NCBI GenBank assembly: GCA_016748015.1 | Contig: JAAOMT010000718.1 | Location: 1 to 64,000 of the forward strand | Length of the DNA stretch: 64,000 bases | Reading direction: 5' to 3' | Origin: Geosiphon pyriformis | Lineage: Eukaryota; Glomeromycota; Glomeromycetes; Archaeosporales; Geosiphonaceae | Shown here: positions 1 to 64,000 of the stretch, in pieces | Position numbering within the stretch: the first letter of the stretch is position 1 | Layout: every line of letters starts with the position of its first letter | The notes under the pieces: generated by a model | The model's input: the letters and a program-made list of their open reading frames with translations, nothing else | Database searches by the model: none | What the model was told of the DNA's origin: nothing | Made by a program: the position numbers and the translations under genes

Positions 1-58
<58 letters not shown>

Positions 59-101
59 GTCTCTCTCTGTCTCTCTCTGTCTCTCTCTGTCTCTCTCTGT
101 C

Positions 102-177
<76 letters not shown>
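1..177. repeat. (CT)n microsatellite with interspersed GT units
   Basis: About 177 bp of almost pure CT dinucleotide, with a regular CTCTCTGT variant between about 37 and 115. It ends about 20 bp before the AG (197-198) that serves as splice acceptor for the channel gene starting at 199. It is therefore probably an intron of that gene, acting as an extreme polypyrimidine tract. Its true length is unknown because it begins at the window edge and such repeats are easily mis-assembled. Confidence 0.9.
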
Positions 178-181
<4 letters not shown>

Positions 182-198
182 TTAATCGAATTATAAAG

Positions 199-1543
199 GT
201 GGTAAATGTTCTTCTGGTCACTACTTTTGCCAATGGAATTTTCTCCGCCATCGCTGAACTTACTCGTAGTAGGTTTTTGACCATTCTAGTCATTTTCCTA
301 AACATCCAATTGATTAGGGGTTTATTTAATTTTCTAATTTTGATTTCTATCCTCATTTTACGAAAAGCTCCTTCCAAAGCTCTTGATATCCTTGCAGGTA
401 TCTTAATTCAAAAGATTGCATTTTATTCGTTCAAATAATGCGCATATAAAATTTTAAGCCACACTTCCTCGCTCAAAATAAAACAGAAAACCTACCGTTA
501 GCAGCAACTTTCTTCATCACCTACGTTTTGCTTACTTTCTCCAAGGCCGCATTGGAATTATGTCAAGTGGGCCCATTAATCGTAAACTACGTACTTAAAC
601 TTTTTGTGGCAAAAACCCCACGACAAATTTGGATTTTAGAGAAGAAAATGTCGGCAATGGATTGGGGTAATTAACTAATCATATCATATCAAAGTTTTCA
701 CCCAATTTTGCAATCCCATTTAATCAATCTCCTTGGTAATTTTTAGGAACTGCATTCCCACCTCATACATTAATCGCTTGTATCGGTGTTATATATTCGA
801 CGGTTGCCCCATTGATCCTACCATTTGTCGCCTTTCATTTTATCCTCTACTATATTGCCTACATGTACAACTTCCTCTACGTATTTGATCAACCTGGTGA
901 TACTGGTGGATTACCTTTTAAAAAGGCCGTGTACCAAATTTATACAGGATTGTTTATTTTCGAATTGACGATGACCGGTTTGATGTTTCTGAAAAAGGCA
1001 TTTTTCCAAGGTACTACTGACATCTGTTAAATCTTTTAATCTGAAAGGGTATTCCGATTATTTTCACAAGTCTAATATCTAATCGTTCATCATTGTTTAG
1101 GCGTCGTGAGTATTGTTCTACTGGTGTTAACAATCATCCTGATGAACGCGACTCGATCTCTATTTCAGCACAACCCCTCCGTCGAATTCCTACCCGTGGA
1201 TCTGGCCGGTGTAGTGGATCGAAAGAAACGGGTACTAGTTGGGGAAAGTGAGTCAAGGGAAAGTCTGATCGCTGAAAAGGATGAACCAGCTGCCGAGCAG
1301 CCGCTCGAATTTTCCTCCCAACCACCTGCCGAAGATTTGGATCAAGATGCATTCACTCATCCTGCATTCCTCGCCAAACAACCGATTATCTGGTTACCAC
1401 AAGATCAAGCTGGAATCGCTCAAGCCGAAGTTGAAGCGTGCCAGAAAGATGAAGTGCTGGCCTCTACTGCGGGTGCTTCCCTTGATCCTAATACTTTAAA
1501 AGTGATTGTCGATGGGCGAGGTTTCCCAGAAGACCGAGAGTAA
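199..1543 (+). CDS. CSC1/OSCA-type (TMEM63-like) cation channel, C-terminal part
   Basis: This is the C-terminal half of a calcium-permeable, osmolarity/stress-gated cation channel of the CSC1/OSCA/TMEM63 family (RSN1 seven-transmembrane domain), a multi-pass membrane protein. Exons read by eye: 199-265, 368-397, 487-666, 747-1010 and 1101-1543, joined by GT-AG introns whose phases fit. Family signatures in order are VTTFANG, ENLPLAATFF, GPLIVNYVLKLF, KTPRQIW, GTAFPPHTLIA, STVAPLILPF and LYVFDQPGDTGG, followed by further hydrophobic helices and a cytoplasmic tail of about 110 residues rich in E, Q and P. The stop is TAA at 1541-1543. The N-terminal half lies beyond the window, behind a (CT)n-filled intron, so there is no start codon here. 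The family call is firm; substrate and gating are known only from the family. Confidence 0.85.
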
Positions 1544-1984
1544 TGAAGTAAATCGAGTTTGTTAACTAGGATGGGATTTTATAAAGTTATTACTTGGGTA
1601 AAGTGAACTGGGGTCTGAAATTTAAGATCAAACGGGGAGTCTTAATCTAATATGACTGTGAGAGGGGGTTAATTATCAGGGAACTATTATTTTTTATAAC
1701 ATCAATAGCACAATTATTGTAATTGTACAACAACGATATCATCATTAGCATCAGCACTATCATCAGCATCATCATCAGCATCAACAAGATTTTGAATTTC
1801 AATAAGTCTTGCTTCAATTTGACTATTAAAGTGGGGAGACTATGTCTCTTTTATTCGATTTTTCAATTTCAATTTATCGAGTTTATTTTAACTTGTTTTA
1901 TATTATATTACTGTTATAGTAAAAAAAAATTTTACATTAAACTTTTGACTGGAAGTCAATTTATAAATTTATTATGAGGGTGTT
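1544..1984. other. 3' flank of channel gene with ATC-rich patch
   Basis: Intergenic DNA after the channel stop. It holds an imperfect ATC/AGC trinucleotide stretch at about 1738-1785 (ATCATCAGCATC units). Open frames across it give low-complexity translation and no recognisable protein, so no gene is called. Confidence 0.6.
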
Positions 1985-3316
1985 GCAACAAAATCATACA
2001 AAGTAATCAAATGAATTTGGCAAGTTCTTTCTCCAACGGAAATTCTGAGTTTAAAATTTAATTAATAGATTTAATAAGAATAACTTTTTATTCAGAAAAA
2101 GCTTTTCTTTGACAAACAAAAAGTTTTCCATATAAATTTAACTCTTTTGAATTTATACTATTTTATTTATTTCTTAATGAAAAAGCAAAAAGATAATAAA
2201 ATACAAAGTTTCTATTTTTTAAAAATAAGTTGTAATTTGCCAAAATGGTAAAAATTTTTTGTGAAAACAATATATTTTTTTTAATAAATAAAACTTAAAT
2301 TAAAAAATATTTAAATAAAAAATTCAGAATTACTAACTATAATCAATTTTAACTGATTGGTTAATTTATAAAATTCAATAAAACAGAAATAATAATTATT
2401 ATAATTTTAATTTTAAGAATAAAAATATAAAAAATAATTATTAAAATATCTTATAACAAAATTAAACAAAGTAAATATCAAATAATTGTGAGTTTAATAA
2501 TTAAAAAATGCTATTTTACTTGTATTTTGGCAAATTTTTTTATTAATATCTAGTATAATATTACTGTTATTTTATTTATAATCAAAATAACTGGTATTAA
2601 TCATAAAGATAATATTTTTTATCTTAAATTTTAATATAATATAAAATTTTTTGACAATATATTTGCTTTTATAATGTTTAAAATTTTGTTATTAATAGGT
2701 TATACTTTATTTAATAATTATTATTTTTGTAATTTATATTTAAAAAATAAATTAACAATTAATTTTTAATTTTTTAATATTTTACTTGTTTTAAAAATAA
2801 ATTTATTAGTAAAATTATAATAAATATTTTTATTTTTTATTTTCTATATTAATTTTTTAACCAATTTTTTTTAAGTTTTTTGATTAATAATAATAATATT
2901 ATTAAGTAAATAAATCTTAGTAAATATATTTATAATTTTTATATTAATATATAATTAAATCTATTTTGATTTTTTTGATAATTATTTTAATCTGTTTAAA
3001 AAACTGTTATAATTTGTTTAATATTTTCTTTTATATAATAATATTAATTATTTTTTAATTTATTCTAATATTGTTTTAATATTTTTTATATTTAAACTTA
3101 TTTATATATAAAAATAAAAAAATTTGTTGGTTTTTAACAGTTTTTTAATAAAAATTTTCAAGAAATAACTTATTAAATAATATTTTTTATTGATTTTTTG
3201 ATTTTTTAAAAAATTAATAATAACATATTTATTTATTTTTAATTAGTTAAACTCTTTAAATTTTATATATAATATTTAATAATTATTATTATATAAGCTT
3301 TAATTTTAAAATAATA
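1985..3316. other. A/T-saturated block without genes
   Basis: About 1.3 kb composed almost entirely of A and T with scattered short G/C-containing words and no sustained reading frame. It directly abuts the poly(A)-tailed 3' end of LINE-1. Similar blocks border every LINE copy in the window. I see no RNA gene or ORF in it. Confidence 0.7.
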
Positions 3317-3452
3317 ATTTTTTTTTTTATTAAAGTTTAATGAATGGAGTTCAAATGCCACCTAGTGCTATACATCATACAAATGATCTAAACTAGGTGC
3401 AAATCATGTTTTTGCTACACGTGACCAGACACTCTGACTGGTCAGAACAACA

Positions 3453-6400
3453 CTACACACTTATATGAACAGAAGCCATGTTACCAACACCTGCATAAAA
3501 CAAACAATGCTTATGATATCCAAAACTGATGCCAAGTGCATCAGCAACATTCAACAATCTAATCATCCCAGCCGAAAGCCACATAGAAAAACCAGAAACA
3601 GCAACAGAAATAGAACCATCATGTGGAATCAGCTTATTTTTTTTCATAATGGCCCGGTGTTTCACATGGACCAGCCAGATATTATCATGAAATGCAAGAC
3701 AAAACTTACGTACAAAATTCACAACATTGACCACTGCCACCTTAGGATTCTTGTAAACAGAAACAGACTTGCAATACCAATCACTAAAAACAAAGCCCTT
3801 ACACAGGGCTGTACTGACAGTTACATCCAAAATGCAACTGCGATATGCACGAAAAAGAACGAGACAGACCAGAACACACCTTCCAGACAGCTGCATAAGT
3901 GTCCAACAAACCAGTGTGACTATCAGTATCAGAAGAGCAAAAAAAAACATGGTCTGAGACTTCAACCTTACCACAGAACAAACAAACTACACTGGGATAA
4001 CCCTTATCATACAGACACTTTTGCACAACAACAAGAAGACAATGATGAAGGGCTTTTATAAAATATGTACAAAAGCCAGCTGTTTAAATACTAGTAAAAC
4101 CAGTCACCATGTGAGAATCCAAATGCCACACCAGAGAGGATCTCAACCAGTCAATATCAGCATACAGACAACCTAGAACAACCTGAGAACCAGAACCAAC
4201 CTCCCAATGCGTGCGATTAATAGACCTGAATATGTTATAAACAAAATGCCTCGAATTACCAGAAACTGTATTAACACCAGTCTTTAAAAACCTCTTATTG
4301 ACCAAGTGGAGCAGGTGCCAGGCAGAAAGGGCAACATCCTTAGCAAGCGCATCAGCCTGCTTATTGCCTGAAACACCCGAATGGCCCTTAACCTTAATCC
4401 AATTAACATTCAAATTTTTGTGACAAATAGCATTGGCAATGTGACGACGCTCAATCCAACAACGATTCCTGAAATCAGGACCAACAGATAAAAACTCCGA
4501 CCTGCAAGCATCTAAAGCCGCCTGGCTGTCCGAAAACAAGTTAACTGAATGAAAAGAAGGAACACACTCAAGAGCTAAAGCAATGGCCTGCAACTCCACC
4601 AAAGTAGAAAAAACCAAACCAGAAACCGCTACACCTAGACCTGAATCAATGTTCTCAAAAAAAACCGCAGCACCAGCCAACACGTCAACAGTGCCCAAGT
4701 TACTTAGAGATCCATCTGTGTATACAGAGAGGTGGGTGGTACCAACATTCAACAGATCATTACAAATAACACCAAAACCAAGAGACTGATGGATGTCAGA
4801 AGAACCACAAACACCCTCATAAGAAAAATGACCAGAAGAAGAAGCCACACCACCAAGAAAATGTACAGAGAGATCAAACCAGGAGGGGACCGGATCATGG
4901 AGGTCCAGTCTTTTCCAATGCTTGAAAGTCTTCCAATCAAAAACAATGCCATTTCAGTCACAAAGCTGTTCTATAAAAGCTATACTATAACACCTGAGAG
5001 AAGAGACACATTTGAAGAAAATTGTCTTGCTGAGAACTAGAAACATAGGAGTACTGCTCTGAAGATGAAAAGCACTGGCCAGAGAGCCACCCAGAAACAA
5101 ATCACACCCAGAAAAAATACAAATCACACCTGCCAAAAAGTTGTTTGAAGAGCTGATTCTAACACAAACAGGAAACAACAAAGAGTGATGAGAACACCAG
5201 CTGAGAACCTGGAGATCGTAAAACCTATGAGAAAACAAACAACCCAAAACACCAACCGAATTTGCAAAAGCAATAACAGAAGCCGATTTGCTCTCAGCCT
5301 GAATCTGCTTAAAAGTTTTTAAATTGTATAAGGAAAGATGATGAGGCACATCATTGAAAAAGTCCAAAGGCAGTCCAGATTTAGACTTCAGGCCCTTGCA
5401 AATCAAAGCATCCCATTTATTACACACACTGAGAGGAATAAAACTGAACTGAGTTCTATAACTGATGATAAAAAAGAGAACTGAAGACACCAAATAAGCA
5501 AACTGTTTATCTGAAATAGCTTTTCTCAGAATGAGATTGACAAAAAACCGAACATCTGAATGCACTTTAACCAAGCTAGGCTTCAAAAAACCTGCAAAAG
5601 ATAAAAAAATCCCCAGATAATAATGAGGTTCACCTCTTTTAGCGATGGAAATTGGCATATTACTGATAGTTAGGTAAGGAGCAGTGACCCAACAGTTGAT
5701 AGAAATGGCCATAGGCTTGTCATTGTTTATTGAAATGTCATTTAAACGAAAGAAATTACTAGCAATATTGAGGATGTATTGTATAGCAGCCTGGCTGCTA
5801 CTGACCCAGATAGTATCATCAACAAAAGCACCAGCAGCCAGAAACAATATCAGCCCAGCTTAAGATTCCACCCAGCCAGTCTTAGAAATGAAATGAGAAA
5901 TCAACCTGTAACCACAAATGCTCTCCTGTCTCTTAACCTCACACAAAAGCAAGTCATAAAATATGCACCAGAGAAGTGGCAAAAAAACTTTCCTCTAATC
6001 TAATCCATCATAAACATGATATTCATCAGTTAAACCAAAATCTGTCATCACTCTGTTAGTGCAACCATTATGAATGCTACCAAAAAATCTGATAAATTTG
6101 TCACACATTTTGATCCTGATCAAACTCCTCTTGAGATGCTTCCAACCAACAGAATCATAAGCTTTGCACATATCCTGTAAAACCAGCCACAATTCTTGGT
6201 TCTTTTCCAAAGCATCTTTAATCACTGAACCAATAGCAAAGATAGGTGATTGAATAGATGTATCTTTCAGAACAAAGAAATTGTCCCCATAGAGGACATC
6301 AAAAGTGCTACAAGCCAGAGAGATTTGATCTGAAAGAATTTTAGAAAGGACCTTGCGAGCTGTTTTAATCAAAGCAATAAGACAGGTATTTGTAAAAACC

Positions 6401-8130
6401 CCCTCCCACTTGTAAGATTTAGGAATCATCGAGACTCAGGCTTCCCTCCAAGGTCTAGGCACTAACTCACAACCCAAACAAAAATTTAAGAGCACCAAAA
6501 GCATATCCAAGACTGACTTGTCACAGTGTTTTCAAAGTTCATTAGTGATACCAGAAAGACCAGCCACTTTCCCATCGGGCAAATTTGAAATAATACCAAA
6601 CATCTTATCAAAACCAATTGAATGCATTACATCAGAGAAGGCACCATCAAAGACATGATTCAAAGGCCGAAACTGCCTTGCCCAATTACCAGAGATATCA
6701 GAAGCCACTACACATTTCCTAGTCCAACCCTCCATGATTCCTTCCACCTTAGATTTAACCAAATCAGGCTCCAAAACCAACTCCCCACTATCCACCAAAT
6801 AATCCAACACTACTTTACAAAAAGGACACTCCAAAACACTTCTAATGGTGTGACTTTTATTTACATCAAAACTCTCTATTCTCCTCTCAATAGCCTGCCT
6901 TATATGAGATTCTTCAGCATGCTTAGATTCCAATAACTTAGAAGAGCAATAAGACTTCTTTGTCTTAGCCAGCTCAGAACAAATTGCATCAAAACTGGTG
7001 TCAGAAAAAAATAGAAATTTCACTGACAAAGTGCCCACAGAATTAAGTCTGTTCCAAATATCCAACAACAAAGCAAAATCCCCACCAGAAACCAACTGAG
7101 AAGTCTTCACCAGTTTAGACACAAGTAGTTCCAGTTTATGAAACCAGGAAGACACCTTATTAAAAACACAATCGAAACTTTTAAACCATTTTTTCTTGAA
7201 CATTCCACCAGCCAAAAGAATCATAACCTTATGAACAATGTCTCATATCGTATCTAGATCAGAAAACTGCTTAGCTGTAACAAACTCATTCGAGAACATA
7301 ACAGCATTAGCAGCCGTAGCAACCCTGAATTCTGACCACTTAATCTCACTGGCATTTTTGATATCATACTTCCAACAATCTCTATTAGCTTGTTTGTGCA
7401 GTGAGTTCAACTGGACATCAAGCAGGCCACCCAGACCCACAGAAACATAAACAGCCTTGTAATTAGTATCAAAATAGTCCTCAATGCCATCCACACCACA
7501 ATCCACCACCATACCAACCAAATTAGAAGAAATAAACATGTAGTCAATTGTCTTAGTGATACCATGAGAATTGTACCAAGTAGGTAACTTCACAAAAGAG
7601 CTCCCCTCCAGAGAGTTAATCAAACCCAAATCAAAACACTTTTTGAAACTGGCACATTTGTGTGAACCATCCTCATTAAAATTACCACCAAGAATAACAA
7701 AAAAAGACTCATTAACAGCTTTAGCAATGAAAGAGTTGATTTTACCAGCCTGAGAAAACTGAACCACTGATGAAGCACCAGTATAGAACCCCAAAATAGA
7801 CACTGAAAGTTTATTTTTGAAAAGAAACTTGATGGATAGAAGCTGACCAAGCACTTTAGAAACCTTACAGACATGTTTTTCTAAAGAAGAATTTACAACA
7901 ATTAACACCCCAGCACCCAAAGAACCAGAATCCAGACCAAAAGTAAAAACCTGAACACCATCAAATTTGTTAGTCAACCATGGACAAACTTTCCCTTTAA
8001 GTTTCAACTCCGTAAAAATAGAAACCAAATTGTTCATATCCTTATGTCAACAAATGACATCATCTTGCTTCGCAGGATTGTTCAACCCATGAACATTACA
8101 CGTAGCAATTTTTCATACTAGACCACTCAT
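3453..8130 (-). pseudogene. LINE-1 ORF2: EEP endonuclease, reverse transcriptase, RNase H, zinc finger
   Basis: One minus-strand frame from ATG 8130-8128, interrupted by stops (between 8037 and 8130, near 7240, 6530, 6430-6530, 5995-5850, 4950, 4083) and frameshifted once near 3800-4000. About 1560 codons, the same size as the LINE-2 copy. Domains: EEP endonuclease about 8130-7450; RT about 6700-4950 with the palm box FVDD at 5826-5815; RNase H about 4790-4330 with YTDGS, STLVELQ, FSDSQAALDA and KGHSGVSGNKQAD; then the finger CLFCGKVEVSDHVFFC. Two endonuclease catalytic positions look damaged: the GDFN motif reads GGNFN (Asn codon 7683-7681) and the SDH-type box reads TNYKAV (about 7464-7459). 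Both fit single G-to-A or C-to-T changes. The ATG overlaps the ORF1 stop (TAATG). Confidence 0.88.
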
Positions 8131-9893
8131 TAAGAAAGAGGTAAAGGAAGAGCACCACCTGCCAAAGCCAAACCATCCAAGCATGCTAAAAGGATCATGA
8201 CTGAAGCAGAGAGACCTTCCAACATGTTTTCCAATTTCACAACCTCAGGTGAGACAGTTGAACCCAGAATGGCAGCAGTCTTGTCACTAGTGGCATCACC
8301 CAAATCCACTCCCATCACTATATCCTCCCCTTAATTCTGTGATGGGAGGATCACTGGCAGCTGACATCCAGAGCTAGGCTGGGAAACTGCCAGCATGAAT
8401 GATTCTAACCTCTTAGCCAACTCACCAATTTGTTCCGCAAGACTAACAAGACTGCTTTCAATGTAAACCAAACGTTTTTCCAAATCATCTGCAGCAGAAA
8501 GGAGAGGTTTACCAACATTGTCAGAACCAAGAAGTGAACCAGTACCATGAAAATTGTGCACTAGAGGAGCACCAACAACTGATGCCCAAGTTTTACCACT
8601 GAAGGCCAATGGATGAGAAATGGGCGCGGATTTCCAAGCATAAATAGTCACCAATTTGACCTGATCCTGAGCAGAAAGAGGTGTTTTTCTGCCCCTCAAG
8701 GTTGAACCAACCTTAACCAAAACACAATTAAGAGATGTATGACCAGAAAGACCACAGACTGAGCACAGTGCCAAAGAGAGGTGGGACCAGCAAAGACCAA
8801 TCCTTTTTATAACTGGAGTTGCAGCCATTGCACTAACCAGATCAGATTCAGACTTGAAGCAAACAGTAGCACAGCAAGCACAGGTGTAGCTAACAGGATT
8901 ACAATCAATAACACATGTTTTCCCACCAACCAAACCAATGAAATCTCAAAGATCATGAGCATTTGTTCCTACAGAAAGAGTGTATAGCAGTGCCCTGAAT
9001 TCATCTCTGGAATCCCATGTCTGTTTGTCAACATCGGCCCTGGCCACACATATTGCATCCTTTCCAATGAAGATAGACTATTTGGATGCCAAGAGATCAG
9101 CCTGATTCTGATCTTTTAATTTGACAATGGCTTTTTGCCACAGACCCACAAGTTGTATTTTGATTGACTTAATCAATCCAAACTCAGACACGGCAGTGCG
9201 CACAGCCTCCATGGAAGTTCCCACAGGAATTTCTTTCATCACAATTGCCCAATTCATACGGTTGTTCAAAGGATGCTTGAGATTAGTGTTTACCACAACA
9301 CCACAATCATTTGCCAATTTTCCAGCAGCTATTCTTGCCTTTTCCAAAGTAAAAGTTGCATGAATAATTCCACCAAATTTTAAGGGAGTAGAAGCCCCCC
9401 CAAAACCATTCACACTTGAAAAAAATTTTCTGATAAAACTCAATTTTTCCTGAGAAGACTTCCTAGCAATGGCCATAAGATCAATATCTAAAGCAAAAGA
9501 TTTGCAAACAGGCACTTGAATGGTCAGTTTGATAGGTAAAGGGGGCAGGAGAAAAGAGAAATCATCTAACACATCATTATCTGTATTGACAGTATCATAA
9601 TCAATTACACTCAGAGGCTTCCCTAACACCTTTTTGGTCTTTACACGTAAACTCTTTGGTGTCTGATTAGAATCCCCTTCTACAAAAGCAACCAAACACT
9701 CTTTCTTCATGTCAATACTTTCAAACTCAGTAGTGTCACCTGTTTCAGAACTCCATGAACGAGCACTAGGAGCTTCAACAGCAACCTTTCTATTACCAAT
9801 ATCTTCTGCCAATACACTTTCCTTCCTCTTTTTTCTCAACACAACCGCCTTGAAACCACTCTCAAAACCAGAAACTTTAATAGTCTTCTTCAT
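8130..9893 (-). pseudogene. LINE-1 ORF1: nucleic-acid-binding protein with CCHC knuckle
   Basis: One minus-strand frame read across three in-frame stops (about 9078, 8935 and 8331). The N-terminal third is Lys- and acid-rich. A central segment (KKIP/KEIPVGTSMEAVRTAVS to GLWQKAIVKLKD, about 9240-9110) has the spacing of an RRM-like fold. A zinc knuckle CSVCGLSGHTSLNC (C-x2-C-x4-H-x4-C) lies near 8755-8715. The C-terminal part contains heptad-like hydrophobic spacing suggesting a coiled coil (about 8490-8380 and 8290-8190). In the LINE family this protein binds element RNA. It has the same layout as ORF1 of LINE-2 and LINE-3. The exact start is uncertain; the frame is open a little upstream of the ATG at 9893. 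Confidence 0.82.
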
Positions 9894-10035
9894 AATAGCA
9901 ATAACAGAGTCAACAGTGGCCTCGTAATCGAAGAACGGTTTTGATTTATCATACTGAATGGTAAAAAAACTTCTTTCGAAAAAACTTTTGACTCTTTTTT
10001 GGAAATTTTGGATGAAAGAGAGAAAGAAGTTTTTT

Positions 10036-10593
10036 TTTTTTAATTAAAATAATAATTAACAAATTTTTTTTATAATAATTAATTAATAAAAAACAGTTTT
10101 ATTTAGATTAACAAATTTTTTTTACAAATTATAATAATTAAATTTTAATAAAAATTATTAGTAATATTAAATTAAAATTATTTATTGTTTATAATAATTA
10201 TTTTACTCATTTATTATTATTAAATACTAATAATTTTAAATACTAATAATTTTAAATATAATATTTTTAAATTTATCTTTTACAAATAAACAAATATTAT
10301 AATAAAAATATTTTTATTATTATTAATATTAAAAATAATAAGTTTTTAATTTTTTATAAGATTTTTAAAACTTATTTATATTTAATAACTTTTAAAAGTA
10401 TGTTATTAAATTAATTAAAATATTTAGATATTAAAATTTATTATTATTATTATTATTATATTAAACTTTATTTAATTTGATAATATTAAATTTTTTTATT
10501 ATATCTGTAATATAATTTATATAATTTATTATTGTTTTGTAATAAAGCTTTTTAATTAATTTAAAGTTATTATTATATTTAAATTTAATATAA
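10036..10593. other. A/T-saturated block between two LINEs
   Basis: About 560 bp of nearly pure A/T between the 5' end of LINE-1 (minus) and the 5' truncation of LINE-4 (plus). No ORF, RNA gene or repeat unit of note was seen beyond ATT runs such as TTATTATTATTATTATTA near 10440. Confidence 0.7.
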
Positions 10594-11676
10594 TTGGCTG
10601 CTTTGGATGTATGCAAATCAGAATCCATGTTAACTTATCTGGATTTCAGGAATCGGTGTTAGATTGAGTGTTGCCATATTGCTAATATCATTCATCACAA
10701 GAATTTGGATGTTAATTGGGTTAAAGTTAGAGGTTACTCTGATGTCTTGGACAATGAGTGTGTTAACACTTTTGCTGGAGCTGCTGCATTCTCTGATATG
10801 TATCTTCTTCATATGATCGATAAACATTTTCTCAGGGCTGGTAGTACTACAGTGTCCAGTAGTTCTAGGCATTTTGTTCATGGTGTTTTCTGATCTGTTT
10901 ACTGTGCACACTGGGAAGTTAGTTCTGGTTCTCAGATTTTGGTGAATAGCTTGTGTGCTGATGTTGATTGGTCTAGATTTTCTTTGGTGTGGCATCTGGA
11001 CTTTCATTTGGCTGCTAGTTTCACTAATACTCAGACTGCTGGCTTTCAAATGTATTTTATGAAGGCATTGCATCATCATCTTCTGATTGCTGTACATAAA
11101 TGTCTTTATAATAGGAGTTATCTCAGTGTGATATGTCTATTCTGCAGCAATGTTGAGGTCTCAAACCATGTGTTTTTTTGCCCATTTGATGCTGCTGATT
11201 ATGCTCGGTTAGTAGAAGTTCATGTATCTGCTTGGAAGGCATGCTTGGGTTTATTTTGCTCTTCTTTGTGTGTTTTATATTTGCTTTTTACTTGCATCTC
11301 CAATGTTGTTGTTGGCACTGCTCTGTGTAAAGGCTTTGTTTTCAAGAAGTGGTATCATGAATCTGTTGCTGTTTTTAAAGACTATAAGGTTGTGGCTCAG
11401 AATATTATGGTCTTTGTGTGTGAGTTTTGTCTTGTGTTTCATAATAATGTTTGGCTAGTACATGCTAAGCACCAGACTGTTATAGAGAAAGGTGACATGA
11501 TCCTGCGTGATGATTCTGTTCCTGTTTCAATCTTTGGTCTTTTTTTAGTGCTTTTGGCCAGTATAGTTAAGTTGTTGAGTATTGCTGATGCATTTGGTAT
11601 TAATTTTGGATTTTGTAAATCTTGTTTATTTTTTTCAGGTGTGGGTGACATAGTTTCAGTACATATAAGTGCCTAG
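10594..11676 (+). pseudogene. LINE-4 ORF2 remnant: end of RNase H and C-terminal zinc finger
   Basis: The frame starts in RNase H; VNWVKVRGYSDVLDNE matches the KGHSGxxGN box but with His to Tyr and Gly to Asp replacements. It carries a stop (TGA) at about 10891, then runs open from about 10939 to the natural stop at 11676. The finger CLFCSNVEVSNHVFFC (C-x2-C-x8-H-x4-C) lies near 11140-11190, as in LINE-1. The last ~150 residues are hydrophobic-rich and conserved in all four copies, ending SVHISA here and SVHISV in LINE-1. No catalytic function can remain. Confidence 0.85.
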
Positions 11677-11812
11677 TGTTGTCTTGATTAGTCTGAGTGG
11701 GTGGTCATGTGTAGAAAATGCATAATTCACACCTAGTTTAAATTATTTGTATGATGTATTGTACTAAGCTGTATTTGAACCTCACTCGTTAAATTGAATA
11801 AAAAAAAAATAT
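10594..11812 (+). mobile_element. LINE-4: 5'-truncated copy of the same LINE family
   Basis: Only the last ~1.2 kb of the element is present, starting abruptly inside the RNase H domain (residues AALDV at about 10599) and ending in an A-run at about 11803-11811. The 3' UTR (from about 11677) matches LINE-1, LINE-2 and LINE-3. Truncation at the 5' end with an intact 3' end is the usual result of incomplete target-primed reverse transcription. It lies between LINE-1 and LINE-2 and on the opposite strand to both. Confidence 0.88.
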
Positions 11813-12569
11813 AATTAAAAATTATAAATTTAATTTAATACTTTATAATATTTACAAATTACCAAGTACAAATAAAATTAAAAAATAATTTTGTTTTTGT
11901 TTTATTTATTTATATTATTATAAATAATTTTTAAATGTTTTTTATTTTTATTTAATTGTTTAATTTTATTAAAAATTAAATCAAGTATATTATTTATATT
12001 TTTTTTAAAAAGTTTGTTTTTATTAAAAATATAATTTATTTGTTTATGTACTATTTTATTTTAAATACCAAAAAAATATGTTTTGTAAATATTAAGATAA
12101 TATATTTTGCTAATTTACTAATTTAAATAAAAAAATCAAATATATTAAACTTAATTATAATTTTAATAAATATTATATTAATATTATAATATAATATATT
12201 ATTATTTAATATAAAATAATTTTAATTAATAACTTTTTTGTTTTTTTATTAATTTGGTGTTTTTTTTATAATAATTGTTTAACTTAGCTTTAAACAAATA
12301 TTATTTATATTTTTTTAATAAAACTTAATTTTTTTCTTTTTTACAAGCTTTAAATTGTAAATTATTTTATAATTATTAATCGATATTATATAAATTAATT
12401 TAAATATTCATAATTTAAATATTTAAAGTTAATTAATATCATAATTTGTAAAATATATTATATTTAAAAACACAAAAAGTATTATTATTTTTTAAATTAG
12501 TTAAAAAATTACAATAAACAGACTTGTAATTTATTTTTGTTAATAAAAAAACAATTAATTAAAATTTTA
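11813..12569. other. A/T-saturated block between LINE-4 and LINE-2
   Basis: About 750 bp of almost pure A/T. It separates the poly(A) end of LINE-4 (plus) from the A-rich 3' end of LINE-2 (minus), so two LINE 3' ends face each other across it. No coding or RNA feature was seen. Confidence 0.7.
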
Positions 12570-12702
12570 TTTTTATTTAATGCAATTAATGAATGAAATC
12601 CAACTGCTATCTAGTACATAAAACCAAACTAAGAGGCTTAAACTAAATGCAGCTCACGCACTTTCTACATGTGGCTAGCCACTTGGGCCAGACAAGACAA
12701 CA

Positions 12703-15700
12703 TTACACACCTAAAAGAACACATAGACTACTATTCAAACCAAAGAAAAGGAGACAAGACCTACGATGGCCAAAACTAACAGCAAAAGAGCTAATAATGC
12801 CAAGCATTCTCACCACCTTGCCAGACAACAAAGAGCTCATGCAACAAGACAAACCAGAAATCAATGTGTCATCACCAACCAAACCCACCACCTCTATTTT
12901 CACTTTGTACGCAGACCTCACCAACCAGGCCTTTGAGCAATACAACTCAACAAAATGCCCAACAAAACCAACTATAATATTAACAGTCTCTTTTTTACTC
13001 TCGAGAACCCCCATAGCCTCTGCACACCAATTTCTTAGCACAAACCCCTTACATAAGACAGAATACAAGCCAATGTCCAAAAAACACTGTTTAAGAGACC
13101 ACAAAATAGTAGAAGACAACAAGCTACAAGATTCAGCAAATAACATCCAGTCAACAGAAGCAGCAGCCAAAATCTCCGTGTCATGGAAACATGTAAAAAC
13201 ATGATCTGACAACTCCACCTCACAACACAGCAAACACAGCACACCAGAGTAACATTTATTATACAGCTATTTCCTCACTGCCATAGGCATCTGATGGTGC
13301 ACAGCCTTTATCAAGTAGGTGTGAAGACAAGAAAACCTCCAACTAGTAAAACCAGCAAGCATATGTGAATTAGGATACCACACCCTAATGGTAGTTTCCC
13401 AATCAACAGTTTTAGTCAACATAGCAGGAATCACGTCTTGACCAGGACCTGTTTCCCACCGAGCATGACAAATAGATTTAAACAAATCCTGAACAAAATA
13501 ACAAGTATTGCCAGACACAGGTGTGTTTTCAGCAACCAAAAAATGCTCACTAACACCAACAGGCAAAGAAAATTGAGAGAGAGCAGCATTCCCAGCAGCA
13601 GCATCTACCCTAACATTGCCATAAACCCCAGAATGTCCTTTAACCTTGACCCAATGAACAGAAAAATTCTTGTCATGAACCAAATTAAAAATCCGGCATC
13701 TCTTCAACCAACACAAGAAGCGGAAATTAGGCACAGATAATGACATTTCAAAAACACATGCATCAATGGCCACCTGACTATCAGAATACAATACAACAGA
13801 ACAAGAAGAAGGAATGCACTTCAAAGCCAAAGCAATGGCATGCAGTTTAGCCATAGTAGAAGACAACAGCCCAAGAACCCTAATGCCAACACTCAAATCA
13901 ATTGCAGGAAAATAAGCAGCCGCTCCACTGACTATATCAGCATGACCATAATTCTTAACAGAACCATCCGTAAAAACCTCAAAAAAACCAGACCAAATCT
14001 CATGCAACCCATCCTGAACAACAGAAAACTTCTTGGTATCCAAAACGCTCAAACTAAAAGGACAAGCAGACTTCACAGAGATGGCCATAGAAGTGCCCTT
14101 ATCACAAAGAAATTCAGACACCACCTTAAACCAGTAAGGAGCAGGACCTCTTGGATCCAGTCTTTTCCAGTGCCGAAAAGTCTTCCAACTCATAACATGC
14201 TCTTTTTTGTCAAACAGTCTATCACCAAAAGCCACACCAAACCACTTTAATGAACAAACAAAATTGAAGAATAGAGAACCCCCCAGAATAGAAGACATAG
14301 GAAAGTAACCAGAACTACAGAATGCATTGGGCAAATTATTGGCCAGAGACAGCTCATTACACAGAAAAATCCTAATCACACCAGCCAGAAAATTATTTAC
14401 AGAATTAACAAACAATCTAACAGGAAACTGTAAAGAGTTTAGAGGAGACCACCCCAGAACCTGCAAATCAAGAAACCTATGTTCAAACAAACGTTTAAGA
14501 ACACCAAAAAAATTGGAAAATAAGATCAAGGCAGCCAACTTTTTTTCAGACTGCACCTGTTTAAAAGACTTTAGGCCGTACAAAGAGAGATGACACAAAG
14601 CCTCAGTGGGGAAATCACAAGGCAAACCAGCTTTGAACTTAAGACCCTTTCTCAACATCATATCTCATTTGCAGCATACAGATGATGAAACAAAGCTGAA
14701 TTGAATGTGATAGCTAACAATAGGCTGCAAGACAACCAACACCAAATATGAGAACTGCTTGTCAGTAATAGTCTTTCTAAGAACCACATTAGTAAAAAAA
14801 CAAACATCAAAATGTGCCTTGGCCAGACTTGGCTTTAAAAGCCCATCAGTAGATAGAAAGATTCTCAGATAACAATGAGCCTTACCCTTTTTAGCAATTG
14901 AGATAAAAAGACCACTAATATACAAAGAAACAACCCTAACACCCTGATTGATCGGAATGGCCACAGTTTTTTTATTGTTAATAAAAATGTCATTAAGGAC
15001 AAAAAACCCACTTGCAATGTCCAAAATATTCTGAGTAGCAGTTTGACAGTTTCCAACCCATATTGTATCATCAACAAAAGCACCAGCTGCAAAATAAGAA
15101 GAGAACTCACTACTGCTCTCAATATGGCCTAACCTCGAAATGAACCTGGAATCTATTCAGTATCCAAAAAACTGTTCATGCCTTTTAACCTCACACAGAA
15201 GTGGATCATAAAAAATTCTTCACAAGAGGGGTGAGAAGACTTCACCCTGATCCAACCCATCATGCACCACATAACCATTTGAAAGCCCAAAGTCCATCAT
15301 TACTCTGTTAACTCTATTCTTATGGATGTTACCAAAAAATAACACAAATCTCTCACACATTTTGATACACTATAAACTTGCCCTCAAGTGGTGCCATCCA
15401 ACCAAGTCGTATACTTTGTGCATATTCTGCAAGACCAACCAAACCTCTCTGTTCTTTTTAAAGGCATCCTCAATCACAGACCCAATTGCAAACACCAGAG
15501 ATTGCATAGAAGTACCCTTAAGCACCAAGAAATTATCATCTCGAAGAACACCGAACTTGCTGCATGCCAAAGAAATACGATTTAACAAAATCTTGAAGAG
15601 AATCTTCCTGGCCGTCTTGATAAGAGCAATGGCTTGAGTGTTCGTGAGAATTCCATCCCAGTCATAAGGTTTAGGGATCATGGAAACCCAAGCTCTTTTC

Positions 15701-18298
15701 CACAAAATGGGCACATTCCCTACAGTTAAACATGAATTCAGCAAACCCAAAAGACACTTCAACACCATGTCACCACAGTGCTTCCACAACTCATTAGGAA
15801 TACCAGACAGACCAGCAGTCTTGCCATCAGGTAAATTGTTAACCACCAAAAGCAACTCATTTATATTGATCGAACACATCACACCTGAAAAAGCATCATC
15901 CCTTACATAATCTAATGGAGCATACTGACAAGCCCAGATGTCAGGCACAACCAAAGGCACCATTCTCTTCCTAGTCCAGCCTTCCATAATTTCATCAACA
16001 CCAAGTTTTATCAAACCTGGCTCCAACACCAATTCATCATTAACAACCAAATAATTGAGAACTACCTTGCAGAAAGGCCAATTCAACACACTTCTAATCA
16101 TCACATCCTTATCAGAACAAAATTTTTCCATGCAGCACTCAATGGCCTTTCAAACAGAAGCTTCTTCAGCCAACTTTGATTTATACATTTTGGATTTCCT
16201 GTATTCTTTTCGAAATAATGACAATTGTTTTAAGACATCTAAAGACTTACCACCAATCTAGATCATATTAGCAATCATGGCAGCCTTACCACTATCCAGT
16301 TTGGCCCAAACATTGATAAGCTGATTGACTCTTCACAAATCGCCCAATTCCAGCTTTTTAACAACTTTAGCAACTAACAGTTCTAATCTGAAAAACTTAG
16401 AAGAGAATTTGTTCCTAGAACACTAAAACTTACTGAACCAATGTCTCGAAAATATCTTATCTGCTGAATCCACCAACACCTTTTCCAAAAGTACCCACAT
16501 GCCATCCACATCAGCACAAGCCAGAGTGTCTGAAAACTCACCAGACACAACCAAAAGCTTGGCAGAAGCGCAGTCCCTAAACCGAGACTATTTGGTCTTA
16601 TTAGCAGCCTTAATGAGAAACTTTCAGCAATCCTTGTTAGCTTGCTTGGGCAAGCTATTTAACCAGCCATCTAAGAGACCACCCAAACCAACAGAAACAG
16701 AAACCACACAATAATCAGTGTCAAAAAAGGCAGAAACAGAGCCGACCCCATGGCCAGTAATGGCAGAAGCCAAACTCTCACTAACAAAAATGAAATCAAT
16801 AGTCTTTTCGACTCCCTTAAAGTTGCTCCATGTAGAAGTACTGACCAAAGGATGGCCAGCCAACAAATTGACCAAACCCAACTCCAAACAGAATTTGAAA
16901 CTTGCACTTCTTCCAAATCCATTTTTATTGAAATCTCCACCCAAAATAACAAAACAGCTGGAGTTAACAGCCTTAGCAATAACAGAATTCACTTCAAAAG
17001 CCTGGCCAAAACGAGTTCCAGAAGATGCACCTGCATACAAACCAACAACAGACACTGAAAGCTTATTCTTGAATAAGAGACGCACTACCATGACATGATG
17101 TTACTTATAGAATATAGGAAATATAGTATTATTAGTCAGTAGATATTAGCCAATCAGATGTAAACGTAGTAAATGTGGAATTCCAAGATTCCTCTTAGAG
17201 GAATTGCAGAATTCCAGAAATTTTAGAATTCTCCGACAAGAAATCGCAGGATTCCAGAATTCCAGGATTCCTCTCATCAGAAATTGCAAAATTCCAGGAA
17301 TTCCAGGATTCCTGTCACAAGAAATTGAGGAATTGAGGAATCTCAAATATGTATATATAGCAGTAGCATTAGAAGCAGAAAAGACAGAATCAACACCAAG
17401 AATTCTTAACTTAGTTACCACAATCCTTAAATAAATAATTATTCACTATATCAAATTCATTCTCCACTATCAACACTTCATGTTGATAATAACTAATACT
17501 TAACTATACTGGAACAATAGCTCTTGATCATGGCTATTGATAGAATACTAACTTGCAAATTGCCTTGGCTTATTTCTTATTTTCTCTTTATCTTTTTTTA
17601 TTTTCTTTGTTGTTTACTAACTTGATTAAAGGATTTACTCTTGGAGGACTTACAAAGGAATAAAGCTTACTAAAAAAAATACTTACTTTTGGAAGACTTA
17701 CGAAGGAATAAACTTGCTTAAACAACACTTACTCTTGAAGGACTTATGGAGGAACTGACGTCAGGAAACCATACTGGTATACACTTATAGAAGATATCAT
17801 ACCAGGAGAATCATCAACCATCAAGCTGAGCAAGCAATTGGCAAAACTATGGTGCCAGGAAACTACTAATAAACTGTTACCATTGAATCTCTGTCCATTA
17901 TACAAAGAATTCAATTAAAAAACCTTCAGATTATCATCATCACCAATCATCTTAAGCACCCAGTTATGGGTTTGTTATTTACTCGACACCCCAAAAAATC
18001 ACTTGTAACAATGACCAGGAATTTCCTCAATCTTAGCGACATGACAGGCCAAGGAGTTGGCCATAATAATAGCCACCCCAGCACCAAGAAAACCCTTATC
18101 CAATTCCGAAGAAAAAATTTGCACACTGTCAAATTTATTCGCAATCTATGGCCTAGTTGAAGATCTTAACTTTGTTTCTGTGATGATCAAAATCAAATTT
18201 CCAGAATCAAAATGCCAGCACACAATATCCTCTTGTTTAGCAGGAATGTTGATGCCATGAACGTTACATGTAGCCATCTTCCAAACCAAGTCACTCAT
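12703..18298 (-). pseudogene. LINE-2 ORF2: EEP endonuclease, reverse transcriptase, RNase H, zinc finger (split by solo LTR)
   Basis: The ATG at 18298 overlaps the ORF1 stop as ATGA. Leaving out the LTR plus one duplication copy (916 bp), 18298-12703 is exactly 4680 nt, or 1560 codons in one frame. Domains: EEP about 18280-16690 around the LTR, starting MATCNVHG and TETKL, with GGDFN (Asp kept) but TDYCVV where TDH is expected; RT about 15950-14680 with FVDD near 15085-15074; RNase H 14000-13560 with FTDGS, STMAKLH, YSDSQVAIDA and KGHSGVYGN; finger CLLCCEVELSDHVFTC near 13230-13190. Stops occur near 18146, 16620, 15370, 15030, 14664 and 13265. Sequence after RNase H matches the other copies to the C-terminus. 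It is non-functional through stops and the LTR. Confidence 0.88.
17099..18010 (+). mobile_element. Solo LTR of the inner-element (A) family, 912 bp
   Basis: Starts TGTTACTTATAG and ends CTTGTAACA, matching the LTRs at 38599 and 48006 throughout: the GGAATTCC/GGATTCC cluster at about 17178-17330, a TATA-like stretch near 17350, and the tract CTCTTGATCATGGCTATTGA. It is flanked by a perfect 4-bp duplication ATGA (17095-17098 and 18011-18014). No internal gag or pol is present, so it is a solo LTR left by LTR-LTR recombination. It is inserted in the endonuclease domain of LINE-2 ORF2. It is about 60 bp longer than the two LTRs of element A, so it came from a different copy. Confidence 0.93.
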
Positions 18299-20159
18299 TG
18301 GAACAAAGAGGCCAAAGACAAACCCGAACCAGAACACAAGAGATCTAACCTCACCAGAATTGAACTAAATGAAGTCTCTAAAGCAAACATCTTAGATTCC
18401 AAACCACCCACCTTGGAGGTAAGAACTTTTGAACCATTTGAACTGAGAACATTAGCAGACTTACTACTACCAGAAAAGGGAGAATCAGCTGAAGCCAACA
18501 CATTATCCAGAGCCATATCCAAATTCACAACTGGAGCCGAAGGCACAGAAATAGCCAAAGAAGGGGCACAAGAAGGAGCCATTAATAGCACCAGTTTAAT
18601 GAAACTCAATTTTTTAAGAATAACAGAAACTTGATCTGAAAGAATCTTCAAAGAGCACTCTAATACCGCCAAACAATCATTTAGACCCACAATCTGATGA
18701 CTAGAAGAGCTCACAATGGGAGGCATGCTACCAGAAAACAAACCAGAACTGGAAAGAGAGCCACTAGAAAAAGAGGCACTAAACACCACTTAAGCCCATG
18801 ATTTGCCACCAAAGACAGTAGGGCGAGAGATGGAAACATTTTTCTTGGCATACAATCTTGTCAGCTGAAGATAATTCACACCAAGAAAAGATCTTTTCAA
18901 CAATTTGGAAGATATAAGAGGTAGAATATCAGAGGCATCGCACTCCAGGACTGAATGACCAAAATGCCCACACTTCCCACACTGAACCAAATCTAACCTA
19001 GCCCAAGAAAGACGAATGCCACCGAAAATAGGCTCAGTGAGAAAAGCAAATTCCAACTCCTCATTAGATTCAAAACCAATCACAGCACAATGAAACCTAT
19101 TGCTGGTTTCCAATGAACAATTGATAATGTAAGTTCTTCCTCCAGCCTTTTTCAAAAGGGTACCAAGATCATGTGCAGTCATTCTCACTGGCAAAGTAAA
19201 CAACAGCACCCTAAACTGATCTCTTGATGTCCAGACATTGCGATCTCCCACAGCTTTGGCAACACATACTGAATCTTTCCCGATCAGAAATGACCATTTT
19301 GACACCAGTAAATTGGCTTGACTTGATTTAGCAAACTCCCCACAGCCTTTTGCCACATACTGATTAATTGAATTCTGATTGACTTAATTTCACTAAACTC
19401 AGTGACTACAGTGACAATTATATTCTTAGGCGTGTTCATGGGAATTTTTTTGATCACCACAGCCCAATCTGAACACACTCCTTGTTTTTTGAGATCAGTA
19501 TTTACGATGATCTTATTTTCTCTGGCCAATGATATGACCATTTCCATGCTCTTTTCTAATATAAATGTTGATCTGATGATCCCTTCAAATTTTGAGAAAG
19601 TAGTGGCCTTCCCAAAACCATTAATTGTTGAGAAAATTTTTCTAATTAACCAAGTCTTAGCCATTGCCAATTCACTTTCCACAGCTGAAAGACTAATATC
19701 CAAAGCAAATGACTTTTTAACTGACACTTCCACAGGAGTCTTGATAATTTTAGAGTTGATCCATTTTTTCTCTAAAAAGATAGGCAAGCAAAGAGGAAGC
19801 ACAACTTCATCATCATCCATATGAAAATTAAGAGAGCCAAGTGGAGAACCAAAACCAGCACCAGTGTTAACTCACTTTGGCTTGGGTGTAGTAGCCGCTG
19901 AACCCAAAAAAAACTCACCATCTATCCCAGACATGCTAACATTTTCATTCTTACCAGAAAGACTTTCCACATCAGAATACACACTACCACTAGATCTAGC
20001 TTTGCTCAAGGATATATCTTTTTCATCACCAGAATGTTTCACATTACCAAGAACAACTTTTTTCTTCTGAGAAAAGGAACCACCAGCAGAATCTTGAAAA
20101 GCACCCTTAGGAGCCTTCTTCTTAGGTGTGGTGCTACTAGCAGTAGTCTCCATATCCAT
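18295..20159 (-). pseudogene. LINE-2 ORF1: RRM-like/CCHC RNA-binding protein
   Basis: Starts MDMETTASSTTPKKK at 20159. A TGA interrupts near 19870, the frame shifts once between about 19360 and 19290, and it then runs to TGA at 18295-18297. A Ser/Thr/Lys-rich head is followed by an RRM-like segment (KKIPMNTPKNIIVTVVTEF to LISMWQKAV, about 19460-19320), then MTAHDLGTLLKK (about 19190-19150). The zinc knuckle CGKCGHFGHSVLEC is near 18985-18945. The C-terminal third is Ser-rich and ends with a likely coiled coil (KVGGLESKMFALETSFSSIL). The same order is seen in LINE-1 and LINE-3. Its stop overlaps the start of ORF2, which suggests coupled translation. Confidence 0.82.
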
Positions 20160-20284
20160 GAAAAATGGGTTGCTATTAGGTAAAGAAATATTGATATAGA
20201 CTAAAAAAACAAAAAACTTCTTTTTCTAGAAAATGTGCTTTTTGGAAATTTGTGGAGATAAGAAAGAAAGAAGTTTTTTTTTTT

Positions 20285-20774
20285 TAATTTAATTAAAATA
20301 TAGAATTAATATTTTTAATTAAATTAAACAATTATAAACTTCAATATAATTTAAAAAAAAAATTTATCATAATGTTAATATTTTTGTTAATAATTATTTT
20401 GGTTTTTTATTTAAGTATTTTTTTATATTACTGTAAATTTCGAAAAAAAATTATTATTTAACAAATAATTTTGGATATTTTTAAAATAATTAAGACTAAT
20501 ATTAAATTAAGTTTTTTGGCAAATAGAATTATTATAATTTTAGCAGTAAATGGTTTTTTTATTAACATAAATTTTATTTTTAAAATATTAATTAATATTA
20601 ATTCTTTTTTATTTATAAATCTAAGTTGAATTATTAAAAAAAAATTATGCAATTTGGCAAACACTTTTTTGTTAAACAGCCACAATTGTATTTTATTTTC
20701 AAAAAATAAAGAGTTTTTTGTATTTATTCATATTTTTATTATTTATTACAATACAATTTTATCTAGAAATATCT
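20285..20774. other. A/T-saturated block upstream of LINE-2
   Basis: About 490 bp dominated by A and T runs. A minus-strand open frame (20685-20458) gives a Lys/Ile/Phe/Leu-only translation typical of A/T composition and is not called as a gene. Confidence 0.65.
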
Positions 20775-21002
20775 TTAGTAAAATAAATTTATGCTTTTAT
20801 TAAAATTAATAGAATTAATGTATATTTGTTTGTAAATTTCATAGGTAATTCTTTCTTTATCCAAATATTTTTGAATAACTTTGGTGCCAGATACTTTGAA
20901 AACATAAAAAGCAATCTTTTCATTTTGTTTACTTTTCAAAATACTTCTGATTGTGCTGTAGTTTTTCGGTTCCATGGTGGACTCGATGTAAATTAGTTTC
21001 AT
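20775..21002 (-). CDS. Possible small or partial protein, unrecognised
   Basis: A 75-codon minus-strand frame from ATG 21002 to a stop at 20775. It has more balanced composition than the surrounding A/T block (MKLIYIESTMEPKNYSTIRS, then a Lys/Ile/Tyr-rich tail). I do not recognise it and see no motif. It could be an exon of a degraded gene, a short ORF-only gene, or chance. It lies about 300 bp downstream of the end of the minus-strand gene at 21301-23640, on the same strand. Confidence 0.2.
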   Translation of the reverse strand: MKLIYIESTMEPKNYSTIRSILKSKQNEKIAFYVFKVSGTKVIQKYLDKERITYEIYKQIYINSINFNKSINLFY

Positions 21003-21300
21003 AGTTTCATATTCATATTATATAGGGATAGTCCTTTGTGTTGAAAAATCAATCCAAATGACCATCATACAATATGATGTTACTGTAAACCACTTAGCCC
21101 CAACATGTATAGAAGAGTTTGGCTTTTTTTTTCCTGCTCGCGAACCACAAAACTACAGTATTTTTCAATACTACAGCTGAAAGGCTCAAACTAAAAATAC
21201 AATTGACAAAAGGAAAAATCGCATTCAGATCCCTCACTTTCAACCCTCAGCTGGTAATCAATTGCCAACTTGTTCAGCCTAGCAACACATTCAACAGCTA

Positions 21301-23640
21301 ATCGTCATTTGAATCTGAAGATGAAAAGTCTCTTCGTGGCTTGAGCGTTCTGGCGTTTTTCCCAGTCCCAGCCTTCGTCGGCGTCACCTGAATGTCCTTG
21401 AACATGTATTGCTTAAGATTTGTAGAGGTGCAGCCTCTGTGTCGGTCTTTCACCATCTTCATGCTGGCAGACACTTTCAATTTCGCCAACCTCTCCGCCG
21501 TGGCAACAATACTCATCTGTGGGAGTAGAATAAGGATGAGTCAGCTCAAACCAGCAGAGGGCAAGTTTAATTATTAGCAAATTACCCTCAAATCCCAGAG
21601 CAAAGGTAAAAGAGGTAGCAATTGTGTCTTGTCTTCCCAAGTAATAGGAAGTATACCGCTTCCCAAGAGTCCCATCCGATACACTCCTTTCACTGGGAGA
21701 TCTATAGTCCATATTTCAACATTCAGGCCTGATAAACAGGAAGTTAAATATTGATCAATGTGTTACTATAACAAGTCCCAATCCACTTACCGTGAGTGTG
21801 GAAAAAAAAAATTTGCACGTATCGCATTTGTGCAAAGCTTCCACTGCTGAAGTCAGGGCCCACGATGATGTCATTGAGGAGATCTCTCATAGACCAAAGC
21901 CCACGGACGTGGTCTTTGATATATCGAGGAAGATCTGCCGTTTGCGGGCCCCCTGAGAGTTCCACTATTCCAACTTCTGTTCCTCCCGACGTGAAGAGGC
22001 CGTCCACTTTCTGGCCAAGAGGTCGGTCTTCGTCTTCACGTGGGTGGCGCCGTAATACTCGCTGGCGCGCGCTCGAATCAGAGAAGATTTCGCCTCTGTA
22101 AAAGGTGAGTTGCTTGTTAATAAATGATATCATCAGATAGACGTGAATTTCAATTATACTGACGGATGATATTCCTGCTTGTTGCCAGTCCCAGTCGTTA
22201 GAAGATTCAGTATCGGATGAACTAGCAGAGTCCCAAGTGTTGATTCTTGGGCACGCCGGCTCCGGAGGGCTGTCCCCGACATGAAGATTGTCCTAACACT
22301 TGCCACGATGAAGTTTAGAAAAAAAATATAAAGCATGAGGATAGAATGCTGAGACCGAGCACAAGTGTACGAAACACCTACTAAAAATCCAATATATCGA
22401 GATAGAATTTGAATTGAGAATCCAGCTCGTTTGGCTTTCGTTCCTCTAACAGAGACTTTTCCAAATCGCTAGGCGATTCCTGTTGTTTGAAGGAGACTTT
22501 AATTCAATCAATAGTTGACCAAACACACTGCAGTCGTTGGAAGACTCACCGCCTGCGCCAGTAAGAAAAGAATCTTTTCACATTTGTCAGTCATGATATT
22601 GCGTGGGAGTGGCAAGGAACGCTGAAAGTATGACCAGTCCTCGCGTTTGATAGATTCTGGACGTCGAACACCCTCGCCCAGCCGAATGACGCTAAATCGA
22701 CTTGGACTGCAAGGGGAAATCGTTTCAAATATAATAGAAGATGAAATAGCAGCATCTATTTACTGCAACATCATTACTCACTGATAACGGTGGGCATTTT
22801 TTGGCAGAGTCCGTATGACATCTTTGCCGAACCGTCCTGAAGGCAGCTCCCAGACGTCACTTGAACTTTTTTGAGTCGGATAAATAACGTGTTCCAATTC
22901 CTCGGGTTCAGAGTTTTCTGAGTCTTCTTTTGATATGAGATGCGATTCCAATGTAATAAACCCCTCCTCATCGTCTAGCTCATCATCCAATTCTTCGTCT
23001 AGTCCTCTGGCTATATCAACAACTCCAGTAGACTCAGCACCGAGAGATTCTTGAGTCTGCATCAAGGAATTAAAACAATTAATCAATGAGCAGGCTGATC
23101 TTATCGAGGAAAGAAAATTGATGATTGATACCTCTTTGTCCACATCATCTTTCGAGAAAGGCAACTCTCTATCCTCCATTTTTTGCTTCTTCTTTATATG
23201 CGTCACATTTTCCTCTAACTAAATATGAAAGAAAAGCACTTGAATAAAGCGAATAATTTGATTTATGCTAAAATCTGTGAATGATACCTCAGATTCAGAA
23301 TGTAATGGCTCCGAGAACATTGTCTCATTGAGCTTTTCTTGGAAATTGAGGACTTGATTGCTTGCATTTCGCAAGGTAGCATGTTTATGCTTTTTCTGTA
23401 ATGCAAATATAAATCAGTAATAATTATAATCTCTATAAACCACAGAAGGATTGAACATACTAGCTTACGATAATATGTTTAGCCTGATGGGTTTTTCGTT
23501 CCTCATACATTTTACTTCTCTGTGTTATTTTGTACTTGCGTCGACTTGAGGCATGTTAATGGAAGAATGAGTTTTTGAAAATAGGGAAGTGTATTAAGAC
23601 AACATACCGAGTTTGCATCTACCGAGGACAACGAACTTTG
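21301..23640 (-). CDS. Unnamed intron-rich fungal gene with possible PD-(D/E)XK-like core
   Basis: I recognise no named family. Exons read from splice sites on the minus strand include: an upstream exon ending near 23607 (LSSVDANS); one with MYEERKTHQAKHII (ATG 23510); one with KKHKHATLRNAS; one with KKKQKMEDRELPFSKD; 23055-22785 (very acidic, LDEELDDELDDEEG); one with SVIRLGEGVRRPESIKRED; then 22096-21792, 21728-21586 and 21516-21301. Introns are short GT-AG, for example one inside DKE/TQES at about 23131-23057. The core exon (22096-21792) carries KVDGLFTS then VGIVELSGGP, an Asp and Glu separated like the PD-(D/E)XK nuclease core. The next exons read VEIWTIDLPVKGVYRM and LLPLLLLLWDLR. I recall similar uncharacterised proteins as a large family in Glomeromycotina. 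The first exon and start are not fixed. Confidence 0.6.
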
Positions 23641-23745
23641 TTATAGAAAGATTAGTATGGAAATCTCAATATCATTAATTTATAGTTGCATAACAGCACA
23701 TATAAAACTAGGTGTTGCTGCTACATGACTTAGGGTGTATCAGAA

Positions 23746-23795
23746 CCCGGGGCTTCAATTCGACACCCGCGTTTAGGTGGAAGCGTACCCTGTAG
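23746..23795. repeat. GC-rich 50-bp repeat, copy 1, hairpin-forming
   Basis: A 50-bp unit (CCCGGGGCTTC through CCCTGTAG) found again at 23904-23953 with a single C/T difference. Inside it GGGGCTTC can pair with GAAGC-GTA-CCC(C/T), and CACC with GGTG further in, giving a two-step hairpin. The local GC content is far above the surroundings. Function is unknown. Confidence 0.85.
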
Positions 23796-23903
23796 TCATG
23801 CTCTGTCCTTTAGCAGGGGCAGACGGTTGGAAAGAAATACAACCAACTGAAAGCAGAACCGCAGCAACTGTACACCTTAGGGGAAGTTGCTACACTGGCA
23901 ATC

Positions 23904-23953
23904 CCCGGGGCTTCAATTCGACACCCGCGTTTAGGTGGAAGCGTACCCCGTAG
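23904..23953. repeat. GC-rich 50-bp repeat, copy 2, hairpin-forming
   Basis: Second copy of the unit at 23746, 158 bp downstream in the same orientation. Here the outer stem is perfect (GGGG with CCCC), while copy 1 has CCCT. Both copies are preceded by related sequence (GTTGCTGCTACA and GTTGCTACA), so the repeated unit may be longer and the pair may be a diverged tandem dimer. Confidence 0.85.
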
Positions 23954-24218
23954 GTATGTACCCAGGTTTCTGCGGCATTATAAAAGATAAAAAAAACATA
24001 TACTTGGGATGATTTTCAGGAAAAGCTGGCGCGCCATAATCTTCCAGTATGCTGACAACAAATAGGTAGAACACGCGTCGATTGTTGATATATACACGCT
24101 CCGGTTATTGGTGACGTCAAATGGTTACTTTGTCTGGTTTTATTCAAGAATCAAAATCTAAAAATAACAAAGATTTTCATAAATTGAATAACGGTCGATA
24201 AATTTTTTTACTCAGAGA

Positions 24219-25588
24219 ATGTCTTCGGCACCACAAAACCCAATAACCAGAGCTATTTGGGATGGTACTTTGCCCATTAAATTCTCTCTAGACTCCACTG
24301 AAGCAGCAGCATTAGGGGCCAAAACAATAATAGAACCATATTTTGTAAGTCTGTAAAACTACGTAAATTTTCTTGTGACTTAAAAAATAACGTTTTTTTA
24401 TTCACATGATAGGCAGAAGCTCCACGATGTTCCTATTTTCCTTTATTAACAAGTCAAATTAGGAAATATTTTGTTGATATGGCACTTCAATTTATAGCCG
24501 ATGATGCCGAGATTTGGTATGATGTTGATGGGACTCCTTTGAAGTGGTGAGCTAGTATAATTGTTATATAATTGAATGCCACTGAAAAAAATCATTTGTC
24601 TTAATTGCCTTTCTATAAGTCCATAATGCAATTCTTTGTTCTAATTAAAAAAAGGCACTATCCGATTGGGCTTTTGTATGATTTGCATACCGGATATAGA
24701 CCAGATTCAAATAGTCCTCCTCCTTTGCCATGGCCAGTCACTGTTCATTTCAAAAACTTCCCAGCTGACAAGTTAATTCGAGCATTGGAAATCGATGCGA
24801 CCCAAGACTTCTTTATGTCAATGATCAAAGAGGTACCCAATTAAAAATTATCACAAATCGAAAAAAGACAAAAATACATCAATTTAATGTTTCCACTTTT
24901 TTTAGGCCGATTTTTTGAGGAATGGTAGCACTAAAAAAGTAATGAATTTATCGAAAAATGACCAGACACAACTTTGGGATGGCCTTTGGTCCAGTATCCA
25001 TTTAATGAGTTTAATTATGATTCTAATTTTCTTAAAATCTGGTTCTTTTCAATTATAATATTCCCTTGATCAAAAAGAATTTTCGCTTTTCATTTTGTCT
25101 CTTTAAAACATAATTCTTAACACGGTGGAATTTCTTTCCTAATATATCTCACGGAAAACTATGATCGGTTTTGGAGTGTGAACTATCGGCTAGTTATGAA
25201 CGACGGACAAATGCCGCGGCATATTCCTTTGAGGATATACTTACCTGAAAATTGCCCCGTAATACAGGAGCCGGTGAATCCTGTTGATGAAAATGGTAAA
25301 TATTTGCAGATAAAGATTCACTAATCTTTACCTATCAAAAGAATCGAGCCTGGTGAAATAAATACCCATGAAAATAATTTTCTAGGTAACCAACTTACTC
25401 TTGGTGACGTTTTACATCAAATACTTCCCGACCTATTCCCATCTTCAGTAGCTGGGGAGAATAACGCAGTTGCAGCACCCGTAATCCATGGCGTTATCCC
25501 ACAGCTGGAAATGCCTATTGTATGGGCATCACAGAATTTATGTTATCCTGATAATTTTTTACATATCGTTGTACTGATGGGCATATGA
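24219..25588 (+). CDS. ATG5: Autophagy protein Atg5 homologue
   Basis: Atg5 is covalently joined to Atg12 and, with Atg16, forms the E3-like complex that lipidates Atg8 during autophagosome formation. Exons by splice consensus: 24219-24344, 24413-24546, 24655-24832, 24906 to about 24990, about 25150-25295 and 25386-25588 (TGA). Signatures in order: AIWDGTLPIKFSL, APRCSYFPLLTSQIRKYF, EIWYDVDGTPLKWHYPIG, LPWPVTVHFKNFP, DFFMSMIKEADFLRNGS, NDQTQLWDGL, NYDRFWSVNYRL, PRHIPLRIYLP, and a C-terminal VIHGVIPQLEMPIVW. The Lys of SMIKEAD (residue 145) aligns with the Atg12-acceptor Lys (130 in human, 149 in yeast, from memory). The junction between LWDGL and ENYDRFW lacks an obvious AG acceptor, so that border is unresolved. 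Single complete copy in a host-gene island. Confidence 0.92.
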
Positions 25589-26487
25589 TGATCTTTGACG
25601 CCTTACTAGTTAAAGTGAAGTTTTGAAAACGTTTAATTTAATGTAATCTTCTATATATATATACATATATTTTTTAGAACTGACTAATGATGGACCATTT
25701 TACTCTTTCAACATTTGAGATGGAGTAATATTATATAGAATTTAATTTATTTTGGCTATTTATACTTGCCTTAATGGCCTTCAAAGTCTAGAGCTTATTG
25801 GGCACGGAAACTGAAGATTTTGAAAAATCAAAGAATTAAATCAAATAGTTTCTCAAAAGTTTAGAATGAATATATTGTCTTAATATAAAAAATTTCCAGC
25901 ACTTTATAAGGTAGAACTTTAAGAAATCGAGTCGACCCAAAAAACAATCCTTTTTTGTGATGATTTGTTTGAATTATATGTAAATTCCATACGAATCAGT
26001 GCTTATAAAGGATTTGTCTGACCAAGAAATACATCCCCAATTCTCGCTGGTCTAATGCTTGTAAATTTTAGCCCAATTTAGCCGTTAGATTCGCTCTACT
26101 TCATTAATCATTAGTTTCTTATTTTTTAGATATTTTGGAGAATTTGGTAATAATAATAATAAATTTTAGACCATTATTATTTTTTTTAAATAATCACTCT
26201 TTTTTGTCAATTCTAATCCTTTACGACAATCCTTAACACAAGTAGTAGTCCGTCTAATAGTGCGCGGCGGACACAGCCTCTTCCTTGAGCATTTTTACCA
26301 AGATCTTTTTGGCGACCTATTTGTATATACATTTCGAATTTTCAAGTCACAATTAAATAAATGAAAACAAGGACGAATGTCTTTTATTATGAAAAAAAAA
26401 CCACGAGGTCCTGGTTTATTAATTTTATTTACACCAATAACATCAGAACTTTCTTTCGTATTCTAGTGTTACAAGGCCTAGGTTAAA
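25589..26487. other. Intergenic region 3' of ATG5; one possible orphan exon
   Basis: About 900 bp with no convincing gene. A short GC-richer patch on the minus strand (26316-26254) has a consensus acceptor (CAAATAG) followed by a 20-codon open segment VAKKILVKMLKEEAVSAAHY and a TAG stop. It looks like a terminal exon, but no partner exons were found upstream on that strand. It could be a gene relic. Confidence 0.35.
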
Positions 26488-27345
26488 TTGCTTATTTATT
26501 GGCAGGGGGGGAATACAAGTGCACAATACAATCTTGCAATCCGTTATAAAAATGGAAGAGGAACGACGAAAAATTCAGAAAAAGCATTTGAACTTTATTC
26601 AAAATCAGCAGAGGTGGGACATTTAGATGCACAATACAATCTTGCAATTTGTTATGCTAATGGATTGGGAACGACGAAAAAGCATTTGAACTCTATTCAA
26701 AAGCAGCAATAGCGGGAGATTTATATACACAAGATAATCTTGCACACTGTTATCAAAATGTATGGGGACAACGGAAAAATCAGAAAAAGCATTTGAACTG
26801 TATTCAAAAGCAGTAGAAGCGGGAAGTTTACTTGCACAATTCAATCTGAATGGTATTATCTAAATGTTCGGACATAGGAAAAAATCTGGAAAAAGAGGAA
26901 AATTCAAGTCGACAAAACAATCTTGGGAACTACAAAAATCTACAAATTCATTTCAAAGGTACCAGATCCGGAAAATATAAGTGTACTATATAACCTTGGA
27001 TGGTGCTATCAAAATGAATTAGGAACAACGGGCCCAAGATTTATACATGACTCAAAAATGGTGCATGGGGACTTTACATCTGGAAATATCCTTGTTTTGA
27101 AATCCAGCCCCTTAAAAGTTGTCATTTCTGATCTCGGATTTTGTCGTCCTGCCGACTACGCTCCACAGCCTTGCAAATATATGGCGTTCTTAAGTATCTC
27201 GCACCCGAGATTTGCAAGGGAGCTCCCCATACTAAGTATAGCGATATATACAGCTTTGCTATCGTTTCCTGCGAAATTATTTCAGGAGAAAAACCTCTGA
27301 ATAATACAAATCTTATTCACTCACAATTTGATGCGCTCTATGATT
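26488..27345 (+). pseudogene. Sel1-repeat / protein kinase chimeric relic
   Basis: Two clear Sel1-type (TPR-like) repeats lie at 26500-26700 (AQYNLAIRYKNGRGTTKNSEKAFELYSKSAEVGH and AQYNLAICYANGLGTTK; runs shown are pieces of 36-residue repeats). Frameshifted repeats follow to about 27025 (LYNLGWCYQNELGTTG). At about 27030 the repeat breaks off into the catalytic loop of a kinase: MVHGDFTSGNILV (HRD loop with Gly for Arg), VISDLGFC (DFG box as DLG), then after a 1-nt shift near 27180 YLAPEI and SDIYSFAIVSCEI. The kinase N-lobe is absent. Sel1 and kinase genes are greatly expanded in arbuscular mycorrhizal fungi. Stops and frameshifts make this a pseudogene. Confidence 0.8.
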
Positions 27346-27823
27346 AAAAAGTCTATTGTAGACAAACCCATCTGGGGACCAGCTATATTAATATCTTTAT
27401 AGCCACATTTAGTTTTTAAAGCTACTATCTCATGCTCCAGCTTATCAATAGCTTTGCTAAAAACACCTATATGCACCATAATCTTATTGACTTTAAGGCC
27501 AAGTATTTTACTTGGAACCAACCATTAATAAATTGTTCAAATACAGTAATTAAAGAACCAACAGGCTTAATGATAGACTTAATTAATGCAGAAAGTTTGG
27601 CCAAATCAGCTTTTAAAGAGGTTAATTGAAAGAACACCATAGGATTACTAACCACAGCTGCAGCAAAAAGAGCAGAGCCAACCAAAAAAATAGAAATTAA
27701 AAAGAGTGCAAACATAGCAGTCTTGACATAAAACTTAACATTAATAAAATAAGATACAAATATCTTAGAAGTTTTAGAAAAAAAAAGTAAAACCATCTTA
27801 AAATTAACAGTTAAATAATTCAA
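27346..27823 (-). pseudogene. Remnant of a coiled-coil protein, probably transposon-derived
   Basis: Two overlapping minus-strand frames join by a frameshift near 27500. The first (27823-27467) has hydrophobic stretches, then FFQLTSLKADLAKLSALIK and PVGSLITVFEQFINGWF. The second continues KILGLKVNKIMVHIGVFSKA and LEHEIVALKTKCGYKDINI. The hydrophobic heptad spacing suggests a coiled coil. I recall similar 'SLKADLAKLS...FEQFIN' proteins as repetitive transposon ORFs in Rhizophagus, but cannot confirm this here. It is not related in sequence to the LINE ORF1 copies in this window. Confidence 0.4.
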
Positions 27824-30668
27824 GTTTTGATACTTAAAACAATATTAGCATATAAAAGTTTTTTACCAGATATAATATTTTTTTAAAGTATTAGTTTTAA
27901 TAATAACACCATTTAAATTATTTTGTAAGTTAATTACTAATTTAAAAAATTATATTATTGATTTTAAAAACAATATAGCTAGAAAAAAGGTTGCCCAACT
28001 TGGTTTTAAACTTATTATAAAACAATAATTTTATTTTAATTTACTAAAAAAAGAATTTTAATAATATTTTTATTCAAAAAAACTGACCAATAATTCAAAA
28101 CAAATATAATAGCATCCAAATTTTTAAGATAAATAATTATATATTATTAAATATTAGCAGATTTTAACACAATATAAGTGACTTCTTTAAACATATTAAA
28201 TATTATTTTAATATTAGTAACAAATATATATAACATAATAACAGCAAAAAAAAACCAAATTTAAAAACCACCAGAAATTTGGCAATCTTAAAAGTAGTTA
28301 GACAAATAAAACTTCTAAGCTTAACTAAAAATACAGTTTTTAAAAACTATTAAAAAGCAAACTTCATACAAAAAAGCTTTATATTATCTTTTATAACTAA
28401 TTTTACATGTAAAAAACCATGTATAAATTAAAAAACAGTTTTAATATGAGCCAATTTAATTTTAAAAATAACACTAAACATTAAAATAAAAACCATTTAC
28501 TTAATAAACTTTTAATAATTAGTAATAATTTTTCAAATATTACTAGTAACAACACCAGAAATCAAAAGAGATAATAATAAATTAATTTCTATTTGATTAA
28601 TCCAGTTCTTAAAAACAGATAACTTAACAGAAAACTGTTGTATTGCTTTTAAAACCAGCAAAAATCTGCTAAAAAACATCATATTTAATAATATAATTAG
28701 TAATTAATCTTGGCTTATTTTAAATAATATGCCAAATAATATAATAAAAATTTTTTTTATGATTTTATCTGAAACTACAAAAAAGTTTAATACAATAATA
28801 GCAAAAACAAGTAACTGCTTTTGTTTTTTGGAATTCTTGGCTTTTTAGCTATTTTTAAAAAAGTAATACTAGTAGTACTAAATATAATAACAATATTTAA
28901 AAAGACTAGCTTATTAACTAGTCTATTATTAAAAACTTTTAAGCTTTTGGTAAAAGTAAAGACAACATTAAAACTAATCTAATTGTGTTTTTTAAAAGAA
29001 ATTTTAACTAATAAAAAACCAGTCAAAAATAAAAAAAATGTTTTAAAAATCATTAAAAGCAGTTTTTTATTATTACTACTTAGAAAAAAAGCTTCCAAGA
29101 CATTTTGTTTAGTTGGTTTTACAACAAAAAAAACCTTTTTGGTTGAAATTTTATTAGATATCTTAAAAAAAATATTAAGTACAGTTTTTTTGCTCTTTAT
29201 TTTAATTGTGGTTATAAAGTTAAGAAAACAAAAAATTTTTTTTTAATATTTTATTTAATTTTAAATATTAAATTAATAAAATAATAATATATATAAAATC
29301 CAATTAAATAATTAAATAACTTTAAAAAAACAATAACAACTAGTTAATATAATAATATTTACAAATTTCAAATTGTTGATAACTATTTTTAAAATTTTTT
29401 TATTATTTGGTTTTTATAAAAAATTATTGCCAATACTTTTTAAAAAATAAAAAAATAAATTCCAAAAAATACTAATAAAAACAATATTTTTATTATTATT
29501 TAATTTAAACAAAAATTTAGAACTCAAATTTTAATTTTTAAATAATATATATAATTAAAAAAAATTTAAAATCTTGATAAAATTATGTTAAAATAATAAA
29601 AAATTTAATTAACAAATAAACTTAAAAAAAAAACTGATTTATTATATGTTTTTTGGTTTTTTTTGGCTTTAAAAAATAATTTTATAATAAACATAACTAT
29701 TAAACTTGTCCAAAAAATTAAAAACAATCAAAAAATATATTTAAAATCTATATTTTTAGTTTTTATTTCTGTTTTTGTTTTTGTTTTAACTTTTTAAATA
29801 GCTTTTATTTCTTTTATTATTTAAATTTAAAATCTAAATATATAATTTATAAATAAGTTTATTGTTAATTCTGTTTAATTATTAGAATTATTAACATAAA
29901 CAATAATAAAAACCAAATAATTTTAGAAATTCAAATTCAAATTTTGCTTTAATTAATTAAAAAACAAAAATTTCAAAAAAACAGCATACAAAAATTATTT
30001 AAAATTCTATTATATTTAATAACTATTAATAATAATATAAGTATTATAATTGAAAATACATATTTTATTAATCAAATTTAAAAATATTTTATAGAATTTA
30101 AAATTAATTGTTATTATTAAACATAGTTTTTATTATAAAAATTGATTGTCAAATTAATAAATATATAAAAAATAAAAAATTAAATAAATATTAATATAAA
30201 TATATTAAAAAACATCTTATAACTTTTATTTTAGCTATTTAAAACAATATATTAATTAAATTTAAATTTAAAATTTATTATTAATAAAAATTTAATACAA
30301 AATAATTAGCAAAAACAAAAAAACAAAAATTAAATTAAAATTAATTATTTTTTTGTTAAAACTAAAAATAATAAATAGATTTAAAAAAGTTTTAAACAAT
30401 TTGCAAATTAAACTAAAAATTAAAAAGATTATTTAAGATTTTTAAATTATAAAAAAAGTTTTTTATTAATTTTTTATTATTCTAAAATTAATAAAAAATT
30501 GAACATATAATTAATATATTTAAGCAATATTAAATAAAACAATTTGTTAATAAAAACAATTTAATTTTTAATTATAAAATTATTTATTATTTAAATACAG
30601 TTTTTTAATATTGTTTATTAGTATTAATAAACTTAATAATAAATATTTTAATAGTTAATAACATTAGA
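27824..30668. other. 2.8-kb A/T-saturated block, probably decayed repeats
   Basis: Nearly all A and T. The part up to about 29240 keeps more G/C-containing words and one 87-codon plus-strand frame (28983-29246, Lys/Leu/Phe-rich) that may be remnant coding sequence bleached to A/T. The part from 29250 to 30668 is almost pure A/T. No gene can be supported. It abuts the 5' end of LINE-3. Confidence 0.6.
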
Positions 30669-30799
30669 AAAAAAAACTCTTTCTCTTGTTAATTTCCTGG
30701 TCATAATGAAAGTGAAATATTGTCAAAAAAAAAGTTTTCCTTACTCCTTATTCTTTTCATATTTTAACTATTTCTTCAGACATACCTTTATTTGTGAAC

Positions 30800-32753
30800 A
30801 TGGAACTGGTGAATCCTATTGCTGGTGGCTTTGGACCTACTTCTGCTGGGTTGGAGAACTGGCCTGATATGAAAAAAAAAGGGTGAATAGTGTGTACTTG
30901 TGTAGTGCATCTTACAAGAAGCCAAGGAATTCTAAAGTCAGAGTTAGTATAGTTGACTTATCTGCTAGACCATTGGGCCTGACCAATATTGGTGTCATTG
31001 ATGGTAAGTTTTTGAAATCTTGGGGCAGTGAAATGAAAAGTGAAGCAAGTAGTGTAGATAGCCTATTGGACTTAAAGAACATGAAAAATACTGTCATTGA
31101 AGAAACTAGTTATGCTGACTCAAATGATTCTGTGATTAATGACATAAAAAATGATACCACGCCCAAGAAAATGCACACTCGCATGTATGTGTTAGATTAA
31201 TCTCCAAAAACTCCTTCGTTCAATATTTTGAATAGTAATGAAAATATGGTGGCTCTTCTGCCTCCTAAGTTTAAAAGTTCCAATTAGCTGCCAAGTATCA
31301 AGTCACATGTTTCAGAAAAAAGAAACTTTGAGCCAGTAAAATCTTTCACACTAGATATTGAGCTTTTGGCTATTTCAGAAAAATCTGTTAGTAACAAATT
31401 AATTTCAATAAAAAAATTTTTTATCAAGTTAATGGTTTTGGGGGAGCCTCTGCTCTCTCAAAATTTTTAGGAATTATCAGATCTTTATTTACTTCGGAAT
31501 TGAGCTTAAATAAGGCTAAAGAAATGACAATCTGTGAGAAAATTCTTGTTAATGATAATCCTAGGAAGGCAAACAGCCAATCGGATTGAGAAGTGATCAT
31601 CAAGAAAATCCCAGTGGATTTTCCCAAATTGGCAATTGAATCAGTGTTCTCTAAATTTGGTCAGGTGGTTTCAATTAGGATGCAACTGATTGGGCTTTGG
31701 CAAAAGGCTATAGTAGTATTTGATTTATTAGATGTGACTAGATTAATTGCTTCTAAATAGTCAGTTCTTGTGAGTAAAAATTCTGTTCATGTTGCATTAA
31801 CTGTGGATAACAAAAAATTGTGGATAATTAGAGATTGTTATTGGACATTATTGTATACTTTGCTAATAGGCATGACTGCTTATGACTTATCAGATTTGTT
31901 GGACTCTTATGGTGCAAAAACTTGCTTTATTGGCTGTAATTTTAGTTCATATGTTCATAATAGATGTGTGGTAGTCTGTTTTGATAATGAGGCATCTAAA
32001 TTGGTTGCTATTGGTTCTGTTCCAGTTTATAAGAGTGTGAATTTGTACTGGACTGGTTTTTCTTTAGCTTGTTGTGCTAAGTGTAAACAACTTGGTCATA
32101 TTTTTGATGTGTGTTCAATTGGTAAGAATTCTGGAATTCGTCATAAGCAGGTAGTATCTTCTTAGAATTAGGTCTGTTTAGCTAATATTTATAAAAAAAA
32201 GCAGGCTTTAATTGTCTGCCCAGTGTTTTTTAGTGGAAAAACTTGGATTCAGATTGTGGGTAGCTCTCCTTTTTATGTGGTTTCATCTGTTCTTTCTGGT
32301 GCTGGTTCATTCTTATGCACAAAGCCTTTGATGTCAACTTCCAATCCTCTTGATAATTCTGGTTTGGCCAATCATATGAATTCTTTGAAGCACTCCATAG
32401 GGCTTTTGTCAGACCAAGTTTCTGAGATTCTGAGGAAATTAAGCTTTGTGGATTTGGTACTGGTGTTGTCTCCATCTTGTGTCCTCTCTCTTATTATTGC
32501 TGTTCCCTTGGACTCAGCTTTGAGTTTGGATATAACTATAGATAGCATGGTAGTGCTCTCTTTGCCTCCTCTTCCAGTGATTAATAATACTACCTCTGAC
32601 CTAAGTTTGAGCAGCTTAAAGATTCTTATTACTAAGGTGGGTGGTTTGGAATTGAAGATGATGGCTTTGGAAATTTTGGTCAATTCAGTTTTGGCAAGAT
32701 TGGACTTTTTGTGTTCTAGTTTGGGTTTGTCAGCTTCTTTTCCATCTCAATGA
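30800..32753 (+). pseudogene. LINE-3 ORF1: RRM-like/CCHC RNA-binding protein
   Basis: Begins MELVNPIAGGFGPTSAG at 30800. An A9 run near 30870 is followed by a stop and a frameshift, and another frameshift lies near 31430. Recognisable parts: SVSNKLISIKKFF with INGFGGASALSKF (about 31385-31470), IIKKIPVDFPKLAIESVFSKFGQVVSIR (RRM-like core about 31600-31680; pieces of a longer stretch), LIGLWQKAIVVF, and the knuckle CAKCKQLGHIFDVC (C-x2-C-x4-H-x4-C) near 32073-32114. The Ser/Leu-rich C-terminal part has a coiled-coil-like end (KVGGLELKMMALEILVNSVL). The stop TGA 32751-32753 overlaps the ORF2 start. Confidence 0.8.
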
Positions 32754-35700
32754 TTGATTTAGTTTGGAAAATTGCTATGTGTAACGTTAGAGAAATGAAC
32801 AATCTGGCTAAACAAAATGATATTGTGCATTGGCATAAAAATATGAACAATCTGGTTTTAATTTTTATGGAAACAAAGCTGAAAAAAAAGGTCTACCCAT
32901 GAATTGCTAACAAATTTAGTGGGGTCTGAGTGTTTATTTCGGATTTGAATTCTGGTTACTTGGGTTTGAGTGTTGCTATATTTATGAACAATTCTTTGGC
33001 AAGGCATATGAGTAAGATTTTTGAGGCACCTGGTCATCTTGTTTCTATCAAGTTGCTCTTTAAAAATAGACTTTCTGTTTTGATTTTGGAGCTCTATGCT
33101 GGTGCTTCTTCTGCAGTTCACTTCTCTCAAGCTGATGTTATTAACTCTTTTATTGCCAAAGCTACCAATGAGTTCACTTTTGTCATTCTTGACAGCAACT
33201 TCAATAAAGATGGTTCTCACAAGTGTGCAAGTTTTAAAAAGTGTTTCAGTTTGGGTTTGGTTAATTTTTTAGCTGGTAGCTCAGTGGCCAAAATGCCTAC
33301 ATGGGAAAATTTCAGAGGTGTTGTTAAAACAATTGACTATGTTTTTGTCTCTTTGAATTTAATCAATGCAATTCTGTATTGTGATGTTCTGAATGTTAGT
33401 AAGCACTTTAACACTGATCATCATGCTGTTTCTGTGTCCATGGGTTTGAGTGGACTTTTGGATGTGCAGTTAAACTCTTTTCACAAACAGACAAACAGAG
33501 ATTGCTGAAAGTTTGACATTAAAAATGCTAATGAGATTACATGGAATAAGTTCAAAGATGCTATAATGGCCAATACTGCTATGTTTTTTGATAAGTTTGC
33601 CATATCTAAGAAGTGTTTGGATCTGGATGTTATGTGGGACACTGTTTGCAAAGTAGTGTCTCTTTTGGCTAATGGAGTTTTCAAAAAAAAATGTTTTAAG
33701 GACTATAATAGGATGTTTACCAATGAGTTGTCCAGGTTTCATAAACTAAAAGTTCTGGTTTCAAGATTGGCTAAAACTTCTTATGAAATAGTGTCTAACA
33801 GGTTTTTCTCTCTTTTGAAACATTAGAACTCTTTGAATCCTAACAAAACATCTGTCATTCAGGTTCTTGTTGGCTCTGATGCAAATTCTGATCATATATA
33901 TTTTGCTCTTTTTGGTTAAGAAAATCTTATCATGCATCCAAACTGGCTGAGTTTTTATATCTGCTATTGAAAAACAGATGAAAAGTTTTACAGTTGACAA
34001 AGACCACATAATCCATAGTGTTTTGAAATGTTCTTTTTAGAAAGTGGTATTAGACCACCTGGTTTCTAATAGTAGTTTAATTGTGGACTCAGTTAATGTT
34101 AAAAATAATGTTGACAAGATTATAGAAGGTTGGACAAAAAAGAAGGTGGTGCCATATAACATTTCTGATTCATGGCAATGTTAATATCTGCCATTGGATT
34201 ATGTCGACAATAATGCTTTTTCTAGAGTAATAGACACTATTAGCTATGAAAATTTGGTATGCATAGTCAAGATTTGTTAGATGGCAAAGCTGTTGATTTG
34301 TCTGGTATTACAAATGAACTTTGGAAACATTGTGATGGTTTTGTGCTTAGTATGCTATTGGATCTCTTGAATATCTGTTTGGTCCATGAATCTGTACTCT
34401 AATGCTAAAAGGAGGCTTGGGTGTCTATAATTCTTAAGTCTTATAAGTGGGAAGGTGTTTTAACCAATACTAAGCCAATTGTTTTAATTAAAACTGCTCA
34501 TAAGATTCTTTCTAAGTTACTTTTTAATAGGATTTCGTTAGTATGCAGTGTGTTTGATGTTCTTTGTGGTGACAATTTTTTTGTGCTTAAGAGAACTACT
34601 ACCCAGTCTTCTATTTTTGCCATTGGCTTGGTTGTTGAAAATGCTTTAAAAAAAAATTGTGAACTTTGGCTTGTCTTACAGGATATGCATAAGGCCTATG
34701 ACTCTGTGGATTGGCACCATTTGTGGAATAGTTTGGTTTAGGTTAAGATGTGTGATCATTTCATCAGATTCTTTAGGAGTATTCACAATAATTGTGTCAA
34801 TCATGTTATGACTGATTTTGGCCTGACTAATAAGTACTGAGTGCATGATGATTTTGACCAAGGTGAAGTGTTTTCTCCCTTGCTGTGGAGAATTTTCTAC
34901 AATCACCTTTTATGTGAAGTTAAGAGACAGAAGAGTTTGTGTAAATACCATATTCACTTCAGGTTTGTTGCTAAAACTGGCAAATTGGAAATTCATAGTG
35001 GTTTGACCTTATTTTTGGCAGCTGGTGCTTTTGTTGATGACACAATTTGGGTGGGGAGTAGTCAAGCTGCCACTCAGTATATTTTGGACATTGTAAGTGA
35101 ATTTTTTAGTATAAACAATATTTCCATTAATAATAAAAAGACTGTGGCTATCTCTATCAACAGAAAGGTAAAAAAAGCATTATTGTTAATAAGTGGTCTG
35201 CTAATTTTGATTGCTCATAGAAGGGAGTCTCATAGATATCTTGAGATTTATTTGTTATCTGAGGGTTTGTCCAAACCCAGTTTGGCAAAAGCTCATTCAG
35301 ATGTTAGGTTCTTTATTAATTTGGTTTTAAGAAAGGCTATTTCAGACAAACAGTTTCTTTATCTGGTTTTAGCTGTGTTGCAACCTATTGTCAGTTATAG
35401 ATCTCAGTTTAGTTTTCTTTTTAAAAGTATGTGTATTAAGTAAGACATGTTAATTAGAAAAAATTTGAGACTTAAGGCTAGACTACCAAGTGATTTTCCT
35501 AATGAGGCTCTTCATCATCCATCCTTATATGGTTTAAAATCTTTTGAACAGGTGCAGGCTGAGTGCAAAATGGCTTCTGTGCTGAGTTTTTTGAATGCTG
35601 GTGAGATTCTGGATTACTTGTATATTCATAGGTCTCTTGACCTACAGATTCTGAGTTAGTCATCTGTTTACCTTTTATGTCGCCCAGTCAGATTGCATGT

Positions 35701-36219
35701 TAGTCCAGTCAACAATTATCTGGCTGGTGTTATGAAAATTTTTTTGAATTGTGATGTGTCTTTTGAGAACTTTTCTCATACAGCATTCTATTTTTTTGGT
35801 GGGACACTAATGTCTTTAGTTCTGAGGGATCATTTGTTTTATAAAGTTTCATGCTCACTCAAGAAATTTGGGGTTGCTTTTATTGAACAGCTGTATACTA
35901 AGAAAGGTTTAATTTTTGACTGAAAAAGCTTCTGCTATTAAAAAAAGCTCAATCCAAGAGGCCCAGTCTCTTATTGGTTCAATTTGACATGTGATTTTCT
36001 GGTCTGCTTTTCCCCTTATAAAGATTTTTTTTTTGCTGGACTCCAGTCACTGGATGTTGGTAGTTTAGATGGTGTTCTTCAGCTAAAGCAGTGTTTTCTT
36101 GCTTCTAATTTAAATGTCATTAAGATTTACATGAATGGATCTTTGAAAAATTTTAGTATATGAGAGATAAAATATGGTACAGCTGCTTATTTCTCAGATG
36201 TAAATCTGGGTATTGGTGT
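32750..36219 (+). pseudogene. LINE-3 ORF2, 5' segment: endonuclease, RT, start of RNase H
   Basis: ATG 32750 overlaps the ORF1 stop (ATGA). The frame is constant to the LTR insertion, with stops near 32902, 33508, 33826, 33920, 34185, 34740, 34840, 35441, 35659 and 35923. EEP endonuclease: MCNVREMN, METKL, then DSNFNKDG where GDFN is expected (Asp to Asn), and NTDHHAVSV with the catalytic His kept. RT: GILTN-like KSYKWEGVLTNT, MHKAYDSVDW and the palm FVDD at about 35030-35041. RNase H begins IKIYMNGSLKNF (catalytic Asp to Asn) at about 36120. Continues at 56649 beyond element B. Confidence 0.87.
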
Positions 36220-36823
36220 TGTTACCCAAGTAGAAAAACTGATCCAAAGTTATGAAGAAACATGACCAAAACATGACCAAAATATGACATAACACAAAAT
36301 AGCATGCAATAATGTTGGATAATGCATTATAACATAAGATAACGTGTTATAATACAGGATAATACAGAATAACATGTAATAATGTCAGATAATATGTTAT
36401 AACATAGAATAACTAGTGATAACATAGAAAAACAAAGCAATAACAGAAATAACAAAACAATAGCTAGTGATAGCAAGACAATTGAAAGCAATCCTGTAAA
36501 ACCAAAAGAATGTATAAAAGCAAGTAGTAGTAGAAGTTAGAAAAAGAGACAGATAGATATAAATCTCTAAACAAGAATCAAATATCCATACTTCTTCATC
36601 ATTTATTATTTTCCCTATTTTATCTTCTGAAATAAACCAATTATTAAAGAAATCAGAATCATAAATTCATGTTCTCGAACTTTGTGGAATTTATGTGAAT
36701 TAACTCTTGTCTCGTACTTTTATTCTAGGACAGATGCTCTTAGCATAACTGCCTCAAACTATTAATGATTTGGACCAATCACTCTTGATCACAGTGATTG
36801 ATGATACTAATTTTTCTTTTTTT

Positions 36824-36897
<74 letters not shown>

Positions 36898-37293
36898 CTT
36901 ATTTTTTTGTGGAACAGCAACATAGTAAAATTAACTGTCTGAGAATAGACTTCGTAATAACCTGGTAAAAGAGAAAAGCTCCCTCTAAGTTTTGGATATT
37001 AACATTATCTTGTTAGCTTACCAGAAAAGCAAAAAGACAACATCAGACCCTAACAACTGCGCTTGTTAGCTCAGAGAAGAAAGCTCACATTTATGGAAAA
37101 TGTTGTAATTGACAAAAAACAAACTCTGTGTCTTATAACCAAAGAACTCAATAGGTAAAATCACATCCAGGAATAGATCTTCAGAAACTGATAATCAAAA
37201 CTAAGCCAACAGAATTATGCAGAAGACACATTATTAATAATTGAGAGCACCAAATATTACCATTTCCCATATCCACCAAGTTTACCCATAACA
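36220..37293 (+). repeat. 5' LTR of element B (1074 bp)
   Basis: Begins TGTTACCCAAGTAG and ends CCCATAACA just before the primer-binding site. The first 250 bp hold a degenerate tandem array of AATAACATG/TTATAACATAG words (about 36250-36480). A T-tract of about 70 bp at about 36825-36897 is shorter and broken by C in the 3' LTR, which explains the length difference (1074 versus 1032 bp). Differences from the 3' LTR are mostly C/T and G/A. Confidence 0.92.
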
Positions 37294-37295
37294 TT

Positions 37296-37312
37296 TGGTG
37301 CTCCCTGTGAGG
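37296..37312 (+). promoter_or_regulatory. Primer-binding site of element B
   Basis: TGGTGCTCCCTGTGAGG starts 2 bp after the LTR end. The complement would be the 3' end of a host tRNA (..GGGAGCACCA). The tRNA identity cannot be decided from this window. The same site is used by element A. Confidence 0.8.
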
Positions 37313-37357
37313 TTATAAATCCACAAAGACAGAGCACCCCAGAGATACACAAAAGTA

Positions 37358-38598
37358 ATGACTATTGGAACAATAGAAAAAGACCATTTCTCATACGGAA
37401 AAGCACTATTTCAATACTTTTGAAAAAATCTAGGAATACCAGCAAAAACCACTATCACAGAAAGTGACTTTTGTAACTATATCAATGCAAAAATCAACTG
37501 CTTGTTAGGTTGCACAACAGACACAAGAAGACTTAAAGAACAAATCTATTAAAGCTTACTAAAGTACTCAACAACTACCACTACTTGAGCAATCACTGAA
37601 ACCTTATGCATAGTCAATACAGACATTAAACACTACATGACAAAATGATTCCCTTAAGTACAACAACCAGTAGAATTCAATCCAGAGGAATACGAGTACA
37701 AATCCAATAATCCTACAACTGCTCAAGACAAATCTACAGTCAACAAGAAACCAAGAGTTTTCTTCCCAACAACTCCATTATACCATCAGACACCTCAAAG
37801 TAGAATTGTATTCAACCTATTCTGGAAATCCAGTCAGAAACACCACGAACTTCTGGAAATTCACACCCTTGAAATTAACACAATTGGACCAAATTACTAG
37901 GAGAATACAGATTGCTGTTTGAAAATCTTACCCCAGCAGCCAGTTAAACAGAAAGAAACATGTCAACTTGAGAACAGCCACCAGCACAAAACCTAGCAGA
38001 ATTAGCATCTCCTCTGACAGAAAAAACAGCTATCTTACAATCTATTGGTTCAAGTGACAAAGGAAAACAACCAGCATTAACACCTGGAGAACATTCGAAT
38101 ACACAGATACCAATCCCTTTAAACATAACCAGTGACACCTCACCTATTAACCAGATCATGGCTTACCAGGATATTGCTAAATTGGAAAAATTCTTTGGCA
38201 AAGAAAATAATGCATATTTGTGGATTGCGGAAGCTGAGAAAGCAATCACTGCTAACAACTGGGATAATGACAAAGCTATTCAAGTGCTGCCATTTTTTCT
38301 AACTGGAACTGCAGACTCATGGTATTAAAGTCTTGCAGAAAAACCAACCAACTTTAATATCTTTAAGCTTGTCTTTTTACAATACTTTTGCAATCCCAAT
38401 ACATTAATCTGATTGCAGAATCAATTCAGCATAATTAAACAAAAAGATTACAAAGCAGTAACTACTTATCTTGGACGATTCAATCAAATCCTTCATCAAA
38501 TATTAGCTATTGAAAGAAACTATTATACTGCGGCACAAGTTTTTAATCAATTCATTAAAGAATTGTGAAGTAGTATTCTAAGATCTGTAAAACCCCGC
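37358..38598 (+). pseudogene. Element B gag, 5' part (interrupted by element A)
   Basis: Starts at the ATG in AAGTAATGACTATTGG (37358) with a stop-ridden N-terminal region. The in-frame stretch from ATG 38158 (MAYQDIAKLEKFFGKENNAY) reads a retrotransposon Gag core: WIAEAEKAIT, QVLPFFLTGTADSWY, TYLGRFNQILHQI, FNQFIKEL. It is colinear with element A Gag (KLDNFTDEED, AIPYFLKDTVDAWYQNL, TYLGRFHRNLRQI, LNQFIRDL). It breaks at codon CGC 38596-38598 where element A is inserted and resumes at 48861. Stops within the core include TAA near 38326 and TGA near 38565. At least one frameshift separates the two parts. Confidence 0.8.
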
Positions 38599-39449
38599 TG
38601 TTACTTATAGAAATATAGGAAATATATTAGCATAATTATTAGCCAATTAGAAGTAAGTGTAGTAAATGTGGAATTCCAAGATTTCTCTCAGGAATTGTAG
38701 GATTCCAGAAATTTCAGGATTCCCTAATGAGGAATTTCAGGATTCCAGAATTCCAGAATTTCTCTCAAAAGAATCACAGAATTCCAGGAATTCCAGAATT
38801 CCTGTCATGAAAAATCGAGGAATTGAAGAATCTTAATTATGTATATATAGTGGTAGTGTTAGAAACAGAAAAGACAGAATCGATACCACAGAATTCTTAG
38901 CTTAGAAACAAAAATCATCAAATAAATAATTATTCTATATCTCAATCCACTCTCCACTATCAACACTTTATGTTGATAATAAGTGATACTTAACCACACT
39001 GGAACAATAGCTCTTGATCACAGCTATTGATGAGATACTAATCTGCAAATTGCCTTGGCTTATTTCTTTTCTTTCTTTATTTTTCTCTTATTTTTCTTTA
39101 TTTTATTTTGATTTATTATTGTGCACTAACCCATTGATTGAAAAGCACTGATTACTGACATCAAAAATTGCCTGGTAAAAGACCCCTGTGAGAGGGTAGG
39201 ACATGTACAGAAGATATGGATTACTTACCAGAGGATTGCCAGCCACCAAGCCAAGAAAAAAATTGACAGACTTGTGAGTCTGGGAAGCTACGGATAAAAC
39301 AACTATTGAATCTCTGTTCATTATACAAAGGACTTTATTAAAACCTTCAGATACAATGCTTGCAGAACCTTATCAATGGAAGTAGCTTCACGAGCACCAA
39401 GTTATGGGTTTGTTATTTACTTTAACAGCAGAAATAATCCCTTGTAACA
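38599..39449 (+). repeat. 5' LTR of element A (851 bp)
   Basis: Starts TGTTACTTATAG and ends CTTGTAACA. It contains a cluster of GGAATTCC/GGATTCC half-palindromes at about 38668-38830, a TATA-like element at 38841-38850, and a T/C-rich stretch near 39060-39115. Compared by eye with the 3' LTR over the first ~300 bp, about 28 differences are transitions and one is a transversion. Confidence 0.94.
38841..38850 (+). promoter_or_regulatory. Candidate TATA box in LTR A
   Basis: GTATATATAG, about 240 bp into the LTR and just after the GGAATTCC cluster. It is followed about 30 bp downstream by AGAAACAGAAAAGACAG, a plausible transcript start region. The motif is kept in the 3' LTR (about 48248) and in the solo LTR (about 17350). 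This is position and sequence inference only. Confidence 0.5.
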
Positions 39450-39451
39450 TT

Positions 39452-39468
39452 TGGTGCTCCCTGTGAGG
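39452..39468 (+). promoter_or_regulatory. Primer-binding site of element A
   Basis: TGGTGCTCCCTGTGAGG, 2 bp after the 5' LTR end and identical to the site in element B. A shared primer tRNA agrees with the two elements being close relatives. Confidence 0.82.
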
Positions 39469-39508
39469 TATAATCCTACAGAGAACCAGCACCAACCCAA
39501 ATCTAAAC

Positions 39509-41290
39509 ATGGCAGAATCAGAAAATATAGGAGCAAACCATTTAGAATTCGTGAAATTTTTGTTTCAACAATACAGCCAACAATTAGAATTAAACAGTAA
39601 TCATTACCCAACTGAATCAGTCTTCAACTTTTACATCAACAACAGAATTACTAAATGCTTAGAAGGAACAGTTAACATTGAAGCAGCAAGAGAAAACTTT
39701 TACACAGAATTATTCCAACACACCAACTTACCAAGGAACTATAGTTTTGCACCAATAATCAGAGAAATCAACCAGACTATTAAAAGGTACACTCAACAAT
39801 AATTTCCTATTACCTACACAGACAAAGATAAAAGAAGAATACAAACACCAGCAGCAACACCAAAAGGAATACAGTTACTTAGTTGGAAGAAGCACAGAGT
39901 AGAATCACCAACCGCTCCATCATATTACTACACACCTGGAAGCACCATCAACATCTTATCAGCAAATGCATTCATCTCAAATGCAATATTAACAGTTGGA
40001 AGATTCCAGTTCCAAAGCAAACAATGGAAAGAAAATTTACTAGGGCCATACAGAGCGTATTTTGAAGGATTTAAATCATGATCACCAACTCCATTAGGAA
40101 TTCGATCACTGTTGCTTTAACCAGACTTTGGAATCGCTACCCTGTGGGAACTATCTGAAAAAGAAGAGAAAAAAGAATTAGAAGATCAAGAATTTACTTA
40201 CCAAAACCTGATCACTAAAAACCCAGAAGTTGAAACCCCAAATTTTCAAGCTCAGCAAAGTCTAAATCTAGAAAATTCGGAAATCGAAACCCTGAATCAT
40301 CAAAGGCAGAACAATCCAAACCCTGAATTAAGTAATCAGCAAAACTTACCTCTGGTAATCATCATCGATCAACTGCCGATTAATCCAGTAGCTGAACCCA
40401 TATAATAGCCATTTCAACTACCACCCCAACAACCAGTACAACAACAATCACTTCAACAGCCACCACAACAATCCAACTTAGATCCAATGGCCTACGCACC
40501 AATTGCAAAACTTGACAACTTTACTGACGAAGAAGATGATACACAAGTATGACTGAATAACGTAAAAAAAGCCATCACTGCGAACGGATGGAATGATGCC
40601 TAAGCACTTCAAGCCATCCCATACTTTCTAAAGGACACCGTGGATGCATGGTATCAAAATCTAGCTGTCAAACTCCAAAACTTCAATGACTTCAAGATGA
40701 AATTCATAAAATATTTCAGCAACAATAATAGTATCAACAAATTAGCCAACTTTTTCACCACCATCAAACAAGGAAATACTGAAGCAGTCACCACTTACCT
40801 GGGACGCTTCCATAGAAACCTACGCCAGATCCAAGCAATTCAAGCTGATTATTTTACAGTGCCACAGATTTTAAACCAATTTATTAGAGATTTGCACAGT
40901 AACCTCCTCCAGCGAGTACACCCAATGCATCCAGTTGACCTCCCTACCACAGTTATACATGCCAGAGATTTTGAAGCAGCTGAGTTAGAAGCCAACCACG
41001 CTCAAGCAGTAAACCTAGTAATGAATAGATCATCTGAATTGGACTCCAAACTGAAACAATTTAGTAAGTCAATTAATCAGAAACTAGAGAGATACTTAGC
41101 TGACAATCACGCCATATATCAAACACCACAACGATGCCATAATTCAGGAAATGCAAATCGTTTCCAAAATCAATCACAGTCATCATCCTTGACTACATCT
41201 AGTCTACTGTGGCAGCCGGAAATGCATGCCTGCCACAACTGTGGTAAACAAGGCCATATTCGAGTTAATTGCCATACTTATAGCAATTAA
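39509..41290 (+). pseudogene. Element A Gag with CCHC zinc knuckle
   Basis: ATG 39509, 59 bp after the 5' LTR end, starts MAESENIGANHLEFVKFLFQ. The first ~95 codons are open, and scattered in-frame stops follow (for example at 39800, 40078, 40403 and 40551). The Gag core runs from about 40500 to 41000: PIAKLDNFTDEED, AIPYFLKDTVDAWYQNL, TYLGRFHRNLRQIQAI, LNQFIRDLHSN. The zinc knuckle CHNCGKQGHIRVNC (C-x2-C-x4-H-x4-C) is at about 41230-41272. The TAA at 41288 is in frame with the following Pro/Gln-rich linker and protease and could be a mutated CAA. Gag forms the particle and binds element RNA. Confidence 0.85.
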
Positions 41291-42419
41291 CAATCAGGAA
41301 ATCAATACAGAAATCCCGATCACTGGTTCCAAACTCCGAATCGTTATCTGAATCAAGATTAAGACTAATATCAAACTACTTACCTGCCAATAACGCAGCA
41401 ACCAATCTATTAACCACCAGTATATCAACCTTTAATTTATCAATAGCAGTCTTCAGCAATTTATCAACAGCAGCCTCCAGTAATTTATTAGCCACAGCCC
41501 CAAATAATTTATCGGTCTCAACCATCAATTCAAACACCACTCCAAAACTCAGCTATGATGACATTAGGAAACCTGAGACCCAGAATTGTTCAAAATTGGA
41601 GATTGGCAATGGTTGTTCATTAACCAGTCTCCAGCTCTTCTCACCAGAGCTTAGGACTCCATTCTCAGAATTTGGGTACAGGTGCCACCCAAAATCTGAC
41701 TTCCCAACACTATTTAAGTCTTCTGGTTACCCCAGAAGACACCTTAACTAGCAACCAAAAACCCACCCAAAAACAACAAACACTTACCAGCAATATTCTG
41801 CCAGCAATAGTCACCAATGACGAATTACTAGCCGTCATCTTCCCATTCGAGATCGAAGAACCATCAAGTACACCATTATTTAGTAAAGCTGCTCTTGATG
41901 AAAAACCTATCACTGCGATGTACACAGATGCTAAGGTTGATGGTCAATCTATCAAATTGATTCTCGATAGCGGTTTAGCAGACAGTATTATCACATAACA
42001 ACTCATGGATCAATTAAGTCACTGAGTTGATCGAGCTGCCAGCGCCAGAATTATCACAGCTGATAAAGTGACCAAAACTCCAATCGGCAAAATCAACGAC
42101 TTCCCTTTCGAAGTCAATGGTATTGTGACTCTCATTAAAGTTCTAGTGATAGAAGCCACTCAATACCAAGCTCTTGTTGATAATGACTGGCTATCCAAAG
42201 TCAATGCGATGTTAGACTGGAACATCCAGGAATTCCAGCTAACATATCAGAGCCAACACATACATGTACTGGCCATGTGTGGCCATTTCAAGACTCCTCC
42301 AAAAGAGAAACTATTGATCGAACTGGAGAAAGAGAAAGAGAAACCTACCTGGGAAGCATACCAAGTCTCGTGGGCCGATGCCAACCACAACGAGCTGCCA
42401 CCAATACTCCCCTGAAACG
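41291..42419 (+). pseudogene. Element A Pro/Gln linker and retropepsin-like protease
   Basis: A linker of repeated Gln/Pro/Tyr words (YQQQPPVIY-like, about 41391-41510, with stops) precedes the protease. The aspartic protease carries LILDSGLADSIIT at about 41960-41997; DSG is the catalytic motif (DTG/DSG in the family). It continues after a stop with GKINDFPFEVNGIVTLIKVLVI (pieces) and NDWLSKVNAMLDWN, the hydrophobic flap and C-terminal part typical of Gypsy proteases. The frame is the same as Gag and RT. Element B has the matching LILDSGSASSIIM near 49820. Confidence 0.82.
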
Positions 42420-43600
42420 ACAATAACAACGGAAAAGAGGAGCAAAGAAAAAAACCTACCTGTGAAACCACTATCGATGCTGGGACCAATGACAAAGACT
42501 ACTATGAGCTACCACCAGTATTATCATGGGACGACAACTCCAAGGGAAAGCAAAGAGAGGAACTTACCTGAGAAACCAACAATCTAACTTGGACCAATAA
42601 CAAACAAGAAGAAGCCTCAAGTCGGGAATGGAATGAAGATAAGAGAAAAGAAAAAAAAAAAGAAGAAACACCATCAATGACTGACAGTTATAATTTCTAC
42701 ACCCACCACACTCCACAACAATCCAATTATCGACAGCCAAGGCTGGTATGCGTCAATTGTGGCAAGAAACTGTTGTCAATGGGCACATGTTGTGGTGATG
42801 ATGAGGAATACCACATTGCAACAAAGTTTTACTGTTGTTCATGTTTACTTGAACACTTTGGATGACCAAAGAGGCAAGAAAAATGGGATAACCAACCTTG
42901 TCTCACTTGTGGGGAGACCCTACTAGATGAAGAGATGTGGAATGACATCCCAGGACGTAAAGGAACATGCAACGTGTTGTGTCAATACACAATTTTAATA
43001 AGCGACTGGGTAAGGAAAGGAACCCCAATAGAAGCGGCCTGAAAAAGAGCCGTGCAGCAACTGAACAGTTGTCCACACAACAACAATGAATTGTGGAGAA
43101 TGGCAATTGCCAAAATAGAAGGAGTGACACCTAAAGAGATCAGAGAAATCAAAAACAACCCACCAGAACCCATCGAGCTTGACTGGAATGCAGAGCCAGC
43201 CATAAATTCTCTGGAACCCGAAGAGTTCCATGAACACTACCAAAACTTGGCACCCACTAGAGAAAAGCAAGAACAATGGCTAGCACAGTTGAATACAAGA
43301 CTGTGTTGCCATTGTTTAATTCCCAGTGACTTTGAATATTGTGACAATTGTGACCTCCTTTACAATCCACCACCACGCATAATTTACTTGATCCCTGAAG
43401 AAGAGGAACCAATCAGCAGCTGTGTATCGGAATCAGAATCACTGATCAATCATGATCTAGACTCCGACAATGACGATGAAAACATCGGTTCCAGCTCCGT
43501 TCAAAATAACAATGACAACAAAAATGATTCCAACTCAGATTCAAACTCCAATTTAAACCATGAACAATACATTGCACTATTAGATCTCTCCAAGGAACAA
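42420..43600 (+). pseudogene. Element A Cys-rich module between protease and dUTPase
   Basis: About 390 codons in the Pol frame linking protease to dUTPase. It has several Cys pairs with zinc-ribbon spacing: CVNCGKK with CCSC (about 42750-42843), CLTCGE with a later CNVLC (about 42901-42982), and CCHC plus CDNC (about 43305-43350). An acidic, Asn/Asp-rich spacer (about 43395-43560) follows. Element B has the same Cys pairs in the same order (CVDCGKK, CRPC, CLTC, CNHC), so the module is a real part of the element. I do not recognise it from other Gypsy elements; nucleic-acid binding is a guess. Confidence 0.65.
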
Positions 43601-44060
43601 GAGTTGAAATGGTATAGTGACAATGGGGAGGGTATTATGCCAGAACGTGCACATGATACAGATGCAGGGTTTGATCTGAGATATTCAGGAAAAGATGCCA
43701 TCAAATTGGAACCACATTCACACACCTGTATTGATCTGAAAATAGCACTAGAAATTCTGGCAACAACAATGGTTCAATTAGCATCTAGGAGTAGTTTAGC
43801 GAAAAGAGGGATCAATATAAGAGGAGGAATAATTGACACAGGATATGTAGGAAATATCATCGCTATGTTACAAAATGACTCAGAAAAGACCTACATAATA
43901 GAGCCCAACGAAAAAATAGCACAGGCAATATTCCTGCCTTTGGTTAGAGTGGCTCAGTTAGTATCAGTGGGAAAGAGAGAGGAATTAGGAATAACAGCAA
44001 GAGGAATACAGGGATTCGGATCAACAGATAGAATAGATGTACCAGTTAATATAGCAGAAG
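43601..44060 (+). CDS. Element A dUTPase domain
   Basis: All five motifs of trimeric dUTPases are present in order: DAGFDL (43661-43678), RSSLAKRGI (43787-43813), GGIIDTGYVG (about 43823-43852, holding the catalytic Asp and the Tyr), KIAQAIF (about 43912-43932) and RGIQGFGSTD (about 44002-44031). dUTPase hydrolyses dUTP to dUMP and pyrophosphate and keeps uracil out of newly made DNA. The domain lies in the unbroken 758-codon stretch 43052-45328, between the Cys-rich module and the pre-RT region. In betaretroviruses and non-primate lentiviruses dUTPase sits elsewhere (upstream of protease, or between RNase H and integrase). Residues look intact here, although the element is otherwise dead. 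Confidence 0.9.
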
Positions 44061-45328
44061 AAAAAATTGTTGGCCAAGGAGAAATTATCTCAACTGGTCA
44101 AGCTATTTCTATTCCACCATATAGCCAGTACATGCTAACAATAGGAAAGAAAGAAAAAGAGCAAAGACAAATTTTTAAAGCTGAAGCAAACCTTTGTAAA
44201 TCAGGAGAGATTGGGTTGATCAATCTCCACATACCAGCCAAAAGCTATAGCAGCATAAAAATTCTCATCTACAACAACACTGGTAATGTCATCAACATAC
44301 CAGAAGGAACTACCATTGGATATGTAACCACAAAAATAGAAGACCAACCACCAAACCCCATTCCAGACTTTCTACAACTTTGTGGATATGTTGACATTAC
44401 ATCACAAACAATCTATAGACGAGATAAATGTTATTTGCTTCAACCAGAACAATTGGAACAAATGAACATGGGAAACTTAGATCCACTCCAATGTATGCAG
44501 CTCAAGATGTTACTCAACAATTTCAACAACATCTTTGCCAGTAAAAATGAGTTTGGCCGAACTGACATCATCCAGCATCAGATCAAGACTGGAGATATAA
44601 TGCCAATCAAACAAAGAGCATACAGAGTGCCGCCAGCCAGCCACAAAATCATTCGTCAAGAGATAAACAGAATGCTTGACAATGGGCTAATTCAACCATT
44701 AATGAGTCCATGGTCGTTACCAGTGGTACTCGTCTGTAAAAAGAATAGAAAAATCCAGTTTTGTGTAGACTACAGGAAACTCAATGGTGTAACTCGTGGA
44801 AACAGTTATCCAACTTCACGAATACAGGAATTATTCAATGCTTTCGGTGGGAACAAATGGTTCTCAACATTAGATTTGGACAGTGGTTACTGGCAAGTAG
44901 CCATGAATTCAGCTGACAAAGAGAAGACAGCATTTACTACTAGAGAAGGGAATTTCGAATTTGAAGTAATGCCATTTGGCTTAACCAATGCTCCAGCAAC
45001 TTTCCAATGGCTAATGGAAATCATTTATACTGGCTTATTGTGGAAATCAGTAGTTGTATACTTGGACAACACCAATGTATTCTCAAAAACGTTTGATGAT
45101 CATCTTCATCATCTTCAACAAGTGTTCGAAAGACTAAGAAAAGCAGGACTAAAGTTAAATGCAACAAAGTGCTTCTTCGGTAAGACAGAACTAAAATTCT
45201 TAGGACACATAGTCAGCAAAGACAGCATCAAAATGGATCCAGAGAAAATAGAGATAGTAAAAAACTTTTCAGTGCCAACCAATATGACAGAACTGAAATC
45301 ATTCTTGGGATTTGCCAGCTACTATTAA
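44061..45328 (+). pseudogene. Element A pre-RT beta domain and reverse transcriptase
   Basis: First comes a beta-rich linker seen in many Gypsy Pols: SIPPYSQYMLTIG, then GLINLHIPAKSYSS and NIPEGTTIGYV. RT starts near 44570 with HQIKTGD and runs RAYRVPPASHKI, MLDNGLIQPLMSPWSLPVVLV, FCVDYRKLN, FSTLDLDSGYWQV, MPFGLTNAPATFQ and KCFFGKTELKFLGHIVS, matching Ty3/Gypsy RT. The catalytic box reads YLDN (45059-45070) where YLDD is expected; element B keeps YLDD. The change is one G-to-A in the second Asp codon. The open stretch ends at TAA 45326-45328 after FASYY, in frame with RNase H. Confidence 0.9.
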
Positions 45329-45997
45329 CATTTTATCAAGAACTTTTCCAAGATAGCACAGCCACTCAACCAACTGCAAAACAAAAATACAAAATATGAA
45401 TGGACTGAAAGTCAACAAGAAGCTTTTGATATTCTAAAAAAAAAGCTTATACAAGCTTCAGTACTGATCTATCCAGATCACAGTAAAACATTTATTATCA
45501 CCACAGATGCATCCAGCCAGGCATTAAGAGCAGTACTATCTCAAAAAGGACCAGACGGCAGAGAACATCCAGTGGCATATGCCAGCAAAGGTTTAACACT
45601 AGCTGAAAAGAACTATGGAACACCAGAAAAAGAACACTTAGCAATATACTGGTCAGTCATGAAATGGAAAGAATATTTGAGCCAGAAGTTTGAAGTGTAC
45701 ACAGATCACAAAGGATTAACATCACTTCAAAAACAAGAATTTGGAGATAGAAGACAGTCAAAATGGAAAATGGCACTTGCACCATATAAGTATACTATAC
45801 ATTATAAAAAAGAAAAAAACAACAAAAATGCGGATGGTTTATCACAAATGAGACAAATCTAAGAACATTTCAATCCAAAAATATAACAAAACCAGAACAA
45901 TACCAACAGAAAAATACAACAAAAGATTAACATACAAAAATATCAACAATTACAATATTATATAAACACTTAACAGTTCAAGGAGAATTTATCTCAA
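45329..45997 (+). pseudogene. Element A RNase H and connection region
   Basis: Continues the RT frame: FIKNFSKIAQPLNQL, YEWTESQQEAFDILK, then RNase H with IITTDASSQALRAVL (first Asp), EKNYGTPEKEHLAIYW (Glu), EVYTDHKGLTSL (Asp) and NNKNADGLSQM (last Asp). It removes element RNA from the hybrid during reverse transcription. A stop at 45860 follows the domain, and two more fall before the integrase at 45998; in the unmutated element this was probably read through as polyprotein. Confidence 0.87.
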
Positions 45998-47090
45998 ATG
46001 GAACAAAAGAGTATCAAACAACAATCAAAATATTTTATCACTCACCAAAATATACTTTATTGGAAAAATAGAAGGGATCCAGATCAACCAACCAGAGTAA
46101 TTACAGAGCCAGAAAAAGAGACAATATTATTCAACATGCACTCAAATCTAACAGCAGGACATTTTCACAAAGAAACAACCATGGAAAGAACCAAAAAGAG
46201 ATACTATTGGCCATCAATGTACCCAGACATCATTCAATATGTTCAAAATTGTGATGCTTGTCAGCAAAGAAGAGGAACAAGACCCAGTAAACCATTAAGA
46301 CCAATCAAAGTGGGACAACTATTTGACCGTATTGGAATTAATTTAGTCAGACCATTAACAATCACTAGCAGAGGAAACAGATACATAGTGGTAGCTATGG
46401 ATTATTTCACTAAATGGCCAAAGACAAAAGCAATTCAAAGAGCGGATACAGAATCTGTTGCCAAATTCATTCATCAGGATTTGATTTGTCGACATGAATG
46501 TCCAAAAGAATTATTATCAGACCAAGGAACTCATTTTGTGAACAAAACATTAACAGAATTGAGCCAAAGATTCGGAATCAAGAGACTATTATCATTACCA
46601 TACCATCCACAAACCAACAAATTAGTAGAAAGATTCAATAGAACACTGTGTGAAGCAATAGCTAAGTTCAGCCAAGAAAACCAGAATGATTGGGATTTGT
46701 TCATACCATCAGTACTATTTGCTTATCAAACAATGAAACAAGATACTACACAAGCAATACCATTTAAATTAATATATGGGAGAACAGCAACATTACCAGT
46801 AGAGAGAGAAATTAATACATATCCAGCTGAACCAATAACAGAAGAAAATTTTCAAGAAACATTGCTGAGAAGAACATATGACTTAATGGAAACATTGGAA
46901 AACAAATGAAGAAGAGCAGCTGATAATATTCAAAAGTCACAAGAAAAACAAAAAGAAAGACATGATAGTCAACTACCAGACAAACCAGTTGAATTCAAGA
47001 TTGGAAACAAAGTATTACTACATCATACCAAAGCAAAAAAACAATGGAGTGGAAAATTCGACCCCAAATAGGATGGACCATTTCACATAG
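45998..47090 (+). pseudogene. Element A integrase with GPY/F-like module
   Basis: An HHCC zinc domain (HSNLTAGHFH ... CDACQQ, about 46139-46268) is followed by the catalytic core. The first catalytic Asp is replaced: IGINLVRP (Asn codon 46340-46342), while element B has IGIDLVGP. The second Asp is kept in LLSDQGTHF (about 46513-46539) and the Glu in KLVERFNR (about 46619-46642). A TGA near 46909 is followed, in frame, by RAADNIQKSQEKQKERHD, FKIGNKVLLHHTKAKKQWSGKF and DGPFHIEEILGNRAYKL (pieces), a GPY/F-like module. No chromodomain was seen. Integrase inserts element cDNA into the host genome; this copy cannot. Confidence 0.88.
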
Positions 47091-47992
47091 AAGAAATTCT
47101 AGGAAATAGAGCTTACAAATTAAGATTGGATAACAAAATTTTAACCAAAGCAGCACATGGAGATCGACTAAAGCCATATTGCGACATCACACTACCATCT
47201 ACCAGTAATATTCCACAATTAGGAGTACAGAGAATATTAGTCTAACTAGATGAGATTTCACGAGATTTGGAACCAATAGTTATTATTAACAACAACACAT
47301 TAAATTGATCAATCAAAAGAATATATAAAGACATGATAGACACAACAGGAAATATCAGAAAAATGGAAATTACAGACAATATTTACACATTAGCACAACA
47401 ACTCTTTCAATTAATCCAACACCAGGAAATGGAAATTACAATCAACCAACAAACCATTTGATATCAAGATACTAGAAAGACATTGCAACTCAGAACACCA
47501 AAAAAAACTAAAGATATGGTGAACAAAATTATGGCGAAAGTAAAATTAGCAATAAAAAAATTGACAAAAGAGTCACTATATCAAGAGTTAACTAAAGAAA
47601 CTTGGAATTGGTGAATACAACAATTTCCAAGAAACTATTGTTATTTTTACTTGGAACAACACATAAATATCCAGAATCTATATACGGATAAAACAAAGCA
47701 ATTATTCAACAAAAGAATACTACAACAATTAGAACATTTTGTAAGAAAGAACAACTTATCCACACAAGCCCAAGCCATATACTGAATACACACAGCATTT
47801 TAGGATAAACCAGAAATATTGCTCAACAAAACAATGGATATGGTCACCAGTAATCAATTGGGAAAAATCACCAATGCTTAATTTGAAGAAATACAGACCT
47901 AAATAACACAAGTAATTCTCAAAAACAAAATCCAGGAAATACTTCAAGAGGGAGAATTACATGAGTTAGATTTCGACAGAGCTCAATATTAA
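47091..47992 (+). pseudogene. Element A C-terminal extension of Pol (unknown function)
   Basis: About 300 codons continue in frame after the integrase to TAA 47990-47992, just before the 3' LTR. It is rich in Gln, Asn, Lys and Ile with helical spacing (IYTLAQQLFQLIQHQEMEI, KIMAKVKLAIKKL, LEHFVRKNNLS, LGKITNA) and many in-frame stops. Element B has a related end (VEKFVRKNNLT, FTGAQF then stop, 55330-55598). There is no signal peptide, membrane helix or chromodomain, so I see no sign of an envelope. Function is unknown; similarity between copies suggests it was once selected. Confidence 0.6.
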
Positions 47993-48005
47993 AAGGAGGG
48001 AATAA
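47991..48005 (+). promoter_or_regulatory. Polypurine tract of element A
   Basis: AAAAGGAGGGAATAA immediately before the 3' LTR; the purine run primes plus-strand synthesis. The Pol stop codon (47990-47992) overlaps its first bases, so the coding frame uses the whole internal region. Confidence 0.8.
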
Positions 48006-48856
48006 TGTTACTCATAGAAATATAGGAAATATATTAGCATAATTATTAGCCAATCAGAAGTAAGCATAGTAAATATGGAATTCCAGGATTCCTCTCAGGA
48101 ATTGCAAGATTCCAGGAATTTCAGGATTCCCCAACGAGGAATTACAGGATTTCAGAATTCCAGGATTTTTCTCAAAGGAATCACAGGATTCCAGAAATTC
48201 CAGGATTCTTGTCATGAAAAATTGAGGAATTGAGAAATCTCAATTATGTATATATAATGGTAGTGTTAGAAACAGAAAAAACAGAATCGATACCACAGAA
48301 TCTTTAGCCTAAAAACAAAAATCATCAAATAAATAATTATTCTATATCTCAATCCACTCTCCACTATCAACACTTCATGTTGATAATAAGTGATACTTAA
48401 CCATACTGGAACAATAGCTCTTGATCACGGCTATTAATGGAATACTAATCTGCAAATTGCCTTGGCTTATTTCTTTTCTTTCTTTATTTTTCTCTTATTT
48501 TTCTTTATTTTATTTTGATTTATTATTGTGCACTAACCCATTGATTGAAAAGTGCTGATTACTGACATCAAGAATTGCCTGGTAAAAAACCCCTGCGAGA
48601 GGGTAGGACATGTACAGAAAATACAGATTACTTACCAGAAGATTGCCAGCTACCAAGCCGAGAAAAGAATTGACAGACTTGCGAGTCTGGGAAGCTACAG
48701 ATAAAACAACTATTGAATCTCTGTTCATTATACAAAGAACTCCATCAAAACCTTCAGATACAATGCTCGCAGAACCTCATCAACGGAAGTAGCTTCATGA
48801 GCACCAAGTTACAGGTTTGTTATTTACTTCAACAGCAGAAATAATCTCCTGTAACA
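48006..48856 (+). repeat. 3' LTR of element A (851 bp)
   Basis: Starts TGTTACTCATAG and ends CCTGTAACA. It has the same length and layout as the 5' LTR. A CpG seen as ACG in the solo LTR reads TG in the 5' LTR (AAGTGTAG) and CA in the 3' LTR (AAGCATAG), as expected from independent CpG deamination. Confidence 0.94.
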
Positions 48857-48860
48857 CTGC

Positions 48861-49574
48861 CATCCAACCAATTTACAAGATGTCATCACTCTCACTCGTG
48901 ATTTTGAGTCTGCAGAACAAGAAGCAAACCATACCCAAGCCATCAATTTAGTCATTAATAGAACCTCTGACATTGACACAAAGATAACCCAATTGAGTAA
49001 GAAACTAACTCAGAAAATTGAGGGATTCTTAGCCAGAACTACAGGAACCTATCAACCATCACAACAGAGAGAAAATAACAACAACAGATACCCACAGCAA
49101 CAGAACCGTCAGCAACAGCAACAACCCTAGAGAACCAATCCCCACAACTGTTACTACTGCCAAAAACCTAAACATATTGCGTGAGACTGCAGAAAGAAGA
49201 TCATAGACCAAAATCTAAGAAACCAATACCAGCAACCAAGATATTAGCAAAGCATGGTATTTCAATATCTCATACCTCAAAATCAACCACTCCAATATGC
49301 ACAACAAGTCCTGTATACTCAACCACTGCCCCAGAATTATTATCAACCATCACTAATAATACAAGCAATCCCTTACTATCAAACTCTTCTTTACAGTCAG
49401 CCCAGATCTCGAGCTATAGACTATAATCAGGGATGGAGAAATCCCAACAACAATCAGACACAAACCAGCAGTGGACCATTTTGACCAATTTCTCGTGGTC
49501 CTGTCCAATCTCGACTAGTACCAACTGGATACCCGAATCAAGCTTCCTATCTCAGTTTCACAGAAGACCAGAGT
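48861..49574 (+). pseudogene. Element B gag, 3' part with CCHC knuckle
   Basis: Resumes the B gag frame after element A: HPTNLQDVITLTRDFESAEQ, aligned with HPVDLPTTVIHARDFEAAEL in A. It then reads HTQAINLVINRTSDIDTKI, a Gln/Asn-rich stretch, and the knuckle CYYCQKPKHIA-stop-DC (about 49150-49190; one codon mutated to TGA). A long Gln/Pro/Tyr linker follows (about 49260-49560), with the same character as in A. Confidence 0.82.
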
Positions 49575-50312
49575 TTGGATAAATCTACACCTGTGGGAGG
49601 GAGAGATGTAAAACAAATCTCCCAACCTTCCAAGCAAATAAAAAACAATATCCCACCAGCCACTATTACCGAGGACACCACCCTAGCTACCATATTTCCT
49701 TTTGACATCAATAATTTAAACACCTATAGCCTTTTTAATGGAGCAGCCATCAATCAGGATAAACCAATAATGGTCTTATACACTGATGCCAAAGTCAGAA
49801 GAGTAAACATTAAATTAATCTTGGATAGCGGATCAGCCAGTAGCATAATTATGAAGCAGCTCATGGACCAACTAGGTCGCCGAGTAGACCATACTGCTAC
49901 CACCTAGATCATTACAGTAGATGGAAACACAAAAACCCTGATAGGAAAAATTGACAACTTCTCCTTTAAGATTAATGGAATTCAGATCTCTACCAAAGTA
50001 CTTGTCATAAAAACCACTCAATATCAAGCTCTAGTGAAAAACAATTGGTTGTCAAAAGCCAACATTACTCTTGACTGGAACACTCAAGAACTTCAACTCA
50101 CATTTAACAAACAGCATGCCTGAGTTCCAGCTATGTGCAGACACTTTAAAACCCAATGTACTAAGGAACTCCTTATTGAATTTGAAAACACACCACTGCC
50201 ACCAACTATCGAGACCTATCAGGTTTCATAAGTGGATGATTATTGAACTAAACTACTCCCACCACCAACCTGGGAAGAAAAAAGAAAAGGCAGAGCAGAA
50301 GAAAAACCCTAA
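49575..50312 (+). pseudogene. Element B protease
   Basis: Retropepsin-like domain: MVLYTDAKVRRVNIKLILDS (49770-49830) with LILDSGSASSIIMKQLMDQL, catalytic DSG near 49822-49830. After a TAG near 49905 it continues GKIDNFSFKINGIQISTKVLVI (pieces) and the region matching NDWLSKVNAMLDWN of A (here NNWLSKANITLDWN). It is in frame with RT at 52206. The active-site motif looks intact but stops interrupt the domain. Confidence 0.8.
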
Positions 50313-51110
50313 TTGTCATTACTAGAATACATAACTTCAGACCAAAAAAACTTATTTTATCAACCTCCAAGACTCATATGTGTCGATTGTGGAAAAAAGC
50401 TATCCACTATGGGCACATATATCGGAGACAATGAAAAATGGCCCACTGCCACCAAATACTACTGCAGACCTTGTGTACTAGAAAAATTTGGACAACCAAA
50501 ATGACAAGGCAAGTGAAACAACATGCTGTGCCTCACATGTGACAAGATCTTGCCTGATGAAGAACTCTGAAATAATGTGCTTGGCAGAAGAAGAAGATGT
50601 AACAAGGCTTGTCAATATACCATATTAATCAAAGATTGGATACAAAAAAGAACCCCCATTGAGGACACTTGGAAATGAGCACTCAATAGGCTGGACAGTT
50701 ATCTACACAATAACCACGAAATCTGGAGAATGACAAGTGCCAAAGCCAAAGGCGCCACACCCGAAAAGATATGAGAAATTAAGGACAACCCTTGGATGCC
50801 CGAATATAATAAACCTGACTACCCCACAGATGATTTCTTCACAGATGACCCAGATGCATTTTAGAACTGATATCAAGAATTGGCCCCAACTTGCAAAAAA
50901 CAAAAGCAAAGGTTGGCCAATTTGAATAACAAGCTGTGCAATCACTGTTTGATCTCCTGTCACTTCCAGTACTATGATGAATGTGATCTTATATTTAATC
51001 TGTCTCCAAGAATACTGTTTTCAATCACTGAACTACCTGAGCCCAAAGAAAAAGAGGTATTGATCACTGAGAACATATTGTTTTAAGATCCAACTGAGGA
51101 TACTGAAACA
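50313..51110 (+). pseudogene. Element B Cys-rich module
   Basis: Counterpart of 42677-43600 in element A: LICVDCGKKLSTMGT, YYCRPCVLEKFG, CLTCDKILPDEE, CNKACQYTILIKDW, IWRMTSAKAKGATPEKI and CNHCLISCHFQYYDECD. Cys spacing agrees with A apart from single losses (for example TYIGDN where A has TCCGDD). Stops interrupt it several times. Its conservation in two diverged elements argues it is a functional module of this element family. Confidence 0.65.
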
Positions 51111-51960
51111 GAACAGTATCTTATGTATTCCGATCTATCCAAAGAACTAGAGCTAAAATGGTACAGTGACAACGAGAAAGAAATCTGCCCCAAAAGAGCA
51201 CATGATACCAATGCTGGTTTTGACCTATGATACTCCAGGCAATTACCCATTATTATAGCCTTACATTCTTTTGTAAAAATAGATTTTAAGATAGTGTTAG
51301 AAATTTCTGTTAGTACAATGATACAAGTTGCCTTTCGATCTAGTCTAGCCAAGAAAAAAATTAACATAAAAGGAGAAATCATCAATGCTGGTTATATGAG
51401 AAACATCATCATAATGCTACAGAACAATTCAGACAGACCCTACAAAATAGAATCACAAGAAAAAATTGCCCAAGCTATTTTCCTACCCCTAGTCAAAATA
51501 TTCCAATTGACTCTGGTAACAACTTAAAAAGAATTAAGCCTCACTGCCTGAAGAATCAACGGATTTGAATCAAGTGGAAGAGAAAATGTACCAGTTAATT
51601 TCACAGAGAAAGACAGTGACCAGGTAGAATTTATCTACACTGACACTATTATCTCCATTCTCCTGTATTGACAATACATCCTTAAGATAAATTGAAAGAT
51701 CCAAGATCAAGTTCTGTTATTCAGAACCAGTCCCAAAATCTGTTTTTTAGCCAATGTTGCTAATTTATATCTACCAGCCAAAGCTTATAAACACTTCAAA
51801 ATCCCCATTTACAACCCAACAGAAGATGTCATTGAAATCCCCAAAAGAACTCTCGTCAGTTTCATATCCACAGATATTCAAAATCCTGAAAAACCCCAAT
51901 CCATTTCAGATTTCACACAATTATTCTTATTCTGTGATATTACCTCACAAGTATGGAATT
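51111..51960 (+). pseudogene. Element B dUTPase (degraded) and pre-RT region
   Basis: dUTPase motifs match element A but are damaged: NAGFDL then a stop (about 51210-51230), RSSLAKKKI (about 51339-51365), IINAGYM where IIDTGYV is expected (catalytic Asp to Asn, about 51382-51400), KIAQAIFLP (about 51463-51489) and RINGFESSGR for RGxxGFGSTG (about 51552-51582). The pre-RT beta linker follows, with stops (LPAKAYKHFKIPIYN-like, about 51770-51830). It shows that the dUTPase between protease and RT is shared by both elements and not an isolated capture. Confidence 0.85.
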
Positions 51961-53402
51961 TGCCAAAAGAAAGTTACTTGTTTACATCAGAAGAGATCAA
52001 TAAATTGAATTTAGGAAACTTAAGTATTCTACAACAAATACAACTCAAAGTTCTTCTGAATCAGTATGCCGATGTCTTTGCCAGTGAAAATGAGTTCGGA
52101 CACACTGACATTGTGAAGCATCAGATTGATACGAGAGATACTCAACTGATTAAGCAATGAGCTTACTGCGTACCTCTATCTGGCAATAACCTAATTAAGC
52201 AAGAAGTGCAACAGATGCTTGATAATGGCCTAATCAAAGAATTGTTAAGCCTTTGGTTTTTGCCAGTAGTCTTGGTCACCAAGAAAAATGGAAAAGTGCA
52301 ATTCTGCGTAGACTACAGGAAACTAAACAGTGTTACCCGAGGAGATAGTTATCCCACTTTTCTTATCCAGAAAATTCTGAACAGTCTAGAAAAAAAGAAA
52401 TGGTTCTCGTCATTAGATTTAGCAAGTAGTTACTGGCAAGTTGAAATAGACCCCAAAGACAAAAGAAAAACAGTGTTTACCACTTGAAATAGAAACTTTG
52501 AGTTTAATGTAATGTCTTTTGGACTTTGCAACACTTCCGCCATGTTCCAATACCTCATAGATATTATATATAAAGGAATCCTATGGAAATCAGTCATAGT
52601 ATATCTAGATGATACCAATGTCTTCTCTGAAATGTGTGACAATCATTTGCTCTATTTGCAACAAGTCTTTGAATGCCTTCATAATGCCAGATTGAAACTC
52701 AATCCCAATAAATGCTTCTTTGGAAAAACTGAGTTAAAATTCCTAGGACATGTAATCAGCAAAGACAGAGTCAAACCCAATTCAGATAAAATCCAAAAAG
52801 TCAAGAATTTTCCAGCCCCAATCAACCTCAAAGAATTACAAGGATTTCTAGGATTGGCAGGATATTATCATCTATTTGTTAAAGATTTCTCGAATATCAC
52901 AAAACCACTCCATCATTTGTTGTCCAAATACATACCGTACTTGTGAAAGGAAGATCAACAGAAGGCATTCGACTATCTCAAGCAGTAATTGATTACATCT
53001 CCAATCCTGATTTATCCAGATTTCACTAAACAGTTTATTGTCACTACAGACGCCTCGAAAAATGTTCTAGGAGCAGTCTTATTACAGATAGGACCGGACA
53101 ATAGAGAACATCCAGTTGCCTATACTAGTCGCAGCACAAGCCCAACAGAAAAGAATTACAGCACAACAGATCTGGAATGTCTCACCATTTATTGGGCCAT
53201 ACAGACTTGGAAACATTACCTCAGTCAACTATTTGACTTATATACTGACCACAAAGAACTTATTTGGTTACTCAACAATTCACAACTAGAAGAAAAATAT
53301 GCGAAATAGAGTACTTATCTACAACAATTCCCACTTAAAGTCTATTACAAAGAAGGATCCAAGAACACCAATGCCGACAGTTTGTTGAAGATGCTACAAA
53401 CC
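51961..53402 (+). pseudogene. Element B reverse transcriptase and RNase H
   Basis: RT: HQIDTRDTQLIKQ, MLDNGLIKELLSLWFLPVVLV, FCVDYRKLNSVTRGDSYP, FSSLDLASSYWQVEI, MSFGLCNTSAMFQYL, and an intact palm box YLDD (52602-52613), then KCFFGKTELKFLGHVIS and LQGFLGLAGYYHLFVKDFS. Motif A reads LDLASSYWQ, where A has LDLDSGYWQ. RNase H: VTTDASKNVLGAVL, EKNYSTTDLECLTIYW, DLYTDHKELIWLL, and SKNTNADSLLKML at the end. It is broken by stops near 52158, 52486, 52946 and 53307. It is otherwise in one frame with the B protease. Confidence 0.86.
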
Positions 53403-54800
53403 TAATCCCAGACTCATGAATACACTCACTTATCAATAACTATATCAGTACTTATTGACACTACATTTCAAGGAGATATTATCTCAACAGGAACAAAGTA
53501 CCATATGAAAACAAGCCCAAAATTATTTTATTTAAGACAACCAACTATATCGACAAGAACACCAAAACCATTCTACTCCACAACGACTAATCAAGGACAG
53601 TAAAAGAGAAACTATATTATATAGCATACACTTAGATCCAATGTTAGGACACTTTAACAAAGATGCTACTCTTGAAAAAACACTAAATTTATACTATTGA
53701 CCAATGATGTACAAAGACATTTTCGAATACATACTCAATTGTGATGCATGTCAGCAAAGAGGAGGAGCAAGATCAACAGAACCACTTCAACCCATTCCAG
53801 TTAGAAATTTATTTGATAGAATTGGGATTGATTTGGTTGGTCCTCTTTCAATTACATCCAAAGGAAATTGGTACATTACTGTAGCTGTAGACTATCTTAC
53901 AAAATGGCCAGAAGTTAGAGCAATCCAAGTAGCTGATGCCAAAACAGTAGCCAAATTCATACACCAAAATCTAATTTGCAGACATAGATGCCTGAAAGAA
54001 TTGCTATTTGACCAAAGAACACATTTTGTCAATAATACACTAACAGAATTAAGCCAACAGTTTGGTATAAAACATCCTCTATCGTCACCATACCACCCAC
54101 AAACAAATAGACTGGTAGAATGATTTAACCGAACACTTTGTGAAGCACTAACAAAAATAAGTCAAGAGAATGAACAAGAATAGGACTTATTCATACCTTC
54201 AATACTCTTTGCATACTGAACACTAAAACAAAATACAACACAATTCACATCATTCGAACTAGTCTATAAAAGAAAAGTGACATTACCTATCAAACAAGAA
54301 ATATTGTCCTACCCAACAGAAACAATCACCAAAGAGAATTTCAAAGCTACCTTACACCAAAGAACATACCAGCTAATAAAAATGTTAGAAAACAACTGAA
54401 AAACAGCAGCTGATAATATTAATAATGCTCAAAAATGGCAAAAGGAAAGACATGACAATCACCTGCTTGAACAACCAATGGAATTTAAGATTGGAGACCA
54501 AGTACTGTTACATTATACAAAAGCTGAGAAACAGTAGAGTGGAAAGTTCAACCCAAAGTGGGACAGTCCATTTCACATACATGAAGCTTTAAGAAATAGA
54601 GCTTACAAACTACAATTGAAAAACACGATTTTAAAGAAAGTAGTGCATGGAAATCGGTTAAAAATTTATCATGCAAAACAGGAATTATTGTCATTAGTAC
54701 CTCAACTAGGAACACAAATTTCATTAATTAGACCAGAAGATATACCACAAGATCTGGAACCAATCATCATTATTGAAACATAGACAATGGGCAGCAAATT
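53403..54800 (+). pseudogene. Element B integrase and GPY/F-like module
   Basis: It lies in a different frame from RNase H, so there is a frameshift between about 53400 and 53700. The zinc domain ends CDACQQRGG (about 53740). The catalytic triad is complete: IGIDLVGP (Asp about 53828), LLFDQRTHF (Asp about 54010) and RLVE directly followed by a TGA (Glu about 54118). Downstream, with stops, come WQKERHDNHL, FKIGDQVLLHYTKAEKQ, GKFNPKWDSPFHIHEALRN and AYKLQL, matching the GPY/F-like part of element A. Confidence 0.83.
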
Positions 54801-55598
54801 AAATTGGGGAATTCAAATATATATAGCATCCAAAAAGCAGCAAGAAATAATAGAAATTTTAACATGGACTTTTCAGATTAAATTTTAAAATTATCTAAAC
54901 AATTATTTGAAACAATTCAAAAATCTCCTGTTCAGATAAAAATAACAATTAATAAAAAAGAGATATGGTATAAAAATAAGAGCAAGAGAGGAGAGGACAA
55001 GAATTCAATTAAAACTAAATGTTTCCTCCCCTACCCACCATCCAAAAGGCAATGTTGGAGGAAAAATTGCCTTTAGGCAAAAGGTAGAAAAGAAAGAGGC
55101 AAAGAATAAAAAAAAGATTACAAAAGAAGATACTTGGTCCCTGAGCTTGAAAAAATAAAAGAAGCTTTAGCTCATAAGACCAAACTTCCTAAAACAGGGG
55201 AGTAGACACCTGACAATACCCAGAAATGGAAAGAAAAACTTCCTCTAGCATATTGGTTCTACAAAATTGGAAAACAGCTTGACTTGAAAACATTATACAA
55301 AGACCTCAGCCAGAAAATATTCAACAAAGAAGCAATACAACAAGTAGAAAAGTTCGTAAGGAAAAACAACTTGACCCTATATTACAAAGCAGCATACCGA
55401 CTATATGCCACTTTTCAATATTGTCCAAACGTACTGTTGTATGAATCAATAAAGATGATAATAGTTAACAACATAGGATGAATTACTAATTAACAGTTCG
55501 AAGACCTACAAAAAACAATACTCGATGCAATCATCGAACATTACACAAACAAAGACATAGGAACAGATATATATGATTTCACAGGAGCTCAATTCTAA
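54801..55598 (+). pseudogene. Element B C-terminal extension
   Basis: Stop-ridden region corresponding to the extension of element A. A Lys-rich first half (about 54890-55150, with a possible inserted or diverged segment LPYPPSKRQCW) is followed by an open 65-codon part (55284-55481: LYKDLSQKIFNKEAIQQVEKFVRKN-type, shown in part). It ends IYDFTGAQF then TAA at 55596-55598, aligned with LDFDRAQY then TAA in A. Function is unknown. Confidence 0.55.
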
Positions 55599-55612
55599 AA
55601 AGAGAGAGATAA
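55596..55612 (+). promoter_or_regulatory. Polypurine tract of element B
   Basis: TAAAAAGAGAGAGATAA lies directly before the 3' LTR, with the Pol stop overlapping it, the same arrangement as in element A. Confidence 0.75.
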
Positions 55613-56644
55613 TGTTACCCAAGTAGAAAAACTGATTCAAAATTATGAAAAAATGTAACCAAAATGTGACCAAAACATAACATAACACAAAATAGTGTGC
55701 AATAATGTTGAATAATATGTTATAATGTAGGATAATGTGTTATAATGCAGGATAACACAGAATAACATGTAATAACATCAAATAACGTGTTATAACATAG
55801 AATAACTAGTAATAACGTAAAAAAACAAAGCAATAACAGAAATAACAAAGCAATAACTAGTAATAGTGAAACAATTGAAAGCAATTCTGTAAAACCAAAA
55901 AAATGTATAAAAGCAAGTAGTAGTAGAAGTTAGAAAAAAAGACAGATAGATATGAACTTCTAGACAAAAATCAAATATCCATATTTTTTTATTATTTATT
56001 ATCTTCCCTATTTCATCTTCTGAAATAAACCAATTATTAAAGAAATTAGAATCACAAATTCATGTTCTTGAATTTCATGGAATTTACATGAATTAACTCT
56101 TGTCTTGTATCTTTGTTCTAGGACAGATGCTCTTAGCATAACCATCTCGAACTATTAACAATTTGGATTAATTGTTCTTGATCATAGTAATTAACAATAC
56201 TAATTTATCTTTTTTTTCTTTTCTTTTCTTTTTCTTTTCTTTTTATTTTTTATTTTTTTGTGGAGTGGCAACATAGTAAAATTAACTGTCTGAAAATAGA
56301 CTTCGTGATAGCCTGGTAAAAGAGGGAAGCTCCCCCTAAGTTTTGAATATTAACATTATCTTGTTAACTTACCAGAAGGGTGAAAAGACAATGCCAGACC
56401 CTAATGGCTGCGCTTGTTAGCTCAGAGAAAAAAGCTCACATTTACGGAAAATATTACAATTGACAAAAGACAAACTCTGTGCCTTATAACCAAAAAACTC
56501 AACAGGTAAAATCACATCCAGGAATAGACCTTCAGAGACTGATAATTAAGACTAAGCCAACAGAATTACATGAAAGACGCATCATCAATAATTGAGAGCA
56601 CCAAACATTACCATTTCCTATACCTACTAAGTTTACCTGTAACA
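55613..56644 (+). repeat. 3' LTR of element B (1032 bp)
   Basis: Starts TGTTACCCAAGTAG and ends CCTGTAACA. It has the same degenerate AATAAC/TTATAAC array and the same order of sequence words as the 5' LTR, but the T-tract here is a broken TTTTCTTTTC run (about 56209-56258). Confidence 0.93.
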
Positions 56645-56648
56645 GCAT

Positions 56649-57837
56649 TAGGGTTAATGAGTTGGTTTCTTCCACTTTGGTGAAATTGCAAGTGATTGCT
56701 TTAGTTTTGGAATGTGTTTCTTCTCACAGTTCTGTTGTGGTTTATTCGAACAGTCAGACTGCCTTAGATGCTTGTGCTGTTGAATCAGTTTTGGCTTCTC
56801 TGAACTTCTATAACTATTGCTGGATGGAGCAGTATGGTATTGTAAATCTGATTAGAAATAAAAGGCTTAATGTTTCTTGGCATAAGATTAAAAAACATTC
56901 GGGTGTTATAAGTAATGACTGTGCTAATAAATTGGTTGATTCAGCTGCAAGTTCAAGTTTGGTGCTTCCTGTTTTGATTAAGAAAATATTCATAGAGACT
57001 GGTGGGGTGGTGGTGTCTGGTAATGTTCAGCATTTTGCTCAGAGTATTTTTAGGACTGTAAATCATGCTGGTTAAGAGGTTGGACTCAGTTTTGCTGTTA
57101 TTAACAGTGGTATAATTGGTGATGTGGATTGGGTTTGTTCTGCTTCGGTCTAACATCCTGACTCATATATAATAGCTGGATTTACCAGCAAGCCTATTGC
57201 TGGTCTGTGCTCATATTTTTTGAAAGCTCTATACTACTGTTTGCCAGTTGCTATGTGGAAGCACTTGTATAATAGGGATTATCCAAGTGTTTTGTGTCTT
57301 GATTATGAGAAGATAGAAAGCTCTAATCACTTTTTTGTGTGTGCATTCAACTCTAATGTCCATAAGGATCTGCTTGCTTCCCATTTAGCTAAGTAGCACT
57401 CTATGTCCGATTTGGGTCTTCCTTTGTCTTGAATCTCACAAGTGTTTTCTTTGTGCATTTCTGATAATATGTTATATACTGCTTTAAGCAAAGACTTTTT
57501 ATTCAGGGATTGGTATCTGAAAACTGTAGCTGTTTTGGATGATGCTAAGTCTGCAGGAAAAGTTATTATTGACTTTGTTTGAAATTTTGGTGCTGCTCAT
57601 CATGCTGAAATATGGATGGTTAGAGCCAAATATAGGGCCTTCATAGAGAAAAGTGGTTTGATTCATTGTAATAGTTCTGTTTTTCCTGTAACCCATGGTC
57701 TGTTGTTTTTGCTTTCAACTGGAATAGTTAGATTGCTTAGAGTTATTGAAGCAATAGGTATCTGTTTTGGTTTTCATAAATCCTGCTGTTTTTTTTCTGG
57801 TTTTGATAGTGTGGTGTCTATTATGATAGATTCATAG
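56649..57837 (+). pseudogene. LINE-3 ORF2, 3' segment: rest of RNase H and C-terminal finger
   Basis: Resumes the ORF2 frame after element B: RVNELVSSTLVKLQVIALVL (Glu position replaced by Lys), VVYSNSQTALDACA (Asp to Asn), HKIKKHSGVISNDCANKLVD. The finger CLDYEKIESSNHFFVC near 57297-57344 has lost its second Cys (CLFC in LINE-4 reads CLDY). The conserved C-terminal tail ends at TAG 57835-57837. Stops include TAA near 57073 and TGA near 57430. The total ORF2 frame without element B is 1553 codons. Confidence 0.85.
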
Positions 57838-57970
57838 TGTTGTTCTGATTAGTTTGAGTGGCTGGTCATGTATAAAAAATGCATAATTTGTGCCTAGTTT
57901 AGATTACTTAGTTTGATGTATTGTGCTAAGTAATATTTGGATTTTACTCATTAAATGTCAATAAAAAAAA

Positions 57971-58860
57971 TATAACATTAGAAAAATAATTAATTTTTAA
58001 TTTAAAAAGTTAAAAAATAAATCATTAAAACAATTATTAAATATTATGCAAAATTAATTATTTTAAAAAAAAATTGGTTAATTTTACAAAAACCTTAATT
58101 TTAAAAAAATAATAATAATATTCAAATAAAAAACCAATTTAATTATAAAAAAAATATAAATAACATATAATAATACATAATAATACAAAATAATTAACAA
58201 TAACACCAAATAATTAATAATAAAATAGTATAAAAAAACAATAAAAATAGCAAACTTTTAAAAACTATTTTATAAAACAGAAAATATTTATATATATATA
58301 AATAGTTTTAATAAAAAAAAAAGTATTTAATTTAAAAAAAAGATGTTTAATTTTAAAATCAGTATTTAAAATTCATTAAATAATTAAATTTGATTATATA
58401 TTTATTATTTTATTTTAATAAAAATTTTATTTAAAATTTTAAAACATATTACTTAAATCTTTTATTTTTGTTATTAAAAATTTACTTACTTTTTAATATT
58501 AAAAACCAAATATAATTAACATAATATACTTAGAATTTTATTAATTTTTTTAAGAGATTTGTAATTAGTTTAGAAATAGCCAAAAGTAATACAAACAAAA
58601 TATCAATAATTTAACTATTATAACAAGTAATTTAATATTATAATAGCTATTAATAATTGTAAAATTAAGTACAATCAACTATAATTTAATTTGCTAAGTA
58701 TTTATTAATACTTAATTATTAGAATTAATAAATAACAACAAACCAATTTATTAGTAAATATTAAAACAAGTTTTACTTAAACTAAAACAAACAACTCTAA
58801 AATAATATATAAGAATATGCGGAAAAAACAGCAATTCAAGTTTTAAATGGAATTGATCAT
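57971..58860. other. A/T-saturated block between LINE-3 and the hydrolase gene
   Basis: About 890 bp, almost pure A/T, with no gene seen. The last ~70 bp before 58933 are slightly less extreme and should hold the promoter and 5' UTR of the downstream gene; no clear core promoter was picked out. Confidence 0.65.
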
Positions 58861-58932
58861 AGTCTTTTATATTTTATATTTTAATTAATATAATAAGGTA
58901 GTAAAAATTCTTGACATAATGAAACATTCAAA

Positions 58933-61532
58933 ATGTATGACCCCAATACTCTTTCTAACATTAATGAGGTGCAAACCAAGCATCTACATTTAGACCTAGC
59001 CATTGATTTTGAAAAGAAAATATTAACGGGTTCTGTCCTCTTGAGACTTCTTACAGTAGCCAATGATGTAGCTAAAGTCATTCTTGATACCAGTTATGTT
59101 TTCGTAGAGAGGGTATCTCTTGAAGGGAAGTCTTTGGCGGTTCGTAATTCGTTTTATAGTTCGCCGATAAGGCTAAAGACCCGATGTTTTGAATTCCAAT
59201 CAAGAATAATGGATCGTTAAATCCTATATGAACATAACTGAAATAGTTTGAATTAGCAAAACGACACGAGACATATGGGTCCTCTTTGCACATTGAACTC
59301 CCTCAAAAGCTTCCTATTAATACCGCATTCGAATTAAAAGTTGATTATCAGACTACTGGAAGCTGTACAGCTGTTCAATGGTTGGAACCAAGGTAAGTCT
59401 TCAAGCCTCGTGACATTTAATTTCGAGAGAAAAACTTAAATTATCAGTTTTTATATAAATTAGCCAAACAGTTGGAAAAAAACATCCATATCTGTTTACT
59501 CAGGGCCAAGCGGTACTGATTTTTAATCCACGTTTTGTCTTTTATTAATCAAAGCTAACTTCTCTTTAATCTCTTGTTGACCGTGCCATAGATTCACGCT
59601 AGATCTTTAGTCCCATGCCAAGACACTCCTGGAATCAAATTAACTTATAGTGCTCACATCCGCTCCCCCTACCAATCCTTAATGAGTGCTCTTAATGTTG
59701 GGGAAACGGATCTTGGAAATGAAATGAAGCTTTATAAGTTTGAACAAAACATAAAGATACCTTCATATTTAATTGCCTTGGCCGTTGGTAATTTGAAAGG
59801 CAAAGAAATAGGTCCTCGATCCACCGTTTGGACTGAACCTGAAATTCTGGAAGCGGCTGCTTGGGAATTTGTGGATACTGAAAAGTTTATTTCAATTGGG
59901 GAAGAACTCTTAACACCCTATGAATGGGGGCGATATGATCTATTGGTCCTTCCATCTTCGTTTCCATATGGCGGGATGGAGAATCCTTGTTTGACTTTTG
60001 TGACTCCAACTCTTCTAGCTGGTGATCGGTCGTTAGTTGATGTGGTAGCGCATGAAATTTCTCATAGCTGGATGGGAAATTTAGTTACTACTGCGAATTG
60101 GGAGCATTTTTGGCTTAACGAAGGATGGACTGTATTCATTGAACGCAAAATCCTAGGAAAGTAAGAGGCTAAACTTTTTCAGATATTTTTTACTACAAAG
60201 TAGATATTTTATTCAGAAGAGATCCGATATTGCAAACAAGTTCCCTTATGAATGGTTACAATTTGTTATTATTAGGTCGCTTACATGGAGAAAAAGAACG
60301 CCAGTTTGACGCGATAATTGGTTTGCGCGCTTTAAAAGATAGTATCAAACTATTCGGGGCGGATAACCCTTTAACCGCATTAACCCCTAAGCTTGAAAAT
60401 ATTGATCCAGATGACGTTTTCTCTAGCGTCCCGTATGGTAGATTATTGGCATCCAGTCTTCGGCTCGGGATTATTTTTAACCCAAGATATATTAACTGAT
60501 AAAATTTTGAACAATAGAGAAAGGATTTAATTTTCTTTACCACATTGAGCAAGTTGTTGGGGGGCCCAAGTACTTTGAACCGTATATGAAGGCCTACGTG
60601 CAAAACTTCACAGGAAAATCGATTACCACTGATGAGTGGCGAGATTTTCTCTTTTCTTACATGGAAAAGACATTTGGGCCCGAAAAGAGAGATGCACTAA
60701 TAAAGATCGACTGGGAAACTTGGTTAAATGCTCCCGGAATGGTACGTGGGATTTATTTATTTTTGCTAATTACTTTTTAACTTATTTTAATTAGTTCAAG
60801 ATTTTAACAGCCACCGATTGTTAATGATTTTGATCGAAGTCTTTCTAAAGCTTGTATTGAACTTGCAAAGAGGTGGGTATCGATTTCAATGGTCGACAAA
60901 CACGATACTCAGTTTTTGGGTTTTCCCCCTCTTCCGTATGCACAAAAATATATGTAAATTTTATCGGAAATAGGTGGGATGATGCTCGAAATAACCAAAC
61001 GTTTGAGGACTTTTCCCCCGACGATCTCAAAGAGTTTAGCACACTACAAAAAAGTAATAATTAAATATGGAATTACTGTAATTTTTTAGCCACTTACCTT
61101 GAGAATTAATTCTTTAATATTTTAAAGTCAAATTTTTGCAGCAAATTTCCGAATATCCTCCTTTCCCCCACAAGGCTCTCATAGCTCTCGATCACGTCTA
61201 TAACTTATCCCAAGTTGTCAACGCTGAAATTCGTTTCCTGTGGCAAGAAACTTGCTTGAAAGCAGAATATGAACCCATATTTCCGTATGTTATTAAATTC
61301 ATTACCGAACAAGGAAGGATGAAATTTGTCAGACCCCTATACAGGTTTGTGTCTTGGTTGAACGATTATTGTCTTGATTAATATTGCATTCTCTGAAAAA
61401 ATTCTATTCTTTCTATTTAGGGAATTGAATAAGTGTAAAAATGGAAGTGATTTAGCCAAGAAGACATTCATTGAAAATAAATCATTTTATCATCCTATTG
61501 CCGCAGCCATGATTGAGAAGGATATCTTTTAA
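58933..61532 (+). CDS. Leukotriene A4 hydrolase / M1-family zinc aminopeptidase
   Basis: M1 metallopeptidase of the LTA4H type, a soluble enzyme that cleaves N-terminal residues and in some members hydrolyses epoxides. Exons by eye: 58933-59143, 59257-59392, 59464-59512, 59592-60160, about 60268-60438, about 60512-60739, about 60813-60871, about 60974-61051, about 61141-61344 and about 61422-61532. Motifs: [35 protein letters not shown] (59970-59984, residues 259-263), HEISH (60051-60065, residues 286-290) with the third zinc ligand Glu in NEGW (codon 60120-60122, residue 309), SSVPYEKGF, and C-terminal LTA4H domain signatures WLNAPGMPPI and [17 protein letters not shown]-to-Glu spacing equals the family. 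Two junctions (60160/60268 and 61051/61141) do not give clean phases, so an exon border or indel is uncertain. Converges with GPHR. Confidence 0.93.
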
Positions 61533-61587
61533 ATTCAGGAGGGAACCCTTATTGTCCATATTTAAAATTTCTACATTATGCAGAGAA

Positions 61588-61593
61588 ATAAAT
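61588..61593 (+). terminator. Poly(A) signal of the hydrolase gene
   Basis: AATAAA about 56 bp after the stop codon at 61530-61532. The opposing GPHR gene stops at 61676, so the two 3' UTRs must be short or overlap. Confidence 0.5.
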
Positions 61594-61675
61594 AAATTAG
61601 ATGTGTGAAACAAAACTGACACCATTCAAGTTTAATGAAAGTGATTAATTAAGAGATAATTTATATACCTTCGTT

Positions 61676-63937
61676 TCATCGCCGATAATGTAAGGTGTTG
61701 CCCCATCTGTTAGTTGGGCTGTTTGTATAATAATCTGCGCCATCAACCCTGGGACTACCACCACCACCACTACCCACAGGAGAGTACTCATTTGTAGATG
61801 GATAACTCGTTGGCAAAGATATTGGTGAAGGATAAGGAGATATTGGAATGGAAGGGGCAGTAGCAGTAGTGTTGGTAAGAATTGTACTTTTGTTGGCTTG
61901 ATGTACAAAATACAAAAACACTATACTAGCAATGCCGCTGACCAGAAAAATGACGTCAAACCAGCGATGATAAAAGTTGAATTCAATTGAGCCGAGCACT
62001 TCGGTAATAATCATTCTATGATGATGAAGCACAAGTTTGGTGTCAACTTTCCGAAATTATCTTGTAACGAGTCAAATATTTTTACAAACCTATACTCCGC
62101 GGGCAATGACATTCGTAGCATCATCACTGAACTTAATAAATACATTCCCATGATTTGAGCAAGAAATAAAACGATATTGCTTCGCGAGACCGAACTTGAG
62201 ACCGCTCTAAAGAACTATTCAAAAAAGAAATGGTTAGTATTTAAATACCCGAAACTTTATGTTAGCCGGGTTATCGAAAAGAAACCAAATGGTGAGATTA
62301 CCTTGAGGAGTTGAATCAACAAGCCACGAATAGAAAATATGATCATTAATCCAACAAACAAAAAGCTCAGTTGTTGGGACCAAAAGGGTACATCCAACGT
62401 GATATCTATATATTTGATGGCTAAGGTAAGGCCATAAGTAATTGGGTCAGAAGCGGGACCAGTGCGGCTCAATATGATGTTAATCGTTGCCTGAAATCAT
62501 TAAAAAAATTAATAGGAAAAGGTATTGTGCACAGACGACGTGCGGGATAGTTCACAAAATTGCACAAATGGCTCACCATAACGATTTTGTAGATACAGTA
62601 CACTGAAAATATGTAGCCCAAAAAATTGAAATATTTTCCTTTCCAGGTCTTTGAGTACTCAAGTCGGTCCTAGGGAATAAAAATTTTTAGATTTCAATTA
62701 ATTTAAAAGATAAGTTCAAAAAATCCAAATAATTCAGGGATTGTGGTCAATTCACAAACACGAACCTTTTCAAGATATAAATCATCGATATCCAAAAAAA
62801 GCTGTCGACCGAGGTTTTCGAGTCCACTAATTTCCTGTCGTAAAGTACCGATGTCTGGGGTGCGAATTGAAAAATATCGTTTTCTTCCAATCACCAAAGA
62901 TGAAGGGTCGAAGAAAATTGGAACATACTCTCTCCACCAATTCCCATGCCTCCCGCCACAGTGTTAAACATTTTTCTCACGAATCCACCGACTCTGGTAC
63001 TCTGCTGCAAAGTAAATGAGAAAAAAAAGATCTTAGTTTTCAATGAAAAGAAGAAGATAGACAAATGACCATCCATCTCAAGAAATGGAAATACCTCGTT
63101 CACGTTCTTTTGACGCATCTGGATAATGAGAATACGTTTCTTTTTGCTTATTATCTGTTCTAAAGTTTGAAGATATTTTTTCTCGGCCGCCTGGATATCT
63201 GCGTCTGTAACTTGCCTTTAAAACAAGAAGGGGATAAACAAGGATAATAGTCATGGTATACTCTCTAAAGCAGCGTTTTTCACACAAATTAGGATCATGA
63301 CGGGAAAAACTTTTCAAATTTCCCCACCGCAGAAAGAAAAATAATGTGGCATAGGGACTGTTGACAGCACCAAATCCCGATAAAATCGCCATGATTGTAA
63401 CTCCAATGACACCAACACGGCTCATACCAGACTGTATGAAAAAATCACCTGGGGGGGGGGGAGGGGTGAACAAAGAAAAAGAGGAACAAAAAATTCGTGG
63501 CCTTTTCAAAAAATGTGACGAAAAATTACATTCTCCGGCGGGAGAGCGATCACTTTCATGTCAAATAAAATTTTAAAAGAACACATACTAGTCTCCGAAT
63601 TAGAGTTTTTTGATATTGGGAAAAAAGTTCCAACTTGCCAGAACCCATAAAAATAGACAAGCCAAAAAAAGGTGGAGAAAGTCAATGAATAACGTCTTGA
63701 GAGGCCTTTCAAAATGTTCGTTCAAATTGGAGGATAAAAGTTAAATTTCATATTAGTCTTTGAAGGTACAGATATCAAAAAAAGATATTGGAAAGACTGA
63801 AGATCAAGTCTTTTGATGAGCAATACCGACTCTCGCGCACATTGGTGATAACCAAATTCATTTGGTAAAAAGGAATAAGTATGATGATAAGGAAAAGTAG
63901 AATGTAAAGCGTAACTTTCCAATGAAACCATCGAGAA
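61676..63937 (-). CDS. Golgi pH regulator (GPHR) family membrane protein, 5' end outside the window
   Basis: A multi-pass membrane protein; in animals an anion channel of the Golgi, in plants related to GTG proteins. Minus-strand exons: 63937 to about 63845 (RWFHWKVTLYILLF), about 63710-63592 (RRYSLTFSTFFWLVYFYGFW), 63448-63328 (MSRVGVIGVTIMAILSGFGA), 63215-63095 (VTDADIQAAEKKYLQTLEQI), about 63003-62925, about 62857-62767 (TLRQEISGLENLGRQLFLDI), about 62668-62580 (SKTWKGKYFNFLGYIFSVYC), about 62491-62300 (VPFWSQQLSFLFVGLMIIFS, SIRGLLIQLLK), about 62210-62090 (NIVLFLAQIMGMYLL, MSLPAEYR) and about 62020-61676 (MIITEVLGSIEFNFYHRWFD). All are strong family signatures. After the last membrane helix (IVFLYFVHQ) is a Pro/Ser/Thr/Gly-rich tail of about 70 residues, longer than I recall for animal GPHR. 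The N-terminal helices lie beyond 64000. Confidence 0.93.
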
Positions 63938-64000
63938 CTGAAAAATACAAATCACAAATGGGGTTTTCGCAGTTAAAACTTGCGGTCTTTTTATTTTTAT

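Follow-up and report, generated by a model that had tools for sequence, protein, structure and literature searches.

The genome of Geosiphon pyriformis probably contains at least four Ty3/Gypsy families, a reading to which we give a probability of roughly 70%, in which a DDE integrase is encoded by a free-standing, separately translated open reading frame (ORF) and is accompanied by a small third ORF. The starting point is a decayed Ty3/Gypsy LTR retrotransposon inserted within a second Gypsy element in the window, that is, the whole stretch of 64,000 nucleotides of contig JAAOMT010000718.1 that was analyzed. This inner element is very likely a dead member of a Ty3/Gypsy family that has three genes, ORF1, ORF2 and ORF3, and is present in very many copies. 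The separate integrase gene is an arrangement that was not found in the literature searched (open-licence publications, in which the wording for a stand-alone DDE integrase ORF varies); the position of the dUTPase between protease (PR) and reverse transcriptase (RT) is already known. The features of the window are as follows.

36220..56644, + strand: outer Gypsy element (family D), split by the inner element
38595..38598, no strand: left flank CCGC, probable 4-bp target-site duplication, read directly
38599..39449, + strand: 5' LTR (TGTTAC...GTAACA), 851 bp, from LTR-LTR comparison
39450..39469, + strand: primer-binding-site-like stretch directly after the 5' LTR, named from its position alone
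39509..45862, + strand: ORF1, 2117 codons before the stop, one frame, with Gag, CCHC, protease, Cys-rich stretch, dUTPase, RT and RNase H; decayed here
40604..41287, + strand: Gag core and CCHC knuckle (Retrotrans_gag, 5.5e-10)
41624..42412, + strand: aspartic protease region, LILDSG at 41957-41974, supported by the corresponding segment of three Geosiphon gene models
42572..42862, + strand: Cys-rich stretch, read directly, common to relatives
43631..44026, + strand: dUTPase domain (Pfam dUTPase, 7.4e-21; E. coli dUTPase 1dud, 7.4e-13)
44738..45214, + strand: reverse transcriptase (RVT_1, 2.4e-31), YLDN at 45059-45070, where YxDD is expected
45401..45787, + strand: RNase H (RT_RNaseH_2 and RT_RNaseH)
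45860..45862, + strand: conserved ORF1 stop (TAA), 13/13 aligned copies
45884..45886, + strand: second conserved stop, within the linker, 13/13 aligned copies
about 45926..47308, + strand: ORF2, integrase, start ATT in the window copy; H2C2 46106-46273, core 46370-46609, GPF 47072-47083
47306..47308, + strand: conserved ORF2 stop (TGA), 13/13 aligned copies
47333..47992, + strand: ORF3, 219 codons, ATG in 12/13 family B copies
47991..48005, + strand: purine-rich tract adjoining the 3' LTR, read directly
48006..48856, + strand: 3' LTR, 851 bp, from LTR-LTR comparison

The two LTRs are 92.5% identical, with 64 differences, of which 63 are transitions, no gaps and a K2P distance of 0.081. The right flank of the inner element, CTGC at 48857-48860, is one transition away from the left flank, and the gag of the outer element lies in two halves on either side of the inner one. 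The outer element carries its own dUTPase (51159-51608) and integrase (53464-54393). Assignment to Ty3/Gypsy follows from the paired TG...CA LTRs, the probable target-site duplication (with one mismatch), the purine-rich tract, the order PR-RT-RH-IN and an integrase akin to that of Ty3, the closest solved structure being Ty3 Gag-Pol 7q5b (1.8e-24). The location of integrase inside Pol, which is usual in this group and not strictly defining, is not observed here, a conserved stop following RNase H. The trimeric-type dUTPase between PR and RT places the element among the dUTPase-bearing retroelements; Gag to integrase does not form one open frame, and the chromodomain expected of a chromovirus was not detected by Pfam in 46910-47068, 47072-47239 or the ORF3 protein P0123.

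In an earlier note, 39509-47992 had been described as a single 2827-codon Gag-Pol with all domains in one reading frame. The shared frame and the order of the domains are borne out by the profile search and the stop count: frame 0 contains 35 stops, the terminal TAA (47990) among them, compared with 192 and 173 in the other frames, a difference much too large for this long coding frame to be accidental, and the Pfam matches in this frame succeed one another as Retrotrans_gag, dUTPase, RVT_1, RT_RNaseH (4.3e-33), Integrase_H2C2 (4.7e-20) and rve (8.8e-11). The CCHC knuckle falls under the Pfam cut-off (E 0.037), yet is legible at 41231-41257. The protease pieces of the window copy give no Pfam protease match; the protease part of the Geosiphon gene models P0088, P0111 and P0114 passes the gag-asp_proteas or Asp_protease_2 cut-off. 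The proposed Cys-rich module is present and common to relatives, and matches no Pfam family above cut-off.

The claim that Gag through RNase H are encoded without a gag/pol frameshift also stands. The gag-to-protease linker is in frame in all eight sister copies showing both of its ends (stop-free in two of them), and two family A copies contain N-free open frames: in L012, 1433 codons spanning Gag, PR and dUTPase, and in L013, 1307 codons that begin in PR and stop precisely where RNase H is terminated. The open frames of greatest length (1847, 1719 and 1659 aa, in L009-L011) cross stretches of N in the assembly and were left out. No conserved internal stop was found in ORF1, either in those regions for which sister copies give good coverage or in the sister family A.

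What separates the integrase from this polyprotein is a set of conserved stops. Among the 34 internal in-frame stops of 39509-47992, which had been taken for mere interruptions, comparison with sister copies indicates that three (45860, 45884 and 47306) are ancestral and do not reflect decay; all remaining stops in the aligned coding stretch 44774-47990 occur in at most 7 of the 13 copies. The RNase H-end stop is present in 29/29 copies with a readable RNase H end from four families (A 10, B 15, C 3, D 1), L029 being the window copy itself; the count omits six copies in which this end is unreadable (L009, L010, L011, L014, L015, L026) as well as those that end short of it (L001-L008, 3.4 kb around the dUTPase, and L043-L052, gag/PR). 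It is retained in L013, from which the integrase is deleted; in L021 (its second element) the linker is shortened. Genome-wide, flank-pattern matches contain this stop in 463/464 cases for family B (460 TAA/TAG and 3 TGA) and, as TAA, in 69/69 for family A, while a decaying control TGG codon has become a stop in 27 among the 100 matches listed of 161 (counted twice by eye). The ORF2 stop behaves similarly, the 100 matches listed of 137 all being TGA or TAA, and in family A a TAA closes the integrase frame ahead of ORF3 in 6/6 copies read. The single 2827-codon Gag-Pol is thus not upheld, since these stops set the integrase and the downstream extension apart as ORFs.

One could still suppose a single Gag-Pol polyprotein in which the RNase H-end stops either have arisen by decay or are overcome through readthrough or frameshifting. 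RNase H and integrase do share a frame in the window, in six more of the 13 family B copies and in family C, and the domain order matches that of Gypsy Pol, but this supposition is very improbable given the frequency of the stop relative to the control codon, the second stop in every aligned copy and the different frame offset in families A and D. The offset of integrase from RNase H, modulo 3, is 2 in family A (7/9 copies), 0 in family B (7/13), 0 in family C (3/3) and 1 in family D, the latter value coming from one copy only, the outer element, in which integrase is out of frame with its own RNase H and preceded by a TAA. Since the offset varies among families, no single frameshift or readthrough event serves all of them.

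The ORF2 ATG is found in 11/13 family B and 7/9 family A copies, having been lost in the window copy and L034 (family B) and in L012 and L017 (family A); in L018 (family A) the frames are disturbed by indels. In three of the 13 family B copies (L038, L040 and L042), the first AUG past the stop lies out of frame with the integrase, an AUG occurring at +42/43 where the other copies have ACG or ACA. The integrase is under purifying selection across the four families (between-family dN/dS 0.17-0.35, with dS >1). This selection is visible only between families, because codon-position diversity inside family B shows no third-position excess in the integrase. Indel events per kb per copy amount to 12.1 in the linker, 7.6 in the LTR, 0.77 in RT/RNase H and 0.06 in the integrase, the last value being biased by the choice of copies through full integrase matches. 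Together, three offsets among four families and purifying selection favor separate translation of the integrase.

We propose that ORF1 would yield one long Gag-PR-Cys-dUTPase-RT-RNase H polyprotein with no gag/pol frameshift, ORF2 a stand-alone DDE integrase starting from an ATG of its own, and ORF3 a small protein, the third gene product of the element. No intact three-ORF copy was encountered, which counts against this proposal. The layout of the ORFs suggests that the integrase is made apart from ORF1, and the route that we tentatively favor, at a little under even odds, is reinitiation, in which ribosomes would terminate at the ORF1 stop and restart at an AUG 10-65 nt downstream. Binding to RT or Gag might then bring the integrase into the particle, or into the nuclear complex with the DNA, outside Gag-Pol.

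It is also possible, though somewhat less likely, that the separate integrase ORF is expressed not by reinitiation but, in the manner of env, from a subgenomic RNA produced by splicing or in some other way. Reinitiation after an ORF as long as 2117 codons would be expected to be inefficient, family-specific offsets fit any independent start, and a conserved CTCAACAG lies near the family B integrase start. An intron between RNase H and integrase was considered and rejected on a scan of 45500-45930, in which the 13 family B copies show no conserved canonical (GTRNGT-type) donor. A conserved AG at 45975 could serve as a splice acceptor, but its position is 3' of the conserved ORF2 ATG.

Another explanation, which we regard as unlikely, is that the amplified families are integrase-crippled and owe their spread to a rare helper that supplies a normal Gag-Pol in trans. 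In its favor, every copy read here either has some defect or could be read only in part, and 7/8 family A copies have a TGA within the integrase in common. Against it stand a layout common to four families with three frame offsets and purifying selection on the integrase between families; as a weaker point, none of the 120 gene models listed with dUTPase/RT has a listed integrase domain, in a search confined to proteins of about 420-1330 aa.

Retroviruses and LTR retrotransposons are generally described as packaging integrase via Gag-Pol, which sets its dose and brings the enzyme to the cDNA. If translation of a separate integrase is confirmed, these elements would be exceptions to the rule by which the DDE integrase of an LTR element enters the particle within a polyprotein, an abundant lineage uniting a Gag-PR-dUTPase-RT-RNase H protein free of frameshifts with an integrase gene of its own would offer a natural test of the need for coupling between Gag-Pol and integrase, and a new fungal case of downstream-ORF translation would be added. 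For decayed copies in general, comparison with sister copies is needed before in-frame stops are called decay.

The integrase of Ty3 is located inside Pol, and the two ORFs of the CsRn1-like element PwRn1 are gag and pol, a split that does not fall between RNase H and integrase. In the excerpts available, PwRn1-type expression is described as proceeding via a fused ORF, two same-frame ORFs or overlapping ORFs (PMC2582038), in which it resembles the present element, and Saccharomyces Ty3 is described as producing Pol via a +1 frameshift (PMC5911963), in which it differs. DIRS elements (SymbioDIRS-Dnmt3) likewise have the integrating enzyme in a separate ORF, according to the relevant excerpt (PMC5890265), but this enzyme is a tyrosine recombinase, whereas that of Geosiphon is a DDE integrase.

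All five dUTPase motifs claimed between protease and RT are present, being legible at 43655-44026, where we take them to be the named motifs of the family, and supported by the Pfam match and the alignment with E. coli dUTPase. Retroviral dUTPases have been proposed to exclude uracil from cDNA, and the dUTPase of these elements may act likewise. The suggestion that its placement might be undescribed does not hold, as excerpts of three papers already place a dUTPase between PR and RT in fungi, rotifers and planarians (PMC2864245, PMC5408684, PMC6431247). The fungal dUTPase-bearing Gypsy elements include PosPlaTy3-5 of Postia placenta, with the dUTPase between PR and RT as in Geosiphon, Phanerochaete elements and Tmt1 of Tuber; unlike in Geosiphon, a separate integrase ORF is unmentioned in the excerpted descriptions on which this comparison is based (PMC2864245). 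The bdelloid Juno/Vesta/TelKA elements, in the excerpt concerned, share with Geosiphon the position of the dUTPase, GPY/F in some families, the absence of a chromodomain and, in Vesta1b, a coding region without a gag-pol frameshift as in ORF1 (PMC5408684), but have pol genes with PR-RT-RH-IN in order and an ORF3 that is env-like or enzymatic.

The "C-terminal extension" of the earlier note is indeed a coding stretch; it is no part of Gag-Pol and rather constitutes the third ORF. The ORF3 proteins P0123 and P0143 match no Pfam family, P0206 gives only weak matches below cut-off, and the AlphaFold mean pLDDT is 47.7. Homologues of ORF3 number 127 proteins, and the 120 listed are all from Geosiphon, as are the best 120 of 344 matches to the dUTPase.

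Two nested elements are considered here, the inner one being a Ty3/Gypsy element:
38599-48856, LTR retrotransposon (family B), inserted into the gag of the outer element
36220-56644, outer Gypsy element (family D), interrupted in gag by the 38599-48856 insertion

The domains of the inner element share one reading frame over 39509-47992, as the earlier note had proposed: frame 0 holds 35 stops, including the terminal one, versus 192 and 173 in the other two frames, and a Pfam search matched Gag, dUTPase, RT, RNase H and both integrase modules in frame 0. The accompanying reading as a single 2827-codon Gag-Pol is not supported by comparison with sister copies. In an alignment of the window and 12 family B copies (L031-L042) over 44774-48174, three codons within the coding stretch, at 45860, 45884 and 47306, are stops in 13/13 copies; the next commonest stop is found in 7/13, and at most other stop positions the remaining copies carry CAA, CGA or TGG. 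Because these copies were picked from integrase matches, and ten of them have no stop inside the integrase, the set understates integrase decay. Genome-wide, a 22-letter pattern for the RNase H end, with the stop codon position left free, matched 464 places in family B, of which 460 carry TAA or TAG and 3 carry TGA, while the reversed-pattern control gave 0 matches; the same pattern test in a second family, A, returned TAA in 69/69. The integrase-end codon is TGA or TAA in all 100 listed of 137 matching places, and the decay control, a TGG codon in RNase H, is a stop in 27 among 100 listed of 161 matches (counted by hand); since the copies share descent and are not independent, all these counts establish that the families inherited the stops from their ancestors but do not measure the number of times the stops originated.

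The resulting layout, in which ORF1 (Gag to RNase H, 39509-45862) is followed by a separate integrase ORF2 (~45926-47308), is common to four families: A, with a dUTPase 53-63% identical to that of the window, B, C (L016, L019 and L022) and D. RNase H ends in a stop in 29/29 copies with a readable end (A 10, B 15, C 3, D 1). The offset of the integrase relative to RNase H is 0 in 3/3 family C and 7/13 family B copies, 2 nt in 7/9 family A copies, the other two carrying indels, and 1 nt in the single family D copy. Between families, the integrase has dN/dS of 0.17-0.35 with dS above 1 and, judged by these ratios, is under constraint despite the varying offsets. In family B, indels in the linker (12.1 events per kb per copy) occur at a rate nearer to that of the LTR (7.6) than to that of RT/RNase H (0.77). 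The outer family D element also encodes a dUTPase, its RNase H is closed by TAA and its integrase lies in a different frame; its LTRs are ~84% identical over 1074 aligned columns. A TGA inside the integrase (L028:7605) is common to 7/8 family A copies; it marks a CpG hot spot, or else the subfamily inherited a defective integrase.

No gag/pol frameshift was evident in ORF1, in agreement with the earlier note. The gag-protease linker has a length that is a multiple of three in 8/8 copies and is stop-free in 2/8. When the window was compared with ten gag-protease stretches (L043-L052), those of its stops covered by at least 8 sequences were stops in at most 4/9, and the highest stop share anywhere in this part was 7/11, at a CGA still sense in the window. 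In family B this alignment tests ORF1 thinly before ~40600 and after 42400 because only 1-4 sequences align there (e.g. 2/3 stops at 40403). Over 43043-45325, the frame is kept in 58 further genomic matches beyond the window, which are 81-86% identical and have 0-9 stops, one of them 0. A conserved stop was sought from gag to RNase H in sister copies of family A, and none was found; two of its copies have long N-free reading frames: L012 is open for 1433 codons and L013 for 1307, up to the RNase H stop.

In a working model, everything from the particle protein and protease to dUTPase, RT and RNase H would come from ORF1 as one protein without a frameshift, and the integrase would be produced separately. 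The ORF2 ATG lies 61-65 nt past the stop in family B (45926; 11/13 copies, the window having ATT), 29-31 nt in family A (7/9 copies), 10 nt in family D, and 51 nt (L019) and 57 nt (L022) in family C, being lost in L016. Termination at the ORF1 stop followed by reinitiation at the nearby AUG fits, because the linkers are short and the AUG is close behind the stop; almost equally likely is production of the integrase from an RNA that is spliced or subgenomic. An other-frame AUG precedes the integrase ATG in 3/13 family B copies.

The "C-terminal extension" of the presumed polyprotein is better described as ORF3 (47333-47992), which sits behind the conserved stop at 47306 and has an ATG at 47333 in 12/13 copies; a further ATG follows at 47363 in 11/13. 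The Geosiphon annotation holds it as separate proteins, e.g. P0123 (209 aa) and P0124 (207 aa). Its family A counterpart, ~30% identical, is preceded by a TAA in the integrase frame in 6/6 copies. The predicted structure model of ORF3 is unreliable.

According to the portions of the literature consulted, a dUTPase between PR and RT, which the earlier note considered possibly undescribed, is already known (PMC2864245, PMC5408684, PMC6431247), as is gag-pol without a frameshift, in bdelloid Mag and Vesta1b (PMC5408684) and in DGLT-A, which has one ORF. No LTR element with its DDE integrase in a free-standing ORF turned up in the papers searched. Among the nearest parallels, DIRS also has a separate integrating enzyme, which however is a tyrosine recombinase (PMC5890265), and a non-LTR element has its APE, RT and RH spread over three ORFs.

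Of the 64 differences between the two 851-bp LTRs of the inner element, 63 are transitions, so its decay is almost purely C-to-T/G-to-A. In aligned sister copies, stops at decayed codons derive mostly from CAA, CGA and TGG; together with the transition bias, this is the pattern of repeat-induced or methylation-driven decay. RT of the window copy reads YLDN (45059-45070) and its integrase GINLV (46334-46348), where the outer element has GIDLV. The Asp residues at these sites are catalytic, and one appears to have been lost in each enzyme. By its stops, an ATT where ORF2 should start, YLDN and GINLV, the window copy is dead in several ways.

The homologues, in the 120 listed of 284, are all Geosiphon pyriformis G9A89 proteins. 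The integrase query of the genome gave 6457 first-look candidates, so family B is very numerous; the matches, the window itself excepted, are 82-89% identical (127 scored). The genome is also loaded with retroelement dUTPases, the dUTPase profile giving 3181 first-look candidates (150 scored), of which the three longest open frames overlap assembly N runs. Gag identity to the window (40604-42412) is 61-66% in 8/10 of L043-L052 and 81-83% in two (L045, L047), unlike integrase identity, which is 84-88% across all sister copies; the discrepancy may reflect a mosaic window copy or gag exchange among subfamilies.
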